Below are positions 1 through 64,000 of a stretch of 64,000 nucleotides of DNA, piece by piece. This DNA is from Jiangella sp. DSM 45060 (GTDB taxonomy: Bacteria > Actinomycetota > Actinomycetes > Jiangellales > Jiangellaceae). Below the pieces are notes generated by a model. It did not search any database. It saw only the letters and a list, made by a program, of their open reading frames with translations, and was not told where the DNA came from. The stretch's first letter is position 1. The number at the start of each line of letters is the position of its first letter. The position numbers and the translations under genes are program-made. The DNA lies in contig NZ_LT629771.1 of NCBI RefSeq assembly GCF_900105175.1, forward strand, positions 1,364,001 through 1,428,000, written 5' to 3'.

Positions 1-1
1 C

Positions 2-67
2 GGCGGCAAGCCGCACTGGGGACCCGTGGGCCGGGCGGCACTCGATCGCGTGCTGACGGGTGCGTGA
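2..67 (+). CDS. 3' end of an unidentified gene (partial)
   Basis: An open frame entering from the left edge encodes about 21 residues, beginning GGKPHWGPVGRAALD, and stops at the TGA at 65-67. It converges on the TetR gene that ends at 85. The GG-K/R-PHWG string is reminiscent of the C-terminal end of FAD-linked sugar-lactone oxidases (GGRPHWGK), but the rest does not follow that family and too little is present to name it. The only support is the plausible composition and the fitting stop codon. Confidence 0.35.
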   Translation, partial: GGKPHWGPVGRAALDRVLTGA

Positions 68-84
68 CGCACCCCCCCCGGTCG

Positions 85-684
85 CTAGGGCGCCGGCCGC
101 AGCGACCGGGCGATCAGCACGAGCGCACCCTCGATCGCGCCGTCAGCCGCACCGAGCCGCTTCTGCTCGAGGTAGACCTCCGGCGCGAGCGGGGCGAGGA
201 GCGCTTCGGTGACGGCCTCGACGTCCGTGCGGCCGGCCTCGCGGACGAGGTGCCGGACGTGCGCTCGCCAGACCCCGTAGGCGCCGGTCTCGAACCGCGC
301 CCGGCCGACCTCGCTGGCGAGCAGGAGCGGCGCATGGCGCCGCAGCAACCCGAGCATCGCGCGATAGAACGCGGTGAGCCGGTCGGCCGGATCGGCGCCC
401 GGGCCGAGCGGCGGAGGCCCCGAGATGACCCCGGCCTGCAGCTCACGCTCGTGCTCGTCGAGCAACGCCTCTCCGAGCGCCCCGATGGACGCGTACCTGC
501 GGTATAGCGTGGCGCGTCCGACCCCGGCGGCGCGGGCGACGTCGTCCATCGTGACGGACCGCGGATCGTGCTGGGCGAAGAGCTGGGCCGCAGCGTCGAG
601 CACGCGCCGCCGGTTGCGTGCCGCGTCGGCCCGCTCCGGCGGGCGGACGGCGTCGGCCGCGCCGAGCAGATCGCGATGCGTCAC
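85..684 (-). CDS. TetR/AcrR family transcriptional regulator
   Basis: A 199-residue repressor-type protein with an N-terminal helix-turn-helix: RVLDAAAQLFAQHDPRSVTM, then VARAAGVGRATLYRRY. The C-terminal half is the usual variable ligand-binding helical domain. The GTG at 682-684 (VTHRDLLG) is preferred over the ATG at 706-708 because that ATG lies inside the palindrome at 698-720, the probable operator. The gene is divergent from the small multidrug-resistance transporter at 771, the standard arrangement for a local repressor controlling an exporter and itself. The inducing ligand cannot be read from the sequence. Confidence 0.88.
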   Translation of the reverse strand: MTHRDLLGAADAVRPPERADAARNRRRVLDAAAQLFAQHDPRSVTMDDVARAAGVGRATLYRRYASIGALGEALLDEHERELQAGVISGPPPLGPGADPADRLTAFYRAMLGLLRRHAPLLLASEVGRARFETGAYGVWRAHVRHLVREAGRTDVEAVTEALLAPLAPEVYLEQKRLGAADGAIEGALVLIARSLRPAP

Positions 685-697
685 CCGCCCATCGTAG

Positions 698-720
698 CAA
701 CTGGACATAGTGTCCAGTTG
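698..720. promoter_or_regulatory. Palindromic operator between TetR and SMR genes
   Basis: Perfect inverted repeat with 10-base arms CAACTGGACA and TGTCCAGTTG around a TAG centre. It lies between the divergent TetR gene and the SMR transporter gene, where a TetR dimer would block both promoters. No confident -35/-10 pair could be assigned on either side. Confidence 0.75.
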
Positions 721-770
721 TGTTATCGTCGTGTCTGAATCCGGACACGGTGACCACTTAGGGGTGGCTG

Positions 771-1112
771 ATGCAGCTGAGCGCGTGGTCGTGGCTCCTG
801 CTCGCGGGGGTGATCGAGATCGCCTTCTCGCAGAGCATCAAACCGACGGACGGCTTCACCCGCCCGGCGCCGACGCTGCTCTGCGTCGTCCTCGGGGCCG
901 CCGCCGTCATGGCGCTGTCACGGGCGATGCAGGCCGTGTCGGTCGGCACGGCGTATGCGGTGTTCACCGGCATCGGCGCCGTCGGAGCGGTCACGCTCGG
1001 CATCCTCATCAGCCGCGACCCGCTGACGCCGGGTCGGCTCGCCGGTCTCGTCCTGATCATCGCCGGAGTACTCGTCTGCCACGTCACCGAGCCCGCGGCG
1101 AACGGATCGTGA
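771..1112 (+). CDS. SMR family efflux transporter (SugE/Gdx-like)
   Basis: A 113-residue membrane protein of the small multidrug resistance family, four transmembrane helices, active as a dimer. The membrane-embedded glutamate sits in helix 1 (LLLAGVIEIAFSQSIK), followed by the TDGFTRPAPT loop. Helix 3-4 carries AMQAVSVGTAYAVFTGIGAVG, closest to the SugE/Gdx branch, some of which export guanidinium, rather than to EmrE. Length is normal for the family. The ATG at 771 follows AGGGGTGG. Expression is probably controlled by the divergent TetR protein through the palindrome at 698-720. The paired-SMR arrangement is not seen: only one subunit gene is present, so a homodimer is expected. Confidence 0.88.
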   Translation: MQLSAWSWLLLAGVIEIAFSQSIKPTDGFTRPAPTLLCVVLGAAAVMALSRAMQAVSVGTAYAVFTGIGAVGAVTLGILISRDPLTPGRLAGLVLIIAGVLVCHVTEPAANGS

Positions 1113-1139
1113 ACCGGCCTTTCCCGCCCGGCGGCGTGG

Positions 1140-1960
1140 GTGTTCGGCAGCCTCGCGCCGCCGGAACTGCTCGCCGGCGGGGCGCCGCTGGCGGAGCGGC
1201 TCGGCTTCGCCGAACTCTCGAACTCGCCGGCAGCGCCCGCATGTACCCGGGCCGCACCTCGGCGACGCGCACGCTCGGCAACACCGGCTGGCTCGATCAG
1301 CTGGGCCTGCTGCCGCGGCGGCCGCTGACTGCGCGCCGGCGGACTGCCGTGACGTGTGAGCGCTCCTCGCCGGCGAGGTGGTGACGAGCGACGGCGGACA
1401 TCGCCACCGGGACGTCCAGCTCGGCGTTCCTCCGGCGCAGGTGCCACCGCTCTGGCTCGGTGCGGTCAACCGTGCGGCGCTGCGCGCGGCGAGCGCGATC
1501 GCCGACGGCGTGCTGCTGTCCGTGCTGACCGGGCCGGCCTGCCTGCGATGGGCGCGCGGGCGGATCCGCGCCGGCGCCGATCCTGCCGGCCGGCCGGCGC
1601 CGCCCGTCGTCGCCTTCGCTCTCACCTCCGTGCACCGCGACCCCGCCGTCGCCCGGGCCGGCGTCCGCGACGCCGTCGCGTTCTTCGCGGCCGCCGAGGC
1701 GCACACCGCGCTGATCGGGCGAATCGCCGTTCGGCCGCGACGACGTGTCCGCCCTCCTGGCCGGCGACCCCAGCCGTACGGTGGCGATGGTCGACGAGCC
1801 GGTGGTGGCGGGGAGCCCGGAGCAGGTCGTCGGCCGCCCCGACGCCCTCCTCGATGCCGGGGTCGACCGGATCGGGATCTGGCCGTTCCCCAGTGAGAGC
1901 TTCGCCGGCCAGCTGACCACCCTGGCCGACGACGTCCTGCCGCACCTGTGCCGGCGCTGA
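1140..1960 (+). pseudogene. Decayed luciferase-like (LLM) monooxygenase
   Basis: Pieces of one F420/flavin luciferase-like monooxygenase are spread over several frames. At 1140 there is an N-terminal piece, FGSLAPPELLAGGAPLAERL, similar to the ELL..A..AE-LGF start of the family. At 1378-1740 the middle reads PPLWLGAVNRAALRAASAIA then ADGVLL, the LLM glycine-rich segment. At 1745-1960, in another frame, it ends with VGRPDALLDAGVDRIGIWPF and LADDVLPHL. The catalytic first third after residue 25 is missing or scrambled. No single frame covers the gene, and more than one indel or deletion is needed, so this is a remnant rather than a sequencing slip. No protein product is expected. Confidence 0.65.
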
Positions 1961-2019
1961 CGGTCGTCCGGAGCACTATTGCGCTCGCGCACTGTGCATC
2001 ATATGCTCACGATTGAGAA

Positions 2020-2044
2020 GACGTTTTCGATATTTCGAAACGTC
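2020..2044. promoter_or_regulatory. AT-rich inverted repeat upstream of the secreted carbohydrase cluster
   Basis: Arms GACGTTT (2020-2026) and AAACGTC (2038-2044) surround an AT-rich core TCGATATTTCG. It is unusually AT-rich for this region and lies about 65 bases before the gene at 2107, so it is a candidate operator or promoter region for the 2107-8640 genes. It does not match the TGCAACCGCTTGCA motif used elsewhere in the window. The cognate regulator is unknown. Confidence 0.45.
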
Positions 2045-2106
2045 AACTCTCTCCGCGTTCGCCAAGCGTGTCGTTGCCGGTACTCGTGCCTCGCAAGGAG
2101 CTGCTG

Positions 2107-4592
2107 ATGTCGAACCTGTCCCGTCGGGGATTCCTGCAGATGAGCGGTGCTGCCGTCGGCGGCACGGTGGTCGGCGGTCCGGCGCTCGCCGCGCCCGCCG
2201 CCCACGCCGCCGGCACGCCGTCCGCCCCGGTCGCCTCGCCTGCCCTGACGCCGGCGGCGAGCCGGCCGGGAGTGGAGCCCGACGCCGCCACGGCCGCGAC
2301 CTGGTGGCCGCCGCAGCGTCAGGTCTGGACGCCGATCGGCTGGAAGGGGCACCTGTTCCGGTTCAACGTGTTCTACAACGGCATGCTCATGTGCGAGCCG
2401 GGACCGGCCTGGATGACCAAGGACAACGTCGCGGGCTACCAGGGGCGGGGCATGCAGCTGCAGTTCCTGCCGCCGGACTTCCACGGCAACATCGCGAGCC
2501 CGCCCACCCATCGCCGGTACCTGTGGCAGGACGACCTCGGCATCGGCGAGCAGCGATGGAACGCCGACTCGGCCGCGCCGTTGCTGGAGACGTACTGGCG
2601 GCTGCCGCAGGGCGTCGTCGTCCGGCAGTCGGTCTTCGGCCACCTCGGTGGCGGCGGCGACTACCAGCAGGAGAGCGACCCGCTGTACGCCTGGGTCCGC
2701 CTCGACGTGGTGCACGTCGACGAGGTCCGGGCACCTCAGACGCTGCCGTTCGTGGTGCGGATGGCGCGGCGGCACCTGCAGTTCCGGGACGGCTACGCCG
2801 ACGAGAACGGCGTGACCCTCGAGTACGAGCCGGACAACGCCGCGATGCCGGGGCGGATGCGCGTCGCTCCCGGGTTCGGCGTCGGGCCGAACCGGTCGGT
2901 GCAGGTCGAGCACCTGGACGGCACGGTCCGGATGGGCACCGTCCCGCTGCCGGCCGACCGGTCGTCTTCACCGAGACCGCCACGCCGCGGGTGTACGACC
3001 TGACGATCACCCTCGACGTGCAACCGGGCGCGCATGCCGATCTCCTCGTCGCGATGCTGCCGCAGAGCCGCACCGAGTTCCGCCGTGAGCTCGGGCTCGG
3101 GTGGGACGGCGCGCTGGCCGAGGCCGAGGCGTACTGGACGTCGACGGCCGACGCGGCGGCCGCGACGATCCACACCCCGGAGCCGTTCGTCGACGAGGCG
3201 CTGCGGCGCTTCGTCGAGCTGACCGAGATCGTCGGCGAGACCAGCCCGGAGAGTGGCAAGCGGACCCTCCTGACCGGCTCGTTCGGGTACGACGTGCTCT
3301 GGGCGACGCCGACATCGATGGTCCATCACATGCTGCTGGACCCGCTCGGCCAGCACCAGATCTCCCGCCGGCACCTGCAGATCTACCGCGACACCCAGGG
3401 CACCCGGATCGCGCCCGGCCAGGCGTACCAGGACTACGGCCTGCATCCGGGGTACCTCGGGTCGCCCTCGCACCTGCAGGCGTTCGACTGGCTCTCCGAC
3501 CACGGCGCGATCCTGCAGAACATCGCGTACCACGCGCTGATGACCGGCGATCGGGACTTCATCGACGAGTGGATCGACATCGTGGTGAAGGCGTGCGAGT
3601 TCATCCGCGACGCCTGCGAGACGATCCCGCACGACGGCGTCCAGGGCCTGATGCCGGCCGCCCACTCCAGCGACGAGCTGCTCGACACCCAGGCCACGTG
3701 GTCGCTCGGCTGGAACTACAAGGGCCTGGCGACGGCGGTCAAGCTGCTCGAGCGGGTGGGGCACCCTCGGGCGGACGAGTTCGACGCGGCGAGGGAGCGG
3801 TTCCGCACCGCCATGGTGGACGCGTACCGGGAGCTCGCGCGGAACGCCGCCACCTGGACCCATCCCGACGGCTCCGCGCAGCCGGTGCCGGTGGCCGACT
3901 ACACCGACCGGCCGTTCCACATCTTCCAGGACGCCTTCCTCCTCGACATCGGCCCGCTGTTCTTCGTCTGGGCCGGGGTGTTCCCGGCGGACGACCCGCT
4001 GATGACGTCGCACCTGGACTACTTCCGGTCCGGCCCGAACGCGGAACTGTGGGACGTCCGCTCCAACCCCATTCACCGGGCCTGGCTCATCCGCGAGGTG
4101 TCCACCTGCGAGCCCTGCTACAGCTGGAACGTCTCGCACGCCTGGCAGGCCGGTGACCGGGACCGCTATCTCGAGGGCGTGTACAGCCTGCTGAACGCCG
4201 GTGTCTCGCCGCAGACGTTCATCTCCAACGAGCACAGGCACGGCATGTCCGGCAACCTGTCGACGTCGGCGCTGATCGTCTGGCACCTGCTCAAGGCGGT
4301 GATCGACGCCGAGCTGACCGACGGGCAGGTCCACTTGCTCCGGCTCTGCCCGCTGAGCTGGCTGTCCGAGACGGACCAGACGGTGTTCGAGCGGGTGGCG
4401 ACCGAGCACGGCCCGGTCGATCTGCGGTTCAAGCTCGCCGACGGCGGGGCCCGCCTGGACGTCGAGTTCGAGGGGCACTGGCACGCCGACGCCCCCGAGG
4501 TACTGCTGCACCTGCCTCCGCTGGACGGGCTGCGCACCGTCCGCGTCAACGGCGACGACATGCCCGCCGCCGATTCGCCCATCGCGCTGTAG
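2107..4592 (+). pseudogene. Tat-exported six-hairpin glycosidase-like protein, one frameshift
   Basis: The N-terminus is a twin-arginine signal (SNLSRRGFLQMSGAAVGG), so export in folded form is expected. The following ~270 residues form a beta-rich domain (WTPIGWKGHLFRFNVFYNGM). After about residue 280 the frame changes by one base between 2956 and 2961. The sequence continues without loss as PVVFTETATPRVYDLTI and a ~530-residue helical domain (SFGYDVLWATPTSMVHHMLL; HIFQDAFLLDIGPLFFVWAG) that looks like an (alpha/alpha)6 barrel of carbohydrate-active enzymes. Restored length is about 828 residues. The ATG at 2107 follows AAGGAG. I cannot assign a GH family. The otherwise intact coding pattern suggests a recent mutation or a base-calling error rather than old decay. 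The two FG-GAP/GH43 genes follow directly. Confidence 0.7.
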
Positions 4593-4617
4593 ACCACAAC
4601 TCACACGGAGGGTGTTC

Positions 4618-6864
4618 ATGCCTGGTAGAACCCCGCGCACACTCATCGCCGGCGCCGTGTCCGTCCTGACGATGCCGCTGGTCGCGGTGGCGGTCTCGAC
4701 GGCCGAGCCGATCGGCGTCGAACCCGGCGACCTCGTGCTCCGGACGGCGGACGGGCGCCTGGTCCACTACTCGCACACCGCCTCCGCCGGCACGCCGTGG
4801 CCGGAGGCGAGCGGCGCCACCGTGGGCACCGGCTGGGGCGGCGCGGACTCGCTCGCCGTCGCCGACGTGAACCTCGACGGCGAGCCCGACCTGTTCGACC
4901 GCATCGGCGACTCCGTCGGGTACCACCCGAACCGGGGCGACCTCGACCCGGTCTGGGACCTGGGGGAGCGGGTCCTGGGCATGACCGGCTGGGCCGGCAC
5001 GCCGCAGGTCGTCCTGGACGACTTCAACCGGGACGGCGGGCCCGACCTGATGGCCCGCCAGCCCGCGGGGAACCTGCGGATCTGGGAGCACGACGGCTCC
5101 ACCAGCGCCAGCCCGTGGCTGACCCGGCCGGCGTACGACGTCGCCTACGGCCTGGACCGGGCCGATACGGTCGCGTTCGGCGAGGTCACCCGGGACGGCT
5201 TCCGGGACCTCGTGATCCGCGAGGACGACGGCACGCTGTGGATCGTCCCGCACCCGGGCGAGACCGCGCAGCCGGCCGTCCGCTCGACCGGCGCCGACAC
5301 GGCGGTCCCCGAGGTGGTCTGGGACCTCGACGAGCTGCGGGCGCGGGCCGCGGCCGAGACCAGCGGGCTGCGGGCGGCCAGCGCCGAGGTCGATCCGACC
5401 CTCCCGTACGAACTGGGCTTCGCCTGGGCCGACTACGCGGCGCTGAGGGTGGCCGACGTCAACGGCGACAGCCTCGGCGACCTGCTCGCCCTCGACGACG
5501 ACGGCCGGCTCTCGATCTACCCGCACAACGGCGCGACCGTGGGCCAGAAGCCGTGGACGACCCGCGTCGACGGCGGGTCCTGGTGGGGGCCGGGCAGCCT
5601 GCTCGCCGGCACCGACGCGCCGGTGACCCAGGCGCCCCCGGACCCGCCGGACCCCCAGCCCGAGCCCGACCCGGAACCGGTGCGCATGGGTGACGCGGTC
5701 GCGCTGGACCGGGACGGCCGGCTGTGGCGGCTCTGGCACACCGGCGACCGGGACCGCCCGTGGACGCGCTCGGCGGCGAACGTCGTCGGCTCCGACTGGA
5801 GCGGCGCCGACGTGTTCGCCCTCGACGACATCGACCTCGACGGCGAGATCGACCTGTTCTTCCGCGACCCGGCCGGCACCGGCAGCGTCTGGTACCACCC
5901 GCACCAGGGCGTCGCCGCATCGCCGTGGGACATCAGCGCCAAGATCTTCGGGATGAGCGGCTGGAACAACGCCGCCGAGGTGCTGCTCGAGGACGTCGAC
6001 CGGGACGACCGCCCGGACCTGCTGTCGCGGATGCCGGATGGCAACCTGAGGGTCTGGTTCCACGACGGGCAGACCGGCATCAGCCCGTGGCTGGCGCCGG
6101 GCGCATGGACCGACGTCGCCGTCGGCCTGCAGACCACCGACCTCGTCCGGTGGGCCGAGATGACCGGCGACGACGCGCGCGACCTCGTCATCCGCGAGGC
6201 CGACGGCTCGGTGTGGGTGCTGCCCAACCCGGGCGCCCGCATCGGGCCGGGCACGCCGCCGGTCTGGACCTGGGACCTGGCCGCGGCCCGGGCGGGCACG
6301 GACCCGACGCGCCCCTACGAGCTCGGGACCGCCTGGGCCGGCGCCGGGACGCTGGACGTGCAGGACGCGGACGGCGACGGCCGGTCCGACCTGCTGGTCG
6401 TCGGCGCCGACGGCGGCCTGACCATCTACTACCACGACGGCTCGCCCGCCGGTGAGAACCCGTGGACCACCCCGACCGCCGCCGGCAGCCGGTGGGACGA
6501 CTACGAGCTGATCGGCTTCAGCTCGCTGCCCGCCGAACCCGAGCCGGAGCCGGCCGGCGCCGTCCGGTACGACCCGGTCGGCACGAACACCGTCCAGACG
6601 ATCACGGCCACCGGCTTCGAGCCCGGTGAGCGGGTGACGCACGTCTTCGACGGGCGGCCGCAGAACGCCGTCCTGGCGAACCCGGCCGGCGAGGTCGTGT
6701 TCGCCCTCAAGGCGCCCGCTCGCGCCGGCACGTACGAGTCCGAGCTCGCGGCCGCGTCCGGCACCGTGCTGCGTCTGAGTTTCCAGGTCGCCCGGGGCGC
6801 ACCCGGCGGCGGCTCGGCCGACCTCGTCGCCTGGCGCGAGGAGTGGTCCCCGCAACGACCCTGA
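4618..6864 (+). CDS. Secreted FG-GAP/VCBS repeat protein with internal duplication
   Basis: A 748-residue protein with an N-terminal signal peptide (RTLIAGAVSVLTMPLVAVAV) and repeats of the calcium-binding FG-GAP/VCBS type, D-x-D/N-x-D-G-x-x-D (VADVNLDGEPDLF; LDDIDLDGEIDLFF; QDADGDGRSDLLV). Residues ~35-345 and ~360-635 are two copies of the same array, joined by a proline-rich linker (PPDPPDPQPEPDPEP). Such arrays normally fold as a beta-propeller. The last ~90 residues (TITATGFEPGERVTHVFDG) resemble an Ig-like fold. ATG 4618 is preferred over GTG 4612 because it sits at the right distance from CGGAG. No catalytic domain is visible, so a binding or accessory role beside the carbohydrases is inferred. 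Confidence 0.8.
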   Translation: MPGRTPRTLIAGAVSVLTMPLVAVAVSTAEPIGVEPGDLVLRTADGRLVHYSHTASAGTPWPEASGATVGTGWGGADSLAVADVNLDGEPDLFDRIGDSVGYHPNRGDLDPVWDLGERVLGMTGWAGTPQVVLDDFNRDGGPDLMARQPAGNLRIWEHDGSTSASPWLTRPAYDVAYGLDRADTVAFGEVTRDGFRDLVIREDDGTLWIVPHPGETAQPAVRSTGADTAVPEVVWDLDELRARAAAETSGLRAASAEVDPTLPYELGFAWADYAALRVADVNGDSLGDLLALDDDGRLSIYPHNGATVGQKPWTTRVDGGSWWGPGSLLAGTDAPVTQAPPDPPDPQPEPDPEPVRMGDAVALDRDGRLWRLWHTGDRDRPWTRSAANVVGSDWSGADVFALDDIDLDGEIDLFFRDPAGTGSVWYHPHQGVAASPWDISAKIFGMSGWNNAAEVLLEDVDRDDRPDLLSRMPDGNLRVWFHDGQTGISPWLAPGAWTDVAVGLQTTDLVRWAEMTGDDARDLVIREADGSVWVLPNPGARIGPGTPPVWTWDLAAARAGTDPTRPYELGTAWAGAGTLDVQDADGDGRSDLLVVGADGGLTIYYHDGSPAGENPWTTPTAAGSRWDDYELIGFSSLPAEPEPEPAGAVRYDPVGTNTVQTITATGFEPGERVTHVFDGRPQNAVLANPAGEVVFALKAPARAGTYESELAAASGTVLRLSFQVARGAPGGGSADLVAWREEWSPQRP

Positions 6865-6897
6865 CCCGCCCCGTCCGCGCCATCCGAAGGAGTCGCG

Positions 6898-8640
6898 ATG
6901 TCCCGTCGGCTGCGTCGAACCGCCCTCACCTGTGTCGCCGTTCTCGCCTCGATGACGGCCGGGCTGGCCCCGGCCGCCGCCGTTCCACCGGAGGTGCCCA
7001 AGCACCTCATCGCGCAGGACTTCCCGGATCCGGACCTCGTGCGGGTCGGGAGCACCTGGTACGCGTACGCGACCAACAACTTCGCCCACGTGCCGGTGGC
7101 GAGCGCGCCGACGATCGACGGGCCGTGGTCGGTCCGCGGCGACGCGATGCCCGGCGGCCCGTCGCCGAGCTGGGCGACGGCCGGCCGGACCTGGGCGCCG
7201 GACGTCCATCTCAACGGCGACGGCACCCTCACCATGACCTACACCGCCTGGCACACGGCGTCGGGGCGCCAGTGCATCGGCGTGGCCACCGCGACGAACG
7301 CCCTCGGACCGTTCACGCCGGCCACGTCGCCGCTGATCTGCCCGACGAGCAGCGGCGGGGCCATCGACGCGAACACCTTCGTCGCCGCCGACGGCACCCG
7401 GTACCTGCTGTGGAAGAACGACGGCAACGCGATCGGGCAGTCGAGCACGCTGTGGCTGGTCCGGACGACGAACAACGGCACGGCGCTCGTCGGCGGCTCG
7501 ACGGCCCTCGTCTCGGTGCCGGCAGGGCAGGTGATCGAGGCCCCTGACCTGGTGCAGCGGGGCGGCGTGTTCGTGCTGTTCTATTCGCGCGGGGACTACG
7601 GCGGGTGCGGCTACTACACCTCCTACGCGACCGCCACCGCTCTCGGCGGCCCGTGGACGCACGCCGGACAAGCACTGATGACGCAGGGGAACACCGGCAT
7701 CTGCGGCCCGGGCGGCGCCGACGTCGTCACCGCGGCCGACGGCCTCACCGGCGGCGACAAGGTGGTGTTCCACGGCTGGGTGGGCGGCGCGCGGCACCTG
7801 TACTCCGTCGACCTGTCCTGGGTGGGCAACGTGCCGGTGCAGGGCGGCCGGCGTGCGGTGTCGCTGGACGGCGACGGCCGCGCCGAGCTCGCGGTCGTCC
7901 AGGCGAGCGGCGAGATCAGGGCGTGGCACAACGACCTCGGCTTCGCCACGACGCCGTACGGCGACTCGGCGATCATCGGCACCGGAGTCACCGATCCCGC
8001 GCGGGTCCGGTTCGCCGACCTCGACGACGACGGCCGGGCCGAGCAGATCCACCTCCAGCCCAACGGCGACATCCAGGCGTGGCACAACGACCTCGGCTTC
8101 GGCACCATGCCCTACGGCGACTCCGTGATCATCGCGACCGGGTTCACCGACCCGGCGCGGGTCCGGTTCGCCGACCTCGACGACGACGGCCGGGCCGAGC
8201 TGATCAACGTCCAGGCCAACGGCGAGGTGCAGGCCTGGCACAACGACGGCGCCTTCTCGGCCATGCCCTACGGCGCCTCGCGCATCGTCGCCACCGGGTT
8301 CACGCCCTCGCGGACCGCCTTCGCCGACATCGACGGCGACGGACGCGACGAGATCATCGCCGTCCAGGCGAACGGCGAGGTGCAGGCGTGGCACAACGAC
8401 GCCGGGTTCGCCACCATGCCGTACGGAGCGTCGGTGATCATCGCCGACGGCTTCACCGATCCGGCCAGGCTCCGCTTCGCCGACCTCGACGGGGACGGCC
8501 GGGCCGAGATCGCCGCGATCCAGGCCGACGGCCAGATCCGGGCCTGGCACAACGACGCGGGCTTCGTCACCCGACCGTACGGCGACTCGCTCATCGTCGG
8601 CGCTGGGTTCACCGACCCGGGCCGGGCGATCTTCATCTGA
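6898..8640 (+). CDS. Secreted GH43-like glycosidase fused to FG-GAP-like repeats
   Basis: 580 residues. After a signal peptide (TALTCVAVLASMTAGLAPAA) residues ~35-310 match the five-bladed propeller of glycoside hydrolase family 43, acting on arabinose- or xylose-containing side chains. The catalytic base Asp is in QDFPDPDLVRVG, the pKa-modulating Asp in WAPDV and the acid Glu in VIEAPDLV. Residues ~318-578 are five near-identical repeats of about 52 residues (FADLDDDGRAE then VQAWHNDLGF-TMPYGDS), of the FG-GAP calcium-loop type. The repeats may act as a wall- or substrate-binding module. ATG 6898 follows GAAGGAG. The gene lies 33 bases after the FG-GAP gene and its stop overlaps the convergent TetR gene. 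Confidence 0.85.
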   Translation: MSRRLRRTALTCVAVLASMTAGLAPAAAVPPEVPKHLIAQDFPDPDLVRVGSTWYAYATNNFAHVPVASAPTIDGPWSVRGDAMPGGPSPSWATAGRTWAPDVHLNGDGTLTMTYTAWHTASGRQCIGVATATNALGPFTPATSPLICPTSSGGAIDANTFVAADGTRYLLWKNDGNAIGQSSTLWLVRTTNNGTALVGGSTALVSVPAGQVIEAPDLVQRGGVFVLFYSRGDYGGCGYYTSYATATALGGPWTHAGQALMTQGNTGICGPGGADVVTAADGLTGGDKVVFHGWVGGARHLYSVDLSWVGNVPVQGGRRAVSLDGDGRAELAVVQASGEIRAWHNDLGFATTPYGDSAIIGTGVTDPARVRFADLDDDGRAEQIHLQPNGDIQAWHNDLGFGTMPYGDSVIIATGFTDPARVRFADLDDDGRAELINVQANGEVQAWHNDGAFSAMPYGASRIVATGFTPSRTAFADIDGDGRDEIIAVQANGEVQAWHNDAGFATMPYGASVIIADGFTDPARLRFADLDGDGRAEIAAIQADGQIRAWHNDAGFVTRPYGDSLIVGAGFTDPGRAIFI

Positions 8641-9217
8641 CGGTCGTGGCGGGGCGGGTGCCGAGGGCCTGGGCGAGCACCCGGTGAACGTGGCCGGCGT
8701 CGCCGGGGGCGTTGTCGATCAGGATGGCGGTGCACAGGCCGTCGGAGGCGGCGACGAGGGCGGCGATCGCCCGCGGGTCGCCGGTGAGGGTGGCGGCGAG
8801 TTCGGCGACGTCCTCGCGCCACTGCCGGGCGACCGGCGCCAACGCGGGCCGGCGCGCGGCGAGGGTGGACAGCTCGCGTTCGGCCAGGGCGCGTTCGCGT
8901 CCCGGCCCGCCGGACTCGGCGATCAGCTCGGCGAGGCCGCGCAGCTTGTCGCCGGGGCCGTCGATGATCTGCCGGATGCGGACGGTGTAGGCGTCGGCGA
9001 CGCTGGACAGGGCGGCGACGAGGAGGTCGTCGAGGGTGGCGAAGTAGTAGGTGCTCAGGCTGGTGGGGATGCCTGCCTGCTTGGCGACGGTGCGGTGGGT
9101 GACGCCGGCCGCACCGTCGCGGGTGACCACGGCCAGGGTGGCGGCGATGATCTCGGCCCGGCGCTTGGCGCCGCGGGCCCGCCGGCCGTCGGCGGGGTGC
9201 TCGTCGCCGTCCGTCAT
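8633..9217 (-). CDS. TetR family regulator downstream of MFS exporter
   Basis: 194 residues. The N-terminal helix-turn-helix is at residues ~15-60 (RAEIIAATLAVVTRDGAAGV; VAKQAGIPTSLSTYYF), followed by a helical ligand domain rich in Ala and Leu. It lies 25 bases downstream of the MFS exporter on the same strand and is probably co-transcribed with it, making it the likely ligand of the large palindrome at 10764-10802. Its 3' end overlaps the convergent GH43 gene by 8 bases. The STYYF segment is typical of TetR proteins that control drug exporters. Confidence 0.86.
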   Translation of the reverse strand: MTDGDEHPADGRRARGAKRRAEIIAATLAVVTRDGAAGVTHRTVAKQAGIPTSLSTYYFATLDDLLVAALSSVADAYTVRIRQIIDGPGDKLRGLAELIAESGGPGRERALAERELSTLAARRPALAPVARQWREDVAELAATLTGDPRAIAALVAASDGLCTAILIDNAPGDAGHVHRVLAQALGTRPATTVR

Positions 9218-9242
9218 GCCGCCTCCTCCCGTTCGCCACAGG

Positions 9243-10745
9243 CTACTGGCCGAGTGGGCGGGCTCGGCGCAGCGCCACGAAGCACAGCACGGACGCCGCG
9301 ACGATGGCCGCGCCCGCGACGGCCGAGGCGAGGTTCACCCCGGTGGTGAATGCGTCCTGCGCGTCGCGCACGACCTCGGCGGGCACCCGGTCCGCGACCG
9401 ACAGCGCACCGGCGAGGCTGTCGGTGACCAGGGCGCCGTCCTCGGGCGCGACCCCGGTGGGCGCGGCCACGCGGGTGGTGTAGACGACGGTGGCGAGGCT
9501 GCCCAGCAGGGTGACCCCGAGGGCGATCCCGAGTTCCTGGACCGTCTCGGAGAGCGCGGCGGCCGAACCGGACCGCGCCGCCGGTGCGGCGCCGACGACC
9601 ATGTCGGTGCCGAGCGCGGCGATCGCCCCCAGGCCGAGGTAGACGAACGCGAACCCGGCCACCACGGCCGCGGCGTCGTCCGTCCCGGCCGTCGCCAGCA
9701 GCGCGTACCCGATCACCGACAGCGCGAGCGTCACCCCCATGACCACGCCCGGGCGGACCCTGCGGGCGACCAGCGGAGCGCCGACGGCCGCGGCGAACAT
9801 CGCCAGCGCCGGCGGGCCCATCCACAGTCCCGCGGTGAACGGGGACATGCCCTCGACGAGCTGGAGGTACTGGGTGACCAGGTACATCGTGCCGCCGACA
9901 CCGACGAGCCCGATCAGCAACACCGTCAGCGCCGCGGAGAAGGCCCGATCGGCGAACAGCGTGACGTCCAGCAGCGGGGAGACCAGCCGCCGCTGCCGGC
10001 GCACGAACGTCACGCCGGCCACGGCCCCGGCCGCGAGGAGGAACGCCGTGCTCGTGTCCACCCCATGGGTGGCGGCGTGCTTGACGGCGTAGACGCCGGG
10101 CAGGATCGCCGCCAGGGACAGGGCGACGCTGACGAGGTCCAGCCGCCCGGCCCGCGCGTCGGCGAACTCCGGCAGCAGCGCCTTCGCCGCGACCAGGACC
10201 ACGGCGGCGACGGGGACCGCGACCAGGAACGCCGCGCCCCACCAGAACCGGTCGACCAGCGCCCCGCCGAGCACCGGCCCGGCCGCCATGCCGAGCGCGA
10301 ACATCGTCGCCCACACCCCGATCGCCACCGCGCGTTGCCGCACGTCGGTGAACATGTTCGAGATCAGCGACAGGGTCGACGGCATCAGCGTCGCTCCCGC
10401 GATCCCCAGCAGAGCGCGCGCCACGATGAGCAGCTCGGCGCTGGGGGCGAACGCCGCCACCACCGACACGACCGCGAACGCTTTCATGCCGATCAGCAGC
10501 AGGCGGCGCCGGCCGATCCGGTCGCCCAGCGTGCCCATGGTGATGAGAAGCCCGGCGACGAGGAAGCCGTACGCGTCCATGATCCACAACGCCTGCGCCG
10601 CCGACGGATCGAGATCGGCGGCCATGCTCGGCAACGCCAGGTACAGGACCGTGAGGTCCAGGCCCAGCAGCACCGTCGGCAGCGCCAGCAGCCCCAGGCC
10701 CGCCCACTCGCGCGCACCGGCTCGTCGGGTGGCGACCTCGGTCAC
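9243..10745 (-). CDS. MFS drug exporter, DHA2 (14-TMS) family
   Basis: 500 residues. It begins GLGLLALPTVLLGLDLTVLY, with the conserved D of motif D1, followed by ALPSMAADL and WIMDAYGFLVAGLLITMGTL then GDRIGRRRLLL, the motif A loop. Motif C is represented by the AAGPVLGGALVDR region. About fourteen membrane segments can be counted, as in EmrB/QacA/LfrA proton-drug antiporters. GTG 10745 is chosen because GGGGAGG lies just upstream. An ATG start at 10799 would place the first codons inside the operator. The promoter lies inside the palindrome 10764-10802. Substrates are unknown. Confidence 0.9.
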   Translation of the reverse strand: MTEVATRRAGAREWAGLGLLALPTVLLGLDLTVLYLALPSMAADLDPSAAQALWIMDAYGFLVAGLLITMGTLGDRIGRRRLLLIGMKAFAVVSVVAAFAPSAELLIVARALLGIAGATLMPSTLSLISNMFTDVRQRAVAIGVWATMFALGMAAGPVLGGALVDRFWWGAAFLVAVPVAAVVLVAAKALLPEFADARAGRLDLVSVALSLAAILPGVYAVKHAATHGVDTSTAFLLAAGAVAGVTFVRRQRRLVSPLLDVTLFADRAFSAALTVLLIGLVGVGGTMYLVTQYLQLVEGMSPFTAGLWMGPPALAMFAAAVGAPLVARRVRPGVVMGVTLALSVIGYALLATAGTDDAAAVVAGFAFVYLGLGAIAALGTDMVVGAAPAARSGSAAALSETVQELGIALGVTLLGSLATVVYTTRVAAPTGVAPEDGALVTDSLAGALSVADRVPAEVVRDAQDAFTTGVNLASAVAGAAIVAASVLCFVALRRARPLGQ

Positions 10746-10763
10746 GTGACCTCCCCGGATAGA

Positions 10764-10802
10764 TTCTTGAACGATAGTACAAGTAGAACTATCGTTCAAG
10801 AA
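10764..10802 (-). promoter_or_regulatory. Promoter embedded in a long palindrome (MFS operator)
   Basis: Perfect 15-base arms TTCTTGAACGATAGT (10764-10778) and ACTATCGTTCAAGAA (10788-10802) flank a 9-base centre. Read on the minus strand it contains TTGAAC (10799-10794), a 17-base spacer and TATCGT (10776-10771), a good sigma70-type promoter lying wholly within the dyad. Each half also contains a nested dyad CTTGNAC-N4-GTNCAAG. This is the expected target of the TetR protein at 8633-9217. Confidence 0.82.
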
Positions 10803-10851
10803 ACTCGTGCCGGGGTGACGTCACGCTCGGGTCGTCTGCTGCCGGAGGGCG

Positions 10852-11700
10852 CTAGCGCAGGTGGGCCGCCAGCTGGGCGGCGTCGGGCTGGGCGGCCTGG
10901 GCGCCCAGCGCCTGGGTGGCCAGCGCGCCGGCGACGACGGCGGACGCCATGGCCTCGCGCAGGCTCCGGCCGCCGAGGACGGCCTGGCAGAGCGCGCCGG
11001 CGAAGGCGTCGCCGGCACCGGTCGGGTCGACGGCGGTCACCGGCACCGCGGGCTCGTGATGGACGATCTCGTCGTCGCGCATCAGCGTGGCGCCGCGCTC
11101 GCCCAGGGTCACGACGACGTCCACCCCGAGTCGGAGCCGCCGCCGGCGCAGCTCGGCCAGCCCGGCCTCGTTGGTGACGACGGCGCGCAGCCGGGGCAGG
11201 CAGGCGGCCAGCCCCGGGGTGTCGAGCATCCAGTGCTCCAGGCCCAGCATCGTCCGCTCGGCCAGGCCGGCCTCGACGAGCGCGGGCACCGCCTCCGGCG
11301 CGTAGTTGACGTACACCAGATCGGCGCCGGCCGCCGCATCGACCGGGACCGGCGCCTGGCCGGTGACGCCGCGGTCGACGTAGAGCGTGCGGCGGGCCGC
11401 GTCGTGCACGATGGTCACGACGGTGGATCTGCCGGGGAGCTGCCGCACGGCGGTGGTGTCGACCCCGAGCCCGCCCAGCCGGTCCAGCAGCCAGCCGCCC
11501 CACGGGTCGGTGCCGACGTCGCCGACGAGCGCGGCCCGGCCGCCGAGCTTGGCGATCTGGGCCGCGACGTTCGCCGCCGTCCCGCCCAGCTCCCACGTTG
11601 ACGACGCCACCGGGACCTTCTCGTCCTGGGCCCGGGCGTGGTCGGTGACGATGGTGTAGTCGACGGCGATGTCGCCGACGACGGCGATCACCGGAGTCAT
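10852..11700 (-). CDS. PfkB family carbohydrate kinase
   Basis: 282 residues of the ribokinase/PfkB family, ATP-dependent phosphorylation of a sugar or nucleoside. N-terminal motif: GDIAVDYTIV and GGTAANVAAQIAKLGG. C-terminal signature: DPTGAGDAFAGALC, with the catalytic Asp and the anion-hole glycines. It is the last gene of the six-gene minus-strand operon, and its start overlaps the ureohydrolase stop (ATGA). With ADP-ribosylglycohydrolase and GntR genes in the same unit it corresponds to E. coli YegV. A ribose or ribosyl substrate released by the glycohydrolase is a reasonable inference, not shown. Confidence 0.88.
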   Translation of the reverse strand: MTPVIAVVGDIAVDYTIVTDHARAQDEKVPVASSTWELGGTAANVAAQIAKLGGRAALVGDVGTDPWGGWLLDRLGGLGVDTTAVRQLPGRSTVVTIVHDAARRTLYVDRGVTGQAPVPVDAAAGADLVYVNYAPEAVPALVEAGLAERTMLGLEHWMLDTPGLAACLPRLRAVVTNEAGLAELRRRRLRLGVDVVVTLGERGATLMRDDEIVHHEPAVPVTAVDPTGAGDAFAGALCQAVLGGRSLREAMASAVVAGALATQALGAQAAQPDAAQLAAHLR

Positions 11701-12623
11701 CGGCCCGCCGCTCCCGAGAGCAGCTCCATCGCCGTCGCGCAGGCCAGCCGGACGCTGATGCCGGACAGGTCGTAGATCGGGGCGATCTCGACGAGGTCCA
11801 TCGCGATCGGTTTCGCCCGGCCCAGCGCCCGGGCGATGGTGAGGGTCTCGCGGGACGTGAAGCCGCCCGGCTCCGGGGTGCCGGTGCCGGGGAAGGCCGA
11901 CGCGTCCACCGAGTCGAGGTCGAAGCTCACGTACAGCCCGTCGACGCCGTCCAGCGCACGCTCGATGGCCTGGTCGATGGCCCGCTCGACCCCGAGCTCC
12001 AGGATCTCCTCCATGCCGTACCAGCGGATGCCCTGCTCTGCCGCCGCCTCGACCTGGTCGCGCGGGTTCAGCCAGCCGTGCACACCGAAGACGACGACGT
12101 TGGCGGGGTCGACGTTCTCGATCTCCGCGGCTCGCATGGTCGGACACCCGCTGGTCAGTGTCTCGCCGCCCCAGCCGTAGGCGGTGTCCAGGTGCGCGTC
12201 GATGCTGAGGTAGCCCATCTTCTTCACCGTGCGGGCCGCGCCCCGGGCGGCGCCGATGGCCAGCGCGTGGTTCCCGCCGACGGAGACCGGCAGCACGCCC
12301 TGGGACCGGACGCGGTACACGTGGTCCTCGATGAGGTCCATGGTGCGGGCCGCGTTCGGCGGCATCACCGGCACGTCGCCGACGTCGACCGTGGGCAGCT
12401 CCTCCCAGAGGTCGAACCCGCGCTGCGCGTCGTAGCCGAAGAACCAGCTGGACGCGTCGCGAAACGCCCGCGGCCCCATGTTGGCGCCGTTGCGGCCCGC
12501 GTTGCCCTCGTCCCACGGGATCCCGGTGATCGCGGCCTTGGCGTCACCCAGGTCGTCGACGGTCGCCATCGGGCGGCCGAAGAACGTGGCGACGCCGGCC
12601 TGGATGACCCGGAGCTCTTCCAT
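11697..12623 (-). CDS. Ureohydrolase (agmatinase/arginase family)
   Basis: 308 residues of the ureohydrolase superfamily, binuclear-manganese hydrolases that split guanidino compounds into urea and an amine. Metal-binding motifs are complete: GGNHAL (first His; the usual GGDH Asp is Asn, and that residue is not a metal ligand), SIDAHLD and SFDLDSVDAS, followed by FPGTGTPEPGGFTSRE. The N-terminus has GIPWDEGNAGRNGANMGPRA. The exact substrate (agmatine, guanidinobutyrate or other) cannot be read. ATG 12623 is used because the upstream extension lacks homology and a Shine-Dalgarno sequence. Its place between sugar permeases and a sugar kinase is unusual and suggests a guanidino- or ureido-bearing glycoside. 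Confidence 0.87.
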   Translation of the reverse strand: MEELRVIQAGVATFFGRPMATVDDLGDAKAAITGIPWDEGNAGRNGANMGPRAFRDASSWFFGYDAQRGFDLWEELPTVDVGDVPVMPPNAARTMDLIEDHVYRVRSQGVLPVSVGGNHALAIGAARGAARTVKKMGYLSIDAHLDTAYGWGGETLTSGCPTMRAAEIENVDPANVVVFGVHGWLNPRDQVEAAAEQGIRWYGMEEILELGVERAIDQAIERALDGVDGLYVSFDLDSVDASAFPGTGTPEPGGFTSRETLTIARALGRAKPIAMDLVEIAPIYDLSGISVRLACATAMELLSGAAGR

Positions 12624-12654
12624 CTGACTTCCTTCCGCACTGTGCGTGCCGGCG

Positions 12655-13506
12655 CTACTTGCCGACGCCCATGGTGAGGCCACGGACCAGGTGACGCTGC
12701 AGGTAGATGGCGATGATCATGCCGGGCACGGCCGCGATCATCGCGGCGGCGGCCATCCAGCCCCACCGTACCTGGTCGAAGCCGATGGCCTGCAGGATGC
12801 CGACCGTCACCGGCCGGGTGTTCGGCCCGGACAGCACGAGGCCCATCAGCAGGTTGTTCCAGCTGAACACGAACGCCAGGATGCCGGCGCTGGCGATGCC
12901 CGGCCGGATGATCGGCGCCACGACGGACAGCAGCACCCGCCACTGCCCGCAGCCGTCGATCTCGGCGGCCTCCTCGACCTCGACCGGGACGTCGGCGAGG
13001 AACGTCCGCACGATCCAGATCACCAGCGGGATGGTGATCAGCTGGTGCGCCAGGATCAGCCCGAGGTAGCTGTCGTACAGGCGGATCTGCTGGAAGATCG
13101 CGTACAGCGGGATGATCACCGCCAGCTCGGGGGCGAAGCGCAGCGACAGGAACGTGAAGGCCAGGTTGTCGCCGCCGGTGATCCGGTTCCGGCTCAGCGC
13201 GTACGCCGCCGGCACGCCGACCAGCAGCGACAGCAGCACCGCACCGCCGGACACGATGATCGAGTTGAGCAGGTAGCCGCTGAACTCGCCGGACGTCGAC
13301 TCGATGCCTCCGCCGCCGCCGAACAGCACCTCGCGGTAGTTCTCCAGCGTCGGGCCGAAGAGGAACTTCGGCGGGTAGTCGATGACGTCGCCGTAGCCCT
13401 TGAACGACATCAGCAGCACCCAGACCAGCGGGAACAGCAGGAAGACCGTCAGGGCCGCGAAGGCGATGGTGAAACCGGCCTTGGAGCCGGCAGCTCGCAT
13501 GGTCAT
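12655..13506 (-). CDS. ABC sugar transporter permease (MalG type)
   Basis: 283 residues, six predicted membrane helices beginning AFAALTVFLLFPLVWVLLMS. The cytoplasmic EAA loop EEAAEIDGCGQWRVLLSVVA contacts the ATPase. It belongs to the carbohydrate CUT1-type permease family. TGA of the preceding permease gene and this ATG are separated by one base, and an in-frame ATG lies six bases further in. It forms a heterodimer with the 13508-14473 permease. No ATP-binding subunit gene is present in the operon, as is common in actinomycetes that share an MsiK-like ATPase. Confidence 0.93.
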   Translation of the reverse strand: MTMRAAGSKAGFTIAFAALTVFLLFPLVWVLLMSFKGYGDVIDYPPKFLFGPTLENYREVLFGGGGGIESTSGEFSGYLLNSIIVSGGAVLLSLLVGVPAAYALSRNRITGGDNLAFTFLSLRFAPELAVIIPLYAIFQQIRLYDSYLGLILAHQLITIPLVIWIVRTFLADVPVEVEEAAEIDGCGQWRVLLSVVAPIIRPGIASAGILAFVFSWNNLLMGLVLSGPNTRPVTVGILQAIGFDQVRWGWMAAAAMIAAVPGMIIAIYLQRHLVRGLTMGVGK

Positions 13507-13507
13507 G

Positions 13508-14473
13508 TCACTCCACCGCGTTGACAGTTCGGCGCCACAGCCGGAGCAGGAAGAAGCTCACGCCGTAGACGATGATCCACAGGACGAAGATGATGGCCAT
13601 CGCCATGGCCGGGCTGGAGAAGCGGAACGCCTCCTCGTAGCCCTGCACGTGCAGCAGCCGGGTGGAGTTCAGCGGCCCGCCCCGGGTCACCGGCCAGATG
13701 AAGTCGAACTGCTTGAGCGAGTCGGCCACCCGGAACAGCGCGACGAGCACGATGTACGGCGCCAGCCACGGCAGGCTGATGTACCGGAACGCCTGCCACC
13801 GGGAGGCGCCGTCGACCGTCGCCGCCTCCCGCAGGTAGTCGGGCATCGACTGCAGCCCGGCCAGCATGATCAGCGCGCTGAACGGGGTGAACGCCCAGGT
13901 GTCGATGAGGACGACGGACAACAGCGCCGTGGACGGGTCGGTCAGCCACGGGATGTCGCCCACGCCGGCGAAGGCGAGCAGGTAGTTCAACACCCCGGCG
14001 CTGGGCTGCATCATGGTCTTCCACATCAGCCCGGCGACGATCGGCGGGATGAGCAGCGGCAGCACCAGGATGTTGCGGCCGATGCGGCGGATCATGGTCG
14101 ACCGCTCGAGCAGCACCGCGATCCCGAGCCCGAGCGGCAGCTGCACCGCGAGCACCACGACGACGTAGAGCAGCGTCAGCAGCAGCCCGGTGCGGAACCG
14201 TTCGTTGGAGAACAGCGCGATGTAGTTGTCCAGCCCGATGAACGACGGGTTGGTGATGTAGGCCTTCTCGTTGGTGAAGCTCTTGACGACGCCCTGCACG
14301 AACGGCACGAGGATGCCGATGACCAGCAGGAACGCCGGGGCCAGCATGAGCAGGTGGACCCGCGCGGTCCGCCTGCGCCGCGGGCCGGCGCGGCCCGGGC
14401 GGCCGGAGCCGGCCGGCGCGCCGGACCCGTTCCGGCGGCGCACGGTCACCGGGGTGTTGGTGCTCACGTTCAC
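13508..14473 (-). CDS. ABC sugar transporter permease (MalF type)
   Basis: 321 residues. A basic, Pro/Gly-rich N-terminal tail of about 45 residues is followed by six membrane helices (HLLMLAPAFLLVIGILVPFV at the first). The EAA-type loop reads REAATVDGASRWQAFRYISL. It is the first permease of the MalEFG-like importer and follows the solute-binding protein gene by 25 bases. The cargo should be the molecule processed by the glycohydrolase, kinase and ureohydrolase of the same operon. Confidence 0.93.
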   Translation of the reverse strand: MNVSTNTPVTVRRRNGSGAPAGSGRPGRAGPRRRRTARVHLLMLAPAFLLVIGILVPFVQGVVKSFTNEKAYITNPSFIGLDNYIALFSNERFRTGLLLTLLYVVVVLAVQLPLGLGIAVLLERSTMIRRIGRNILVLPLLIPPIVAGLMWKTMMQPSAGVLNYLLAFAGVGDIPWLTDPSTALLSVVLIDTWAFTPFSALIMLAGLQSMPDYLREAATVDGASRWQAFRYISLPWLAPYIVLVALFRVADSLKQFDFIWPVTRGGPLNSTRLLHVQGYEEAFRFSSPAMAMAIIFVLWIIVYGVSFFLLRLWRRTVNAVE

Positions 14474-14498
14474 TCCCTTGGGTTCGTGGCCCCAGGTG

Positions 14499-15902
14499 TC
14501 ACTGGGCGAGGAATCCGGCGATCTCGTCGCGGGCGGACTCCAGGTTCTGCTTCGTGTTGCCGTCGAAGAACGACTTCTGGATCGCTTCCGCCCAGATGTC
14601 CAGCGCGCGGGTCAGCTCGGGATGCGGCGGGAACCGGATCTCGGCGATCTCGGCGGTCTCCTCCAGCACCTGGCGGTACTCGCCCGCCGTCGTGCCCCAC
14701 GAGTCGACCAGGCCGGCCAGCTCCTCGTTCTCCCACGCCGACGCCCGCACCGGGTTCATGTTGCCGGCCAGGTTGGTCTGGACGAGCACGTCCGGGCTGG
14801 TCAGCCACTGCAGGAAGGTCCAGGCGGCGCCCTTCTCCTCCGACGCCGACGCCATGCTGAGCTGCCAGATCCAGGCGCTGGCGAACCGGCCCTCCGGGCC
14901 CTCGGGCACCAGGGCGTAGCCGACGTCGTCGGCGATGTTCGACTCCGCCGCGTCCTCGTAGGTGGGGGCGAACAGGTCGGCCTCGTTGAGGGCCATGGCG
15001 AACCGGCCGCTGGCCATCCCCTGCAGCACCTCGTACCAGGTGAACGCCGACGCGTCCTGCGGCGAGCCCTTCTTGACGATGTCGATGAACAGGTCGGTGA
15101 CCTCGGCCGCGGTGTCGGTGGCGATCGCCACCTCGCCGTCGTCGTCCAGCAGCCGCACCCCGTAGGCCTGGGCCATGCTGGCGAAGGTCAGGTAGGGCAG
15201 GTCCCAGTACTTGTCGAACCGCGTGACGATGGGGAAGACGCCGCTCGTGGACTCCGCGGCGGCCAGCTGCTCGGTCGCGGCGAGGACGTCCTCGTAGGTC
15301 TGCGGCACCTGCACGCCCGCGGCCTCGAACACGCTCGGCCGGTAGGTGAGGTTGTACGACTCGAAGTTGATCGGCAGCGCCCACAGCTCGCCCTCGCCCA
15401 GGCCGGTCAGCAGCTCCCGGTTCCACCGGCCCGCGTCGAGCACGCCGGGGACGAAGTCGTCGACGTCGTACTCCGGCATGGTCACGGCCGGGTTGTCCAC
15501 GTAGCCGTCCAGCGGCTCCAGCCAGCCGGCGGCCGCGTACTGCCAGTTGTGCAGCGGGTCGGTCATGAAGACGTCGTAGTTGCCGACGCCGGACGAGAGG
15601 TCGGCCTGCAGCTTGTCGAAGCCCTGCTGCTCGTTGAGGACCTCGACGTTGACGGTGATGCCGGTCTCCTCCTCGAACTGCTCGAGCAGCGGCTGCACCG
15701 ACGCGACGAACGGGTGCTCGATCAGCATCAGGTTGATCTCGCTGCCCTCGAAGGCCCGCGGATCGTAGTCCTGACCGGCGTTGAGCTCCGCGCCGGCCGA
15801 GCCGTCCGTTTCGTTCGACGGCGACGCGGGGCCGCAGGCGCCGAGCACCAGCGCCGCCGTCAGCGTGGCGGCCGCGGTCGCGGCGAACCTTCTGACCTTC
15901 AT
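14499..15902 (-). CDS. ABC transporter solute-binding lipoprotein (family 1)
   Basis: 467 residues. The lipoprotein signal ends in LTAALVLGAC, so the protein should be anchored outside the membrane. The two-lobed family-1 fold shows at QPLLEQFEEETGITVNVEVL, YDVFMTDPLHNWQYAAAGWL then EPLDGYV, and GELWALPINFESYNLTYRP, the conserved ALP-N-tYNk region. ATG 15902 is preceded by AGGAGG, whereas the upstream in-frame ATG has no good ribosome site. It replaces the MFS-type carrier YegT found in E. coli beside the same enzyme set. Confidence 0.93.
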   Translation of the reverse strand: MKVRRFAATAAATLTAALVLGACGPASPSNETDGSAGAELNAGQDYDPRAFEGSEINLMLIEHPFVASVQPLLEQFEEETGITVNVEVLNEQQGFDKLQADLSSGVGNYDVFMTDPLHNWQYAAAGWLEPLDGYVDNPAVTMPEYDVDDFVPGVLDAGRWNRELLTGLGEGELWALPINFESYNLTYRPSVFEAAGVQVPQTYEDVLAATEQLAAAESTSGVFPIVTRFDKYWDLPYLTFASMAQAYGVRLLDDDGEVAIATDTAAEVTDLFIDIVKKGSPQDASAFTWYEVLQGMASGRFAMALNEADLFAPTYEDAAESNIADDVGYALVPEGPEGRFASAWIWQLSMASASEEKGAAWTFLQWLTSPDVLVQTNLAGNMNPVRASAWENEELAGLVDSWGTTAGEYRQVLEETAEIAEIRFPPHPELTRALDIWAEAIQKSFFDGNTKQNLESARDEIAGFLAQ

Positions 15903-15938
15903 GGGTCTACCTCCTGGCAGGACGAACACGGAGATGCA

Positions 15939-17033
15939 TCAGGACTGGGACGGCTTCGGGAGGGTGGCCACGCCGGTCAGCCGGCGGGCGACCCCTTCGA
16001 TGTCGAGCTGGTTGGCGTCGAGCACGGCCTGGTAGGCGTCGCGCGGGACCTGCCCGAACCCGGACAGGGCGCCGGCGATCGATCCGGCCATGCAGGCGAC
16101 GGTGTCGGTGTCGTCGCCCGCGTTGGCCGCCGCCACCACCGTCAGCCACGGGTCGCCGGCCGCCGCGACGACGAAGCCGATGGCCGCGGGCACCGCCTCG
16201 GCGGCGTGCAGGCCGGTGCCGACGTAGTCGGCGATGCGTGCCACCGCCTGGTCGAGGTCGTCGCTGGCGATGGCGATCTTGACGGCCAGTTCGATGCGCG
16301 CCTCGACGCTGGCGCCGGCGGAGTCCCGGCCGTCGCGGCCGCCGATCTGCGCGCCCAGCCGGGCGCCGGCCCGGGCCGCACGGACGACGTCGACGAGGGT
16401 CGCGTCGTCGGCGAGGGCGATGGAGACGGCGGCGGCGATCGCGCCCGCGCCGGCGACGCCGATGTTCGTGAAGTGGCTGGGCCGGCAGGTGATCGCGGCG
16501 GCCTCCACGGCGGCGCGGAGGTTGCCCGGGTTGACCAGGCCGGCCGGCGCGACCCGCATGGCGCCGCCGTTGCTGGTGCCCATGGTGGTCTCGCGGCCCG
16601 CGGCGCCGATGGTCTCCGGGTCGGCGCCGCCCCGCAGCGCCTCGACCGAGCGCCGGGTGCTCGGCCCGGCGAAGTGCGGGAAGTAGTCCGGGTTCTCCGA
16701 CCAGCCGAGGATCATCCGCGCGACGGCGGCAGCGGTCACCGAACCGCCGCCCTTGATGAACTCCTCCGCCAGCAGCAGCATCTGGCTGGAGTCGTCGGTG
16801 ATCTGCGCGGGCTTGCGGCCCTTGGCGTACGGGGAGTCGGCCGGCGGCTCGTTGAACGCCTCGACCCGTCCGCCCCAGAGGTCACGGATCTCCCGGATGC
16901 TGCGCTGCTCCGTCGGGGCGCCGAGAGCGTCGCCGATGACGGCGGTGGCGAGCGAGCCGTGCACCCTGTCCTGCAGCTGGGAGAACTCCCACTCGCGATC
17001 GAGGCCGGGGGTGGGGACAGACGGCTGGGCCAT
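15939..17033 (-). CDS. ADP-ribosylglycohydrolase family protein (YegU-like)
   Basis: 364 residues of the ADP-ribosylglycohydrolase (DraG/ARH) fold, magnesium-dependent cleavage of N- or O-glycosidic ribose bonds. Diagnostic motifs: GSLATAVIGDALGAPTE, QITDDSSQMLL (the TDDT/S metal motif) and NAGDDTDTVACMAGSIAGA (GDDxDT). Length matches the YegU branch. ATG 17033 follows AGAGGA. A longer in-frame start would run back through the operator region. It is the first gene of the minus-strand operon, divergent from the GntR gene. In this context a nucleoside-like or ribosylated small molecule rather than a protein is the more likely substrate. Confidence 0.9.
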   Translation of the reverse strand: MAQPSVPTPGLDREWEFSQLQDRVHGSLATAVIGDALGAPTEQRSIREIRDLWGGRVEAFNEPPADSPYAKGRKPAQITDDSSQMLLLAEEFIKGGGSVTAAAVARMILGWSENPDYFPHFAGPSTRRSVEALRGGADPETIGAAGRETTMGTSNGGAMRVAPAGLVNPGNLRAAVEAAAITCRPSHFTNIGVAGAGAIAAAVSIALADDATLVDVVRAARAGARLGAQIGGRDGRDSAGASVEARIELAVKIAIASDDLDQAVARIADYVGTGLHAAEAVPAAIGFVVAAAGDPWLTVVAAANAGDDTDTVACMAGSIAGALSGFGQVPRDAYQAVLDANQLDIEGVARRLTGVATLPKPSQS

Positions 17034-17106
17034 ACGGGATCCTCTTTCTGCGAACCGGTTGCCGGCGTATCGGACCTGGAGGGAGCCGATGGCCGGGACC
17101 GTAGCA

Positions 17107-17143
17107 ACTTGTAGGTACATGTGCAAGACTTGTTGTGACAAGT
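17107..17143. promoter_or_regulatory. GntR/HutC-type operators in the divergent intergenic region
   Basis: Perfect inverted repeat ACTTGT-TGTG-ACAAGT at 17128-17143, of the size expected for HutC-subfamily dimers. A second imperfect dyad lies at 17107-17127, beginning ACTTGTAGGTACATG and ending GCAAG. Both lie between the ADP-ribosylglycohydrolase gene and the GntR gene, so autoregulation together with control of the operon is likely. Confidence 0.7.
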
Positions 17144-17152
17144 GGAGGTGGC

Positions 17153-17857
17153 ATGAGGCCGGCGTATCAACGGGTGGCAGACTCGCTCCGGGCCGACATC
17201 GAGGCCGGCCGCTGGCAGCCGTCGACCAAGCTGCCGAGCGAGCACACGCTCGCGCAGACGTTCGAGGTGTCCCGGACGACCATCCGGCAGGCGCTGGATG
17301 TCCTGGAGTCGGCCAACGTCATCCGGCGCCAGCAGGGCAAGGGCACCTTCGTCGCCGCTCAGGGCGTGTCCCATGTGCTCGGCGACCTCAAGAGCTTCAC
17401 CGACACGCTGCGCGAACTGGGCAAGCAGCCCGGCATCCGGGACGTGTCGGTCGCGATCGACGACGACCCTCCGGCCGACGCGGCGACGTTCCTGCGCGGC
17501 TCCCGCATCTGGTGCGTCGAGCGCGTCCGCACCGCCGACGGCCGGGCGTTCTGCCGCATGCAGTCCTGGCTGCCCGACGCCCTCGCCGCCGGCATCGCCG
17601 AGGACGAGCTGCTGGCCCGGCAGTCGCTGTACGCGCTGCTCGCCGACCTGGCCGACGAGCGGCCGGCCGAGGCGACCGAGGTGATCCGGGCCGAGGCGGC
17701 CAGTGCCGAGGACTCCGTCGCGCTCGGGGTGCCGAAGGACACGCCGCTGCTCAGCATCTACCGGTGGACCAGCAACCACCGCGGGGCGCCGATCGAGTTC
17801 GTCCGCTCGGCCTCACCGGGCGACCGCTACGAGTACGTCATCCGCCTCAAGCAGTGA
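17153..17857 (+). CDS. GntR family regulator, HutC subfamily (UTRA domain)
   Basis: 234 residues. The winged helix-turn-helix is at residues 1-70 (LRADIEAGRWQPSTKLPSEH; RTTIRQALDVLESANVIRRQ). The UTRA effector domain follows from ~90 to the end (FLRGSRIWCVERVRTADGRA; LLSIYRWTSNHRGAPIEFVR). ATG 17153 follows GGAGGTGGC. It is divergent from the six-gene operon and occupies the same position as YegW relative to yegTUV in E. coli. The effector is probably the imported compound or its phosphate, by analogy with sugar-phosphate-sensing UTRA domains. Confidence 0.92.
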   Translation: MRPAYQRVADSLRADIEAGRWQPSTKLPSEHTLAQTFEVSRTTIRQALDVLESANVIRRQQGKGTFVAAQGVSHVLGDLKSFTDTLRELGKQPGIRDVSVAIDDDPPADAATFLRGSRIWCVERVRTADGRAFCRMQSWLPDALAAGIAEDELLARQSLYALLADLADERPAEATEVIRAEAASAEDSVALGVPKDTPLLSIYRWTSNHRGAPIEFVRSASPGDRYEYVIRLKQ

Positions 17858-17903
17858 ACCGCCGGCGCTCGACATCGCGGGCGCCGTGCTGTTCGCTGGG
17901 GCG

Positions 17904-18398
17904 ATGAAGGCCGTCGCCGCGTTCACCCTCCTGGCCGTCGCGTGCCTCGCCGGCTGCGGCACGACGGCCGCCGACGCTCGTGCCGGTGCGTCCGCCACCG
18001 GCGCCTGCCCGTCGGTGCACGACCAGCCGATGCCGGACGACTGCGTGGGCTACGACCCCGACGCCGGCATGCGCGCCAACGACGCCTACCGGGAACGCAG
18101 CGTGGTGCCTCCGGGCGGGCGGGGCGAGGCGGTCGAGCACCGCGAGCGCATCGTGGCCGCCCTCACCGAGGCCGTCGCCGCCGGCCCGCTGACGGCGGAC
18201 GACGCTCGCGCCGTCCTCGAGCCGCTCGGCTACGGCGTCCAGGCCCACGGCTCGTCCGAGGTGTCCATGGGCGGCCTGGCCATCGGCGTCGACGTCGGCT
18301 CCGCCTGCGTCTACGGCGAGATCCGCGACACCGAGGTCACCCTCGCCATCGGCGGCGGCATCGTCGACGGCGGCTGCCTGCCGGCCCTCGGGAACTGA
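17904..18398 (+). CDS. Small lipoprotein of unknown function
   Basis: 164 residues. The start has a lipoprotein signal with lipobox LAGC (AAFTLLAVACLAGC), so it is expected on the outer face of the membrane. The mature part has Cys pairs (GACPSV, DDCVGY, SACVYG, GGCLPA) that could form disulfides, a helical middle (HRERIVAALTEAVAAGPLTA) and a glycine-rich beta end. I recognise no family. It lies 46 bases after the GntR gene but does not obviously belong to that regulon. Confidence 0.7.
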   Translation: MKAVAAFTLLAVACLAGCGTTAADARAGASATGACPSVHDQPMPDDCVGYDPDAGMRANDAYRERSVVPPGGRGEAVEHRERIVAALTEAVAAGPLTADDARAVLEPLGYGVQAHGSSEVSMGGLAIGVDVGSACVYGEIRDTEVTLAIGGGIVDGGCLPALGN

Positions 18399-18477
18399 CG
18401 GCCGCCGGCTCTCGGGAACGGGCGTCCGGCGAGCTAGATTAAGGAGGACCGTCCTGTAGGTCCGGGAGGTCGGTTCG

Positions 18478-18915
18478 ATGGCGTGGATCGTGTGGCTGGT
18501 GGTGGCCGCGGCGCTGGGCGTGGCCGAGTTCTTCACGCTCACCTTCGCCCTCGGCCTGCTCGCCGGCGCGGCGCTCATCGCGGCCGTGGTGGCCGGGCTG
18601 GGTGGCGTCTGGGTGCTGCAGATCGCGGCGTTCGCGATCGCGGGCGCGGCCGGCCTGGTGGTCATGCGCCCGATCGCGCGGCAGCACATGAGCCATCCGC
18701 CATTGACGAGCGAGGGCGCCGACGCGCTGGTGGGCAAGAAGGCCGTCGTGATCGAGGAGGTCACCGCCGATCACGGGCTGATCAAGCTGTCCGGCGAGAC
18801 GTGGTCCGCGCGGACGCTGGACGACGACCACGTGATCCCGGTGGGCGCGCTCGTCGACGTCATGGAGATCGAGGGCGCCACGGCCATCGTCTACCCCCGG
18901 GAACTGCTCCCCTGA
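18478..18915 (+). CDS. NfeD-like membrane protein
   Basis: 145 residues. Two or three membrane helices at the N-terminus (MAWIVWLVVAAALGVAEFFT; AALIAAVVAGLGG) are followed from ~residue 80 by a small OB-fold domain (ALVGKKAVVIEEVTADHGLI; VIPVGALVDVMEIEGATAIV). This is the short NfeD1b-type architecture, which partners an SPFH-domain protein. The SPFH gene follows after 18 bases, and the pair is expected to form a membrane-microdomain complex. Confidence 0.9.
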   Translation: MAWIVWLVVAAALGVAEFFTLTFALGLLAGAALIAAVVAGLGGVWVLQIAAFAIAGAAGLVVMRPIARQHMSHPPLTSEGADALVGKKAVVIEEVTADHGLIKLSGETWSARTLDDDHVIPVGALVDVMEIEGATAIVYPRELLP

Positions 18916-18933
18916 CCAGACGACGGAGGAGAC

Positions 18934-20019
18934 ATGGAACTACTGGTCCTCATCATCGTCCTCGCCGCCGTGGTGATCTTCGGGGTCGCCTCGACGGTCC
19001 GCGTCGTGCCGCAGGCCCGCCGCTACAACGTCGAGAGGTTCGGCCGCTACCGCACCACGCTGCAGCCGGGCCTGAACTTCATCATCCCGATGGTCGACCG
19101 CATCAACACCAAGCTGGACGTCCGCGAGCACGTTTTCACCTCGCAGCCGCAGCCGGTCATCACCGAGGACAACCTGGTGGTGAACATCGACACCGTCCTC
19201 TACTACCAGATCACCGACCCGCGCGCGGCCGCGTACGAGGTGGCCAACTACCTGCAGGCCATCGACCAGTTGACGGTCACGACGCTGCGCAACGTCATCG
19301 GCAGCATGGACCTCGAGAAGACGCTCACCTCCCGCGAGGTCATCAACGCGCAGTTGCGCACCGTGCTCGACGAGGCGACGGGGAAGTGGGGCATCCGGGT
19401 GAACCGGGTCGAGATCAAGGCGATCGATCCGCCGGCCACCATCAAGGAGGCCATGGAGAAGCAGATGCGGGCCGAGCGCGACAAGCGCGCCGTGATCCTG
19501 CACGCCGAGGGGGAGCGGCAGTCGAAGATCCTCACCGCCGAGGGCACCCGGCAACAGGAGATCCTGGAGGCGCAGGGCAACCAGCAGGCGATGATCCTGC
19601 GCGCTGACGGCGAGGCACGCGCCATCGAGCGGGTCTTCCAGGCGGTGCACCAGAACAACGCCGACCCGAAGGTGCTCGCGTACAAGTACCTCGAGACGCT
19701 GCCGCACCTGGCCGACGGCGACAACAACACGTTCTGGGTCATCCCCGGCGAGCTCACCGAGGCGATCCGGTCGGTCACCAGCGCCTTCGGCGACTACTCC
19801 AGCACCGCCACGCCACCGGCCGCCGACGATGAGCGGCGGGGCGAGCTCGACCACGACGGCCACCGCGAGCTGACCGCCGGCGACCGGTTGCCCACCGACG
19901 CCGCGGCCGCTGCCGACCAGGTGGCCCAGCTGGCCGAGGCGGCGGTCGAGGACGCCAAGGCCGAGGCCGTCGCCGTCGAGAGCGGCAACGGCACGGTGAG
20001 CGAGCCGAAGCCCCGATAG
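18934..20019 (+). CDS. SPFH/band 7 domain protein (stomatin/QmcA-like)
   Basis: 361 residues. One N-terminal membrane helix (MELLVLIIVLAAVVIFGVAS) is followed by the SPFH domain (VPQARRYNVERFGRYRTTLQ; KLDVREHVFTSQPQPVITED; VLYYQITDPRAA). A long coiled-coil of Glu/Ala/Arg heptads runs from ~180 to 250 (MEKQMRAERDKRAVILHAEG; ILEAQGNQQAMILRADGEAR). The last ~75 residues are acidic and low in complexity. Stomatin-type proteins oligomerise on the membrane, and the adjacent NfeD gene is the usual partner. The gene converges on the methyltransferase with only a few bases between. Confidence 0.92.
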   Translation: MELLVLIIVLAAVVIFGVASTVRVVPQARRYNVERFGRYRTTLQPGLNFIIPMVDRINTKLDVREHVFTSQPQPVITEDNLVVNIDTVLYYQITDPRAAAYEVANYLQAIDQLTVTTLRNVIGSMDLEKTLTSREVINAQLRTVLDEATGKWGIRVNRVEIKAIDPPATIKEAMEKQMRAERDKRAVILHAEGERQSKILTAEGTRQQEILEAQGNQQAMILRADGEARAIERVFQAVHQNNADPKVLAYKYLETLPHLADGDNNTFWVIPGELTEAIRSVTSAFGDYSSTATPPAADDERRGELDHDGHRELTAGDRLPTDAAAAADQVAQLAEAAVEDAKAEAVAVESGNGTVSEPKPR

Positions 20020-20024
20020 GACGC

Positions 20025-20831
20025 CTACGCCGGAGGCGCGGCGAGCACGGCGGTCGTCGCGAGCGTGGTGAACTCCATGGTGAACGCCCCGCCGAGGTCG
20101 TCGATGGCGCCCCCGACGGCGTCGAGGATCTCGGCCGACTGATCGGGCCGCAGCGGCGTGAGGCCGCCGGTGGTGCGCATCAGGTCGAGCCAGCGGTCGC
20201 GCGGGTAGGTGTGCCGCCAGTCGAACCGCCACTGCTCCGGCTCGTCGAACCGCCCGGCCTCGCGCAGCCGGTCGGCGACGGCGGCGTAGCCCGCCTGGTA
20301 CGTCTCCAGCGGACGGCGGGCGGGTTGGCCGCCGAGAGGTGAGTCCGGCGCGACCCGGCGGTAGGCGGCCGCGAACGCCTCGGCCACCGGGCCGGGCGGT
20401 TCGAAGACGTGGCCGAAGATCGCCAGTCGTCCGCCGGGACGCAGCACCCGCGCCGCCTTGGCCGCGCCCGCGGCGGGATCGACCCAGTGCCACGACTGGG
20501 CGGCGACGACGGCGTCGAAGGTCCGGCCCCGCGGGTCCCAGGCCTCGAACGTCGCCACCTCGACGGGCAGGTCGCGGGCGCGCGCGAAGCCGGCCATGCG
20601 CGCGTCCGGCTCGACCCCGGTGACGACGCAGCCGGCGGCCTGGAACTGCCGGGCGGCGATGCCGGTGCCGCAGCCGACGTCGAGCACGTCGAGGCCGCTG
20701 CGCCCGCCGGTGATCCGCGTCACCAGGGCGTCGGGATAGCGCGGCCGGGCCTGGTCGTAGCGCTGCGGGTCGGCGCCGAAGGACTCGGCCATCCGCCGCG
20801 CCTCGTGCGGGCCGCCGGGTAGAGTGGGCAT
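20025..20831 (-). CDS. Class I SAM-dependent methyltransferase
   Basis: 268 residues. The Rossmann-type SAM site reads VLDVGCGTGIAARQFQAAGC with the acidic end of strand 2 at VTGVEPDARM. The post-motif sequence QSWHWVDPAAGAAKAARVLR then PGGRLAIFG is typical of methyltransf_11/25 proteins. The start MPTLPGGPHEARRMAESFGA gives a leader of 12 bases after the palindrome at 20843-20860, so it is probably repressed by the divergent TetR protein. The substrate is unknown. Confidence 0.87.
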   Translation of the reverse strand: MPTLPGGPHEARRMAESFGADPQRYDQARPRYPDALVTRITGGRSGLDVLDVGCGTGIAARQFQAAGCVVTGVEPDARMAGFARARDLPVEVATFEAWDPRGRTFDAVVAAQSWHWVDPAAGAAKAARVLRPGGRLAIFGHVFEPPGPVAEAFAAAYRRVAPDSPLGGQPARRPLETYQAGYAAVADRLREAGRFDEPEQWRFDWRHTYPRDRWLDLMRTTGGLTPLRPDQSAEILDAVGGAIDDLGGAFTMEFTTLATTAVLAAPPA

Positions 20832-20842
20832 GCGGCCACTTT

Positions 20843-20860
20843 AGTGGGCAGTTGCCCACT
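20843..20860. promoter_or_regulatory. Palindromic operator between methyltransferase and TetR genes
   Basis: Inverted repeat AGTGGGCA-GT-TGCCCACT with perfect 8-base arms. A further AGTGGGCA half-site lies at 20823-20830 over the methyltransferase start. It is positioned between the two divergent genes and is the probable target of the TetR protein at 20895. Confidence 0.72.
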
Positions 20861-20894
20861 CGGCAACGGGAGCGAGACGGGAGAGGATGGGCGG

Positions 20895-21491
20895 GTGCCG
20901 ACCGGAGTGCATCTGCGCGACGCGCGCCAGCAGCTGTTCGACGCCGCCGAGCGGGTGCTGTTGCGCGACGGGCCGAGCGGGCTGACGAGCCGGGCCGTCA
21001 CCGACGAAGCGGGCTGCGCGAAGGGCGTGCTGCATCGCCACTTCACCGACTTCGACCAGTTCCTCGCCGAGCTCGTGCTCGACCGCGCGGCGCGGCTCGA
21101 CGCGCAGGCCGGCGCGCTGCGCGAGGCGGCCGGCTCCGGCGCCGTCGTGGGCAACCTCACCGCGGCGCTGACGAGCCTGTTCGGACCGGTCCCGGTGGCG
21201 ATCATCCCGCTCGTCACCTTCCGCGACGAGCTGCGGGTCCGGCTGCGCCAGGCGCGGCCCGGCGGCGGCATCGCGATCCTCGCCGAGGTGGCGTCCGCGG
21301 TGTCGGCCTACCTGGCCGCCGAGCGCGACCTCGGCCGCATCGCGTCCGACGCCGACCTCGACTCGCTGACGCTCTCGCTGGTCGGCGGCGGGCATCTCCT
21401 GGTGTCCGGCCGCGACGCGGAGCCCGCGGCCGTCGGCCAGCTGGTGGCGACGGTGCTCGCCCACGTCCTGCGCGGCGACGCCGGCGCTTAG
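20895..21491 (+). CDS. TetR family transcriptional regulator
   Basis: 198 residues. The helix-turn-helix segment is RQQLFDAAERVLLRDGPSGL with VTDEAGCAKGVLHRHF. The C-terminal domain is helical and hydrophobic. GTG 20895 is chosen because the longer ATG start at 20844 lies in the operator palindrome. The gene is divergent from the SAM methyltransferase, which is its likely target. It ends about 50 bases before the first LacI-type operator of the sugar island. Confidence 0.85.
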   Translation: MPTGVHLRDARQQLFDAAERVLLRDGPSGLTSRAVTDEAGCAKGVLHRHFTDFDQFLAELVLDRAARLDAQAGALREAAGSGAVVGNLTAALTSLFGPVPVAIIPLVTFRDELRVRLRQARPGGGIAILAEVASAVSAYLAAERDLGRIASDADLDSLTLSLVGGGHLLVSGRDAEPAAVGQLVATVLAHVLRGDAGA

Positions 21492-21539
21492 CCGGAGCAC
21501 CTTCGCCGCGGCGGAGGCCGCGGTTCCGTGGTCCGAGGG

Positions 21540-21568
21540 TTGGCATTGCAACCGCTTGCACCTATGCT
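21540..21568 (+). promoter_or_regulatory. Promoter with LacI-type operator in the spacer (epimerase-nag operon)
   Basis: TTGGCA (21540-21545), a 17-base spacer and TATGCT (21563-21568). The 14-mer TGCAACCGCTTGCA at 21547-21560 fills the spacer, so a bound LacI-family dimer would block polymerase. The same 14-mer recurs at five other promoter regions in the window. Confidence 0.8.
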
Positions 21569-21618
21569 GACGGCACACGCGCTCGACCCACCCGGACCGA
21601 CGATCGACGAGGTGTCGC

Positions 21619-22635
21619 ATGAAGACGCTGCCCGAGCTCCATCGAGCTCTTGCCACGCCGAGCGCGGCGCTGGTCGAGGACCTGCGCGACGTCCGGGGCG
21701 ACGTCGTCGTGCTCGGCGCGGCCGGGAAGCTCGGGCCCAGCCTCGTCATGCTCGCGCTGCGCGCCCTGACCGAGGCCGGTTCCTCGGCGACGGTGCACGC
21801 CGTCTCGCGCTTCGGCGACGCCGCGGTGGCCGGCGAGCTGCGGGCCGCCGGCGCGAACGTCATCGCCGCCGACGTCTCCGATGACGCCGCCCTGGCCGCG
21901 CTGCCCGACGCGGAGAACGTGATCTTCCTCGTCGGGGCGAAGTTCGGCACGCAGGGCAACGAGGCCGCCATGTGGGCGACCAACGCCTACCTGCCCGGAC
22001 GGGTGGCCGAGCGGTACCGGTCGGCGCGGATCGTCGCGCTGTCCACCGGCAACGTGTACCCGCTGGTGGCCACGGCGTCGGGCGGCGCCAGCGAGGCCGA
22101 CCCGGTGGGTCCGGTGGGCGAGTACGCGATGTCGTGTCTCGGGCGCGAACGCGTCCTCGCGCACGCCGCCCGCGAGCACGGCACGCCGCTGGCGCTGATC
22201 CGGCTCAACTACGCGGTCGAGCCGCGCTACGGCATCCTCGTCGACCTCGGCCGGCAGATCCTCGCCGGCGAGCCGGTCGACGTCACCACCGGGCACGTCA
22301 ACCTCGTCTGGCAGGGCTACGCGAACGAGGTGATCCTGCGGGCGCTGCGGCATGCCGCCACCCCCGAGTTCGTCCTCAATCTCACCGGCCCCGAGACGCT
22401 GTCCACCCGCCGGCTGGCCGAGAAGCTCGGCGCGGCGCTGGGCCGCGAGGTCGCCGTCACCGGGCAGGAGGCGCCGACGGCGCTGCTGGCCGACGCCGCC
22501 CGGTGCCACGCGCTGTTCGGCTACCCGGCGCGCAGCCCCGACGACCTGGTGCGCGACGTGGCCGAGTGGCTGCTCGCCGGCGGAACGGTGCTCGACAGGC
22601 CCACGAAATTCCAGGTCAGGGACGGGAGATTCTGA
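21619..22635 (+). CDS. NAD-dependent epimerase/dehydratase family protein
   Basis: 338 residues of the extended short-chain dehydrogenase fold. The nucleotide-binding loop is VVLGAAGKLGPSL. Further hallmarks are VIFLVGAKFGTQGNEAAMWA then TNAYLPG, the catalytic-Ser strand IVALSTGNVYP and a Y-x-x-x-C element (GEYAMSCLGRERVL), in which Cys replaces the usual Lys of YxxxK. This departure makes classical epimerase chemistry uncertain. It is the first gene of a four-gene operon with a DapA-like aldolase, NagB and NagA, under the operator at 21547-21560. The stop overlaps the next start by one base. Confidence 0.83.
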   Translation: MKTLPELHRALATPSAALVEDLRDVRGDVVVLGAAGKLGPSLVMLALRALTEAGSSATVHAVSRFGDAAVAGELRAAGANVIAADVSDDAALAALPDAENVIFLVGAKFGTQGNEAAMWATNAYLPGRVAERYRSARIVALSTGNVYPLVATASGGASEADPVGPVGEYAMSCLGRERVLAHAAREHGTPLALIRLNYAVEPRYGILVDLGRQILAGEPVDVTTGHVNLVWQGYANEVILRALRHAATPEFVLNLTGPETLSTRRLAEKLGAALGREVAVTGQEAPTALLADAARCHALFGYPARSPDDLVRDVAEWLLAGGTVLDRPTKFQVRDGRF

Positions 22636-23669
22636 TGGCACCGCTGGAGACCTTCGCTGCCGGGACGGTGATCCCGGCCATGCCGCTGGCGCTCACCGAG
22701 GAGTTGTCGTTCGACGAGCGGCGGCAGCGTGCGCTGGTGCGCTACTACCTCGCCGCGGGCGCCGGCGGGCTGGCCGCGGCCGTGCACTCGACCCAGTTCG
22801 CGATCCACACGACGCACGCCGATCTGCTGCGGCCGGTCCTCGAGCTGGTGGCCGACACCGCCCGGAAGGAGGGCTCGCCGGACCTCGTGCTGGTGGCCGG
22901 GGTGGTCGGCGAGACCGATCAGGCGGTCGCCGAGGCGGAGCTCGCGGCCTCGCTCGGCTACGACGCGGTGCTCCTCGCCCCGTACGGCGTCGGCGACCGG
23001 AGCGAGGACGCGCTCCTCGACCGCGCCCGGAAGGTGGGCGACGTGCTGCCCGTCATCGGGTTCGCGCTGCAGCCCGCGGTCGGCGGCCGGCGGCACTCGC
23101 GCGGCTACTGGACCCGGCTGGCCGACATCCCCAGCGTCCTCGGCGTCAAGGCGGCGCCGTTCGACCGGTACGCGACGCTCGACATCGTGAGCGGCCTCGC
23201 CGCCTCGTCCAGGCGCGACGCGGTCACGCTCTACACCGGCAACGACGACCACATCGTCGGTGACCTCGTCGCGTCGTTCGCGCACGCCGACGGCAGCAGC
23301 ACCCGCTTCGCCGGCGGGCTGCTCGGCCAGTGGTCGGTCTGGACCCGGGGCGCCGTCGAGACGCTGGAGCTGGCCCGGCTCGCGCGCGACGGCGACCACG
23401 CGGCGCGGCTGGCCCTCGACGGCATCGACGGACCGCTGACCGACGCCAACGGCGCCATCTTCGACGCCGCCGGCGGCTTCGCCGGGTGTATCCCGGGTAT
23501 CCACGAGGTACTACGCCGGCAGGGACTGCTGGCCGGCACCTGGTGCCTGGACCCGCATGAACGGCTCTCACCCGGCCAGCTCGACGAGATCGACCGGATC
23601 TGGGCCGCTCATCCGCAGTTGCGCGACGACGACTTCGTCGCCGCGCACCTCGACGAGTGGCTCGCCTGA
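22635..23669 (+). CDS. DapA/NAL-type aldolase family protein, atypical
   Basis: 344 residues with the (beta/alpha)8 layout of the dihydrodipicolinate synthase/N-acetylneuraminate lyase family. The Schiff-base lysine is likely in PSVLGVKAAPFDRY. The strand that usually carries GTTGE, the loop binding the pyruvate carboxylate, instead reads GLAAAVHSTQFAIHTTHADL. The usual PYYNKP tyrosine region reads LLAPYGVGD. A 2-oxo-acid aldolase role is therefore doubtful and a different carbonyl substrate is inferred. It is translationally coupled to the epimerase and lies 46 bases before NagB. Confidence 0.8.
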   Translation: MAPLETFAAGTVIPAMPLALTEELSFDERRQRALVRYYLAAGAGGLAAAVHSTQFAIHTTHADLLRPVLELVADTARKEGSPDLVLVAGVVGETDQAVAEAELAASLGYDAVLLAPYGVGDRSEDALLDRARKVGDVLPVIGFALQPAVGGRRHSRGYWTRLADIPSVLGVKAAPFDRYATLDIVSGLAASSRRDAVTLYTGNDDHIVGDLVASFAHADGSSTRFAGGLLGQWSVWTRGAVETLELARLARDGDHAARLALDGIDGPLTDANGAIFDAAGGFAGCIPGIHEVLRRQGLLAGTWCLDPHERLSPGQLDEIDRIWAAHPQLRDDDFVAAHLDEWLA

Positions 23670-23715
23670 TCCGCCCGCGTCCCCCGCATCGAGAGAGACA
23701 CGAGGAACCCGCTCC

Positions 23716-24471
23716 ATGACGACGATCCCCGCCACCGACGGCGTCCCCGTCACCATCTCCGGCTCCGCCGAGGAAGCCGGCGCCTCCGCGGCGCGCGCGG
23801 CCGCCGATGCCATCGTCGCCGCGATCGCGGACTCGGGCCGGGCCCGGGTGATCTTCGCCAGCGCGCCGTCGCAGGAGGCGATGCTGAGCGGGCTGGCCGG
23901 CGACGACCGGATCGACTGGTCGCGCGTGCACGGCCTGCACATGGACGAGTACATCGGCATCGACCCGGCCGACCCGCGGGCGTTCGGCGCCTGGCTGGCC
24001 GAGCGGCTCCCGGTGGACCGGTTCGCGTCGTTCGCCCGCATCGACCCGTCCGGTGACGCCGAGGCGGAGGCGGACCGCTACGAGGCGGTGCTGCGGGCCG
24101 AGCCCGTCGACCTGACCTGCCTGGGCTTCGGCGTCAACGGGCACATCGCGTTCAACGAGCCCGGCACCGACCTCGACGACACCCGGTTCGTCCGGACCGT
24201 CGAGCTGGCCCCTGCGTCGCGCCGGCAGCAGGTGGCCGAAGGGCTGTTCGGGCAGGTCGACGACGTGCCCGGGCGGGCGATCACGCTGACCGTACCGGCG
24301 CTGCTGAGCGCCCGCACCCTGGTCGCGACCGTGCTCGGGCGGCCGAAGGCGGCCGCGGTGGCGGCGGCGCTGACCGGCCCGATCTCCGCGGCGTGCCCGG
24401 CCAGCGCGATCCGCCGGCACCCGGCCGCGACGGTGCATCTGGACGCCGCTGCCGCCAGCGGGATCGACTGA
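23716..24471 (+). CDS. nagB: Glucosamine-6-phosphate deaminase family protein (NagB-like)
   Basis: 251 residues. Family motifs are intact: HGLHMDEYIGIDPADP (catalytic Asp), LGFGVNGHIAFNEPGTDLDD (catalytic His and Glu) and GRAITLTVPALL. The Asn before GH is also seen in Bacillus-type NagB. The reaction is aldose-ketose isomerisation plus deamination, GlcN6P to Fru6P and ammonia. Paired with the NagA-like gene four bases downstream it gives the standard two steps from an N-acetylhexosamine 6-phosphate. No GlcNAc kinase or PTS gene is present in this window. A related phosphorylated amino sugar is possible. Confidence 0.87.
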   Translation: MTTIPATDGVPVTISGSAEEAGASAARAAADAIVAAIADSGRARVIFASAPSQEAMLSGLAGDDRIDWSRVHGLHMDEYIGIDPADPRAFGAWLAERLPVDRFASFARIDPSGDAEAEADRYEAVLRAEPVDLTCLGFGVNGHIAFNEPGTDLDDTRFVRTVELAPASRRQQVAEGLFGQVDDVPGRAITLTVPALLSARTLVATVLGRPKAAAVAAALTGPISAACPASAIRRHPAATVHLDAAAASGID

Positions 24472-24475
24472 CCCG

Positions 24476-25498
24476 ATGGCGCCGCCGTCCGGTCTTCTGC
24501 CCGGGCTCGTCGACCTGCAGGTCAACGGCTTCCGCGGCATCGACCTCAACCGCGACGACATCGCCGCCGACGACGTCGTCGCGCTCACCCGTGAGCTCTG
24601 GACGGCCGGCGTCACCCGGTACCTGCCCACGCTGATCACCGGGAGCGAGGCGCGGCTGGCGGCGGCCATGCGCGCCGTCGCCGCCGCCCGCCGGGCCGGC
24701 CCGCTGATCGCGCACAGCATTGCCGGCATCCACGTCGAGGGCCCGCACCTCTCCGCGGCCGACGGTGCCCGCGGCGCGCACGACCCGGCCTGGATCCGGC
24801 CGCCGGACACCGCCGAGCTGGACCGGTGGATCGACGCGAGCGAGGGCCTGGTGCGCGTCGTCACGCTCGCGCCGGAGTGGGACGGCGCCGCCGCCTACAT
24901 CGCGCACGCCGTGCGTCGCGGTGTCGCTGTCTCCCTCGGCCACGCCGCGCCCAACGCCGCCGACGTCCGGGCCGCGGCCGGCCACGGCGCCACGCTCAGC
25001 ACTCACCTCGGCAACGGGTGCGCGCCGGTCCTGCCGCGGCACCCCAACCACCTCTGGGCCCAGCTGGCCGAGGACCGGCTGACGGCGATGTTCATCGCCG
25101 ACGGTCACCACCTGCCCGCCGACGCACTCACCGCGATGATCCGGGCGAAGACGCCCGAGCGGTCGGTGCTGGTCAGCGACGCCGCGCCGCTGGCCGGCGC
25201 GCCGCCGGGCACGTACGAGACGAGCGTCGGCGGACGGGTCACCGTCGAGCCGGGCGGCGCGCTGCGCCTGGCCGGGACGTCGCTGCTGGCCGGGTCGGGC
25301 GCGAGCCTGCTCGACTGCGTCCGCTGGGCCACCGAGCAGCTGCCGTTCGAGCCCGCCACCCTGTGGGCCATGGCGAGCACGACGCCGGCCCGCCTGCTCG
25401 GCGGGCCGGCCGCGGGCGACCGCGTGCTGGTCGAGGCCGACGCCGAGGCGTGGGTGGCGGTCCGCACCGAGGTGGCCGGCACGGTCGTGCACGCCTGA
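24476..25498 (+). CDS. nagA: N-acetylglucosamine-6-phosphate deacetylase family (NagA-like, short N-terminus)
   Basis: 340 residues of the amidohydrolase superfamily. Metal and catalytic residues can be traced: Glu in HVEGPHLSAADGARGAHDP, His in VSLGHAAPNAAD, His in LSTHLGNG, and Asp in VLVSDAAPLAG. The protein begins at PGLVDLQVNGFRGID, the NagA strand PGFIDVQLNG, so the ~45 residues that normally build the N-terminal half of the beta-sandwich are absent. The family more often has LFN in the third motif where this has LGN. It removes the N-acyl group before NagB acts. The gene ends against a strong bidirectional terminator. Confidence 0.85.
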   Translation: MAPPSGLLPGLVDLQVNGFRGIDLNRDDIAADDVVALTRELWTAGVTRYLPTLITGSEARLAAAMRAVAAARRAGPLIAHSIAGIHVEGPHLSAADGARGAHDPAWIRPPDTAELDRWIDASEGLVRVVTLAPEWDGAAAYIAHAVRRGVAVSLGHAAPNAADVRAAAGHGATLSTHLGNGCAPVLPRHPNHLWAQLAEDRLTAMFIADGHHLPADALTAMIRAKTPERSVLVSDAAPLAGAPPGTYETSVGGRVTVEPGGALRLAGTSLLAGSGASLLDCVRWATEQLPFEPATLWAMASTTPARLLGGPAAGDRVLVEADAEAWVAVRTEVAGTVVHA

Positions 25499-25509
25499 GG
25501 GTGGGGACG

Positions 25510-25601
25510 CCGGTGGGTGGGGGACGCCGGCCCCGCCCGCCTCGCTCGTTCCTCGCTCGGACGCCCGCAGCCTACCCCTGCCGGCGTCCCCCACCCACCG
25601 G
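25510..25601. terminator. Bidirectional terminator-like hairpin, 21-base perfect stem
   Basis: Arms at 25510-25530 (begins CCGGTGGGTGG) and 25581-25601 (ends CCACCCACCGG) are exact reverse complements over 21 bases, with a 50-base loop. It lies between the convergent NagA and mannonate dehydratase genes. No T-run follows, as is common in GC-rich actinomycetes. Confidence 0.7.
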
Positions 25602-25616
25602 CTCCGCCCGCCGGCG

Positions 25617-26840
25617 TCACCAGTCGTGGACGGTGCCGTCGGCGAGCCGGTTGTAGGGGAGGTAGGCCTGTTCGTAGGGGTAGCGGCCCGCTTCGTCGGT
25701 GTCGAGGGTGACGCCGAGGCCGGGCTGGTCGCCGGGGTGCAGGTAGCCGTCCTTCCAGGTGAAGGTCTGGTGGAAGACCTCGTTCGTGCGCGACCCGTGT
25801 TGCATGTATTCCTGGATGCCGAAGTTGTGGATCGCCAGGCCCAGGTGCAGGGCGGCGGCCATGCCGACGGGGGAGATGTCGGTGGGGCCGTGGATGCCGG
25901 ACTTGATCTGGTACTGCGCGGCGAAGTCGAGGATCTTGCGCAGGTGGGTGATGCCGCCGGTGTGGGTGACGGCGGAGCGGACGTAGTCGATGAGCTGTTC
26001 GGTGATCAGGGTCTGGTAGTCCCACACGGTGTTGAAGATCTCGCCGATGGCCAGTGGGGTGGTGGTGTGCTGGCGGACCAGGCGTAGTCCCTGCTGGTTC
26101 TCGGCGGGGGTGCAGTCCTCGAGCCAGAACAGGTCGTAGGGCTCGAGCGTCTGGCCGAGTTTCGCGGCTTGGATCGGGGTGAGGCGGTGGTGGGCGTCGT
26201 GCAGCAGCGGCAGCTCGGGGCCGAACTCGTTCCGGACGGCGTCGAATACGCCGGGGAGGTGGCGCAGGTAGGCGCGGGTGTCCCAGTCCTCCTCGGCCGG
26301 GCGGGCTCCGCGTTGGGCGGGTTCGTGGTCGTAGCGCACGCCGGTGCTGTTCGAGGCGATGCCGTAGATCGCCTTCAGCCCGGGGACGCCGGTCTGCACG
26401 CGGATCGCGCGGTAGCCCTGGTCGAGGTGGTCGCGGATGCTGTCGAACAGCTCGGGCAGGTCGCGGCCGGAGGCGTGGCCGTAGGCGAGCAGCCCGTCGC
26501 GGGAGGCGCCGCCGAGGAGCTGGTAGAGCGGCATCCCGGCGGCCTGGGCCTTGAGGTCCCACAGCGCGACGTCGACGGCGGCGACGGCGGCCATGGTGAC
26601 GGGGCCGCGGCGCCAGTAGGCGCTGCGGTAGAGGAACTGCCAGGTGTCCTCGACGCGGTGCGCGTCGCGGCCGATCAGCAGCGGCACCACGTGATCGCGC
26701 AGGTACGCCACGACGGCCAGCTCGCGCCCGTTCAACGTCGCGTCGCCCAGCCCGACCAGCCCGTCGGCGGTCGTCAGCCGCAACGTCACGAAGTTCCGGT
26801 CCGGGCTCGTGACGACGACCTCGGCCTGTTCGATGCTCAT
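25617..26840 (-). CDS. manD: D-mannonate dehydratase family enzyme (ManD/RspA, enolase superfamily)
   Basis: 407 residues. The sequence follows the ManD/RspA family closely: [34 protein letters not shown] (metal Asp and catalytic His), [14 protein letters not shown] (metal Glu), [30 protein letters not shown] (His) and the family C-terminus [14 protein letters not shown] with [15 protein letters not shown]. Members dehydrate D-mannonate (some D-gluconate) to 2-keto-3-deoxygluconate, though efficiency differs widely within the family. It is the last gene of a five-gene minus-strand operon and lies 17 bases after a mannonate-oxidoreductase-like SDR, which supports the mannonate role. Confidence 0.88.
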
Positions 26841-26857
26841 GGGTCTCCCTCGTGTGG

Positions 26858-27634
26858 TCAGATCGTCATCGCGGAGAAGCCGCCGTCGACCCGGACGAGC
26901 GCTCCGGTGACGAAGCCCGACGCGCGGCCGGAGGCCAGCCAGAGCAGGACGCCGTCGAGCTCCTCCGGCTCACCGAGCCTAGCCATTGGCGTGTGGCCGA
27001 CGATCGAGTCGATCCGCTCCCGCGTCAGCACGGCCCGGTTCTGCTCGGCCGGGAAGAACCCCGGCACGATCGCGTTGACGCGGATGCCGTCCGGCGCCAG
27101 CTCGCGGGCCAGGTACTGGGTGAGGTTGCCGACGCCCGCCTTCGCGACCCCGTAGCCGAGGACGCGGCTCAGCGGCGGGCCGGACGACGCGGACGAGACG
27201 GTGATGATCGAGGCGCCGCCGGGCCGGCCGGCCATGAGCGGCGCGAACGCCTGGCAGAGCCGGAAGACCGACCCGAGGTTGACGTCGAGCAGCCGCGACC
27301 ACTCGGCGTCGTCGATCTCGGCGAACGGGGTCGTGCTGTTGACGCCGGGCGCGGCCACGAGGACGTCGAGGCGCCCGACCCGGGCCGCGGCGTCCCGCAC
27401 CGAGGCCCGGTCGGTCGCGTCCACGGCGACGAACGCCGCCCTGCCGCCGGCGTCGCGGATGCCCTCGACGACGGCCTCGCCGCGCTCGGCGGACCGGCCC
27501 AGCACCGTCACCTCGGCGCCGGCCGCGGCCAGGCAGGCCGCGAACCGGCCGCCGAGCACGCCGGTCCCGCCGACCACCGCGGCCCGCGAGCCGGTGAGGT
27601 CGAACAGCTCGGCCGGCGGGCGGACCGGCCTCAT
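26858..27634 (-). CDS. SDR oxidoreductase, D-mannonate oxidoreductase/fructuronate reductase type
   Basis: 258 residues. NAD(P)-binding motif [20 protein letters not shown], catalytic Ser in [14 protein letters not shown], and Tyr-Lys in [14 protein letters not shown]. The segment [20 protein letters not shown] followed by [13 protein letters not shown] and VDGGFSAM is characteristic of the SDR branch annotated as D-mannonate oxidoreductase. It would reduce fructuronate to mannonate, feeding the adjacent dehydratase. Start and upstream stop overlap (ATGA), showing translational coupling to the SGNH hydrolase. Confidence 0.83.
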
Positions 27635-28296
27635 GGGATCGTCAACCGGCCGGTCCGCGCCGCCGGGTCCCAGCACCCGAACGACCGGAGCAGCGTGCGC
27701 GCCATCGCCCGATGACCGTGCGCGTTGGGATGGCAGCCGTGGCCGAGCCAGTGGAACCACGGGCCGGCGTCGGTGGCCGCCCACTCCGCATGATGGTCGA
27801 CCAGCGGCACGTCCGCCTCCTTCGCGACCGCGCGGATCACATCGGCGTAGGCGTCGAGGTGGGCCACGACGTGCTCCGGCGCCGTGGGCGGCGTGCCGTT
27901 CGGCGTCTGCGCCACGATGGTCGCGGACGAGTCCGCGCGGATGCGGCCGATCAGCTCGTGGTACCGGTCGCGGAACTCGCCGACGCCGTCGGCGCCGCCG
28001 CGGGTGTCGTTGAGCCCCGTCCCGATGACGACGAGGTCCGGCTGGAACCGCAGCGCGATGTCGTCGAGGGAGCCGAGCAGGTCGCCCACCCGCCAGCCGC
28101 TCACGCCGGTGTTGACGACGGCGTCGCGGACCCGGCCGAGCTCGCGCAGCCGCTCGTGGACCAGCTCGGCGAAGCCGCGCGCGCCCCACGTGTGCCAGCT
28201 CGCGGCCGTGACGCTGTCGCCGATGAACGACCACACCAAGGGCCGGTCGCCGCCGGCGAGGGCGGCGAGGCGGGGGTCCGCCACCGTGCCGCTCAT
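27631..28296 (-). CDS. SGNH/GDSL hydrolase (esterase)
   Basis: 221 residues, no signal peptide, so cytoplasmic. Block I is VWSFIGDSVTAASWHTWGAR, with Ser in GDS. Block III is VVIGTGLNDTRGG, with Asn. Block V is HWLGHGCHPNAHGHRAMA, with the catalytic Asp/His region and HPN. Such enzymes remove acetyl or other acyl esters from sugars. Coupled by ATGA overlaps to an oxidoreductase upstream and the SDR downstream, it probably de-esterifies an imported sugar. Confidence 0.86.
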   Translation of the reverse strand: MSGTVADPRLAALAGGDRPLVWSFIGDSVTAASWHTWGARGFAELVHERLRELGRVRDAVVNTGVSGWRVGDLLGSLDDIALRFQPDLVVIGTGLNDTRGGADGVGEFRDRYHELIGRIRADSSATIVAQTPNGTPPTAPEHVVAHLDAYADVIRAVAKEADVPLVDHHAEWAATDAGPWFHWLGHGCHPNAHGHRAMARTLLRSFGCWDPAARTGRLTIP

Positions 28297-29291
28297 CGGG
28301 GCCGCACCGGGCGGCCGGTGCGCGCGGACGCGTAGGCGGCCTCGATGAACGCGACCGCCGCGCGGGCCTGCGCGGACGTCACCAGTGGCGGGGCGCCATG
28401 GCGGATCGCGGCGACGAAGTCGGACAGCTGGGCCAGCTGCTGGTCGACCGGGTCGAACTCGGGGACCTCGCGGCCGTCGCGCGTCACGAAGTGCGTGATC
28501 TTCTCCGCGAGCGTGACGACGGTGCCGCCGTCGCCGGTCACCGCGACCCGCAGCGGCAGGTCGCCGTACGCCGTCGTGGTGGCGAGGAACGTGAGCAGCG
28601 CGCCGCCGGCGAAACGTGCCGTGATCGTGATGGCGTCCTCGACCTCGATGCGCTCGTGGGCGAGCAGCCCGCTGTGGGCGTACACCTCCTCGACGTCGCC
28701 GAGCAGCCAGAGCGCGAGGTCGACCAGGTGCACGCCCTGGTTCATCAGCGCGCCGCCGCCGTCCAGCGCCCAGGTGCCGCGCCACGCGCCGGAGTCGTAG
28801 TACTCCTGCGTGCGCCAGAGCGCGATCTCGATGTTCGCGGTGGTGACGCGTCCCAGACCGCCCGCGGCGATGGTGCGGTGCAGGAACTGGTTCTCCGCGG
28901 CGAAGCGGCGCTGGCTCACGACGCTGAGGACTTTGCCGGACCGCTTCTCCGCGTCGATGATGCGGTCGGCCGCGTCGACGCTCACCTCGAGCGGCTTCTC
29001 CAGCAGGACGTGCTTGCCCGCGTCGAGCGCGGCGACGGCGACGTCGGCGTGCAGGCCGGAGGGGACGCAGACGACGACGGCGTCGACGTCGTCGCGGGCC
29101 AGCAGTTGCTCGGCCGACGGCGCGGCCTCGGCGCCGTACTCGGCGGCGACGGCGCGGGCGGCGTCCGGGTCGGCGTCGGCGACGGCGGCGAGCTCGGCCG
29201 GCGAGGCGGGCGACAGCAGCCGCTCGACATGGGCGCGGCCGATCACGCCGACGCCGATGACGCCGACGCGCGGCAGGACGGACGAGGTCAT
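28293..29291 (-). CDS. Gfo/Idh/MocA family oxidoreductase
   Basis: 332 residues. The Rossmann loop VGVIGVGVIGRAHVERLL is canonical. The catalytic Lys is in LLEKPLEVS and the His-x-x-Asp pair in GGALMNQGVHLVDLALWLLG. The length and the C-terminal beta-sheet domain are standard for this NAD(P)-dependent sugar/inositol dehydrogenase family. ATGA overlaps link it to the next gene on each side. Substrate is probably a C1, C2 or C3 hydroxyl of a pyranose, but this cannot be read from sequence. Confidence 0.9.
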   Translation of the reverse strand: MTSSVLPRVGVIGVGVIGRAHVERLLSPASPAELAAVADADPDAARAVAAEYGAEAAPSAEQLLARDDVDAVVVCVPSGLHADVAVAALDAGKHVLLEKPLEVSVDAADRIIDAEKRSGKVLSVVSQRRFAAENQFLHRTIAAGGLGRVTTANIEIALWRTQEYYDSGAWRGTWALDGGGALMNQGVHLVDLALWLLGDVEEVYAHSGLLAHERIEVEDAITITARFAGGALLTFLATTTAYGDLPLRVAVTGDGGTVVTLAEKITHFVTRDGREVPEFDPVDQQLAQLSDFVAAIRHGAPPLVTSAQARAAVAFIEAAYASARTGRPVRPR

Positions 29292-30160
29292 GGGCGCTCC
29301 GTCCGGTTCTCCAGCGCCTCGACGATCGCGCTCATCACGACGACGGGGGACAGCAGCTGCTCGCGGCCGGACTGCGTCCGGCCGGTCTCGACGGCCGTGA
29401 CGAAGCGGGTCAGCGCCGGTGCGTTGTAGTCGCGGTCGAGGGTGAGCTCGCGGGCGACGACGCCGTCGACTCCGGTCGCGGTGGCGTGGAACGGCACCCG
29501 GTGGTCGTCGTCCGGGACGACGAACGTGAGGACGACCGCCACGCCGGCGATCCGCAGCAGGGCGACCGTGGTGTCGCCGTCGCGCGTCACGCTCGCCGCC
29601 ACCGAGCCGGGCTCGACGACCGGGTTGCCGAGGATCTCCAGAGCCGCCTCGACATGGTGGATGCCGTAGAAGAACAGGCCCGAGTACTCGCTGTCCGGGT
29701 CGCCCGGCCCGACGATGCTCAGCTGCCGCAGCGCGCCCCGGCCGGCCTCGTCGACGAGGTCGGGGAGCTGCGGGACGAACCGCAGCGCGGAGCAGGACAC
29801 CAGCACGGCCGACGTCTTCTCCGCCGCGTCGAGCATCGCCACGGCGTCGTCGACCGTGGTCGCGAACGGCTTGTCGACCAGCACGGGCAGGCCGGCGGCG
29901 AGCAGCGGCTCGGCCTGCTCGCGGTGCCGGGCGCCGTCGCGGGTGGAGATGATCGCGGCGTCGACGAGCTGTACGAGGTCGGCGGCATCGTCGACCAGCT
30001 GCTCGATGCCGCCCTGGGCGCGCAGTGTCTCGTTGCGCGCGGTGCTGCCGCCGGCGAGGGCGACGGCCCGGAACCCGGGGTGGCGCTGCTCGCTGTTGAG
30101 GAAGCGGAGGAAGTGATCGGTGTGGGAGTTCTCGGTGCCGATGAAGCCGATACGTCTCAC
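29288..30160 (-). CDS. Gfo/Idh/MocA-like protein with atypical nucleotide loop
   Basis: 290 residues, shorter than usual. It starts at GTG 30160 (RRIGFIGTENSHTDHFLRFL), so the nucleotide-binding loop has ENSHTDH in place of GxGxxG-x-x-H. The KP motif is present as LVDKPFATT and the His region as GLFFYGIHHVEAALEILG. The C-terminal domain is truncated relative to family members. It heads the five-gene operon, about 50 bases from the operator at 30209-30222. It may be an inactive or specialised partner of the 28293 enzyme. Confidence 0.82.
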   Translation of the reverse strand: MRRIGFIGTENSHTDHFLRFLNSEQRHPGFRAVALAGGSTARNETLRAQGGIEQLVDDAADLVQLVDAAIISTRDGARHREQAEPLLAAGLPVLVDKPFATTVDDAVAMLDAAEKTSAVLVSCSALRFVPQLPDLVDEAGRGALRQLSIVGPGDPDSEYSGLFFYGIHHVEAALEILGNPVVEPGSVAASVTRDGDTTVALLRIAGVAVVLTFVVPDDDHRVPFHATATGVDGVVARELTLDRDYNAPALTRFVTAVETGRTQSGREQLLSPVVVMSAIVEALENRTERP

Positions 30161-30208
30161 GGTCGGGTGGCTCCCTGCGTCGGGTCGGGGGGTGCGGCCA
30201 GCTTGCCT

Positions 30209-30247
30209 TGCAAGCGGTTGCAGGTCAAGTCTCGCGGCCCGTAGAGT
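30209..30247 (+). promoter_or_regulatory. LacI-type operator in a divergent promoter region
   Basis: The 14-mer TGCAAGCGGTTGCA (reverse complement of TGCAACCGCTTGCA) lies at 30209-30222. On the plus strand TTGCAG (30218-30223), 18 bases, then TAGAGT (30242-30247) form a promoter overlapped by the operator. On the minus strand TTGACC (30228-30223) precedes a spacer occupied by the same site. One operator can therefore control both divergent units. Confidence 0.75.
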
Positions 30248-30305
30248 GGCCCCGAATCCGGCCCCGGCCAGCACGTCGGACCGTCCGCGCGGAAGAGGAG
30301 CGACC

Positions 30306-31331
30306 GTGGCAGCAGCGACACTCGGCGTCGGCATCGTCGGCCTGGGCAGCATCGGGGTGACCCACGCGCGAGCCCTGCGCGACGTCGAGGGGGTCGAGGT
30401 CCGCGCCGTCAGCGGCGGACGGCCGGACGCGGCAGCGGCGGCCGGGTGGCCGGAGGCCGTCAGGCTGTCGCCGGACGCGGTCCTGCGCCACCCGGGCGTC
30501 GACGTCGTCGCCGTGTGCGCGCCGACGCAGTGGCACGCCCCGCTCTCCGTGGCCGCCGTCGAGGCCGGTCGGCACGTGGTCGTCGAGAAGCCGCTGACCA
30601 CCACCGTGGCCGACGCCGTCCGGCTGGCCGCGCTGCAGCGTGAGCGCGGGCGGCTGGTGGCCATGGTCGCGCAGCGCCGCTTCGAACCCGAGTACGCCGC
30701 CCTGAAATCACTGGCCGACGCCGGGCGGCTGGGCGCGATCCGGCTGGGCGCCACCCACGTGCATTGGCACCGCGACGACGCCTACTACGCGGCGGCGCCG
30801 TGGCGGACGTCCATGGCCGGTGGCGGCGGTTCACTGCTGAACCAGGGCGTGCACAACGTCGACCTACTGCGCTGGCTGTGCGGGCCGGTCGAGGAGATCA
30901 CGGCCCAGTACGCGACGCTCGGCCGCGACATGGACGCCGAGGACACGACGGTCGCGACGCTGCGGTTCGCCTCGGGCGCGCTCGGGCTGGTCAGCACGTC
31001 TACGGCGACGCCGCCCGGTGCGCCGGCCACACTGGCCCTGCACGGCTCGTCCGGCGTCGTCGAGCTGGGCCAGGGCGAGGTGCTGCGATGGGACGTGCAG
31101 GGGGTGCCCGCGCCCTCGTCGGACGACCAGGTGGCCAGCGGCGCCGCCGACCCGCTGGCGATCGGCGCCGCCGGGCACGCCCGCATGTGGCGGGCGATCG
31201 TCGAGGCGATCGGGTCGGGGGAGCGCTACGGCGCCGACGCCGAGGACGCCGTCGACACCGTCCGCCTGCTCTGCGGCATCTACGAAGCGGCCCGGTCCGG
31301 CACGCGCGTGCGCCTGAAGGATCTCGCGTGA
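30306..31331 (+). CDS. Gfo/Idh/MocA family oxidoreductase
   Basis: 341 residues from GTG 30306, with GAAGAGGAG just upstream. Canonical loop VGIVGLGSIGVTHARALRDV, Lys in VVEKPLTTTVADAV, and active-site segment GGGGSLLNQGVHNVDLLRWL. It is a single-gene unit transcribed away from the five-gene oxidoreductase/mannonate operon. It shares the operator at 30209-30222 and ends at an 18-base-stem hairpin. Confidence 0.9.
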   Translation: MAAATLGVGIVGLGSIGVTHARALRDVEGVEVRAVSGGRPDAAAAAGWPEAVRLSPDAVLRHPGVDVVAVCAPTQWHAPLSVAAVEAGRHVVVEKPLTTTVADAVRLAALQRERGRLVAMVAQRRFEPEYAALKSLADAGRLGAIRLGATHVHWHRDDAYYAAAPWRTSMAGGGGSLLNQGVHNVDLLRWLCGPVEEITAQYATLGRDMDAEDTTVATLRFASGALGLVSTSTATPPGAPATLALHGSSGVVELGQGEVLRWDVQGVPAPSSDDQVASGAADPLAIGAAGHARMWRAIVEAIGSGERYGADAEDAVDTVRLLCGIYEAARSGTRVRLKDLA

Positions 31332-31371
31332 CGTCTTCACCAGCGGGGTAGCGACCGCGGAGCGTTCGATC

Positions 31372-31420
31372 GCGAGCAGCCCTGCGCCTCCCGGGTCACG
31401 GAAGGCGCAGGGCTGCTCGC
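31372..31420. terminator. Bidirectional terminator hairpin, 18-base stem
   Basis: Arms GCGAGCAGCCCTGCGCCT (31372-31389) and AGGCGCAGGGCTGCTCGC (31403-31420) are perfect complements with a 13-base loop. It sits between the convergent oxidoreductase gene ending at 31331 and the secreted propeller gene ending at 31425. Confidence 0.8.
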
Positions 31421-31424
31421 CGGT

Positions 31425-34100
31425 TCAGTTCAGCGTGAACTCGACGGTGGTGGTGTTGCCGGCGACGTCGTGGACCACCAGGACGTTCTCCCCGTGGATC
31501 GCGCCGAACCGCGGCGGCGCGATGAAGTTGACGTCGGACCACACGTTGTCGGTCAGGTCCTTCTCGGTGCCGTTCAACGTGACCTTGTCGATCTTCCCGG
31601 CATCATGCAGCTTGAAGCTGATCAGGTCGTACGTCTCGCCGGTGGCGACCGTGTACGAGGGTCCGCTCTTGATCGTCGCCCTCGGTGCCGTGCCGTCGAT
31701 CGTGACCGTGAACGAACCCGTCCTCGACACGTTGCCAGCCAGGTCGTGCGCGTTGTACTTGACGGTGTACCGCCCGTCGGGCAACCGAACCGTGGCGGTG
31801 TGCGACGCGGACGTCGCGCCGTCGGCAGGGCTCTGCGTGCTTGTGACGAGCGAGCCGTCGCGATAGACGTTCGCCACGATCTTCTCCAGGCCGGCGTCGT
31901 CGGCCGCATCGACCTGAACGGCCAGCTCCCGGAACGGGCCACCGGTCGTGGGTGACGCCAACGACACCGTCGGCCGCACGTCGTCCTCCGGCGGGGGCGG
32001 GCTGTCGGGGGTGTACCGGAAGAGGTGCTGCGATCCGTAGTAGGCGAGGAAGTACAGGTTGCCCTCGTCATCGGCGTGCAGCCGGGAGCCCTTGCCGACG
32101 CCCACGTTGCTGACTTCGAGGGTCGCCGGGTCGATGCGCACCAACCGATTGCCCAGAGAGGCGTACATCCGGTGGTCCTTGCTGGAGTAGGAGAGGTATC
32201 CCCAGGACCAGTAGCTGCCGGTGCCGTATCCGCTCCCGAGGATCGTGACCTTCCGTTCCACCTGCCGGGTCGCTGGGTCGTAGATGAACAGGATGTCCTC
32301 GGCGACTCCCCAGATCTTGCCGTCAGGCCCGACCGTGAGGCCGGTGACGCCGCGTCGGTCCGGCACCGGGATGATCTCGCGGACCTTGGTGTCGGTCTTC
32401 GGGTCCCAGGTGATCAGGTACGCCTCGGTCTGTCCGCTGTCGGGGTGGCCGTTGCCGCCGTCGACGTTGGTGCCGAGGTAGACCATCCCGTCGCCGGGGT
32501 TGTACACGGCTGAGGACACACCCTGATCGACGGCGACTTCGGTGCGGTAGTGCTCGACCGTCGAGGTGGCGAAGTCCCATACCGAGATACCGCCCTGGTT
32601 GAGGCCGTACCCCGGAATCGAGCCCATGTAGGCCTTATCCTCGACCGGGTCGTAGGTCATGGTGATCGGCCGGTCGAAGCCCTGCGCCGTGCCGGTGAAC
32701 AGGGTGCGCGGCGCCACCGACGGCGCCTTTGGATCGTAGACCTGGAACGAGCTGCCGGTGTAGGCGCCGAGATACATCAAGCCGTCGCGGACGATCGAGG
32801 ACTCGTACTGCCGGGAGACCTGCAGGGTCGGGTACTCGATGCCGGTGCCGGTGGTGTCCACCCGGGCGAGTGAGCTCATGTAGCCGGCCGCCCACATCGT
32901 GTTGTCCGGGCCCGGCAGGACGGTCTCGAGCACCGTCGGCTGGGCGAAGGAGAACGGGTGCAGGGACGGACTGGCCGGAGTGTCCAGGTCCAGCGCGAAG
33001 GAGCCGGTGCCTGACAGTCCGAGCAACCGAGTCGAGTCGTCCGGGTCGGCGACCGCGTCACTGAGGTAGCTGCCGATGTCGGCACCGGTGGCGGCGACGC
33101 TCCGGCCGCTGAGGCTGTAGCTCCACAGCTGCTTTCCGTTGGAGAACAGCACCTTGTCGGCGTCGGTCGGGTGCGCGACGAAGGTGTGCCCCTGGACGCT
33201 GAGCCTCCCTCCTGCGTTGCCCCAGTACTCGGTGTTTCCGTCGAGGTCCATGACGAGGAGCTTCTTCGACGTGTAGCCGCGGGCGAACACTCGATCACCG
33301 ATGACGGTCACCGAGGAGATGAAGCTCTCAGTCGAGATTCCGGGCTGCTCGAGCTCGTTGGTGATCCGGACAGCGGCACGGGTGTCGACGTCCAGCCTCC
33401 ACACGGCAGGGTCGGCCGAGCCGGTCGAGACGAACAGATCGTTGCGTTCGGCATCGTAGGAGACGTAGCGGACATACTGGGACTGGGCGGGATCGGCCGG
33501 CCCCCAGGGTTGGTGACCCCAGTTCTCCAACGTGCCCGTGTCGGGATGGAACTGCCACAGGTCACCCTTCGGATAGGTCCCGATGAACACCGAATCGCCC
33601 GGCCCGCGCGAGATCTGCCATGGATAGGCGTTTTTCGGAGCGGCGGGATCGATCGGGCCGAGGTCCTCGACCGTCTTCGTGGCGGGGTCGTAACGGTGCA
33701 GGGCGTAGTCGTGGTACGTGGAGAAGTACACCCGGCCGTCCGCCGCCACCACCGAGCCCCAGGTGTTGTCGGCGCCAGGAATCGGGAAGGTGCGCAGGGT
33801 CTGCCCGGTCTCGAGGTCGAAGACGACGAACGTCCCGGGCTGGTCGGTGTCGCCGATGCCTTTGAACATCTGGTACCCGACCGCCCGGCCGTCCTCGATT
33901 CCCACGACGGGCACGCCGGGGATCTGCGACTTGACCGGGGCGCCCAGATAAGAGATCGCCGGGTCACCGTCGAGGATCTCCCGGACGACGGGGTCATTGC
34001 TGGCCGGCTGCCCGTCCGCGGCGGCGTGTGGTGCCGTCAGGAACGAGACGGACAGCGCCGCGGTGGCTAGGGCTGCTCGCCAGCGCAACCTTCGATTCAT
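31425..34100 (-). CDS. Secreted beta-propeller protein with C-terminal Ig-like domains
   Basis: 891 residues. Signal peptide LRWRAALATAALSVSFLTAP. Residues ~45-690 are PQQ/YncE-like blades of ~50 residues, each with a G-x-Y/F-P-K-G-x-L-Y/W or YDPATK element (VFIGTYPKGDLWQFHPDTGT; HRYDPATKTVEDLGPI). From ~700 there are two or three Ig-like domains (PTVSLASPTTGGPFRELAVQ; DGRYTVKYNAHDLAGNVSRT; HDVAGNTTTVEFTLN). It is the distant paralogue of the four tandem propellers at 45168-55725, sharing DPAISYLGAPV near the start. ATG 34100 is used because the longer start adds an unrelated N-terminal extension before the signal peptide. No enzymatic motif is recognised; carbohydrate binding is inferred. 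LacI gene 34212 is divergent. Confidence 0.83.
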   Translation of the reverse strand: MNRRLRWRAALATAALSVSFLTAPHAAADGQPASNDPVVREILDGDPAISYLGAPVKSQIPGVPVVGIEDGRAVGYQMFKGIGDTDQPGTFVVFDLETGQTLRTFPIPGADNTWGSVVAADGRVYFSTYHDYALHRYDPATKTVEDLGPIDPAAPKNAYPWQISRGPGDSVFIGTYPKGDLWQFHPDTGTLENWGHQPWGPADPAQSQYVRYVSYDAERNDLFVSTGSADPAVWRLDVDTRAAVRITNELEQPGISTESFISSVTVIGDRVFARGYTSKKLLVMDLDGNTEYWGNAGGRLSVQGHTFVAHPTDADKVLFSNGKQLWSYSLSGRSVAATGADIGSYLSDAVADPDDSTRLLGLSGTGSFALDLDTPASPSLHPFSFAQPTVLETVLPGPDNTMWAAGYMSSLARVDTTGTGIEYPTLQVSRQYESSIVRDGLMYLGAYTGSSFQVYDPKAPSVAPRTLFTGTAQGFDRPITMTYDPVEDKAYMGSIPGYGLNQGGISVWDFATSTVEHYRTEVAVDQGVSSAVYNPGDGMVYLGTNVDGGNGHPDSGQTEAYLITWDPKTDTKVREIIPVPDRRGVTGLTVGPDGKIWGVAEDILFIYDPATRQVERKVTILGSGYGTGSYWSWGYLSYSSKDHRMYASLGNRLVRIDPATLEVSNVGVGKGSRLHADDEGNLYFLAYYGSQHLFRYTPDSPPPPEDDVRPTVSLASPTTGGPFRELAVQVDAADDAGLEKIVANVYRDGSLVTSTQSPADGATSASHTATVRLPDGRYTVKYNAHDLAGNVSRTGSFTVTIDGTAPRATIKSGPSYTVATGETYDLISFKLHDAGKIDKVTLNGTEKDLTDNVWSDVNFIAPPRFGAIHGENVLVVHDVAGNTTTVEFTLN

Positions 34101-34169
34101 GGCGCAACTCCTCTGGTGCGACTCGACGGATGAGGTCGCGCACCATGCTGGCCAGCCGTGGAGAAGTCC

Positions 34170-34183
34170 TGCAAGATGTTCCA
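34170..34183. promoter_or_regulatory. Possible weak LacI operator upstream of the LacI gene
   Basis: TGCAAGATGTTCCA matches 11 of 14 positions of TGCAAGCGGTTGCA and lies 28 bases before the GTG of the LacI gene, between it and the divergent propeller gene. This is a candidate autoregulatory site. The match could be by chance. Confidence 0.35.
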
Positions 34184-34211
34184 ATTCTGTTACAACCCGG
34201 AGGGTGGGTCA

Positions 34212-35258
34212 GTGGACAAGCGTCCGAACCTGCGAGCGGTCGCCGCACGCGCCGGCGTCTCGGTGGCGACCGCGTCGCGCGCGCTGAACACCGGCCGTCC
34301 GGTCGCGTCCGCGACGCGGGAACGGGTGCTCGCCGCGGTCAAGGAGCTCGGCTACGCGGTGGACGCGCGCTCCTGGCGGCCTCGCCCGATGGTCGGGGTG
34401 ATCGTTCCGGTGATGAGGCACCAGGTGATCGCCGAGATCGTCGCCGGAGTCGAGGAGGCTACGTCCGACGCGGGACGGTACTGCGTCTGCGCGGTCAGCC
34501 ACGCCGACCCCGATCGTGAACTCGCCCAGCTGGCGGCGTTCGTCAACGACGACCGGATCGGCAGCGTCATCCTCGCCGGTGGCTTCCAGCTCACGGCCGA
34601 CTACGCCCGCCGATTCATGCGGATCACCCGCGAATTCCGTGATCGGGGCAAGCCGCTGGTCCTGAGCGGCCGCGCGACCACCATGGAGCGTGACCTGGAT
34701 GTGCCGGGCGTGGTGGTGCTCGACTACGACAACGTCGGCGGCGCGTCGGCGGCCGTGGGGCTGCTGGCCTCCCGTGGGCACCGGACGATCGCCCTCGTGC
34801 GTGGCCCCACCGGCAACACCACGAGTGACGCCCGCAGCGCCGGGTACCGCGAGGCACTCGACCACTTCGGTCTGCCCTTCGACGGCGGGTTGGTCCGGAC
34901 CGGGGATCGGGAAGCGAGTCACGGCCACGCGGCGACCATCTCGCTGCTGGCCGAGCGTGCCGACGTCACGGCCATCTTCGCAGAGAGCGACGAGCTCGCC
35001 ATGGGTGTCCTGCAGGCGGCGCATTCCATCGGGCGGCCCGTGCCCGACACGCTGTCGGTCGTGGGTTTCGACGACCAGCACAACGCCGGCTATCTCGTGC
35101 CGGCGCTCACCACCGTGCACATGCCGTTCGCCGAGCTCGGTCGGCGAGCGGCCCGGATCGCCCTGGGTGAAGAGGCGGTACGGCCGGGTGGAGCACGGCT
35201 GCTGATCGGGACCCACCTGATCATGCGCTCCTCGGTGGCCAGCCCGGGCCGGCGGTAA
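34212..35258 (+). CDS. LacI family transcriptional regulator (island regulator candidate)
   Basis: 348 residues. The N-terminal helix-turn-helix reads RAVAARAGVSVATASRALNT, followed by LAAVKELGY. The hinge, usually N-x-x-A-R-x-L, reads DARSWRPRP with Trp where the minor-groove Leu is expected. The effector domain is a periplasmic-binding-protein fold (MVGVIVPVMRHQVIAEIVAG; RTIALVRGP; DVTAIFAESDELAMGVLQAA; LSVVGFDDQHNAGYLVPALT then TVHMP). GTG 34212 follows GGAGGG at seven bases; the ATG 34158 upstream has no such site. It lies at the centre of the six-operator regulon and is the first candidate for its regulator. Confidence 0.9.
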   Translation: MDKRPNLRAVAARAGVSVATASRALNTGRPVASATRERVLAAVKELGYAVDARSWRPRPMVGVIVPVMRHQVIAEIVAGVEEATSDAGRYCVCAVSHADPDRELAQLAAFVNDDRIGSVILAGGFQLTADYARRFMRITREFRDRGKPLVLSGRATTMERDLDVPGVVVLDYDNVGGASAAVGLLASRGHRTIALVRGPTGNTTSDARSAGYREALDHFGLPFDGGLVRTGDREASHGHAATISLLAERADVTAIFAESDELAMGVLQAAHSIGRPVPDTLSVVGFDDQHNAGYLVPALTTVHMPFAELGRRAARIALGEEAVRPGGARLLIGTHLIMRSSVASPGRR

Positions 35259-35264
35259 CGCGCC

Positions 35265-35302
35265 TGCAAGCGGTTGCAAACACCGTCCGCAGCATCTACG
35301 CT
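35265..35302 (+). promoter_or_regulatory. LacI-type operator overlapping the promoter of the 35338 operon
   Basis: 14-mer TGCAAGCGGTTGCA at 35265-35278. It overlaps a -35 element TTGCAA (35274-35279), which is followed by a 17-base spacer and TACGCT (35297-35302). It lies seven bases after the LacI gene and 60 bases before the oxidoreductase gene it probably controls. Confidence 0.78.
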
Positions 35303-35337
35303 GAGCCGCGATCGGGCGGAACGGCGACGGGAGACGC

Positions 35338-36369
35338 ATGGTCATTCGGCAGACGGGCGCGGCTGTCCGGCTCGCGGTCCTCGGCGCCGCACATGGGCAC
35401 GTCGGCTTCGCCCTGGACGAGGCCGCGCGGCGCGACGACGTCGTCCTGGTGGCGGCGGCCGAGTCGGACGCCGCGTCGCGGTCGGCCTTCCTGGCTGGCC
35501 TGGGCGACGTGCCGCTGTACGACGACGTCGCGACGCTGCTGGACCGGCACGAGGTGGACGTCGCCGTCGTCGCCGGGGTCTACGCCCAGCGCGGCGCCGC
35601 CGCCGTAGCGGCGCTGGAGGCAGGCGCTCACGTCCTGGCCGACAAGCCGCTCTGCACGTCGCTTGAGCAGCTCGACGCCGTCGCCGCCGCGGCGGCGCGG
35701 ACCGGCCGGCACGTCTCGGTGATGTTCGAGAAGCGGTTCTACCCGGCGACGCTGGCCGCGCGCCGGCTGCTGGACGACGGCACGCTCGGGGACCTCGCCC
35801 TGGTCGCCAGCACAGGCCCGCACAAGCTGCGGCTGGCGGACCGGCCGCCGTGGTTCCTGCGCCGCGACGGCTACGGCGGCATCGCCGCCGACCTTCCCGT
35901 GCACGACATCGACCTCGTGCTCGCGCTGTCCGGTGCGACGTCGGGAACGGTGGCGGCGCTGACCGGCACCACCGGCGCCGCCGGTGGCGCTGATTTCGAC
36001 GACCACGTGGCGGTGCTGCTGCGAGCGGGCTCCGCCGCGGCGACGCTCGAGGCGAGCTGGCTCTCGCCGGAGGCAGCCGACCTGCATGGTCACTATCGGA
36101 TGCGGCTCACCGGCAGTCGCGGGACCGCCGAGCTGGACTGGGCCTATGGCACGGTGCAGGTGGCCACGCACGACCGTGCCCCGTGGTCCGAGCCCCTGCC
36201 GCCCGGCCGCCCGCCAGCCGCGTACTTCTTCGACGCCGTGGCCGCCGGCGCCGAGCCGGAGATCTCGACCGCCGCGAGCCTGCTCGCCACCCGCGTCGCG
36301 TTGCTCGCCCAGGCTAGTGCCGACTCCGGCGGTTCGCCGCTGCCGTGGTCGGCTGCGGGGCATGAGTGA
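35338..36369 (+). CDS. Gfo/Idh/MocA family oxidoreductase with AAHGH loop
   Basis: 343 residues. The nucleotide loop is LAVLGAAHGHVGFALDEAAR, with His-Gly-His replacing the second glycine pair. Lys is in LADKPLCTSLEQL and the active-site segment is GGIAADLPVHDIDLVLALSG. The C-terminal sheet domain is complete. First gene of a three-gene unit with an alpha/beta hydrolase and a 2-hydroxyacid dehydrogenase, each joined by a stop-start overlap. Confidence 0.88.
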   Translation: MVIRQTGAAVRLAVLGAAHGHVGFALDEAARRDDVVLVAAAESDAASRSAFLAGLGDVPLYDDVATLLDRHEVDVAVVAGVYAQRGAAAVAALEAGAHVLADKPLCTSLEQLDAVAAAAARTGRHVSVMFEKRFYPATLAARRLLDDGTLGDLALVASTGPHKLRLADRPPWFLRRDGYGGIAADLPVHDIDLVLALSGATSGTVAALTGTTGAAGGADFDDHVAVLLRAGSAAATLEASWLSPEAADLHGHYRMRLTGSRGTAELDWAYGTVQVATHDRAPWSEPLPPGRPPAAYFFDAVAAGAEPEISTAASLLATRVALLAQASADSGGSPLPWSAAGHE

Positions 36370-37307
36370 CGGCGGCCGGCGGTGCGGGGGAGGAGACCGC
36401 GCTCCGCGCCTGGTGGACGACCTGGCTCGGCGCGGTGCGCGATCCCGAGGGGACCTTCGCCGTCGACGCCCAAGTGCCGGACGCTTCCGGTGTGCGGCGC
36501 CACACCGTCCGTCTGACCTCCTACGGCTCGGTGCTGGAGGCGGCGCTCGTGGCGCCGGACCAGCCGGGCCGCCTGCCCGCGGTGGTGGTGCCGTTCTACG
36601 AGGTCGCGACGGTGCTGGGCGAGCGCACCGAGCGCACCCGCGGCTGGTCCGACGCCCGGCTGCGGTCGTACTCGTACGGCCGTCACCTGGTGGACCGCGG
36701 CTTCGCGGTGCTCGCCGTCCCGTGGTGGTTCGAGCGGGTGGCCGGTCCGGCGGACGCGACGGCGTCGCTGCACGAGCGCTACGGGCCGCCCGCGGCCCGG
36801 CACCGGGCGTCGCTGCCCATGACGGGTCTCGGCCGCGGCGTCGCCGACCTGCTGCTGGCCGTCGACGCGCTGACGTCGGTGCCGTGGATCGACCCCGCCC
36901 GCATCGGCGCCTTCGGGCATTCGCTCGGCGCCAAGCTCGTCCTGCACCTGGCCGCCCTCGACGTGCGCATCGGGGCGGCGGTCGCCCACGAGGCCGGTCT
37001 GGGCTTCGCCCACTCCAATTGGTCCGATCCCTGGTACCTCGGCGCGCACGTCCCTGCCGAACGGGACCAGGACCAGCTGCTGCGGCTGGTGGGGCGGCGG
37101 CCGTTCCTGCTGGCCGGCGGAGGCGACTCCGACGGCCGGCACAACGAGGACCTGGTCGGCCGGGCGGGAGCGGCTGGGGTGCGGACGCTCTACCACGACA
37201 ACGGGCACGCCCCGCCCGATCACGTCCTGGCCGCCTGCTATGCCTGGCTGGCCGCGGAGCTCGATCGACCCGACCCATCACGGCAGAAGAGGAACGCACG
37301 CACATGA
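36366..37307 (+). CDS. Alpha/beta hydrolase (dienelactone hydrolase/acyl esterase-like)
   Basis: 313 residues, no signal peptide. The nucleophile elbow is IGAFGHSLGAKLVL, the acid is likely in FLLAGGGDSDG, and the His is in LYHDNGHAPPDHVLAA. The N-terminal strand LTSYGSVLEAALVAPDQPGR and the VVVPFYEVAT segment resemble acetyl-xylan-esterase/dienelactone-hydrolase-like proteins. It starts at GTG 36366, overlapping the previous stop (GTGA). A cytoplasmic role removing an ester from an oxidised sugar, or opening its lactone, fits the neighbours. Confidence 0.84.
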   Translation: MTAAGGAGEETALRAWWTTWLGAVRDPEGTFAVDAQVPDASGVRRHTVRLTSYGSVLEAALVAPDQPGRLPAVVVPFYEVATVLGERTERTRGWSDARLRSYSYGRHLVDRGFAVLAVPWWFERVAGPADATASLHERYGPPAARHRASLPMTGLGRGVADLLLAVDALTSVPWIDPARIGAFGHSLGAKLVLHLAALDVRIGAAVAHEAGLGFAHSNWSDPWYLGAHVPAERDQDQLLRLVGRRPFLLAGGGDSDGRHNEDLVGRAGAAGVRTLYHDNGHAPPDHVLAACYAWLAAELDRPDPSRQKRNART

Positions 37308-38302
37308 CCGACCTGAAGGTCTACGTCGCCATCCGCCCGGACGAGTTCGACCGGCTGTACACGCCGGAGGCGCAGCAGCGACTTCGCTCGCTCGCGCAGA
37401 TCGACGTCGCCGCCGGCGACGGCAGGGCGGTGCTGCCGGACGACGTCGCGAGCGGCTACGACGCCATCCTCACGTCCTGGAGCACCGCGCCGTTCCTGCC
37501 TGGAGTGGTGCGCGGCCCGCGGCTGCGCCTGGCGGCGCACACCGCCGGTTCCGTCCGCGGGCTGTTCCCGCGCACCACTCTCGAGAACGGGCTCCGGCTC
37601 ACCCAGGGCGGCGCCGCCGCGATGGCGCCGGCGGTCGCCGAGCTGGCCATCACGCTGGTGCTCGCGCTGCTGCGCAACCTGCACCGCCACGACCGCGAGC
37701 TGTGGACGAACCGCGACTGGGCGGCGGCGCGCGAACCGGAGCTCGGCCGGTCGTTCGCGGCCCGCCGGGTGGGCGTCGTGGGCCTGAGCCGCGTCGGCCG
37801 CCACTTCGCGTCGATGGCGCGCGGACTGGGGGTGGCGACGGTCGCCGCGTTCGACCCGTACGCCGACCCCGCGTCGGCCGACGGCGTCGAGCTGGTGGGG
37901 CTCGACGAGCTCTTTGCGACGTGCGACGTCATCAGCGTCCACGCGCCGTCGACGGACGAGACCCGGCACCTGGTCGGCGCACGCCAGCTGGCGGCGCTGC
38001 CGGACGGCGCGGTCGTCGTCAACACCGCGCGCTCCTGGAGCGTCGACCAGGACGCGCTGCTGCGCGAGGTCGCGTCCGGCCGGCTCCTCGCCGGCCTCGA
38101 CGTCTTCGACGAGGAGCCGCTGACGGCGGACAGTGGCTTCCTCGGGCTGCCGAACGTCATCGTCACCCCGCACGTCGCCGGCGGCACCGTCGAGGCCCGC
38201 CACCAGCAGGGCGACATCGTCGTCGACGAGCTCGGCCGCTTCGCCGCCGGTGCGCCGCTGCAGCACGAAGTGACCGTCGACGCCTACGACCGCCTCGCCT
38301 GA
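37304..38302 (+). CDS. D-isomer-specific 2-hydroxyacid dehydrogenase
   Basis: 332 residues. NAD-binding strand RVGVVGLSRVGRHFASMARG with AAFDPYAD after it. The catalytic triad can be traced as Arg in VVNTARSWSVDQDALL, Glu in AGLDVFDEEPL and His in VIVTPHVAGG. The N-terminal catalytic half starts DLKVYVAIRPDEFDRLY and has the substrate-loop region LAAHTAGSVRGLF. It would interconvert a 2-keto acid and 2-hydroxy acid, presumably a sugar acid made by the oxidoreductase and hydrolase encoded just upstream. The start overlaps the hydrolase stop (ATGA). Confidence 0.9.
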   Translation: MTDLKVYVAIRPDEFDRLYTPEAQQRLRSLAQIDVAAGDGRAVLPDDVASGYDAILTSWSTAPFLPGVVRGPRLRLAAHTAGSVRGLFPRTTLENGLRLTQGGAAAMAPAVAELAITLVLALLRNLHRHDRELWTNRDWAAAREPELGRSFAARRVGVVGLSRVGRHFASMARGLGVATVAAFDPYADPASADGVELVGLDELFATCDVISVHAPSTDETRHLVGARQLAALPDGAVVVNTARSWSVDQDALLREVASGRLLAGLDVFDEEPLTADSGFLGLPNVIVTPHVAGGTVEARHQQGDIVVDELGRFAAGAPLQHEVTVDAYDRLA

Positions 38303-38335
38303 CGTCACAGAGCGGTCTCGGCCGAATTCGAATGC

Positions 38336-38380
38336 TTGACGGGCCGCAACGGCCCGGCTAGGTTATTGCAACCGCTTGCA
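38336..38380 (+). promoter_or_regulatory. Promoter and LacI operator of the sugar-importer operon
   Basis: TTGACG (38336-38341), a 17-base spacer and TAGGTT (38359-38364), then two bases later the operator TGCAACCGCTTGCA (38367-38380) over the expected transcription start. A degenerate second copy TGCAAGCGGACACA (11 of 14) lies at 38422-38435 and could be an auxiliary site. Confidence 0.85.
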
Positions 38381-38460
38381 GTGGCGCCAGGCTCGGCCGG
38401 CCGCAGCGGCCCTCGAGGGCGTGCAAGCGGACACAGAACCCAGGCCCGGAAAGGGACATC

Positions 38461-39726
38461 ATGGGAAAGACGAAGGTCACACGGTATGCGGCAGTGGTTG
38501 CCGGCCTGACGCTGTTCCTGGCCGGCTGCGGCGGCGACGACGCGAACGAGGCGGCGTCCGGCGACCCTGACTCGGTCGAGGGGAAGGTCGTCTTCTGGAC
38601 CTATCCCATCGGCACGACCGGGGAAGACAGCTACTGGGCTCCAGTCGTCGACCGGTTCAACGAGGAGTACCCGGACGTCGAGGTCGAGGTCATCGTCCAG
38701 CCGTTCCAGGGCCGCGAGGAGCAGCTCACGACGTCGCTGGCCGGTGGTGAGGCGCCGGACGTCGTGTACTTCAACCCGGACTTCATTCCACGCTTCGTGG
38801 AGGAGGGATTCCTGGAGCCGGTCGCCGACGTGATCGAGGACGACGTCGACGACTTCCGGCAGGCGGGTCTGGACGCGATGACGTACGACGGTGAGCTCTA
38901 CGGCGTGCCGTGGCTGATGGGCGTCAACTCGATGATCTGCATCACCACCGTCCTCGAGGCGGCCGGCGTTGAGTGCCCGAAAACGTGGGACGACGCTCTG
39001 GCCATCGCGCCGGCGGTCAAGGGTGCGGGGTACTACCTGACGCAGTACGAGGGCGCCATCGAGGTGACCCTCAACGGGACCTTCTACCAGCAGTTGCGCA
39101 CAGCCGGTGGCGAGGTGCTGAACGAGGACATGACCGAGGCAGCGTTCAACGGGCCCGAGGGCGTCCGGGCGCTGGAGATCCTGCGTGAGCTCGCCGAGAA
39201 CGAGTACGTGCCGCAGCAGAGCCTGACGGTGCTCGAGCCGTTCGAGCAGACCGCCGCGGGCCTCGGTGAGGTCGCGTTCATGCCGTACAGCGGGCTGGCG
39301 GCGGTGTCGAACATCGTCGACCCGGCCACTCTTGAGGTCGGTCCCCCCATCGAGGACGCCGCGCAGTCGACCAACGGCACGGTCGGCGGTCTGTCGATCT
39401 TCAACACCAGCGAGAACATCCCGGCCGCCAAAGCATGGATCGACTTCCTGACCTCCGAGGCGGAGATGGAGTCGTTCTTGACGACGGCGGGCGGCTACCA
39501 CTCGCCTCGTGCGTCGATCACCGGCCTGTTCGCCGACAACCCGAAGCTCGCCGCGCAGGAGGAATACCTCGACCTCGTGTGGCCAGGGCTCTTGCACCCG
39601 CAGGCCCGGGAGATCATGGACCTGATCTCGCCGCACGTCCAAGCCGCGATCCTTGGCCGCGTCGAGCCGCAGGCCGCTCTCGACGCCGCCGCCGACGAGG
39701 TCAATGGCCTCCTGGACCGGGGCTGA
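38461..39726 (+). CDS. ABC sugar transporter solute-binding lipoprotein
   Basis: 421 residues. The lipoprotein signal ends LTLFLAGC. Family-1 solute-binding features: VVFWTYPIGTTGEDSYWAPV, DRFNEEYPDVEVEVIVQPFQ, APDVVYFNPDFIPRFVEEGF and GELYGVPWLMGVNSMI. CUT1-type importers of this kind take di- to oligosaccharides. First gene of a four-gene unit (binding protein, two permeases, nitrilase-family hydrolase) with a promoter and LacI operator directly upstream. Confidence 0.93.
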   Translation: MGKTKVTRYAAVVAGLTLFLAGCGGDDANEAASGDPDSVEGKVVFWTYPIGTTGEDSYWAPVVDRFNEEYPDVEVEVIVQPFQGREEQLTTSLAGGEAPDVVYFNPDFIPRFVEEGFLEPVADVIEDDVDDFRQAGLDAMTYDGELYGVPWLMGVNSMICITTVLEAAGVECPKTWDDALAIAPAVKGAGYYLTQYEGAIEVTLNGTFYQQLRTAGGEVLNEDMTEAAFNGPEGVRALEILRELAENEYVPQQSLTVLEPFEQTAAGLGEVAFMPYSGLAAVSNIVDPATLEVGPPIEDAAQSTNGTVGGLSIFNTSENIPAAKAWIDFLTSEAEMESFLTTAGGYHSPRASITGLFADNPKLAAQEEYLDLVWPGLLHPQAREIMDLISPHVQAAILGRVEPQAALDAAADEVNGLLDRG

Positions 39727-39796
39727 GCGACGTCATCCTGTGCCGGGTGAGGTCACCGTGGCCTCACCCGGCACCCCAATTCACGAGGAGAGGCCG

Positions 39797-40705
39797 ATGG
39801 CCGTAGCTGCGCAAGCGCCTCCGGAGCAGCGCCGGAAGGCCTGGTGGAAGTCGGACAAGGCGGTGATCGCCTACGTCTTCATCCTGCCGTACGTCGTCCT
39901 GTTCCTGGTCTTCCGTATCGCGCCGACGTTCTTCGCGATCTTCCTGAGCTTCACGGACTGGAAGATCTCCGGCGCGTACGAGATCATCGGCCTGGACAAC
40001 TTCACCAGGCTGTTCCAGGACCCGGTCTTCTGGAACGCACTGCGGGTCACCGCGGTGTACACGGTCATCGCCATCCCGTTGACGGTGGGGATCTCGCTCG
40101 CGATGGCGGCGCTGTGCGACCGCAGCCTGCGTGGCATGAGCATCTATCGCTCGATCTTCTTCCTGCCCGTTGTCACCAGCGCGGTGATGTCCGGCATCAT
40201 CTGGGTGTGGATCTTCGGTCAGGAAGGCCCGCTGAACTGGCTCCTCGGCCTGGTGGGACTCGGGCCGTTCGGCTGGCTCCAGAGTGACACCCTGGTGCTG
40301 CCGTCGCTGGCGATCGTGAGCGCCTGGCAGAACTTCGGCTACGACATGCTGATCCTGCTCGCCGGCATGCTGGCGATTCCGAAGGACTACTACGAGGCCG
40401 CGAGCCTCGACGGCGCCAACGCATGGCAGCGCTTCCGGCACGTGACCGTGCCTCTGCTCAAACCGGCCCTGTTCTTCGTGATCGTCCTGGAGATCATCAA
40501 ATCGTTCCAGGTGTTCGACACGATCTTCGTCATGACCGGCGGCGGTCCGGTCCGTTCCAGCTACAGCCTGACCTACATGATCTACGACCAGGGCTTCGCC
40601 TACTTCGACTTCGGCTACGCCAGCGCAGCGGGCGTCGTGCTGCTGGTCATCACCTTGATCACCTCACTCGTGCAGCGCCGGATGATGGGGAGGAACAAGG
40701 CATGA
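39797..40705 (+). CDS. ABC sugar transporter permease (MalF type)
   Basis: 302 residues, six membrane helices starting VIAYVFILPYVVLFLVFRIA. The EAA loop is YYEAASLDGANAWQRFRHVT. ATG 39797 follows GAGGAGAGG. It pairs with the 40702 permease, whose start overlaps this stop. The region IKSFQVFDTIFVMTGGGPVR is the MalF-type substrate-path segment. Confidence 0.94.
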   Translation: MAVAAQAPPEQRRKAWWKSDKAVIAYVFILPYVVLFLVFRIAPTFFAIFLSFTDWKISGAYEIIGLDNFTRLFQDPVFWNALRVTAVYTVIAIPLTVGISLAMAALCDRSLRGMSIYRSIFFLPVVTSAVMSGIIWVWIFGQEGPLNWLLGLVGLGPFGWLQSDTLVLPSLAIVSAWQNFGYDMLILLAGMLAIPKDYYEAASLDGANAWQRFRHVTVPLLKPALFFVIVLEIIKSFQVFDTIFVMTGGGPVRSSYSLTYMIYDQGFAYFDFGYASAAGVVLLVITLITSLVQRRMMGRNKA

Positions 40706-41586
40706 CGACGACAACGGCGCCACCCACCGGCGCGCCCCCGGCCGCGGACCGGAGCGCGGCTATGCCGCGTCGCCGGTCGCGGCGCAGGCGCCCCAGCCCG
40801 GTGCACCTCCTGCTGATTCTCGCCGCGGTGGCCACGGCCTTCCCGTTCTACGCGATGATCGCGATCTCCCTGCAGCCCGGCGAGGCCATCAGGCTGCCCG
40901 ATTCGCTCATTCCGTCGGTCATCTCCTTCGACGGGTACCAGGCGGCTCTGAGCGGTTCGCGCATGGCGACGTGGGCGCTGAACTCGACGATCTACTCCGT
41001 CGTCTCCGTCGTGCTCGTGCTGGTCTGCGCCTCGATGGCCGGCTACGCGTTCGCCAAGAAGCGGTTCTTCGGCAAGGAGCTGATCTTCTGGTCGTTCGTG
41101 GCGATGCTGATGGTGCCGGGTCACCTGACGCTCATTCCGCAGTTCATCATCGTGTCGGAGATGGGCGGCCTGAACACGATGTGGGGACTCATCGCCCCGA
41201 CCATCGCGAACGTCCAAGCGATGTTCCTCATGCGTCAGTTCATCCAGGACATCCCCGACGAGCTGATCGAGGCTGCCCGCATCGACGGCGCAGGCGAGTT
41301 CCGCATCTACTGGTCGATCGTCCTGCCACAGACCAAACCGATCATGGTCACGCTCGGCACGTTCGTGTTCCTGTGGCACTGGAACGACTTCCTCTGGCCG
41401 TTGGTGTCGCAGCGATCGCCGGAGCACTACACCTTGACGGTGGGCATGAACAGCCTCCTCGAAGAACAGGCGCCCCTCGCCACGACCATGGCCGGTGCGG
41501 TGATCATGTTCATCCCGACCCTGATCATCTTCGTCGTCCTCCAGCGCCACTTCGTCCGCGGCGTCGTCCTGAGCGGCCTGAAGTAG
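40702..41586 (+). CDS. ABC sugar transporter permease (MalG type)
   Basis: 294 residues. A basic N-terminal tail is followed by six membrane helices (VHLLLILAAVATAFPFYAMI first). The EAA loop is ELIEAARIDGAGEFRIYWSI. Translation is coupled to the MalF-type gene (ATGA). No ATPase subunit is encoded nearby, so it probably uses a shared MsiK-type ATPase encoded elsewhere. Confidence 0.94.
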   Translation: MTTTTAPPTGAPPAADRSAAMPRRRSRRRRPSPVHLLLILAAVATAFPFYAMIAISLQPGEAIRLPDSLIPSVISFDGYQAALSGSRMATWALNSTIYSVVSVVLVLVCASMAGYAFAKKRFFGKELIFWSFVAMLMVPGHLTLIPQFIIVSEMGGLNTMWGLIAPTIANVQAMFLMRQFIQDIPDELIEAARIDGAGEFRIYWSIVLPQTKPIMVTLGTFVFLWHWNDFLWPLVSQRSPEHYTLTVGMNSLLEEQAPLATTMAGAVIMFIPTLIIFVVLQRHFVRGVVLSGLK

Positions 41587-41611
41587 GCCGGATGGGTGAG
41601 GCGAATCGTTC

Positions 41612-42574
41612 GTGGTGAACCGGGTGACGGTGGCGACCGTGTCGGCGGAGCCGCTGCGGCTGGGCGCGGAGGTGCGGCCGGCCGACGCGGGTCAGCGGAT
41701 GATCGCGCACTGGCGGGACCGGCTGGAGACGGTGCGGTACGCGCGGCCGGACCTCGTGGTGCTGCCCGAGCACTGCGACCGGCCGGCGGCGAGCTACCCG
41801 GCGGACCTGCTCGAGGAGTACTTCCAGGTCCGCGGCGACCGGGTCCGGGACGCGTTCGTCGAGCTGGCCGCGGAGATCGGCGCCAACATCGCCTACTCCG
41901 GTCTCCGGGTGACCCCCGACGGCCGGTTCAACTCGACGCAGCTCATCGACCGTCGCGGCGAGATCGCCGGCGTCTACGACAAGACCTTCCTGACCGATGG
42001 CGAGGCCGTCACGCTGACACCCGGCACCGGCGCTCGGGGCATCCAGCTCGACTTCGGTCTGGTCGCGCCGGCGATCTGCTTCGACCTGAACTTCGACGAG
42101 TTGCTACGTGACGTGGCCGGGCTGGGGCCGGACCTGGTGGCGTTCAGCTCGGCGTTCCACGGCGGCTCCCTCCAGACCCACTGGGCATATACGGCTCGGG
42201 CCCACTTCGCCGGCGCCGTCTACCCGCCGGCGAGGAGCGCGGTGCTGAGCCCGTTCGGCGAGGTGATCGCGTCCAGCACGAACTATCGCCATGAAGCCGT
42301 GGGGACGGTGAACCTCGACACGGTGCTGATCCATATCGACCACAACGGACCGAAGTTCGACGCGATCCGGCGCGAGTACGGGCCGGACGTCCGTATCCAC
42401 GATCCCGGACTGATCGGCGTCGTGGCCCTGAGCTCGGAACGCGAGGGGCTGTCCGCCACAGACGTCATCGAGCGATTCGAGCTCGAACGGCTCGACGAGT
42501 ACTTCGCCCGGGTGCGCGAGCGTCAGCCACGGCGCTCCGGGTCTCCCTTGACGCGTCGTTCGCCGGGTCGCTAG
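41612..42574 (+). CDS. Carbon-nitrogen hydrolase (nitrilase superfamily)
   Basis: 320 residues with the Glu-Lys-Cys triad of the nitrilase superfamily: Glu in PDLVVLPEHCDRP, Lys in GVYDKTFLTDGE and Cys in VAPAICFDLNFDELL. These enzymes hydrolyse non-peptide amide bonds or nitriles. The C-terminal part carries HNGPKFDAIRREYGPDVRIH. Two adjacent GTG codons (41612 and 41615) could both serve as start. It lies 25 bases after the sugar permease and is probably in the same operon, which suggests that the imported sugar carries an amide-linked group. Confidence 0.86.
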   Translation: MVNRVTVATVSAEPLRLGAEVRPADAGQRMIAHWRDRLETVRYARPDLVVLPEHCDRPAASYPADLLEEYFQVRGDRVRDAFVELAAEIGANIAYSGLRVTPDGRFNSTQLIDRRGEIAGVYDKTFLTDGEAVTLTPGTGARGIQLDFGLVAPAICFDLNFDELLRDVAGLGPDLVAFSSAFHGGSLQTHWAYTARAHFAGAVYPPARSAVLSPFGEVIASSTNYRHEAVGTVNLDTVLIHIDHNGPKFDAIRREYGPDVRIHDPGLIGVVALSSEREGLSATDVIERFELERLDEYFARVRERQPRRSGSPLTRRSPGR

Positions 42575-42591
42575 GTTTGCAACCGCTTGCA
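42548..42591 (+). promoter_or_regulatory. Promoter and LacI operator of the 42652 operon
   Basis: TTGACG (42548-42553), an 18-base spacer and TAGGTT (42572-42577), directly abutted by TGCAACCGCTTGCA (42578-42591). The layout is almost identical to that at 38336-38380. The -35 lies within the last codons of the nitrilase-family gene. Confidence 0.83.
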
Positions 42592-42651
42592 CGACGATGA
42601 CGATGGCGGTCCGTGCAGCAGGCGGTCCGGCGCGGAGCGAAGGAGAGAAGC

Positions 42652-43641
42652 GTGTCCACACCACCTACGGTGGCGGTCATCGGCGCCGGCGGCGTCGCAC
42701 AGGTGCACGTGCCCGCGTGGCAGGAGCTCGGCGTGCGGCTGCGGGTGTTCTCCGAGCAGTACGGCGACGGGCTGCGGGACCGGTTGGGTCCGGACGTCAT
42801 CGCGGGGAGCCTCGCCGAGGCGCTCGACGGCGCCGACGTCGTCGATGTCTGCACGCCGACGCACACGCACGCGGAGATCGTGCGGGCCGCTGCGGCCGCC
42901 GGCTGCGACGTCGTCTGCGAGAAGCCGCTGGCGCTGACCTCGGAGCTGGCGACGCAGCTGATCGCCGACTGCGAGAGCGCCGGCGTCGGGCTGTATCCGG
43001 CCCACGTCGTGCGGTACTTCCCGGAGTACGCCGTCATGCAGCGACATGTCGCCGCGGGTGGCGTGGGCCGCATCGCGGTGCAGCGGTTCTCGCGGTCCGG
43101 CGCGAGGCCGAGGGCGGCCTGGTTCGCCGACGCGGCGCTCAGCGGCGGCATCGTCATGGACCAGATGATCCACGACCTCGACCTCGCTCGCTGGACCGCC
43201 GGCCCCGTGCGGCAGGTCTTCGCCCGGTCCGTCGAGACCGACGAGGTGGTCAGCGCCCAGGTCGTCCTCACCCACGAGAACGAGGCCCTGAGCTACGTCA
43301 GCGGGGCGTGGATGCCGCCGGGCAGCAGGTTCCGCACCTGGTTCGAGGTGGCCGGTAGCGACGGCCTCGTCCATCATGACTCCGCCCGGCAGGCGTCGCT
43401 GACGTTCGACGGCGGTGCCGGCAACGACGGCCGGGGGCTGCTGCCGCCGCGGTCGTTCACCGAGAGCCCGTACACGACGGAGCTGCGGGAGTTCCTGGCC
43501 GCCTGCACCGGCGGACCGGCGCCCCGGGTCAGCGCCGCGGACGGACTCGAGGCCGTCCGCCTTGCCGAAGCAGCGAATCTTTCGATGCGCACCGGCACCG
43601 CGGTCCGCATCACCGCCGGCGACCACAGGAGCGTGGCATGA
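42652..43641 (+). CDS. Gfo/Idh/MocA family oxidoreductase
   Basis: 329 residues from GTG 42652, which follows AAGGAGA. Canonical loop VAVIGAGGVAQVHVPAWQEL, Lys in VCEKPLALTSEL, active-site segment GGIVMDQMIHDLDLARWTAG. The C-terminal sheet domain is normal. It is coupled by ATGA to a second family member at 43638, and the two may act in sequence or as partners on the imported sugar. Confidence 0.9.
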   Translation: MSTPPTVAVIGAGGVAQVHVPAWQELGVRLRVFSEQYGDGLRDRLGPDVIAGSLAEALDGADVVDVCTPTHTHAEIVRAAAAAGCDVVCEKPLALTSELATQLIADCESAGVGLYPAHVVRYFPEYAVMQRHVAAGGVGRIAVQRFSRSGARPRAAWFADAALSGGIVMDQMIHDLDLARWTAGPVRQVFARSVETDEVVSAQVVLTHENEALSYVSGAWMPPGSRFRTWFEVAGSDGLVHHDSARQASLTFDGGAGNDGRGLLPPRSFTESPYTTELREFLAACTGGPAPRVSAADGLEAVRLAEAANLSMRTGTAVRITAGDHRSVA

Positions 43642-44663
43642 ACCGCCCCCCACTGCGTATCGGCCTGTTGTCCTTCGCGCATCTGCACGCCGCCTCCTAC
43701 GCCAGAGTGCTGGCCGGTATGCCCGACGTGGAGGTGCTGTCCACGGACCCCGGCCACGAGGCGCGTCCGGACGGCGAGATCGGCGGCGCGGCGGCCGCGG
43801 AACGCTTCGGCGTGCCGTACGCCGACGACATCGACGCGCTGCTGGCGTGGCGGCCCGACGCGGTGGTCGTGTGCTCCGAGAACGTCCGCCATCGCGAACA
43901 CGTCGAGCTGCTCGCCGCGGCCGGTGTGCACGTGCTGTGCGAGAAGCCGCTGGCGACCTCCGTCGAGGACGCGACGGCGATGGTCAAGGCGTGCGAGGCC
44001 GCGGGCGTGCACCTGATGGTCGCCTTCCCGGTGCGGTTCTCCCCGGTGTTCGCCGCGCTGCGCCAGCGGCTCGACGACGGTCAGTTGGGCCGGATCTGCG
44101 CCGTGACCGGGACCAACAACGGCCGGGTGCCGGGTGGCCGGGCCTGGTTCACCTATCCGGACCTCGCCGGTGGAGGCGCGCTCACCGACCACACGGTGCA
44201 CGTGGCCGATCTGATGGACGCGCTCCTCGGTGGCGCGCGGCCGCGCAGCGTCTACGCCCAGGCCAGCAACGTCCTGCACCCCGAACTCCGGGTCGAGACG
44301 GCCGGTCTGGTCTCCATCGAGTACCCGGGCGGTATCGTCGCCACCATCGACTGCAGCTGGTCCAAGCCGGACGGCTACCCGATCTGGGGCGGTCTCACGC
44401 TGCAGGTCGTGGGGACGGCGGGTGCGGCCGACCTGGACGCGTTCGCCCAACTGGTGACCGGCTTCTCCCAGTCGCGAGGCGCGGCTGTGAACCTCTCCTA
44501 CGGAGTCGACGCCGACGCCCTGCTGCTGGCCGAGTTCGTCGACGCGATCCGCGAGGGCCGGACGCCGCAGCCCGACGGCTACGTGGGCCTGCGCACAGTG
44601 GAGATCGTCGAGGCGGCGTACGCGTCGGCTGGGTCCGGGGAGCCGGTCACCCTGTCGCCGTAG
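43638..44663 (+). CDS. Gfo/Idh/MocA family oxidoreductase with SFAHLHA loop
   Basis: 341 residues. The N-terminus reads LRIGLLSFAHLHAASYARVL, so the usual GxGxxG is replaced by SFAHLHA, a variant loop. Lys is in LCEKPLATSVEDA and the active-site segment is GGGALTDHTVHVADLMDALL. Last gene of the plus-strand part of the island. Confidence 0.88.
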   Translation: MNRPPLRIGLLSFAHLHAASYARVLAGMPDVEVLSTDPGHEARPDGEIGGAAAAERFGVPYADDIDALLAWRPDAVVVCSENVRHREHVELLAAAGVHVLCEKPLATSVEDATAMVKACEAAGVHLMVAFPVRFSPVFAALRQRLDDGQLGRICAVTGTNNGRVPGGRAWFTYPDLAGGGALTDHTVHVADLMDALLGGARPRSVYAQASNVLHPELRVETAGLVSIEYPGGIVATIDCSWSKPDGYPIWGGLTLQVVGTAGAADLDAFAQLVTGFSQSRGAAVNLSYGVDADALLLAEFVDAIREGRTPQPDGYVGLRTVEIVEAAYASAGSGEPVTLSP

Positions 44664-44870
44664 CCGAGCCGGCCGCCTTCCTGGACGAACAGCACACGGC
44701 GCCACGACGGCGAGCGGCTCCGACGGCGACAGCGCGAGGTTGCGCGCCCACGGTTCCCAGCCGGCGTCCGGGCACCACGTGGCAGGGGGCGTCGGCCCCG
44801 GCCGCTGCCGTTTCGGCTCCCTTGCCCGCACCGCGCCGTGGGGGTAGGTATGACCCGCCCCTTCAGGGAG

Positions 44871-44895
44871 GGTGCCCACACTACTGGTGGGCACC
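44871..44895 (+). terminator. Hairpin downstream of the 43638 gene
   Basis: Perfect 9-base arms GGTGCCCAC (44871-44879) and GTGGGCACC (44887-44895) with a 7-base loop. It lies 208 bases after the last plus-strand gene and has no T-run. A terminator role is possible but not certain. Confidence 0.4.
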
Positions 44896-45040
44896 GACAA
44901 CGTCGCTCGGCTCGGCTCGCGGTTCGCCTGGCTGGTACGGCGGCCGCAGTTCCTCGGTGGCCCTCTTCGAGCGTGCCGCCGGTGAGCTCGGCGCTCATGG
45001 CCGGGCGCAGCTGCGACGTCCGATACCAGCCGAGGACGCA

Positions 45041-45088
45041 GCTACCCGCTCGTCACCTGCCGGACTGCGTCGGTGACGAGCGGGTAGC
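45041..45088. terminator. Bidirectional terminator hairpin, 17-base stem
   Basis: Arms GCTACCCGCTCGTCACC (45041-45057) and GGTGACGAGCGGGTAGC (45072-45088) are perfect complements with a 14-base loop. It lies 80 bases downstream of the stop of the minus-strand propeller operon. Confidence 0.78.
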
Positions 45089-45167
45089 AGTGCGCGTGCG
45101 GGTCGTTTCTCGAGGATCCGGCCGAGGGGCGGACCTGCTCAGCGGCTGGACCGGCTCACGGTTGTGC

Positions 45168-47702
45168 TCAGAGATTCGCGCACTGGCGGGTGGCGAGCCC
45201 GGTGACGGTGTTGGGGGTGCCGTCGTCGGTGGGAGGGGGCTCGTTGCCGACGCATACGAGAGCGCCGGTGATGGTGTTGCCGGCGACGACCGGGGGCTCG
45301 GCGGCGGTGTTGTCGACGAGCCGCACCGGTCCGGTGATGTCGTTGCCGCTGAGGGTGACGACCGAAGTGGTGCCGGTGATGCTGACGAGCCCGCCGATCG
45401 AGCTGTCCGTGATCGTGACGAGGGCCGCGGCATCGGCACGGACGGAGCCGGTCACCTCGGCATCGGTCACGACGAGGCCGGCGCCGGCGCCGACGGAGAC
45501 CGGTCCCGCCACCGTGGCGCCGGTGACGCAGGTGGTGCCCTCGGTGACGGTGAGTGGCCCGTCGTGGCCGTCGGCGATGGTCGTGTCGCACACCACCGGA
45601 TCCGGGACGTCGTACTCGTACACGTGGATGCCGCTGGAGAAGACGATGTCGCCGTCGGCGTCGACGTTGGCGTAGTTGCCGACGCCGTTCACGAGAAGGG
45701 TGTACTCCATGGTCTCGGGGTCGATGCGGAACAGCGAGTTGCGGTTGGTGCCGTAGACGTTGCCGTCGGCGCCGGTCCGCAGGTAGGCGTAGGCCCAGAC
45801 GGTGCTGCTGCCGTAGCGGTGGCCCAGCAGCTTCTCGGAGTAGACGATCTGCTCCTGTGCGGGGTCGTACTTGAAGACGGTGTCTTCCGACACGCCCCAG
45901 ATGAGCCCGTCCGGGCCGAGCATGAGGCCGGTGACGCCCTCGTCGCCGGCGACGGGCACGAAGTCGTGCACCTTCTGGCCGGTGTCGGGGTCGAAGACGA
46001 CGAAGTGCGCCTCGGTCTGGGTCGACGGGGGCGCGCCGAGGCCGCCGTCGATCGTCGTGCCGGCATAGACCAGCCCGTCGTGGTAGAGCACCGAGATGAC
46101 CGACTGGTCGGTGACCACCTCGGTGGTGTGGACGGTCTTCGTCCCGGTGCCGAAGTCGTACTGGGTGAGCGCGCCCTGATGGTGTCCGTAGTAGGCCACC
46201 GTGCCGACGAACACCCGGTCGTTCTGTTCGTCGTAGGCCATGCCGAACGGCCGGTCCTGGTTCTCGGCCTTGAGATCGAACAGCAGCTTCGGCGCCGCGC
46301 CCGAGGCCGGGTCGTACTCCAGCAGCTTCCCGTTCCCGTACGCGCCGAGCAGCATCTTCCCGTCGCGAACCGCGGAGGACTCGTACTGGCCGGACTGCAG
46401 CGTGTCACCGATCTCGCCGTCCGCCGAGAACGGCGTGAGGCCTGTCGGGTAGCCGGAGGCGTACAACGAGTCCGGCCCGGTGAGGATCTTCTGGACGAGC
46501 ACCGGGTTCCGGTACTCGACGGGGTGCGCGGCCGAGGTGGCGGTCTGCGGGTTGTACAGCGTCGTGCCGTTGTTGGTCGCCGCGACCATGGTCCAGCCCG
46601 GCCAGGCCGGGTCGTCGAGCTGCGTCCACCACGAGTCGTTCAGCACTCCGTGATTGCGCACACCGAGATCCCGGACGCTTCGCGTGGCGGCGTCGTATTC
46701 GGCGAACGTCCCGCTCGCCGAGGAGAACACGTACCTGGCGGGTGCGCCGGGAACGGCGGCGACGTGGTAGCCGAAGGCTTCCCGGCCGGTCCCGGTCCAG
46801 TACTCCACCTCGTCGTCGGCGTTGATGACGAGCAGCTGGCTGGACCCGCCGCGGGCGAACAGCCGGCCATCGACGAACGTGAACGTGCTGATGAACGACT
46901 CGTCCATGGCGCCGGGCGTGGTCTCGTCGCTCAGCAGGGCCGTCTTCGTGCCGTCGGGCGCGACCTTGTAGAGCTGGGCGCGGTTGCCGCCGACGCCGAC
47001 GTACAGGTTGCCCCGCTCCAGGTCGTAGGCCAGCGCCTTGATGTACGGCTGGCTGGGATCGACCGCGCCCAGGTTGGTGATCGAGTCGTCGGCGGGGTCG
47101 TAGCGGTAGAGATAGCCGTTCGGGTACGACCCCAGGTACATGCGCCCGTCCTCCGCGGCGGCGAGACTCCACACGTTCCCGTCGCGCGGCGACTCCGGAT
47201 TCACCAGCCCGATCTTGCGCAGCTGGGTGGTCGCCGGGTCGTACACCCACAGGTTGTTGTCGGTCGTCGTGACGAAGTAGATCCGGCCGTCCGTCGATGC
47301 GCGCAGCTCCATGGAGAAGTCCGCCCCCGGCAGGCCGAAGGTCCGGACGATCTCGCCGGTCGTGGCGTCGGCGACGACGAACGTGGCCGGAGCCTCGGAG
47401 TCACCCGCGCCCCGGAAGATCGCGTAGAACCTGGGTGCGCCGTCCTCGAGCCCGATGAGGGTGTTCTGGACGTGGCGGCTGGTCACCGGGGTGCCGGTGT
47501 AGGACAGCCGCGGGTCCTGGGCGAGGACGTCCTCAGGTTCCGGGTTCGGTGGCAACGCGGGCGGCGCGGCCGTCGCCGCGGCGCCCGGGTCTGCGGCGCT
47601 CGCCCGGGGGAGGGCGAGCGCCGCACCCGCGAGCACCAGCATGACGGCGACCGCCAGGGCGAGCAGCCGCGTCGGCGGCCTGGACACAGAGGTTTCGTAC
47701 AT
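45168..47702 (-). CDS. Secreted beta-propeller/beta-helix protein, tandem copy 4
   Basis: 844 residues, last gene of a four-gene minus-strand operon. Signal peptide LLALAVAVMLVLAGAALALP. Residues ~60-680 are propeller blades with repeating elements (GRMYLGSYPNGYLYRYDPAD; GNLYVGVGGNRAQLYKVAPD; LIWGVSEDTVFKYDPAQEQI). From ~690 a run of short rungs (VTGATVAGPVSVGAGAGLVV; TDSSIGGLVSITGTTSVVTL) resembles a right-handed beta-helix, with Cys near both ends (PVVCDTTIADG, ALVCVGNEPPP, TRQCANL). ATG 47702 is taken because GAGGTAGCG precedes it. No catalytic residues can be assigned. It is the most divergent of the four copies. Confidence 0.86.
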   Translation of the reverse strand: MYETSVSRPPTRLLALAVAVMLVLAGAALALPRASAADPGAAATAAPPALPPNPEPEDVLAQDPRLSYTGTPVTSRHVQNTLIGLEDGAPRFYAIFRGAGDSEAPATFVVADATTGEIVRTFGLPGADFSMELRASTDGRIYFVTTTDNNLWVYDPATTQLRKIGLVNPESPRDGNVWSLAAAEDGRMYLGSYPNGYLYRYDPADDSITNLGAVDPSQPYIKALAYDLERGNLYVGVGGNRAQLYKVAPDGTKTALLSDETTPGAMDESFISTFTFVDGRLFARGGSSQLLVINADDEVEYWTGTGREAFGYHVAAVPGAPARYVFSSASGTFAEYDAATRSVRDLGVRNHGVLNDSWWTQLDDPAWPGWTMVAATNNGTTLYNPQTATSAAHPVEYRNPVLVQKILTGPDSLYASGYPTGLTPFSADGEIGDTLQSGQYESSAVRDGKMLLGAYGNGKLLEYDPASGAAPKLLFDLKAENQDRPFGMAYDEQNDRVFVGTVAYYGHHQGALTQYDFGTGTKTVHTTEVVTDQSVISVLYHDGLVYAGTTIDGGLGAPPSTQTEAHFVVFDPDTGQKVHDFVPVAGDEGVTGLMLGPDGLIWGVSEDTVFKYDPAQEQIVYSEKLLGHRYGSSTVWAYAYLRTGADGNVYGTNRNSLFRIDPETMEYTLLVNGVGNYANVDADGDIVFSSGIHVYEYDVPDPVVCDTTIADGHDGPLTVTEGTTCVTGATVAGPVSVGAGAGLVVTDAEVTGSVRADAAALVTITDSSIGGLVSITGTTSVVTLSGNDITGPVRLVDNTAAEPPVVAGNTITGALVCVGNEPPPTDDGTPNTVTGLATRQCANL

Positions 47703-47746
47703 CGCTACCTCGCAGGTCATGGGTCGGGTGGGCTCGGGTTCAGAGG
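47697..47746. repeat. 50-base exact repeat, copy 1
   Basis: Identical to 50269-50318. It spans the first codons of the downstream propeller gene, its ribosome site, the 37-base intergenic gap and the last codons of the upstream gene. This is a mark of recent tandem duplication or gene conversion. Confidence 0.85.
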
Positions 47747-50274
47747 TCGGCGCACTGGCCGGTTCGGGGTCCGGTGACGGTGTTGGCGTCGCCGTCGCTG
47801 ACGGGTGCCGGGTCGTTGCCGGAGCAGGCGAGCGGGCCGGTGATGGTGTTGCCGCCGACGACGGGTGGCGCGGTGGTGGTGTTGCCGGTGAGCTCGACCG
47901 GGCCGGTGATGTCGTTGCCGGTGACGGTGAGCGTGCCGGTGGTGCCGGTGACGTGGGTCGGGCCGCTGATGGTGCTGCCGGTGATGGTGACGGTGGCCGC
48001 CGTATGCGCCCGGACGGGTCCGGTCACCTCGGAGCCGGTCAGGACGAGGCCGGCGGCCGCGCCGACGGTGACCGGTCCCACCACCGTGGCGTCGGTGACG
48101 CACGTGGTGCCCTCGGTGACGGCCAGCGGGCCGGTTTGGGTGCCGGTGATCTCCTGGTCGCAGACGACGGGGCCGGGCACGTCGTACCTGAAGATGTTGA
48201 TGCCGCTGGAGAACAGGATGTCGCCGTTGGCGTCGACGTTGGCGTAGTTGCCGACGCCGTTGACCAGCCGGGTGTACTCCATCGTCTCGGCGTCGATGCG
48301 GAACAGCGAGCCGCGGTTGGTGCCGTAGACGTTGCCGTCGGCGCCGGTCACGAGGTAGGCCCAGGCCCAGACGGTGCTGGTGCCGTACCGGTTGACCAGC
48401 AGTTTCTTGGAGAACACGATCTTCTGCTGCGCGGGGTCGTACTTGAAGACGGTGTCCTCCGACACGCCCCAGATGAGCCCGTCCGGGCCCACCATCAGTC
48501 CGGTGACGCCCTCGTCACCGGCGACGGGCACGAAGTCGTGCACCTTCTGGCCGGTGTCGGGGTCGAACACGACGAAGTGCGCCTCGGTCTGGCCGGACGG
48601 GGGAGCGCCCAGGCCGCCGTCGAGCGTCGTGCCGACGTACAGCAGCCCGTCGTGGTGCAGGACGGAGATGACCGACTGGTCGGCGACCACCTCCGCGGTG
48701 TAGACGCTCTTCTTCCGCGTGGCGAAGTCGTAGACGGCGAGTGCGCCTTGGTTGTTGCCGTAGTAGGGCACGGTGCCGACGAACAGCCGGTCGTTCTCCT
48801 CGTCGTAGTCCATGGCGAAGGGCCGGTCCTGGTCCTCGGCCTTGAGGTCGAACAGCTGGCGCGGCGCCGTGCCGGCGGCCGGGTCGTACTCCAGCACCCT
48901 GCCGTTGCCGTACGCGCCGAGCAGCATCTTCCCGTCCCGGACGGCCGACGACTCGTACTGACCGCTCTTGAGCGTCGCTCCGGCGTCGCCGGTGACGGAG
49001 TCGAACGGGGTGAGCCCCTCCATGTAGCCGGAGGCGTACATCGAGTCCGGCCCGGTGAGGATCTTCTGGATCGCCACCGGATTGCTGAACTCGATCTCGT
49101 GCGCGACCGATTCACCCGTGGTGAGGTTGATGCGCGCGACGCCCTCGCTGGTGGCAGCCACCATCGTCGGCCCCGGCCAGTCCGGGTCGCCGAGATCGGT
49201 CCAATAGGCATCGTTCAGGTAACCGTTGTTCGGGATGCCGAGGTCCCGCTTGGTCCCGGTGGCGGCGTCGTACTCCCAGAAGGTCGAGCCGTAGGTGAAG
49301 ACGTACCTGCCGGGCGCGTCCGGGCGTTCGGACACGTGGTAGCCGAACATCTCCTTGCCCGAGTCCGTCCAGTACTCGACCTGGTCGTCGGCGCCGATCA
49401 CGAGCAGCTGGCTGGACCCGCCGCGGGCGAACAGCCGGTCCCCGGTGAAGGTGAACGAGAACACGAACGACTCGTCCTGCAGCCCGGGCGCGTTCTCGTC
49501 GGTGATCAGAGCGGTCGTCGTGCCGTCGGACGAGACCTTGTAGATCTGCGCCCGGCTGCCGCCGACACCCACGTACAGGTTCTGCCGTTCGAGGTCGTAC
49601 GCCATGGCGCGGATGTACGACTGGCTGGGGTCGACCTGACCGAGGTTCGTGACTGTGCCGTCCGCCGGGTCGTACAGGTAGAGGTGACCCTTGGGGTAGG
49701 TGCCGACGTACATCTTGCCGTCCTCGGCGGCGGCCAGCGACCAGACGTAGCCGTCCGTCGGGGTCTCCTCGTTGAGTGGGCCGAGGTTGGTGACGTCCTT
49801 CGTCACCGGGTCGTAGACCCAGAAGTTGTAGTCGTAGGTCGTGCCGAAATAGACCTTGCCGTCCGTCGCGGCTCGCACCTCGGTCGCGTGCGAAGCACCT
49901 GGCAGGTGAAGGGAGCGAACGAGCTCGCCGGTCAGGGCGTCGGAGACGACGAACGCCGCCGGGCTGTCGGTCTCGCCCGCACCCCGGTACACCCCGTAGA
50001 CCACCTGCCGGCCGTCCTCCTCGCCCATCACCATGTTGGTGATGATCTTCGTCGTGACCGGTGCGCCGAGATGGGACAGCCGCGGGTTCTGCGCGACGAC
50101 CTCGTCCGGGGCCGGGTTCGGTGGCAGGCGAGGAGGAGTGGCCGTGGCACCGGCGACCGGCTCGGTGGCCGCGCCGTTCAGCGGCTCGGCGGTGGCGGCG
50201 CCCGTCAGGACGAGCGCGCCGGTCGCCGCGAGAGCGAAGAGTCGCGTCCGGGCGCGGTTCAGGAGACGGTACAT
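47740..50274 (-). CDS. Secreted beta-propeller/beta-helix protein, tandem copy 3
   Basis: 844 residues, the same length as copy 4. Signal peptide RLFALAATGALVLTGAATAE. Blades include GKMYVGTYPKGHLYLYDPAD, QNLYVGVGGSRAQIYKVSSD, DGKMLLGAYGNGRVLEYDPA and LIWGVSEDTVFKYDPAQQKI. The C-terminal helix-like rungs are GPVTVGAAAGLVLTGSEVTG, TITGSTISGPTHVTGTTGTL and TVTGNDITGPVELTGNTTTA, with the same Cys positions (VVCDQEITG, LACSGNDPAP, GQCADL). ATG 50274 is used; the open frame continues upstream into copy 2 but only as non-coding shadow. It is separated from its neighbours by 37 bases on each side. Confidence 0.87.
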   Translation of the reverse strand: MYRLLNRARTRLFALAATGALVLTGAATAEPLNGAATEPVAGATATPPRLPPNPAPDEVVAQNPRLSHLGAPVTTKIITNMVMGEEDGRQVVYGVYRGAGETDSPAAFVVSDALTGELVRSLHLPGASHATEVRAATDGKVYFGTTYDYNFWVYDPVTKDVTNLGPLNEETPTDGYVWSLAAAEDGKMYVGTYPKGHLYLYDPADGTVTNLGQVDPSQSYIRAMAYDLERQNLYVGVGGSRAQIYKVSSDGTTTALITDENAPGLQDESFVFSFTFTGDRLFARGGSSQLLVIGADDQVEYWTDSGKEMFGYHVSERPDAPGRYVFTYGSTFWEYDAATGTKRDLGIPNNGYLNDAYWTDLGDPDWPGPTMVAATSEGVARINLTTGESVAHEIEFSNPVAIQKILTGPDSMYASGYMEGLTPFDSVTGDAGATLKSGQYESSAVRDGKMLLGAYGNGRVLEYDPAAGTAPRQLFDLKAEDQDRPFAMDYDEENDRLFVGTVPYYGNNQGALAVYDFATRKKSVYTAEVVADQSVISVLHHDGLLYVGTTLDGGLGAPPSGQTEAHFVVFDPDTGQKVHDFVPVAGDEGVTGLMVGPDGLIWGVSEDTVFKYDPAQQKIVFSKKLLVNRYGTSTVWAWAYLVTGADGNVYGTNRGSLFRIDAETMEYTRLVNGVGNYANVDANGDILFSSGINIFRYDVPGPVVCDQEITGTQTGPLAVTEGTTCVTDATVVGPVTVGAAAGLVLTGSEVTGPVRAHTAATVTITGSTISGPTHVTGTTGTLTVTGNDITGPVELTGNTTTAPPVVGGNTITGPLACSGNDPAPVSDGDANTVTGPRTGQCADL

Positions 50275-50318
50275 CGCTACCTCGCAGGTCATGGGTCGGG
50301 TGGGCTCGGGTTCAGAGG
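50269..50318. repeat. 50-base exact repeat, copy 2
   Basis: Identical to 47697-47746 and in the same position relative to its genes: start of tandem copy 3, ribosome site, 37-base gap, end of tandem copy 2. Confidence 0.85.
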
Positions 50319-52738
50319 CCGGCGCACTGGCCGGTGCGGGGTCCGGTGACGTCGTTGGGGTCGCCGCCGTCGACGGGTGCGGGGTCGTTGCCGGTGCAGG
50401 CGAGCGGCCCGACGACGGTGTTGCCGCCGACGACCGGTGGCGCCGTGGTGGTGTTGCCGGTGAGGGCGACCGGCCCGGTGAGCCGGTTGCCGGTGAGGGT
50501 GAGCGTGCCCGTGGTGCCGGTGAGGTGGATCGCCCCGGTGATCCGGGAGTCGGTGATGACGACCGCGTCGGCGCCGGTGGCCGTGATGGGGCCGCTGACG
50601 GTGGCGCCGGTGACGCAGAGCGTGCCGTCGGTGACGACGAGCGGTCCGGCGTGGGTGCCGGTGATCTCCTGGTCACACACGATCGGTTCGGGGACGTCGT
50701 ACTTGAACAGGTGGACGCCGGTGGAGAACAGGATGTCGCCGTTGGCGTCGACGTTGGCGTAGTTGCCGGCGCCGTTGACCAGGCGGGTGTACTCCATGGT
50801 GTCGGCGTCGATGCGGAACAGCGAGCCGCGGTTGGTGCCGTAGACGTTGCCGTCGGCGCCGGTCACGAGGTAGGCCCAGGCCCAGACGGTGCCGCTGCCG
50901 TAGCGGTGGCCCAGCAGCTTCTCGGAGTAGACGATCTGCTCCTGCGCGGGGTCGTACTTGAAGACCGTGTCCTCGGAGACGCCCCAGATCAGGCCGTCGG
51001 GGCCGACGGTGAGGCCGGTGACGCCCTCGTCGCCGGCGACCGGTACGAAGTCGTGCACCTTCTGGCCGGTGTCGGGGTCGAAGACGACGAAGTGCGCCTC
51101 GGTCTGGGTCGACGGGGGAGCGCCCAGCCCGCCGTCGAGCGTGGTGCCGACGTAGAGCAGGCCGTCGTGGTAGAGCACCGAGATCACCGACTGCTCCGAC
51201 ACGATCTGCGTGGTGAAGACGGTCTTCTCCTTGGTCGCGAAGTCGTACATCGCGACGGCGCCCTGATGGGTGCCGTAGTAGGGGACGGTGCCCATGAAGA
51301 CGCGGTCGTTCTGCTCGTCGTAGTCCATGGCGAACGGCCGGTCCTGGTCCTCGGCCTTGAGGTCGAACAGCAGCTTCGGCGCCGCGCCCGAGGCCGGGTC
51401 GTACTCCAGCAGTTTCCCGTTGCCGTACGCGCCGAGCAGCATCGTCCCGTCGCGGACGGCTGACGACTCGTACTGGCCGGACTGCAGCGTCGCCCCGATC
51501 TCGCCGGTGACCGAGTCGAACGGCGTGAGCCCGATCATGTAGCCGGAGGCGTACATCGAGTCCGGCCCGGTCAGGATCTTCTGCACGGTCACCGGGTTGG
51601 CGAAGTCGACCGTGTGCAGCTCCGAGCGGCCGGTCGTCGGGTTCATCAGGACGCTGCCGCCCTGGGTGGCGGCGAGCATGCTGTAGCCCGGCCACTCGGG
51701 GTCGTCGAGCTCGATCCAGCGGCTGTCGTTGAGGTAGGTGTTCGTCTTGATGCCGAGGTCGCGCGTGGTCGCGGTGGCGGAGTCGTACTCCCAGAAGTTG
51801 GTGCCGTAGCCGAAGATGAACTTCCCGGGCGCGTCCGGGCGGGCGGAGACGTGATAGCCGAACGCCTCCTTGGCGCCGCCCTTCCAGTACTCCACCGTGT
51901 CGTCCGGCCGCATGACCAGCAGTTGGCTGGACACGGTGCGGGCGAACAGCCGGTCACCGGTGAAGGTGAACGTGTTGATGAACGTCTCGTCCATCAGGCC
52001 GGGCGCGTTCTCCTCGGTGATGAGGGCGGTCTTCGTCCCGTCGGCCGTGATCTTGTAGACCTGCGCCCGGGTGCCGCCGACGCCGACGTAGAGGGTGTCG
52101 CGGCCGAAGTCGTAGGCCAGCGCCCGCACGTACGCCTGAGTCGGGTCCACCGCGCCCAGGTTCGTGAACGACCCGTCGGCGGGGTCGTACTCGAACAGGT
52201 AGCCCTTCGGGTACGTGCCGATGAACATGGTGCCGCCGGGGCCGGCGGTCATCGTGATGGGGTAGCCGTCGCCGGGCTTGTCGGCGTTGATGAAGCCGAG
52301 ATCGGTCACCTGCCGGGTGGCGGGGTCGTACTCCCACAGCTTGTAGTCGTGGTTGGTGCCGATGTAGACCTTGCCGTCGGTGGACGTGCGGATCTCGAAG
52401 TTCCCCTCGGCGCCGGGCAGCGGCAGCGCGCGGATGACCTCGCCGGTGTTGGCGTCCGCGACGACGAGCGTGCACGGGTTGTCGGTGTCGGCGTGGCCGC
52501 GGTAGGCGCCGTAGGTGACGGCCCTGCCGTCCTCCTCGCCGAGCACCGAGTTGGTGGTGATCTTGCTGGTCACGGGCGTGCCCAGGTAGCTGATCGCCGG
52601 GTCCTGGGCCAGCACGTCCTCAGGGGTCGGGCTGGACGGCAGGGGCGGAGGCGTCGCGGCGGCGGACGGCGGCCCGGCGAGTGCCGCGCCGGTCAGCGCG
52701 AGCCCCGCGGCGGTGACCAGGGACAGGATTCGGTGCAT
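50312..52738 (-). CDS. Secreted beta-propeller/beta-helix protein, tandem copy 2
   Basis: 808 residues. Signal peptide MHRILSLVTAAGLALTGAAL. After DPAISYLGTPVTSKITTNSV the propeller blades run to ~660 (GTMFIGTYPKGYLFEYDPAD; DTLYVGVGGTRAQVYKITAD; LYHDGLLYVGTTLDGGLGAP). The C-terminal rungs are two fewer than in copies 3 and 4 (GATVSGPITATGADAVVITD; LTLTGNRLTGPVALTGNTTT). It resembles the first copy (52777) more than the others in blades and rungs. It lies 38 bases after that gene, so co-transcription is expected. Confidence 0.87.
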   Translation of the reverse strand: MHRILSLVTAAGLALTGAALAGPPSAAATPPPLPSSPTPEDVLAQDPAISYLGTPVTSKITTNSVLGEEDGRAVTYGAYRGHADTDNPCTLVVADANTGEVIRALPLPGAEGNFEIRTSTDGKVYIGTNHDYKLWEYDPATRQVTDLGFINADKPGDGYPITMTAGPGGTMFIGTYPKGYLFEYDPADGSFTNLGAVDPTQAYVRALAYDFGRDTLYVGVGGTRAQVYKITADGTKTALITEENAPGLMDETFINTFTFTGDRLFARTVSSQLLVMRPDDTVEYWKGGAKEAFGYHVSARPDAPGKFIFGYGTNFWEYDSATATTRDLGIKTNTYLNDSRWIELDDPEWPGYSMLAATQGGSVLMNPTTGRSELHTVDFANPVTVQKILTGPDSMYASGYMIGLTPFDSVTGEIGATLQSGQYESSAVRDGTMLLGAYGNGKLLEYDPASGAAPKLLFDLKAEDQDRPFAMDYDEQNDRVFMGTVPYYGTHQGAVAMYDFATKEKTVFTTQIVSEQSVISVLYHDGLLYVGTTLDGGLGAPPSTQTEAHFVVFDPDTGQKVHDFVPVAGDEGVTGLTVGPDGLIWGVSEDTVFKYDPAQEQIVYSEKLLGHRYGSGTVWAWAYLVTGADGNVYGTNRGSLFRIDADTMEYTRLVNGAGNYANVDANGDILFSTGVHLFKYDVPEPIVCDQEITGTHAGPLVVTDGTLCVTGATVSGPITATGADAVVITDSRITGAIHLTGTTGTLTLTGNRLTGPVALTGNTTTAPPVVGGNTVVGPLACTGNDPAPVDGGDPNDVTGPRTGQCAGL

Positions 52739-52776
52739 GGGCTACCTCGCTTGTCGTCGGGTCGGGAGGCGCGTGG

Positions 52777-55725
52777 TCAGAGGCCGGCGCACTGGCCGGC
52801 GCGGGGTCCGGTGACGGTGTTGGGGTCGCCGCCGTCGACCGGCGCGGGGTCGTTGCCGGTGCAGGCGAGGGCGCCCGTGATGGTGTTGCCGCCGACGACG
52901 GGTGGCGCCTCGGTGGTGTTGCCGGTGAGGGCGACCGGCCCGGTGAGCTGGTTGCCGGTCAGGGTGAGCGTGCCGGTGGTGCCGGTGACGTGGATCGGCC
53001 CGGTGATCCGGGAGTCGGTGATGACGACCGCGTCGGCGCCGCTGGCGGTGATGGGGCCGCTGACGGTGGCGTCGGTGACGCACAGCGTGCCCGCGGTGAC
53101 GGCCACCGGCCCGGTGTGGGCGCCGGTGATCTCCTGGTCGCACCGGAGCGCGTCGGGGACGTCGTACTTGTACACGTCAACGCCGTGGGAGAAGAGGAGG
53201 TCGCCGTTCGCGTCGACGTTGGCGTAGTTGCCGACGCCGTTGACCAGCAGCGTGTACTCCATCGTCGCCGGGTCGATCCGGAACGCCGAGAACCGGTTCG
53301 TGCCGTAGACGTTGCCGTCGGCGCCGGTCACCAGGTAGGCGTAGGCCCAGACGGTGCTGGTGCCGTAGCGGTGGCGCAGCAGCTTCTCGGAGAAGACGAT
53401 CTCCTCGGTCGCGGGGTCGTACGTGAAGACCGTGTCCTCCGACACGCCCCAGATCAGCCCGTCCGGGCCCGCCATCAAACCGGTCACGCCCTCGTCGCCG
53501 GCGACCGGGACGATGTCGTGCACCTTCTGGCCGGTCTCGGGGTCGAAGACGACGAAGTGGCCGTCGGTCTGGCCGGACGGCGGCGCGCCGAGGCTGCCGT
53601 CGACGGTCGTGCCGGCGTACACGAGCCCGTCGTGGTAGAGCACCGAGATCACCGACTGGTCGGTGACGATCTCGGTCGTGTAGACGCTCTTCTCGCCCGT
53701 GGCGAAGTCGTACTGGGTGAGCGCGCCCTGGTTGGAGCCGTAGTAGGCGACGGTGCCGACGAACAGCCGGTCGTTCTCCTCGTCGTAGTCCATGCCGAAC
53801 GGCCGGTCCTGGTCCTCGGCCTTGAGGTCGAACAGCAGTCGCGGCGCGGCGTCGGCGGCCGGGTCGTACTCCAGCACCCGGCCGTTGCCGTACGCGCCGA
53901 GGAGCATGGTGTCGCCCCGGACCGCCGACGACTCGTACTGGCCCGACTGCAGCGTCTCGCCGGCCTCGCCGGTCACCGAGTCGAACGGCGCGAGCCCGAC
54001 CATGTAGCCGGAGGCGTACATCGAGTCCGGCCCGGTGAGGATCTTCTGCACCGTGACGGGGTTGGCGAAGTCGATGGTGCGCGGCTCGGACCGGCCGGTC
54101 GCCGGGTTCATCAGCACGGTGCCGTCCTGGGTGGCGGCGAGCAGGCTGTAGCCGGGCCACTCGGGATCGTCCAGCTGCACCCACCGGCTGTCGTTGAGGT
54201 ATCCGTTCGTCTCGATGCCCAGGTCGCGGGTGGTCGCGGTGGCCGAGTCGTACTCCCAGAACGTCCGGCCGAACGTGAAGACGTACGTCCCGGGGGCGTC
54301 CGGGCGGGCCGCGACGTGGTACCCGTGCGCCTCGTTGCCCTGGCCCTTCCAGTACTCCACCGTGTCGTCGGCCCGGATGACCAGCAGCTGGTTGGAGACC
54401 CGGGCGAAGAGGCGGTCGTCGACGAAGGTGAACGTGCTGACGAACGACTCGTCCATGGCGCCGGGCGTGGCCGCGTCGCTGAGCAGCTCCGTCGTGGTGC
54501 CGTCGGGCGCCACCTTGAAGATCTGGGCCCGGGTGCCGCCGGTGCCGACGTAGAGCGTGTCGCGCTCGAAGTCGTAGGCCAGGCCCTTGATGTAGGCCTG
54601 GGTCGGGTCGACCGCGCCGAGGTTGGCGATGGAGTCGTCGGCCGGGTCGTACCGGTACAGGTAGCCCTTGGGGTACGTGCCGATGAACATGGTGCCGTCG
54701 GGCCCGGCGGTCATGGTGAAGGCGTGGCCGTCCCTGGGATTCTCCGGGTTGAGCGGCCCGATGTCCCGGAGCTCCTTGGTGCCGGGGTCGTAGGACCACA
54801 GGTGGAAGTCGGGGGTGGTGGCGAAGTAGACGGTGCCGTCGGTCGAGGCCCGCGTCTCGAACGTCCCCTCGGCGCCGGCGGCCGGGAGGGCGCGGATGAC
54901 CTCGCCGGTGTCGGCGTTCGCCACCACGAACGTCGCCGGGTGATCGGTGTCGGGGTGGCCACGGTAGACGCCGTACGTGACGGCCGTGCCGTCCTCCTCG
55001 CCGAACACCGCGTTCGTGGTGATCTTGCTGGTGACCGGCGTCCCCAGGTGCGAGATCGCCGGGTTCTGCGCGACGACGTCCGCCGGCGTGGGGTCGGTCA
55101 GCCGGGGCGGCTCGAGGGCACCGGCGGTGACTGTGACGGTGTCGAAGTAGCCGGCGCCGCGCGGGGTGGTGGCCGAGTAGAGCAGGACGGTGCCGGTGAC
55201 CGCGCCCTCGGGGGCGGTGGCGGTGATCGACGTCGTCGTCCACGCGCCGCCGGTCTCGCCCTGCGGGGTGGCGACGTTCGTGAGGCGGGTGCCCTCGGCG
55301 TCGTAGAAGCGCAGGTAGACGGCGAGCTGGTCGCGGTCCACGCGGGTCATCGCCGCAGCCGTGTAGGCCCGCCGCACCTCGACGTCGAAGGGATCGCTCT
55401 CGATGGCGACGCCGTAGACGCCGGAGTCGTCGGTGATCGACAGGCTGTGGGTGCCCTCGTGCGCCGCGTCCTCGGTGACGGCGTACGAGGTGTCCGGCCG
55501 CGCCGAGCCCACCAGCTGCCAGCCCGGGATGACGCCGTCGGTGACAGGCTCCTCGAACGACGGGTTGGCCAGGACCGGATCCGCCGCCGTGGCGACCGGC
55601 GCGCCCGATGCCGGAACCGCCCCCGAGGCCAGCAGGGCGGTGGCGCCGAGAAGCGCGGCGGCGCGGGCCGTGAGGCGACCGCGCCGCCGCGGGCCGTGGT
55701 GTCCGTTCGCGTGCCGGGAAGTCAT
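52777..55725 (-). CDS. Secreted protein: carbohydrate-binding-like domain, beta-propeller and beta-helix (tandem copy 1)
   Basis: 982 residues, first gene of the operon. Signal peptide AAALLGATALLASGAVPASG. Residues ~50-200 form an extra beta-sandwich beginning DPVLANPSFEEPVTDGVIPG, followed by GWQLVGS and SLSITDDSGVYGVAIESDPF, and resemble the CBM4/9 carbohydrate-binding fold. This domain is absent from the other copies. The propeller follows (GTMFIGTYPKGYLYRYDPAD; LIWGVSEDTVFTYDPATEEI) and the rung domain closes the protein (GADAVVITDSRITGPIHVTG; LTLTGNQLTGPVALTGNTTE). ATG 55725 follows AAGGGAGC. The promoter and tandem LacI operators lie at 55807-55867. Confidence 0.88.
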   Translation of the reverse strand: MTSRHANGHHGPRRRGRLTARAAALLGATALLASGAVPASGAPVATAADPVLANPSFEEPVTDGVIPGWQLVGSARPDTSYAVTEDAAHEGTHSLSITDDSGVYGVAIESDPFDVEVRRAYTAAAMTRVDRDQLAVYLRFYDAEGTRLTNVATPQGETGGAWTTTSITATAPEGAVTGTVLLYSATTPRGAGYFDTVTVTAGALEPPRLTDPTPADVVAQNPAISHLGTPVTSKITTNAVFGEEDGTAVTYGVYRGHPDTDHPATFVVANADTGEVIRALPAAGAEGTFETRASTDGTVYFATTPDFHLWSYDPGTKELRDIGPLNPENPRDGHAFTMTAGPDGTMFIGTYPKGYLYRYDPADDSIANLGAVDPTQAYIKGLAYDFERDTLYVGTGGTRAQIFKVAPDGTTTELLSDAATPGAMDESFVSTFTFVDDRLFARVSNQLLVIRADDTVEYWKGQGNEAHGYHVAARPDAPGTYVFTFGRTFWEYDSATATTRDLGIETNGYLNDSRWVQLDDPEWPGYSLLAATQDGTVLMNPATGRSEPRTIDFANPVTVQKILTGPDSMYASGYMVGLAPFDSVTGEAGETLQSGQYESSAVRGDTMLLGAYGNGRVLEYDPAADAAPRLLFDLKAEDQDRPFGMDYDEENDRLFVGTVAYYGSNQGALTQYDFATGEKSVYTTEIVTDQSVISVLYHDGLVYAGTTVDGSLGAPPSGQTDGHFVVFDPETGQKVHDIVPVAGDEGVTGLMAGPDGLIWGVSEDTVFTYDPATEEIVFSEKLLRHRYGTSTVWAYAYLVTGADGNVYGTNRFSAFRIDPATMEYTLLVNGVGNYANVDANGDLLFSHGVDVYKYDVPDALRCDQEITGAHTGPVAVTAGTLCVTDATVSGPITASGADAVVITDSRITGPIHVTGTTGTLTLTGNQLTGPVALTGNTTEAPPVVGGNTITGALACTGNDPAPVDGGDPNTVTGPRAGQCAGL

Positions 55726-55806
55726 CGCGACTAGCTCCCTTTCCTTGCCGGAATGGAACCGAGCGCCGCGCATGCAAAGGGAGCGGCCAGAGCGGCCGAC
55801 GAGTTG

Positions 55807-55867
55807 TGCAACCGGATGCATGCAAGCGGTTGCAAGGCAAGCTAGCGGTCCGGCCGCGAGCCGTCAA
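55807..55867 (-). promoter_or_regulatory. Promoter with two abutting LacI operators for the propeller operon
   Basis: Read on the minus strand: TTGACG (55867-55862), a 17-base spacer, TAGCTT (55844-55839), then TGCAACCGCTTGCA (55834-55821), directly followed by a second, degenerate site (55820-55807, plus-strand TGCAACCGGATGCA). The -35 overlaps the stop codon of the upstream DUF4127 gene. It drives the four tandem propeller genes. Confidence 0.85.
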
Positions 55868-57366
55868 GAGGTCGTGGGCGCCGCCCGCGTCAGCTCGAAG
55901 TCGACGGTGAACGTGTACGACCAGGGCAGTCGCGCGTCGTCGATGCGCCAGCCGGCGAGTGCGTCGACACCGGCGGCCCAGGCGCGAAGGTCCCGGGTGA
56001 TCCGGTCGTGGACCGCGGGCAACTCGTCGAGCGGCGGGTCGAGCAGCCCGCGGGCGGCGGCCTCGTCCTGGATGCGGCGCCGCACGACCGGCAGGTAGTG
56101 GGCGTCCTCGATGATCTTGCGGGCGAGGAACCGGCGACGTTCGGCGGCCGCGGCCTCGGTGCCGGCCAGGACGGCCGCGACGCCGGCGGAGAGGGTGGTG
56201 CCGATCGAGTTGCCGGCGGTGTTCCAGCCGCCGTAGGCGGCCAGGCGCCCCAGCACGCGCCGCGCGTCCAGCGCCTCGACCAGCCGCGGGTCGCCGCCGT
56301 TGGCGTAGTGCACGTCGGCCAGCGCCACCACGCGGCCGTCGTCGAGCAGCCGTTCGACGGCGTCGACGAGCGGGTCCACCGGCGCCGCGGCGGTGAGGTC
56401 CGGCGGCGAGGACACCCAGTCGCCGGGCTCGACCGCCGGCGGGTGGACGGCGAGCACCAGGTCCGCGTCAGCCGGATCGGCCACCTGGACGCCGCCGACG
56501 GCCCGGATCTGGTTCGCCAGGCCGATCCGCAGCGGCCGATCCTCGTACGGCGCGATGCGCTCGAGCCCGGCCTCGTCCGGGCAGACGACCGTGATGCGCG
56601 GCCGCACCCCGGCGGCGCTCGCCGCGACGCGTGCCACCAGGACGCTGGGCACTTCGTCGGCGCCCGGGTACATCAGCACGTCGGCGCCGAGGCGGTCCGC
56701 CCAGTGCCCGAGCAGGCGGCGCTCGGCCGCCGGCAGGCCGCGCGGCGCGGTGTCGTCCGAGGAGATCACCAGCGTGTCGAGGACGCCGTCCGCCGCCAGC
56801 TCCAGCGCGGCGAGGTTGACCGCGTGGTTGCGGGCGCGCCGCCGCACGAGGTCGCGCACGTACTCGTCGGGGACGCTCGCGCGGGCGGCGGCGACGGTCG
56901 CCTCGTCCGTCTCGCCGAGGGACGCCTCGTCCCACAGCCGGGAGAGCGTCCCGAGCCGGGCCCCGTGGGTGGCCCAGTACTCCGGTTCCTGCCGGGAGCG
57001 GGCGCGGTTGTCGTAGGTGGGCAGCCGCGTCACGACGCCGTAGGCGGTCACCGGCGTGCCGAGCTCGCGCAGCACGGAGAGTCGCGGGACGACGTCGGCC
57101 ATCCGGTCCTCGGTGTTGCGCGACGGGATCAGCCCGCCGTGCACGAGCAGCTCGAGCGAGACCAGCACGTGGTCGACGTCCGGCGCGACGCCGCGCAGCC
57201 AGCCGGCGAGGCCGGCGGTGTCGGCGGGCGTCCGGAACGACGGCATCAACTCCTTCGGCGGGGTCAGGACGTCGACGCCGGCGCAGCGGCCGATCGTCGC
57301 CGCGTAGCCGCGGGTGTTCGGCCGCTCGTCGGGCGGGAGCAGGGCGATGCGGGTCACGTCGGGCAC
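55864..57366 (-). CDS. DUF4127 family protein
   Basis: 500 residues. The opening RIALLPPDERPNTRGYAATI is the conserved start of the DUF4127 family (ALxPxDxRPxN). Other family segments are LVSLELLVHGGLIPSRNTED, VTAYGVVTRLPTYDNRARSR, DTLVISSDDTAPRGLPAAER, MYPGADEVPSVLVARVA and YGGWNTAGNSIGTTLSAGVA. Function is unknown. Length is typical and there is no signal peptide. It lies 13 bases downstream of the enolase-superfamily gene and is probably co-transcribed with it and the AGE gene. Its 3' end carries the -35 of the propeller operon. Confidence 0.85.
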   Translation of the reverse strand: MPDVTRIALLPPDERPNTRGYAATIGRCAGVDVLTPPKELMPSFRTPADTAGLAGWLRGVAPDVDHVLVSLELLVHGGLIPSRNTEDRMADVVPRLSVLRELGTPVTAYGVVTRLPTYDNRARSRQEPEYWATHGARLGTLSRLWDEASLGETDEATVAAARASVPDEYVRDLVRRRARNHAVNLAALELAADGVLDTLVISSDDTAPRGLPAAERRLLGHWADRLGADVLMYPGADEVPSVLVARVAASAAGVRPRITVVCPDEAGLERIAPYEDRPLRIGLANQIRAVGGVQVADPADADLVLAVHPPAVEPGDWVSSPPDLTAAAPVDPLVDAVERLLDDGRVVALADVHYANGGDPRLVEALDARRVLGRLAAYGGWNTAGNSIGTTLSAGVAAVLAGTEAAAAERRRFLARKIIEDAHYLPVVRRRIQDEAAARGLLDPPLDELPAVHDRITRDLRAWAAGVDALAGWRIDDARLPWSYTFTVDFELTRAAPTTS

Positions 57367-57379
57367 CTTCCGGAAGGGG

Positions 57380-58696
57380 TCAGTAGAGGCCGGGCTCGGC
57401 CGGAGCGGAGATCGTCACGGCGCCGTCGCGCACGGTCGTGAGGTCCGGCCGGTCGCCGCCGAGCCGCGCGTTGGCCGCCGGTGCGTACTGGCGGCTGTTG
57501 TACTCGAGGTGTGGTGACGGCAGGTCGAACAGGCTGACCAGCCGGGCCGAGTGCACCAGCGCCAGGTCGACCGCGGTGAGGTCCTGGACCGTCACGTAGA
57601 GGCCGGCCGCCTTGGCGGCGGCGTGCGCGAGCAGCGCCGCGCTGTGCCCCTTGCCCGCCTTGACGACGATTCCGCCCCAGCCGGCGTCGCGCAGAGCCGG
57701 CACGGTGTGCGGGTCGGTCAGCCCTTCGTCCATGACGACGGGGAGGCGGCGGCCGATGCGGGCCAGCGCGGCCGGGTCGGGCGTCGTGTCGCGCGGCACC
57801 GGCTGCTCGACGTAGGCGACGGCCCGGCCGGCCGCCGGATCGATCCGGTCGAGGTGGTCGAGTAGGTCCCCGACGTCGTCGGGCCGCTGGTAGCCCTCGT
57901 TCGGGTCGATCGCCAGCGCGAGGTCGAGGCCGAGGTCCCGGCCCAGCCGGTGCACGTCGGCCACCCGCCGGGCGTCCTTGGCGGCGTCGCGCGCGTGGAC
58001 CTTGATCTTCACGTGCCGCACGCCGTCGGCCGTCAGCCACTCGCGCAGGGATCGCCGCCCGTCCGCGGCGTCGTCCGGTTCGAGCGGATCGGTCGCGCCG
58101 GCCAGGTGCTGGACCTCCAGCCGCGTCCGCCGGGCGGCGAGGAAGTCGCCCGGCCAGCGGCCGTCCAGGGCCGGGCCGAGCCGGACGCCGAGGTCGTCGC
58201 GCAGGTGCCGCCCGGTGTACATCGTGTGGGCGGGCAGCCCGGCGGCCCGGGCCCAGGCGTCGTGCAGCGCGTTGTCGACGGCGCCGAGCGACAGCAACGC
58301 GGCCAGCGGCGGCACCGGCTCACCGAGCCCGGCGGCCGCGGCGGCGGCAGCGGCGGCGTCGCCGACGGCCTCGTGGGCGTCGAGCCAGCGGCGGATCGGG
58401 TCGGCCGGCGGCAGGCCGCACGCCCCGTCGGCCAGCCGCCGGGTCAGGTCGCGCAGGACCGCGTCGCGCTGCTCGACCGTGAGGGCCGAGCGCGGCCAGG
58501 CCCAGGGGACGGAGAGGATCGACGCGCCGCGGCCCGTGGCCGTCGCGCCCGCGCGGTTGCGGACGTCCACCTCGACGACGGCCACCGTGAACCAGGCGAT
58601 GGTCCGCCCGCTGATGACGAACGGGTGGGCGAGGTCGGTCTGCGTGAACGCCACCCGGGCGTCGAGCACCTCGACGTCGGTGTCGATCTCCGTCAC
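57380..58696 (-). CDS. Enolase-superfamily protein (mandelate racemase/muconate cycloisomerase-like)
   Basis: 438 residues. Superfamily residues appear in order: KxK in VRHVKIKVHARD, metal Asp in LALAIDPNEGYQ, Glu in VAYVEQPVPRD, Asp-Glu in VVMDEGLTD and Lys in GIVVKAGKGHSAAL. The N-terminal cap is long, with GATATGRGASILSVPWAWPR. Unlike the ManD at 25617 it has no match to a named acid-sugar dehydratase that I recognise. GTG 58696 overlaps the AGE stop (GTGA). An epimerase or dehydratase acting on a sugar acid is inferred from context. Confidence 0.83.
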   Translation of the reverse strand: MTEIDTDVEVLDARVAFTQTDLAHPFVISGRTIAWFTVAVVEVDVRNRAGATATGRGASILSVPWAWPRSALTVEQRDAVLRDLTRRLADGACGLPPADPIRRWLDAHEAVGDAAAAAAAAAGLGEPVPPLAALLSLGAVDNALHDAWARAAGLPAHTMYTGRHLRDDLGVRLGPALDGRWPGDFLAARRTRLEVQHLAGATDPLEPDDAADGRRSLREWLTADGVRHVKIKVHARDAAKDARRVADVHRLGRDLGLDLALAIDPNEGYQRPDDVGDLLDHLDRIDPAAGRAVAYVEQPVPRDTTPDPAALARIGRRLPVVMDEGLTDPHTVPALRDAGWGGIVVKAGKGHSAALLAHAAAKAAGLYVTVQDLTAVDLALVHSARLVSLFDLPSPHLEYNSRQYAPAANARLGGDRPDLTTVRDGAVTISAPAEPGLY

Positions 58697-59919
58697 GGCT
58701 GGGCCTCCAGTTCGACGAGCTGCAGCAGATTGCGGGCGATGTGGAACGGGTCCTTCACCGGCAGCGCCACGACCTCGTCGAGCGGCCGGCCGGCGCGGTC
58801 GCGGATCTGGATCCACTCCGCGCCGTCGGCGCCGCCGGGGAAGGTGTGCAGCGTGTAGCCCCAGATGCGGTCGAACCACTCGCGCGCGCCGCCGTCGTCG
58901 TAGCGGTGCGCGGCGAGCGCCGTGGTGTAGGCGGCCTCGGTGTGCACCCACCAGAGCTTGGTGTCCCAGGTGCGGGCGAGCAGCCGCTCGTACGGCGTGC
59001 CCGAGTCGCGGCCGCGGGGCGCGGCGGGGGCGGCGCGGTCGACGTAGCGGAACAGGCCGCCGTGGGTCTCGTCCCAGGCCGACGCGCACAGCGGCGCCAC
59101 GCTGGCCAGCAGGTCCGGTACGACGTCGGGGCGGCCGATCAGCTCGGCCGTGTGCAGCGCGACCCAGAGGCCCTCCAGCGCGTGGCCGGGTACCCGGTGC
59201 CGGGCCACCAGCGTCTCGTCGAGGTCCGGGTCGTCGGGCCGCATCTCCACGAAGGTGCCGTCGGGCAGCCGGTGGGTGAGCATGACGTCCAGCGCGGCGC
59301 TCAGCCGGTCCCGGTCCGGCTCCGGCAGGGCGCCGAGCCGCTGCCGCGCCTCCGCGTGCACGAGCAGCGTGTTGAGCAGGATCATCCGCGGGCCGAACGC
59401 GACGAAACCGGGCGGGACGTCGTACGGCGGCGTCGGGGCGGTGCCGTCGCCGATGTCGTGCGCGGCCCGCGCCAGGATCGGCTCGGCGAGCTCCAGCCAG
59501 CCCGGCTCCGCGGTGACGGCGGCCAGCTCGGCCAGCCCCATGACCACGAAGCAGTCGGCGTACACACTGCGCGTCTCGCCGTTCGGCCCGGTCGCCGGCG
59601 TGCCGTCGGTGGCCGTGACGAAGTGGCACGCCGCGTCGTCGCGGATGGCGTGGCGGGCGAGGAACGCCGCGCCGGCCTCGGCGTGCCGGACGAGGGCGGC
59701 GGCGTCGACGTCGAGCCGGCCACGGTCGGCCAGCCCGGCCGCACGGGCGAGCAGCCAGACGAAGCGGCCCTGCGACCACGTGTACTTGTCGGTCGACGCC
59801 AGCGTGCGGCCGCGGTTGTCGAAACACGTGTGGAAACCGCCGTGCCCGGGGTCGATCCCGTGCTCCAGCCAGAACGGCAGGATGACCTTCTCCAGTTCGG
59901 TCCGCGCCTTGGATCGCAT
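58693..59919 (-). CDS. AGE family epimerase/isomerase (N-acylglucosamine 2-epimerase-like)
   Basis: 408 residues with the (alpha/alpha)6 barrel of N-acylglucosamine 2-epimerase. N-terminal WLEHGIDPGHGGFHTCFDNR, then TDKYTWSQGRFVWLLAR. Putative catalytic His are in ARHRVPGHALEGLWVALH and TKLWWVHTEAAYTTALAAHR. The C-terminal segment is DGAEWIQIRDRAGRPL. Family members interconvert aldoses at C2 or act as ketose-aldose isomerases. First gene of a minus-strand unit (AGE, enolase-like, DUF4127), divergent from a LacI gene and next to the variant operator at 59934-59947. Confidence 0.88.
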   Translation of the reverse strand: MRSKARTELEKVILPFWLEHGIDPGHGGFHTCFDNRGRTLASTDKYTWSQGRFVWLLARAAGLADRGRLDVDAAALVRHAEAGAAFLARHAIRDDAACHFVTATDGTPATGPNGETRSVYADCFVVMGLAELAAVTAEPGWLELAEPILARAAHDIGDGTAPTPPYDVPPGFVAFGPRMILLNTLLVHAEARQRLGALPEPDRDRLSAALDVMLTHRLPDGTFVEMRPDDPDLDETLVARHRVPGHALEGLWVALHTAELIGRPDVVPDLLASVAPLCASAWDETHGGLFRYVDRAAPAAPRGRDSGTPYERLLARTWDTKLWWVHTEAAYTTALAAHRYDDGGAREWFDRIWGYTLHTFPGGADGAEWIQIRDRAGRPLDEVVALPVKDPFHIARNLLQLVELEAQP

Positions 59920-59933
59920 CGCTTTCCTCAGGT

Positions 59934-59947
59934 AGCAATCGCTTGCA
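59934..59947. promoter_or_regulatory. Variant LacI operator between AGE and LacI genes
   Basis: AGCAATCGCTTGCA matches the island 14-mer TGCAACCGCTTGCA at 12 of 14 positions. It lies 15 bases before the AGE start and 42 bases before the LacI start, so it may serve both. The half TCGCTTGCA is intact apart from one base of the common site. Confidence 0.7.
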
Positions 59948-59988
59948 GTGGATTTTCGCGGCTACAGTAGCGCGTGGGAAGGAGACCA

Positions 59989-60999
59989 GTGACAGGCGAA
60001 CGATCGAAACGGGTGACGATCTACTCGATCGCCCAGGAATGCGGCGTCTCGGCGTCCACCGTGTCCCGGGCCTTCACCCGCCCCGACATCGTGAACGACG
60101 ACGTCCGCGAGCGCATCCACGCCGTCGCGAGGCGCCTGGGCTACCAGCCGAACAAGGCCGCGCGCGGACTTGCCACCGGCCGCGCGGGCATGGTGGGCCT
60201 GCTCGTCCCCGACATCACCAACCCGTTCTTCCCGCCGCTCGTCCGCGCCATCCAGCAGGCCGCGTCGGTCCAGGACTGGTCCGTCCTGCTGCTCGACGCC
60301 GACGAGGTGGCGCACGAGGAGACCGAGCTCGTCGAGCAGGTCAAGGCCCAGGTCGACGGCCTGATCGTCGCGTCGCCGCGCTCGCCCGACGCCGACCTCG
60401 AGGCCACCCTCGGCGACCTCCCCGCCGTCATCGTCAACCGCGTCGTCCCCGGCCGCCCGAGCGTCGTCTGCGACAACTCGGCGGCGCTGACGGCCGCCGG
60501 GCAGCACCTGCACCAGCTCGGGCACCGGCGGTTCGCGCTGCTGCGCGGCCCCGAGGCGTCCTGGGCGGCGCGGCAGCGGGCCGAGGCCATCCGCGGCTGG
60601 GCGCTCGCGGCCGGGGTCGAGCTGGTCGAGCTCGGCGATTTCGCCGCGTCCTACGAGGGCGGCCGCGAGGCGGCGCCGGCGCTGCTCGGCAGCGACGCCA
60701 CGGCGGCGTTCGCGTTCGACGACCTCATGGCCTGCGGCGTGCTCGCCGGCCTGGCCGAGGCCGGCCGCTCCGTCCCCGACGACCACAGCCTGGTCGGCTG
60801 CGACGACGTCCTCCTGGCCCAGACGGTGACCCCCAGCCTCACCACGGTCACCGCGCCGGTCGGCGAGCTCGGGTCGACGGCCATCGGCCTGCTCCGCGCC
60901 GCCATGCGCGGCGACGACGCCCGCGAGGTCCGCCTCGACGGCACGCTGTCGCTGCGCGCCTCCACCGGACCCGTCCCGGCCGGAGTCGCCAGCCGCTGA
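59989..60999 (+). CDS. LacI family transcriptional regulator
   Basis: 336 residues. Helix-turn-helix YSIAQECGVSASTVSRAFTR and a classic hinge NKAARGLATGR with the minor-groove Leu. Effector domain: GMVGLLVPDITNPFFPPLVR, AIQQAAS, LHQLGHRRFALLRGP, ATAAFAFDDLMACGVLAGLA and SLVGCDDVLLAQTVTPSLTT. GTG 59989 follows AAGGAG. Divergent from the AGE/enolase/DUF4127 unit across the variant operator, so local control and autoregulation are likely. With its standard hinge it is the second candidate to bind the six common sites. Confidence 0.91.
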   Translation: MTGERSKRVTIYSIAQECGVSASTVSRAFTRPDIVNDDVRERIHAVARRLGYQPNKAARGLATGRAGMVGLLVPDITNPFFPPLVRAIQQAASVQDWSVLLLDADEVAHEETELVEQVKAQVDGLIVASPRSPDADLEATLGDLPAVIVNRVVPGRPSVVCDNSAALTAAGQHLHQLGHRRFALLRGPEASWAARQRAEAIRGWALAAGVELVELGDFAASYEGGREAAPALLGSDATAAFAFDDLMACGVLAGLAEAGRSVPDDHSLVGCDDVLLAQTVTPSLTTVTAPVGELGSTAIGLLRAAMRGDDAREVRLDGTLSLRASTGPVPAGVASR

Positions 61000-61171
61000 C
61001 CGCGGTGTGTTCGTGCTGGTGAGACCCTCCCCCTCACCACCGGCGTTGTCAGCCGGGCCAGGATCCCCCGGGCCGAGGTTGGTCACGGGGACATGGCCGG
61101 CGTCGTGACCTGCTGCCTAGATTGACGAGCATGCCGGGCACCTCGGGCCCCGGAGCGCGAGGGGGAGCGGT

Positions 61172-62758
61172 GTGCGAATGGACTGGATGACAGGCGGCCA
61201 GGCGGCGGTGACGGCGCTGGCCGCCCACGGCGTCGAGGTGGTCTTCGGGATCCCCGGCAGCCACAACCTGGAGATCTACCGGCACCTGACGGCGGCCGGC
61301 ATCCGGCACGTCGTCTGCCGGCACGAGCAAGGCGCCGGTTACGCGGCCGACGGGTACGCGCGGGTCGCCGGTCGGCCCGGGGTGATCGTCACGACCAGCG
61401 GGCCGGGCATCCTCAACGCGGCGGCAGCGCTGGCCAGCGCCTACGGCGACTCCGTGCCCGTGCTGGCCATCACGCCGGGGCCGCCGCGCGGTACCGAGCG
61501 GCTGGACCGCGGCTGGATGCACGAGGTGAAGGACCAGCGTGCCGCGCTGGACGCGATCGTCGACCGTGCCGTGCGCTGCGAGAGCCCGCAGGCGGTGGCC
61601 GACGCGGTCGGCGACGTCTTCGCCGGCTGGGCCGCCACCCGGACCCGCCCGGTCGTGCTGGAGATCCCGGTCGACGTGCTCGCCGAGGCCGGCCCGGTCG
61701 GCCCCATCGGCGTGCGGCCGGCGCCGGCCGCGCCGATCGCGCCGGACGACGCGCTGGTCCGGGCGGCCGGCGTGCTCGACGCCGCCGCGACACCGGTCGT
61801 CGTCGCCGGTGGCGGGGCGATCCGCGCCACGGCGTCGGTCCGCGCGCTGGCCGAGCGGCTGGGCGCGCCGGTCGTCGAGACCCAGCGCGGCAAGGGCGTC
61901 CTGCCGGCCGGCCACGAGCTCGCCGTCGGGCCGTCGCTGGGCACCACGGCCGGACGGGCGCTCGTGCGGGCCGCGGACGCCGTCCTCGTCGTCGGCACCG
62001 AGCTGAGCGACGCCGAGGCCGGCGGCGAGCCGCTGGCCTGCACCGGCACCGTCATCCGGGTGGACGTCAGCCCGGCCCAGCTGCACAAGAACCTGCCCGC
62101 CAACCTGCCGCTGCTGGGCGACGCCGGGCGGGTGCTGGACCGGCTGGCCGCGCTCGTCCAGCCGGCCGGCGACGACAGCGGCGCCACCCGCGCGCGCCAG
62201 GCCGCGGACGCCGTCGCCGCGGAGCTGGACGACGTGCTGGCGCCGCACCGCTGGATCCACGACGCGCTGGTGAAGGTGCTGCCGGCCGGCGCCGTGCTCA
62301 CCGGCGACAGCTCACAGGTGACCTACAAGGGGACCATCCACCTGTGGCCCGCGCCGGCGCCGGACCGCGTCCTGGCGCCGTCCGGGTTCGCCACCCTCGG
62401 CTACGCCGTACCGGCCGCCGTCGGCGCGACCCTGGCCGGCCCCGGCGTGCCGGTCGTCGCCGTCCTCGGTGACGGCGCCCTGATGTTCAGCGTCCAGGAG
62501 CTGCGGACCGCCGCCGACCTCGGACGCCCGCTGCCGGTCGTCGTCGCCGACAACGGCGGCTACGCCGAGATCGCCGAGGAGATGGACGCCACGGGGATCC
62601 CGCGGCTCGGTGTCGACCTGCCACCGCCGGACTATCCGGCACTGGCCGCCGCCATGGGCGCGGCCTACGCGGCCGTGACGGACGTGGCGACGCTCGCCGA
62701 CGCCCTCGCCGCCGCGCTCGACCATCCGGGGCCGACGTTGATCCTGGCCCGGTCCTGA
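61172..62758 (+). CDS. Thiamine pyrophosphate-dependent enzyme (acetolactate synthase/AruI-like)
   Basis: 528 residues. The N-terminal PYR domain has VEVVFGIPGSHNLEIYRHLT and the catalytic Glu in CRHEQGAGYAADGYARVAGR. The middle domain is PVVVAGGGAIRATASVRALA. The Pp domain has the TPP/metal motif VVAVLGDGALMFSVQELRTA with VVADNGGYAEI. The segment RGWMHEVKDQRAALDAIVDR resembles 5-guanidino-2-oxopentanoate decarboxylase (AruI) rather than valine-pathway acetolactate synthase, but this is by eye only. GTG 61172 or ATG 61178 could be the start after GGGGGAG. A polyamine-type importer follows after 25 bases, so an amino- or guanidino-acid route is possible. Confidence 0.85.
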   Translation: MRMDWMTGGQAAVTALAAHGVEVVFGIPGSHNLEIYRHLTAAGIRHVVCRHEQGAGYAADGYARVAGRPGVIVTTSGPGILNAAAALASAYGDSVPVLAITPGPPRGTERLDRGWMHEVKDQRAALDAIVDRAVRCESPQAVADAVGDVFAGWAATRTRPVVLEIPVDVLAEAGPVGPIGVRPAPAAPIAPDDALVRAAGVLDAAATPVVVAGGGAIRATASVRALAERLGAPVVETQRGKGVLPAGHELAVGPSLGTTAGRALVRAADAVLVVGTELSDAEAGGEPLACTGTVIRVDVSPAQLHKNLPANLPLLGDAGRVLDRLAALVQPAGDDSGATRARQAADAVAAELDDVLAPHRWIHDALVKVLPAGAVLTGDSSQVTYKGTIHLWPAPAPDRVLAPSGFATLGYAVPAAVGATLAGPGVPVVAVLGDGALMFSVQELRTAADLGRPLPVVVADNGGYAEIAEEMDATGIPRLGVDLPPPDYPALAAAMGAAYAAVTDVATLADALAAALDHPGPTLILARS

Positions 62759-62783
62759 CAACCAGAGAATGAGGTCGATTGGC

Positions 62784-63857
62784 ATGAAGAGCAGAAACCT
62801 GGCCGTCGCGAGCATCGCCGGCGCCGCCGCGCTGCTGCTGGCCGCCTGCGGAGGCGGTGGCGACACCGCGCAGACGGGCGGCGGTGACGGCGGCTCGGTC
62901 ACGTTCGTCGCCTGGGGCGGCAACGCCCAGGAGGCCGCGACCAAGGGCTGGCTCGAGCCGTTCTCCGAGGAGACCGGCATCCAGGTGGTCCAGGACAGCC
63001 CCAACGACTACGCGAAGTTCCAGCAGATGGTCGAGAGCGGCAATGTCATCTGGGACGTCGTCCAGTCCGGCTCAGACATCGGCGTGGTCGACGACCCCAA
63101 CGGCATCCTCACCGAGATCGACTGCACGGTGGTGCCCTGCGACGAGCTGAACGGCCTGTTCGGGGCGGAGAAGTACGGCATCCCGGCACTGGTGTTCAGC
63201 GTCGTGCTCGGCTACAACACCGAGGCGTTCGACGAGGCGCCGACGTCGTGGGCCGACTTCTTCGACGTCGAGGCGTTCCCCGGCAAGCGGGCCATCTACG
63301 CCAAGGACGCCTCCGGCGGCCTGCAGGGCCTGCTCGACCTCGCGCTCATCCAGGACGGCGTGCCCATCGACGAGCTGTACCCGCTGGACGTCGAGCGGGC
63401 ACTGGCCAAGCTGGAGACGATCAAGGACCACCTGATCTTCTACAACGACTTCGCCGAGTGCACGAACCTGCTCGCGACCGGCGAGGCCGTCATGGCCAAC
63501 TGCTACAACGGCCGCATCGCGCTGGCCGAGGAGGAGGGGCTGCCGGTCGGCCTCGTGTGGTCGAACCAGGTCCAGTACGCCGACTACATGGTCGTGCCGA
63601 AGGGCGCTCCGGCCGAGGAGAACGCCATGCGGCTGATCGCCTACATGGTCGACAAGGACACCAGCGCCCAGCTGGGCAACTTCATCGCCTACGGCTCGCC
63701 GAACCCGCAGGCGTCGCCGGACCCGGAGGTCGCGGACACGCTGCCGACGTCGAACGAGCTGTCCGGCGCCGACGCCCCGATCCGCATCGACGACGCGTGG
63801 TGGGTCGAGAACCTCGAGGCCGTCAACCAGCGCTGGGCGGAGTGGAAGGCCCAGTGA
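62784..63857 (+). CDS. ABC transporter solute-binding lipoprotein, polyamine (PotD) type
   Basis: 357 residues. Lipoprotein signal ASIAGAAALLLAAC. PotD/PotF-type features: VTFVAWGGNAQEAATKGWLE, IWDVVQSGSDIGVVDDPNGI, YGIPALVFSVVLGYNTEAFD, SWADFFDVEAFPGKRAIYAK and a final DDAWWVENLEAVNQRWAEWK. ATG 62784 precedes the signal peptide directly. Ligands of this family include polyamines and other cationic or carboxylated small molecules. It is translationally coupled (GTGA) to a permease gene that leaves the window. Confidence 0.9.
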   Translation: MKSRNLAVASIAGAAALLLAACGGGGDTAQTGGGDGGSVTFVAWGGNAQEAATKGWLEPFSEETGIQVVQDSPNDYAKFQQMVESGNVIWDVVQSGSDIGVVDDPNGILTEIDCTVVPCDELNGLFGAEKYGIPALVFSVVLGYNTEAFDEAPTSWADFFDVEAFPGKRAIYAKDASGGLQGLLDLALIQDGVPIDELYPLDVERALAKLETIKDHLIFYNDFAECTNLLATGEAVMANCYNGRIALAEEEGLPVGLVWSNQVQYADYMVVPKGAPAEENAMRLIAYMVDKDTSAQLGNFIAYGSPNPQASPDPEVADTLPTSNELSGADAPIRIDDAWWVENLEAVNQRWAEWKAQ

Positions 63858-64000
63858 CCTCGCCAGAGACGGGCCGGCGCCTGCGCCGGCCCGACTTCTG
63901 GACGCTGGCCGGCCTGCCCGGGCTGCTGTTCGTGCTGCTGGCCTTCGGCGTCCCGATGGTGACGATCGTCGTGCGCAGCCTCACCGACCCGTCGCCGGAG
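63854..64000 (+). CDS. ABC transporter permease, PotB type (partial)
   Basis: The first 49 residues only: GTG start overlapping the preceding stop, a basic tail (SPETGRRLRRPDFWTLAGLP) and the first membrane helix (GLLFVLLAFGVPMVTIVVRS). The arrangement after a PotD-like binding protein indicates the first permease of the same importer. The gene runs off the right edge. Confidence 0.8.
   Translation, partial: MTSPETGRRLRRPDFWTLAGLPGLLFVLLAFGVPMVTIVVRSLTDPSPE

Follow-up and report, generated by a model that had tools for sequence, protein, structure and literature searches.

An epimerase-like and an aldolase-like protein with altered active-site motifs, encoded beside divergent NagA and NagB homologues in a putative LacI regulon of Jiangella sp. 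DSM 45060

Enzymes of the DHDPS/N-acetylneuraminate lyase (NAL) superfamily carry a Schiff-base lysine, a GxxGE carboxylate-binding loop (GTTGE) and a catalytic tyrosine after strand 4, and in DHDPS a threonine and a tyrosine act in the proton relay. Extended SDRs of the TerB and GalE types combine a nucleotide-binding GxxGxxG motif with a catalytic triad whose tyrosine and lysine form a YxxxK element, and NagA and NagB belong to the GlcNAc-6-phosphate pathway. We analyzed a 64,000-nucleotide stretch of the Jiangella sp. DSM 45060 genome (hereafter the window) in which an SDR-type protein (EPI), a barrel protein (ALD) and NagB- and NagA-like proteins are encoded side by side. A title and abstract search of the open-access literature found no description of the EPI-ALD pair and no paper on DUF4127; one candidate source, PMC10434189, concerns iron in Bacteroidetes.

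The operon and its surrounding island

A NagA/NagB operon with an aldolase and an epimerase had been proposed here in a sequence-only reading of this DNA, and our analysis confirmed it: EPI, ALD, NagB and NagA follow each other in this order as four + strand open reading frames with exact boundaries at 21619-25498 (Table 1). The same reading stated that no kinase is present. This holds for the operon, and a search for ROK and BadF-type families found no match in the window. However, the Jiangella genome outside the window has 23 ROK and 7 BadF-type matches, and in the NagA-like protein an Arg and a His line up with residues that presumably contact phosphate, so the missing kinase carries little weight.

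Table 1. Positions of operon genes, operator sites and other island genes in the window.
Feature	Position	Strand	Remarks
EPI, extended-SDR-fold protein, 338 aa	21619-22635	+	GxxGKxG, R64, K108, S142, Y169, C173
ALD, DHDPS/NAL-fold barrel, 344 aa	22635-23669	+	K172 on strand 6; V50-H-S-T-Q54 replaces GTTGE
NagB-like sugar-phosphate isomerase/deaminase, 251 aa	23716-24471	+	loop FASAPSQ
NagA-like deacetylase, 340 aa	24476-25498	+	match starts at profile position 52 of 380; N-terminal part missing
Operator TGCAACCGCTTGCA	21547-21560	.	59 bp upstream of EPI start codon
Operator	30209-30222	.	between divergent Gfo/Idh genes
Operator	35265-35278	.	upstream of Gfo/Idh 35338-36369 (+) and alpha/beta-hydrolase gene
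Operator	38367-38380	.	upstream of sugar ABC transporter
Operator	42578-42591	.	upstream of two Gfo/Idh genes (42613-43641, 43638-44663)
Operator	55821-55834	.	head of propeller gene 52777-55821
Degenerate operator copy	59933-59947	.	one mismatch to 15-base pattern; between divergent AGE and LacI
LacI-family regulator	59974-60999	+	61% identical to LacI of locus L006
Gfo/Idh genes, divergent	29288-30170 (-), 30120-31331 (+)		starts uncertain
Gfo/Idh	35338-36369	+	
Alpha/beta hydrolase	36366-37307	+	53% identical to an L006 gene
ABC transporter (binding protein, two permeases) and carbon-nitrogen hydrolase	38461-42574	+	
Four large propeller-like proteins	45168-47720, 47740-50676, 50312-52738, 52777-55821	-	starts uncertain
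AGE, N-acylglucosamine 2-epimerase family	58693-59919	-	67% identical to AGE of L006

The NagB-like protein scored 71 bits against Pfam Glucosamine_iso (PF01182; cut-off 27) and 103 bits against TIGR00502, whose curated cut-off is 236.9. Its FASAPSQ loop, which we take to be the phosphate loop, reads [FL]AAAPSQ or ATGNSQ in distant rows of the subfamily, whereas solved NagB proteins have ATGGTP or ATGSTP at the aligned position, so that the TG[GS]TP pattern is missing from the window protein. N141, which is Asp in E. coli NagB, was dropped as an oddity, since the S. mutans enzyme likewise has Asn there. The NagA-like protein had no Pfam match and reached 171.4 bits against TIGR00221 (curated cut-off 225.65) in an alignment that lacks the N-terminal part. 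E88, H156, H177, R188, H212 and D235 are nevertheless invariant in 11 rows and align with known NagA site residues, presumably those for metal, catalysis and phosphate contact. Judged from these alignments both proteins are divergent. Since both fall far below the curated cut-offs and the NagB loop is changed, standard GlcNAc use by the operon appears unlikely, in agreement with the sequence-only reading.

Among the other island genes, which include ManD-like and other enolase-superfamily members, the alpha/beta hydrolase has an L006 homologue with matches to glucuronyl-esterase and AXE1 models. We call five proteins propeller-like because three of them have weak PQQ, Kelch and DUF6923 matches and because of their similarity to one another's relative in L006. 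The four large proteins have signal-like N-termini, as judged by eye, and a sequence match in the PDB was not found for the one at 50312-52738; that the propeller-like proteins act as depolymerases is a guess.

Active sites of ALD and EPI

ALD scored 22.9 bits against Pfam DHDPS (cut-off 22.1), with NAL as its top profile match. Its predicted model (mean pLDDT 95.8) is a (beta/alpha)8 barrel of the DHDPS/NAL type, with a top Z of 34.9, to a DHDPS; Foldseek placed N-acetylneuraminate lyases at the top (E 4.3e-15), and keto-deoxy-galactarate dehydratase was also among the matches. K172, the lysine of GVKAAP previously suggested to form the Schiff base, is invariant in 105 of 105 ALD rows (which include the window protein a second time, as L081), aligns with the lysine of 14 DHDPS-family proteins from the same genome and lies on the sixth barrel strand of the model (residues 168-174). 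This makes it, by alignment and predicted structure, the candidate Schiff-base lysine.

The GTTGE motif is absent from ALD, as also claimed beforehand, and V50-H51-S52-T53-Q54 occupies its place without a gap. V50, H51, T53 and Q54 are invariant and position 52 is Thr in 85 rows and Ser in 20, so that all 105 rows have V-H-[ST]-T-Q instead of the GxxGE loop, with just the second hydroxyl position of the motif kept. The register was examined in four MAFFT runs against the 14 same-genome proteins and in two profile alignments; two HMMER alignments placed a gap earlier and shifted the register by one residue, and two further alignments supported the ungapped register. An alternative with H-T-T-Q-F on GTTGE, which would keep both hydroxyls, was rejected because the MAFFT runs and profile alignments favour the ungapped one. 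We also observed, beyond the sequence-only reading, that the catalytic tyrosine after strand 4 is not conserved: Y117 is present in 44 of the 105 rows, and no row has Tyr at position 116 or 118-121. Because the relay threonine and tyrosine are both lost and His51 sits invariantly at the threonine position, His51 would be the best acid/base candidate, in a carboxylate pocket that may have been rebuilt.

EPI scored 40.7 bits against Pfam Epimerase, and its model has the Rossmann fold and GxxGxxG motif of an extended SDR, with TerB as the closest fold (Z 31.9). S142, Y169, R64 and K108 are present in 99 of 99 rows, and the three glycines of the nucleotide motif in 98, with a gap in the remaining row. 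Within Y169-A-M-S-C173, position 173 is Cys in 90 rows, Val in 5, Ala in 4 and Lys in none, and the EPI sequence contains no YxxxK elsewhere; the Y-x-x-x-C element first noticed in this single protein thus extends to most of the family. Val or Ala stands in for C173 in 9 of 99 rows, which makes a catalytic role of this residue unlikely. The invariant R64, which ends strand 2, and the closeness to TerB suggest that EPI is probably NADP-dependent. By these alignments, the deviation of both active sites from the textbook is a feature of whole families rather than of this genome alone.

Operator sites and the EPI-ALD pair in other genomes

A candidate LacI-type operator, TGCAANCGNTTGCA, occurs at six exact sites in the 7,485,957 bp genome, all of them inside a single 34,288-bp span of the window; the reversed control pattern occurs at 2 sites in the same genome. 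The sites head the EPI-ALD-NagB-NagA operon and five other units, with Gfo/Idh, ABC transporter, esterase-like and propeller-like genes. This putative regulon had not been described in the sequence-only reading. Among L001-L080, the loci of the best 80 of at least 534 relatives, the operator was found solely in L006, L007 and L038, the three with NagB. LacI relatives of at least 55% identity were present in L006, L007, L038, L166, L167, L168 and L170, and in six of these seven loci an exact operator lies 7-31 bp upstream of the NagB match; L170 (LacI relative 58%) lacks it. In L171, L172, L177 and L178, NagB is 50-51% and the LacI relative 40-45% identical, and there is no exact operator upstream of NagB. 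From this co-occurrence we infer that the LacI encoded in the window likely binds and reads the operator. NagB and the operator occur without EPI-ALD nearby in L166, L167, L168 and L169; the window, L006 and L007 each have EPI-ALD and NagB under the same operator, and the order of the genes varies.

EPI-ALD is a portable gene pair. EPI accompanies ALD in 75 of the best 80 of at least 534 relatives, which span eight phyla, lean actinobacterial (many are Nonomuraea) and represent several phyla by metagenome-assembled genomes only. NagB was found in 3 of these 80 loci and NagA in two of the three, which shows that NagA/NagB pathways are not its only setting. With six query families picked after inspection of the loci, 54 of the same best 80 matched a relative of a nitrogen-handling enzyme (deaminase, deacetylase, aminotransferase, N-acetyltransferase or amidase), and the other 26 matched none of the six (L053, L059, L066 and L067, from Gemmatimonadota, among them). 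DegT (PF01041) was found in 40 of these best 80 loci, compared with a background of about 2-6% per 17 kb (7-19 matches, weak ones included, per genome of 3.2-13.8 Mb), for which all ten genomes came from DegT-bearing loci; the loci are not independent. A single clade of NagAB-linked ALDs was not found: the ALD tree needs 5 label changes, compared with a mean of 7.8 after shuffling, and 3 of 500 shuffles needed as few, with L038 and L085 (NagB only) and L092 (NagA only) included in the label and L081 unlabelled, whose labelling adds one change by hand count.

Candidate roles and comparison with known systems

Our preferred reading, which we hold tentatively, is that the operon is one branch of a LacI-controlled glycan-catabolic regulon and that EPI and ALD process an amino-sugar-derived carbonyl compound. 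The four genes would form one transcription unit of an island at about 21.5-61 kb of the window. Propeller-like proteins and the esterase-like hydrolase may open an extracellular glycan, the pieces of which the ABC transporter would bring in; the NagA-like enzyme would deacetylate and the NagB-like enzyme deaminate the amino-sugar part. EPI could then oxidize, reduce or epimerize a keto compound, and ALD, via a Schiff base on K172, could cleave or dehydrate it. This chemistry and its substrate are what we infer from the computed folds, residues and operator sites. Of the modified amino sugar and retro-aldol or related chemistry proposed before, the non-standard route is retained, but dehydration, hydration or other Schiff-base chemistry would suit the ALD fold just as well.

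Alternatively, EPI and ALD could serve a uronate-like branch for a polymer with uronic acid in it, EPI as a uronate- or keto-uronate-oxidoreductase-like enzyme and ALD as a KdgD-like keto-deoxy-sugar-acid dehydratase, with NagA/NagB handling the amino-sugar half on their own. The sole NCBIfam matches of ALD are to KdgD models and are very weak (23.7 bits, where the cut-off is 278), and the Foldseek match to keto-deoxy-galactarate dehydratase and the ManD-like, other enolase-superfamily and alpha/beta-hydrolase genes of the island point the same way. However, nitrogen-handling neighbours recur across several phyla, ALD lacks the GTTGE frame, and the island genes that we annotated include no uronate isomerase or unsaturated-uronate hydrolase, which leaves this branch unlikely. 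A sialic-acid-like route, with ALD acting as a NAL on a nonulosonate-type acid, AGE epimerizing the released N-acylmannosamine and NagA/NagB finishing, would draw on the top profile and Foldseek matches of ALD and on the presence of AGE, NagA and NagB in the island; it is quite improbable, given that ALD keeps neither the GxxGE frame nor the catalytic tyrosine and that most ALD loci (best 80 of at least 534 relatives) lack NagA/NagB. A protein of the EPI type is also not known to act in sialic acid use.

If the divergent NagA/NagB simply carried out ordinary GlcNAc use, EPI-ALD would be passengers that have the promoter in common by chance. This view agrees with the kept NagA metal-site and phosphate-contact residues and with the loci that have NagB and the operator without EPI-ALD nearby. 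We consider it very doubtful, as the NagB loop is altered and EPI-ALD shares an operator with NagB, in varying gene order, in three loci (window, L006 and L007) whose ALDs branch apart from each other in the tree. As for EPI itself, it might be no classical redox enzyme but an NADP-binding scaffold, or might use substrate-assisted chemistry without the lysine, as the Val and Ala at position 173 would allow and for which SimC7, an SDR working without the triad, is a precedent (PMC5039031). The invariance of S142, Y169, R64 and K108 and the near-complete retention of the motif glycines speak against this, and we think it improbable.

Returning to the amino-sugar reading, a broader and slightly more speculative version is that EPI-ALD is an undescribed two-enzyme module that breaks down amino-sugar or aminocyclitol skeletons by means of a lysine-less SDR and a rebuilt class I lyase with His51 as acid/base. 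It would be plugged into NagA/NagB, DegT aminotransferase, amidase or M20 functions according to substrate, and here into a glycan regulon with five propeller-like candidate depolymerases. If this chemistry is true, two textbook active sites have been rebuilt and a route of amino-sugar use is added. The pair is annotated merely as "epimerase" or "oxidoreductase" and "dihydrodipicolinate synthase family protein" despite clear diagnostic residues (V-H-x-T-Q with K172 in ALD, Y-x-x-x-C in EPI), and pipelines are therefore likely to misname it. The regulon offers a handle on the substrate, namely the inducer of one LacI, with six promoters as readout.

Altogether, ALD resembles the NAL/DHDPS superfamily in its near full-length (beta/alpha)8 fold and the lysine on strand 6, but differs in the rebuilt loop and the unconserved tyrosine, is about 35-55 residues longer and shares 14-22% identity with NAL/DHDPS structures among the matches listed. 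EPI shares its fold, nucleotide motif and the triad Ser and Tyr with TerB (PDB 6d2v, 6nd7) and GalE-type extended SDRs, but none of its 99 rows retains the YxxxK lysine, which gives way to Cys, Val or Ala, and EPI is 23-24% identical to TerB. The operon contains recognisable NagA and NagB homologues, as in the GlcNAc-6-phosphate pathway, but departs from it in the sub-cut-off scores, the FASAPSQ loop, the absent NagA N-terminal part, the lack of an operon kinase and the EPI-ALD linkage. Finally, the island is like LacI-family sugar regulons in having a palindromic operator upstream of transporter and enzyme genes and a LacI gene inside, and unlike them in that its six exact sites are confined to 34 kb.

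The four-gene operon and its predicted LacI regulon

In the 7.49-Mb genome carrying the window, which spans 1364001-1428000 of contig G000:C1, genes for an extended-SDR-fold protein (EPI), a DHDPS/NAL-fold barrel protein (ALD), a NagB-like and a NagA-like protein are arranged head to tail in that order, with EPI and ALD overlapping by one base. In Pfam and NCBIfam searches, the NagA-like protein was detected solely through NCBIfam TIGR00221. A predicted LacI-type operator, TGCAANCGNTTGCA, occurs in six copies in the window, and these are the only exact sites in the whole genome, all lying inside 34,288 bp; the reversed pattern gave two sites. A slightly longer pattern with one mismatch allowed, for which shuffles gave an expectation of 0.00, identified a degenerate seventh site between a LacI gene and the adjoining N-acylglucosamine 2-epimerase family (AGE) gene, whose products are 61% and 67% identical, respectively, to their counterparts in locus L006.

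Within the best 80 loci of at least 534 ALD relatives, the operator was confined to the three with NagB. A LacI relative of at least 55% identity was found in seven loci (L006, L007, L038, L166, L167, L168 and L170), in six of which the exact operator lies 7-31 bp before the NagB match. Locus L169, just 4.8 kb long, also carries the operator, which was not found before NagB in L171, L172, L177 and L178, where NagB is 50-51% identical and the LacI relatives are more distant.

Each of the five large propeller-like proteins is 26-28% identical to one in L006, and the one checked had no PDB sequence match; they are possible depolymerases. The window also encodes a DUF4127 protein, a domain for which no mention was found in the open-access literature searched, and a separate transport unit.

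Features of the window
Feature	Position	Details
ABC transporter, ADP-ribosylglycohydrolase, GntR/UTRA regulator	12655-17857	separate unit
Predicted operator	21547	59 bp before EPI of EPI-ALD-NagB-NagA
EPI	21619-22635	Pfam Epimerase, 40.7 bits
ALD	22635-23669	Pfam DHDPS, 22.9 bits (cut-off 22.1)
NagB-like	23716-24471	Pfam Glucosamine_iso, 71 bits
NagA-like	24476-25498	NCBIfam TIGR00221, 171.4 bits (below cut-off 225.65)
Predicted operator	30209	divergent Gfo/Idh genes
Propeller-like proteins (five)	31425-34184, 45168-47720, 47740-50676, 50312-52738, 52777-55821	
Second LacI-family gene	34158-35258	30% identity to LacI of L006; ends just before operator 35265
Predicted operator	35265	Gfo/Idh with esterase-like hydrolase
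Predicted operator	38367	ABC transporter
Predicted operator	42578	two further Gfo/Idh genes
Predicted operator	55821	propeller-like genes
DUF4127 protein	55864-57366	408 bits
Degenerate seventh operator	59933	between AGE and LacI; longer pattern with one mismatch
LacI gene	59974-60999	

Distribution of NagB, NagA and the EPI-ALD pair

NagB was present in only 3 of the best 80 loci (L006, L007 and L038), two of which also have NagA, and gene order differs among them. The NagB-linked operon recurs in three further genomes of this genus, two with all four genes (G005 and G013) and one without NagA (G011), with the operator 44-60 bp before EPI in each. The phosphate loop is replaced across this NagB subfamily. 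Among 393 genomes of the class, 19 gave a match with E no higher than 1e-40, 16 of them in the same family. The NagA-like protein keeps R188 and H212, aligned with residues of solved NagA that we take to be phosphate contacts, so its substrate may be phosphorylated. In the NagA-like proteins of the window and of L007 (9960-10973), the NagA match starts about 50 positions into the profile, and an N-terminal part is apparently missing. Profile searches covering the whole genome gave 23 ROK matches and 7 of BadF type, all of them outside the window. In genome G020, one cluster (L106, G020:C10, 7826-13620) holds NagA, ALD, EPI and Gfo/Idh on one strand with an operator at its head, and NagB lies on a separate contig (L167) with its own operator.

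In 75 of the best 80 loci, EPI and ALD share a strand and are at most 2.5 kb apart (EPI upstream in 72, downstream in 3); the five without an EPI match are L024, L029, L035, L038 and L054, the last cut off by a contig end. The ALD tree covers Actinomycetota, Pseudomonadota, Bacillota, Planctomycetota, Verrucomicrobiota, Chloroflexota, Acidobacteriota and Gemmatimonadota. At least one relative of NagA, NagB, DegT aminotransferase, GNAT or amidase, query families picked after the loci had been seen, was found in 54 of these 80 loci: DegT in 40, including L063 (Bacillota) and L056 (Chloroflexota), GNAT in 12 and amidase in 6. These DegT proteins are similar to aminotransferases acting on sugars and 2-deoxy-scyllo-inosose and to those of the AHBA type, and in the clostridial locus L047 an M20 peptidase-family gene lies two genes upstream of EPI. 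Alphaproteobacterial clusters (L055, L064, L070 and L079) combine EPI, GNAT, ALD, amidase and xylose-isomerase-like genes, with an NMT1-type binding protein in L064. All nine annotated plasmid stretches with ALD have an epimerase or oxidoreductase gene nearby, five have Gfo/Idh and four a sugar-phosphate isomerase. A second pair occurs at 2870689 of the genome that carries the window (L102, 6159-10736; G000:C1, about 2.87 Mb), with a DegT relative (53%), a regulator relative (59%) and ABC permease relatives (28-33%) close by.

Proposed pathway and active-site residues

We infer a pathway in which glycan pieces would be imported and the amino-sugar pieces deacetylated and then deaminated, after which EPI would carry out a redox or epimerisation step and ALD would finally cleave or dehydrate the product, K172 forming the Schiff base and His51 acting as acid/base. 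Its regulation and residue conservation are computed, and the regulon is much firmer than the chemistry. The 26 of the best 80 loci in which the pair has no recognised amine genes count against the whole reading, as do L166-L169, where NagB and the operator occur without EPI-ALD nearby. Taken together, regulon, residues, step order and chemistry make a tentative proposal, with chances slightly below even.

ALD was aligned in 105 rows, which include further genomes and plasmid records and, in one row, the window protein again. K172 is present in all of them. The sequence-only reading had held that ALD lost the GTTGE motif, the pyruvate/carboxylate loop of the DHDPS family, and the alignments agree: the position is occupied by V50-H51-[T/S]52-T53-Q54, with V, H, T and Q invariant and position 52 being T in 85 rows and S in 20. 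Thus Gly is replaced by Val, the first Thr by His and Glu by Gln, and the second hydroxyl position alone is kept. Neither the four MAFFT runs, which included 14 DHDPS-family proteins from this genome, nor the two profile-profile alignments put a gap in the loop; two HMMER alignments placed it one residue off this register. DHDPS and NAL use a Tyr after strand 4, which is not conserved in ALD (Y117 in 44 of 105 rows, none at 116 or 118-121). A second DapA-like family, e.g. L004 14688-15596, lies beside EPI-ALD in 27 of the best 80 loci and has A-H-T-G-R at the GTTGE position in the four rows aligned; His at this position is therefore not unique to ALD. The ALD clade of the window, L083, L084 and L085 has M16, A144, H154 and Y158 in place of the family's near-invariant H, Y, L and F, possibly reflecting a changed substrate pocket.

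In the predicted ALD model (mean pLDDT 95.8), K172 lies on the sixth strand of the barrel (168-174), and the replacement loop follows strand 45-48. Foldseek returned N-acetylneuraminate lyases as top matches and a second structure aligner preferred DHDPS (Z 34.9, rmsd 2.1, 293 residues), which on this model we regard as a tie between relatives.

For EPI, S142, Y169, R64 and K108 are invariant in 99 rows, and K37 is kept in 98 with one gap. At position 173, 90 rows have C, 5 have V and 4 have A, with no K in any; the occurrence of V and A argues that this residue is not catalytic. K108 would be the best candidate for taking over the role of the missing lysine, and R64 hints at NADP as cofactor. 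SimC7 has been described as an SDR working without the triad (PMC5039031). The EPI fold is an extended SDR, and its nearest match is TerB (Z 31.9, rmsd 2.3, 291 residues), an NADP-dependent oxidoreductase.

Follow-up and report, generated by a model that had tools for sequence, protein, structure and literature searches.

Four consecutive genes of Jiangella sp. DSM 45060, P1 to P4 (named in order of transcription), are on balance best read as encoding the secreted, glycan-contacting part of a dedicated regulon for amino-sugar glycan utilisation under LacI control. That they belong to a LacI-controlled regulon is very probable, and that their tandem propellers contact glycan is likely. The reading was computed from the protein architecture, from an operator common to propeller, importer and catabolic genes, from the co-occurrence of that operator with one LacI-family repressor, and from the linkage of propeller genes to one importer subfamily. 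All positions refer to the window, the whole stretch of 64,000 nucleotides that was analysed.

Genes and protein architecture

52777..55725, minus strand: P1, 982-aa predicted secreted protein with a CBM_4_9-like domain, tandem propeller and rung domain (ORF, signal-like N-terminus, Pfam)
55183..55575, minus strand: CBM_4_9-like domain of P1, residues 51-181 (Pfam PF02018)
52780..53142, minus strand: rung domain of P1 (alignment, four Cys)
50312..52738, minus strand: P2, 808-aa predicted secreted tandem-propeller and rung protein (AlphaFold2 model)
50315..50677, minus strand: rung domain of P2 (AlphaFold2 model, alignment)
47740..50274, minus strand: P3, 844-aa predicted secreted tandem-propeller and rung protein (ORF; 71% identity to P2)
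47743..48162, minus strand: rung domain of P3 (modelled alone, pLDDT 92)
45168..47702, minus strand: P4, 844-aa predicted secreted tandem-propeller and rung protein (ORF; 67% identity to P2)
45171..45590, minus strand: rung domain of P4 (alignment)
31425..34100, minus strand: P5, fifth paralogue, propeller and Ig-like domains, without rung and without Cys (41% identity to P2 in the propeller; Big_13/Big_7)

An earlier sequence-only reading had described four tandem paralogues of one layout, and overall this observation was confirmed. The coordinates and lengths of the four minus-strand genes (982, 808, 844 and 844 aa) are as it gave them, and all four have high GC3. The signal peptides that it proposed are apparent in each protein as a basic N-terminus, a hydrophobic stretch and an Ala-rich cleavage-like site, read from the sequence rather than by a signal-peptide program. 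The extra CBM-like domain of the first copy is a nearly full-length CBM_4_9 match (E=1.2e-4), yet falls below Pfam's gathering threshold (22.9 bits vs a cut-off of 25.9). The conserved cysteines number four and are invariant in the rung domain of each of P1-P4; the propellers are Cys-free, except for one Cys in the 808-aa copy, P2. In P5, whose Ig-like domains had also been noted, Big_13/Big_7 domains replace the solenoid.

Full-length P2 was modelled by AlphaFold2 from an alignment of nine sequences. The model has about 14 four-stranded blades forming two 7-bladed propellers (mean pLDDT 83, pTM 0.79), bearing out the proposed propeller blades, and the short solenoid strands come after the blades in the strand list.

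The rung domain and the proteins that carry it

Modelled alone, the rung domain is a beta-solenoid in which each turn of about 19 residues contains three short strands, as the proposed rungs would suggest. It shares three strands per turn with right-handed beta-helix and pentapeptide-repeat solenoids, but is much smaller than pectate-lyase-type helices and has its four Cys near its ends. No solved structure in the PDB matched it with E below 0.04, and no Pfam or NCBIfam model names it.

We found the rung domain in 64 of 346 Actinomycetes genomes. In the host genome it is C-terminal on BNR sialidase-like proteins that also bear CBM6 or F5/8C domains, as well as on an M64 peptidase; elsewhere it ends GH53 galactanase-like, CBM6-bearing, M64 and ParBc_2 proteins. 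Since it is also found on M64 peptidases and other non-carbohydrate proteins, the rung is not glycan-specific. As C-terminal module of M64 (IgA-peptidase-like) metallopeptidases it recurs in several Actinomycetes (L134, L137, L018:6127-8778). The host's BNR/GH33-like sialidase-type proteins resemble P1-P4 in being propellers with the same C-terminal rung module, but theirs is a single BNR propeller with Asp boxes, and the P1-P4 family has no BNR or Asp-box match.

Propeller and rung together are fused to the tannase-like DUF6351 in genomes G018 and G006, giving proteins of 1520-1567 aa (L059:14411-19114, L065:4947-9509). A DUF6351 gene directly follows the propeller array of G004, and in G003 DUF6351 is joined to a BNR propeller that has lectin-like domains; a fusion to BNR_2, laminin-G and Golvesin_C lies at L109:4852-10032. 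A literature search on DUF6351 and DUF4127, the latter encoded next to P1, returned nothing useful.

A palindromic operator and its probable repressor

The following operator sites were located by motif search (none is assigned a strand); the gene of the probable repressor, LacI59, is listed with them.

55807..55834: pair of neighbouring sites, TGCAANCGNTTGCA, preceding P1 (inverted repeats)
59934..59947: single-mismatch site between lacI and the AGE gene
42578..42591: site preceding two Gfo/Idh genes
38367..38380: site preceding the ABC importer
35265..35278: site preceding Gfo/Idh (35338) and alpha/beta hydrolase
30209..30222: site between divergent Gfo/Idh genes
21547..21560: site preceding the epimerase-DHDPS-NagB-NagA operon
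59974..60999, plus strand: LacI-family repressor LacI59 (Pfam; orthologue co-occurs with the operator)

The gap between the DUF4127 gene and P1 holds two adjacent CG-centred palindromes. This palindromic putative operator has eight sites in the window at two mismatches or fewer, vs 0.87 expected, and the six exact copies that the 7.49-Mb genome contains all fall inside one 34-kb span of the window. LacI59 matches Pfam LacI (E=1.4e-12) and has a sugar-binding domain. Among 22 Jiangellaceae genomes the operator is present in 12 of the 12 with a LacI59 orthologue vs one of the 10 without (Fisher p=2e-5, relatedness ignored), and the LacI59-bearing genomes account for 53 of 54 exact sites.

Exact operators stand upstream of a propeller gene in G003, G004, G010, G015 and G017 (in G017, upstream of three), and the operator is also found before propeller genes of J. 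muralis. The propellers so preceded in relatives include some just 27-39% identical to P2. This recurrence across genomes makes the propellers regular members of the regulon. For P5 we found no clear operator of its own, and a strict consensus sigma-70 promoter was not found upstream of P1. Of the earlier proposal of one LacI-controlled promoter, LacI control is supported, as is the sugar-responsive character of the genes; the single promoter for the whole operon was displaced by separate operators, a pair belonging to P1-P4 and the same operator preceding several other units.

Regulon content and importer linkage

58693..59919, minus strand: AGE-superfamily epimerase, N-acylglucosamine 2-epimerase-like (Pfam, NCBIfam, PDB)
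57380..58696, minus strand: enolase-superfamily enzyme (Pfam MR_MLE_C)
55864..57366, minus strand: DUF4127 protein (Pfam E=6e-122)
42613..44663, plus strand: two Gfo/Idh/MocA oxidoreductases (Pfam)
41612..42574, plus strand: nitrilase-superfamily amidase (Pfam CN_hydrolase)
38461..41586, plus strand: sugar-type ABC importer, binding protein (38461-39726) and two permeases (Pfam SBP_bac_1, BPD_transp_1)
35338..37307, plus strand: Gfo/Idh/MocA oxidoreductase (Pfam) and alpha/beta-hydrolase-like protein (reading of the translation)
21619..25498, plus strand: operon of NAD-dependent epimerase, DHDPS family (22635), NagB-like (23716) and NagA-like (24476) genes (Pfam, NCBIfam, PDB)

Members of the AGE, NagA and NagB families are under the same operator control (sites at 59934 and 21547), and together they point to N-acylhexosamines and so to a regulon serving amino-sugar catabolism, as read from the sequences. 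The NagA-like protein matches NagA in the PDB (E=8e-36). NCBIfam scores fall below the equivalog cut-offs (nagA 171 vs 226 bits, nagB 103 vs 237, AGE 140 vs 600), so that the amino-sugar reading is by family and not by orthology. A sialic acid pathway (NanA-AGE-NagA-NagB with sialidases) was considered and rejected, the DHDPS member being too remote (best PDB match a dihydrodipicolinate synthase, E=8e-4). DUF4127 was likewise rejected as an obligate partner of the propellers, since relatives carry it elsewhere without them.

Among 38 close relatives of the importer binding protein in the Jiangellaceae, 27 have a propeller gene no more than 10 kb away, vs 0.5 expected from position alone; for a control binding protein from another importer in the same window the count was 0 of 5. 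The glycan link proposed earlier is backed by this linkage, by the CBM-like domain and by the proteins that share the rung domain. The regulon is compact on contig 12 of G017, where one locus holds the importer, a hydrolase, one propeller, AGE, NagB, epimerase, DHDPS, NagA, Gfo/Idh and LacI59. At this minimal locus the propeller and the binding protein look to be the only exported proteins, as judged from the window's copies.

Some other genes of the window may be mentioned. Six Gfo/Idh/MocA genes lie between 28293 and 44663 (28293, 29288, 30300, 35338, 42613, 43638), most beside an operator, a cluster that recalls 3-keto glycoside pathways. At 25617-26840 a strong D-mannonate dehydratase ManD-family gene adjoins an SDR oxidoreductase, with no operator nearby. 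A TPP enzyme most like 5-guanidino-2-oxopentanoate decarboxylase is followed by a PotD-like binding protein (61172-63857), apparently a separate system.

Distribution and paralogue history

A profile search found the propeller family in all 20 well-assembled Jiangellaceae genomes and, outside that family, in only three genomes of the sample of 346. The host genome has about ten further relatives. The large investment in such proteins that the first reading had seen here is thus real, although it is not special to this locus.

Close orthologues of P1 and P2 exist in related genomes; for P3 and P4 there were none among the sequences collected. P3 and P4 group together weakly (86/71) and their 5′ leaders are almost identical, so that they look like a local tandem duplication. 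J. muralis, a close relative of the host, has the orthologous locus on its contig; there and in G004, genes three and four of the array belong to another branch of the propeller family and share about 30% identity with those here.

A second propeller locus in the host genome (about 2.87-2.88 Mb; L011:2789-16671) encodes epimerase and DHDPS homologues 63-64% identical to those of the window, together with importer, DegT-like aminotransferase and amidohydrolase-like genes. In G012 a sulfatase gene (SGSH-like C-terminus) sits beside a propeller gene (L115:12592-14385), which hints at a sulfated glycan for that subfamily.

Binding or cutting

Searches of Pfam, NCBIfam and PDB sequences and profiles found no catalytic family for the propellers, only generic propeller repeats. 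Among the best 50 of 1912 fold matches in the PDB nothing was lyase- or hydrolase-specific; these were WD40/UTP, HTCS (BT4663), Apaf-1, tricorn, PorZ and similar structures. GH74 xyloglucanases are tandem-propeller glycanases with a secreted two-propeller architecture, but they gave no sequence match to P1-P4 and are absent from those best 50 of 1912 matches. Polysaccharide lyase propellers were set aside for lack of sequence or fold support. The first interpretation accordingly survives in part: sugar-responsive, secreted and glycan-linked are upheld, glycan-cleaving is not, the fold matches being generic tandem propellers. With so generic a fold, a new cleaving family stays a candidate reading.

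Catalysis by the propellers themselves, as lyase or hydrolase, is conceivable, with the balance leaning somewhat against it. Cutting is favoured by the minimal loci of G015 and G017, which showed no further secreted enzyme, and disfavoured by the absent catalytic match. Four residues are invariant in the family (Y125, Y438, Q465 and R467, P2 numbering) and could be merely structural. It is unlikely that the propellers form a new catalytic family acting on amino-sugar glycans, whose active site would lie on the second propeller around Tyr438, Gln465, Arg467 and a Gly-rich GGxGxxP loop, and that the rung is at the same time a new accessory module of actinobacterial exoenzymes.

The propellers may instead be non-catalytic surface or secreted lectins that gather glycan close to the cell or to partner enzymes, after the model of surface glycan-binding proteins, with sialidase-like, GH53 and DUF6351 proteins encoded elsewhere as the cutting enzymes. 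This is a serious possibility that we rate a little short of even, and it is a sub-case of the regulon reading. It accords with the generic tandem-propeller fold and with the best sequence likeness, which is to sugar-sensing propellers of the Bacteroides HTCS sensors BT4663 and BT4673 (E=1e-12 with a profile of 21 diverse members, over about 120 residues of repeat sequence only). Those sensors (PDB 4a2l, 3ott) likewise have two 7-bladed propellers in one extracytoplasmic chain and are likewise tied to glycan utilisation loci; two predicted 7-bladed propellers and oligosaccharide binding have been reported for such sensors (PMC3243724). The DUF6351 fusion in two genomes resembles a targeting arrangement, and rung modules are common to several enzymes. 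Against mere binding stand the minimal loci of G015 and G017, as above, and the number of full-length paralogues, four per operon being many for a binder.

The locus might also serve a non-polymeric substrate, such as a plant or antibiotic aminoglycoside or a cyclitol glycoside, scavenged by the propellers. Many of the Gfo/Idh genes are closest to inositol 2-dehydrogenase, sister propeller loci carry DegT aminotransferase genes, and there is a precedent in the oxidoreductase-dependent cleavage of 3-keto glycosides known from other bacteria (PMC10628242, PMC7676230). The CBM-like domain of P1 and the rung-bearing glycanases favour polymeric glycans instead, and we hold a non-polymeric substrate to be rather improbable.

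Extracellular sensors or structural/adhesion proteins, co-regulated with surface remodelling rather than with glycan breakdown, would suit the tandem propellers known from sensors and surface proteins (PorZ, HTCS) and a rigid solenoid that could act as a spacer, but are very improbable given the lack of an attached kinase part, control by LacI and not by a two-component system, and the consistent importer linkage. Unlike the Bacteroides HTCS proteins, P1-P4 have no YYY domain, membrane span, kinase or regulator part (a Pfam scan found no YYY or kinase/regulator domain, and the chain ends in the rung domain); they are free predicted secreted proteins with a C-terminal solenoid, and sensing falls to the LacI repressor.

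Proposed role and significance

Because the propeller genes are switched together with the importer and the amino-sugar breakdown genes, P1-P4 are probably the extracellular part of a glycan-eating pathway. We infer that outside the cell the tandem propellers would grip an N-acylhexosamine-containing polysaccharide and possibly cut it, with the CBM-like domain of P1 and the solenoid as accessory modules; the ABC importer would bring in the fragments, which the Gfo/Idh oxidoreductases, the AGE epimerase and the NagA/NagB-like enzymes would degrade within the cell. Having four copies would broaden the set of linkages or decorations that can be dealt with.

The most fitting description of P1-P4 is that of an unnamed family that has a known fold and belongs to a newly delineated regulon. 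New here are the palindromic operator, the regulon content, the importer linkage, the rung domain on other exoenzymes and the DUF6351 fusions. DUF6351 and DUF4127 gain functional context, and the rung, as an unnamed module, would be useful as a marker for finding more extracellular enzymes. The propeller family, large, unnamed and secreted, occurs in all well-assembled Jiangellaceae examined and is rare elsewhere. It is now tied to a defined regulon, whose readable operator and defined importer make this orphan family testable: by that tie, one and the same glycan should act as inducer, importer ligand and propeller substrate.
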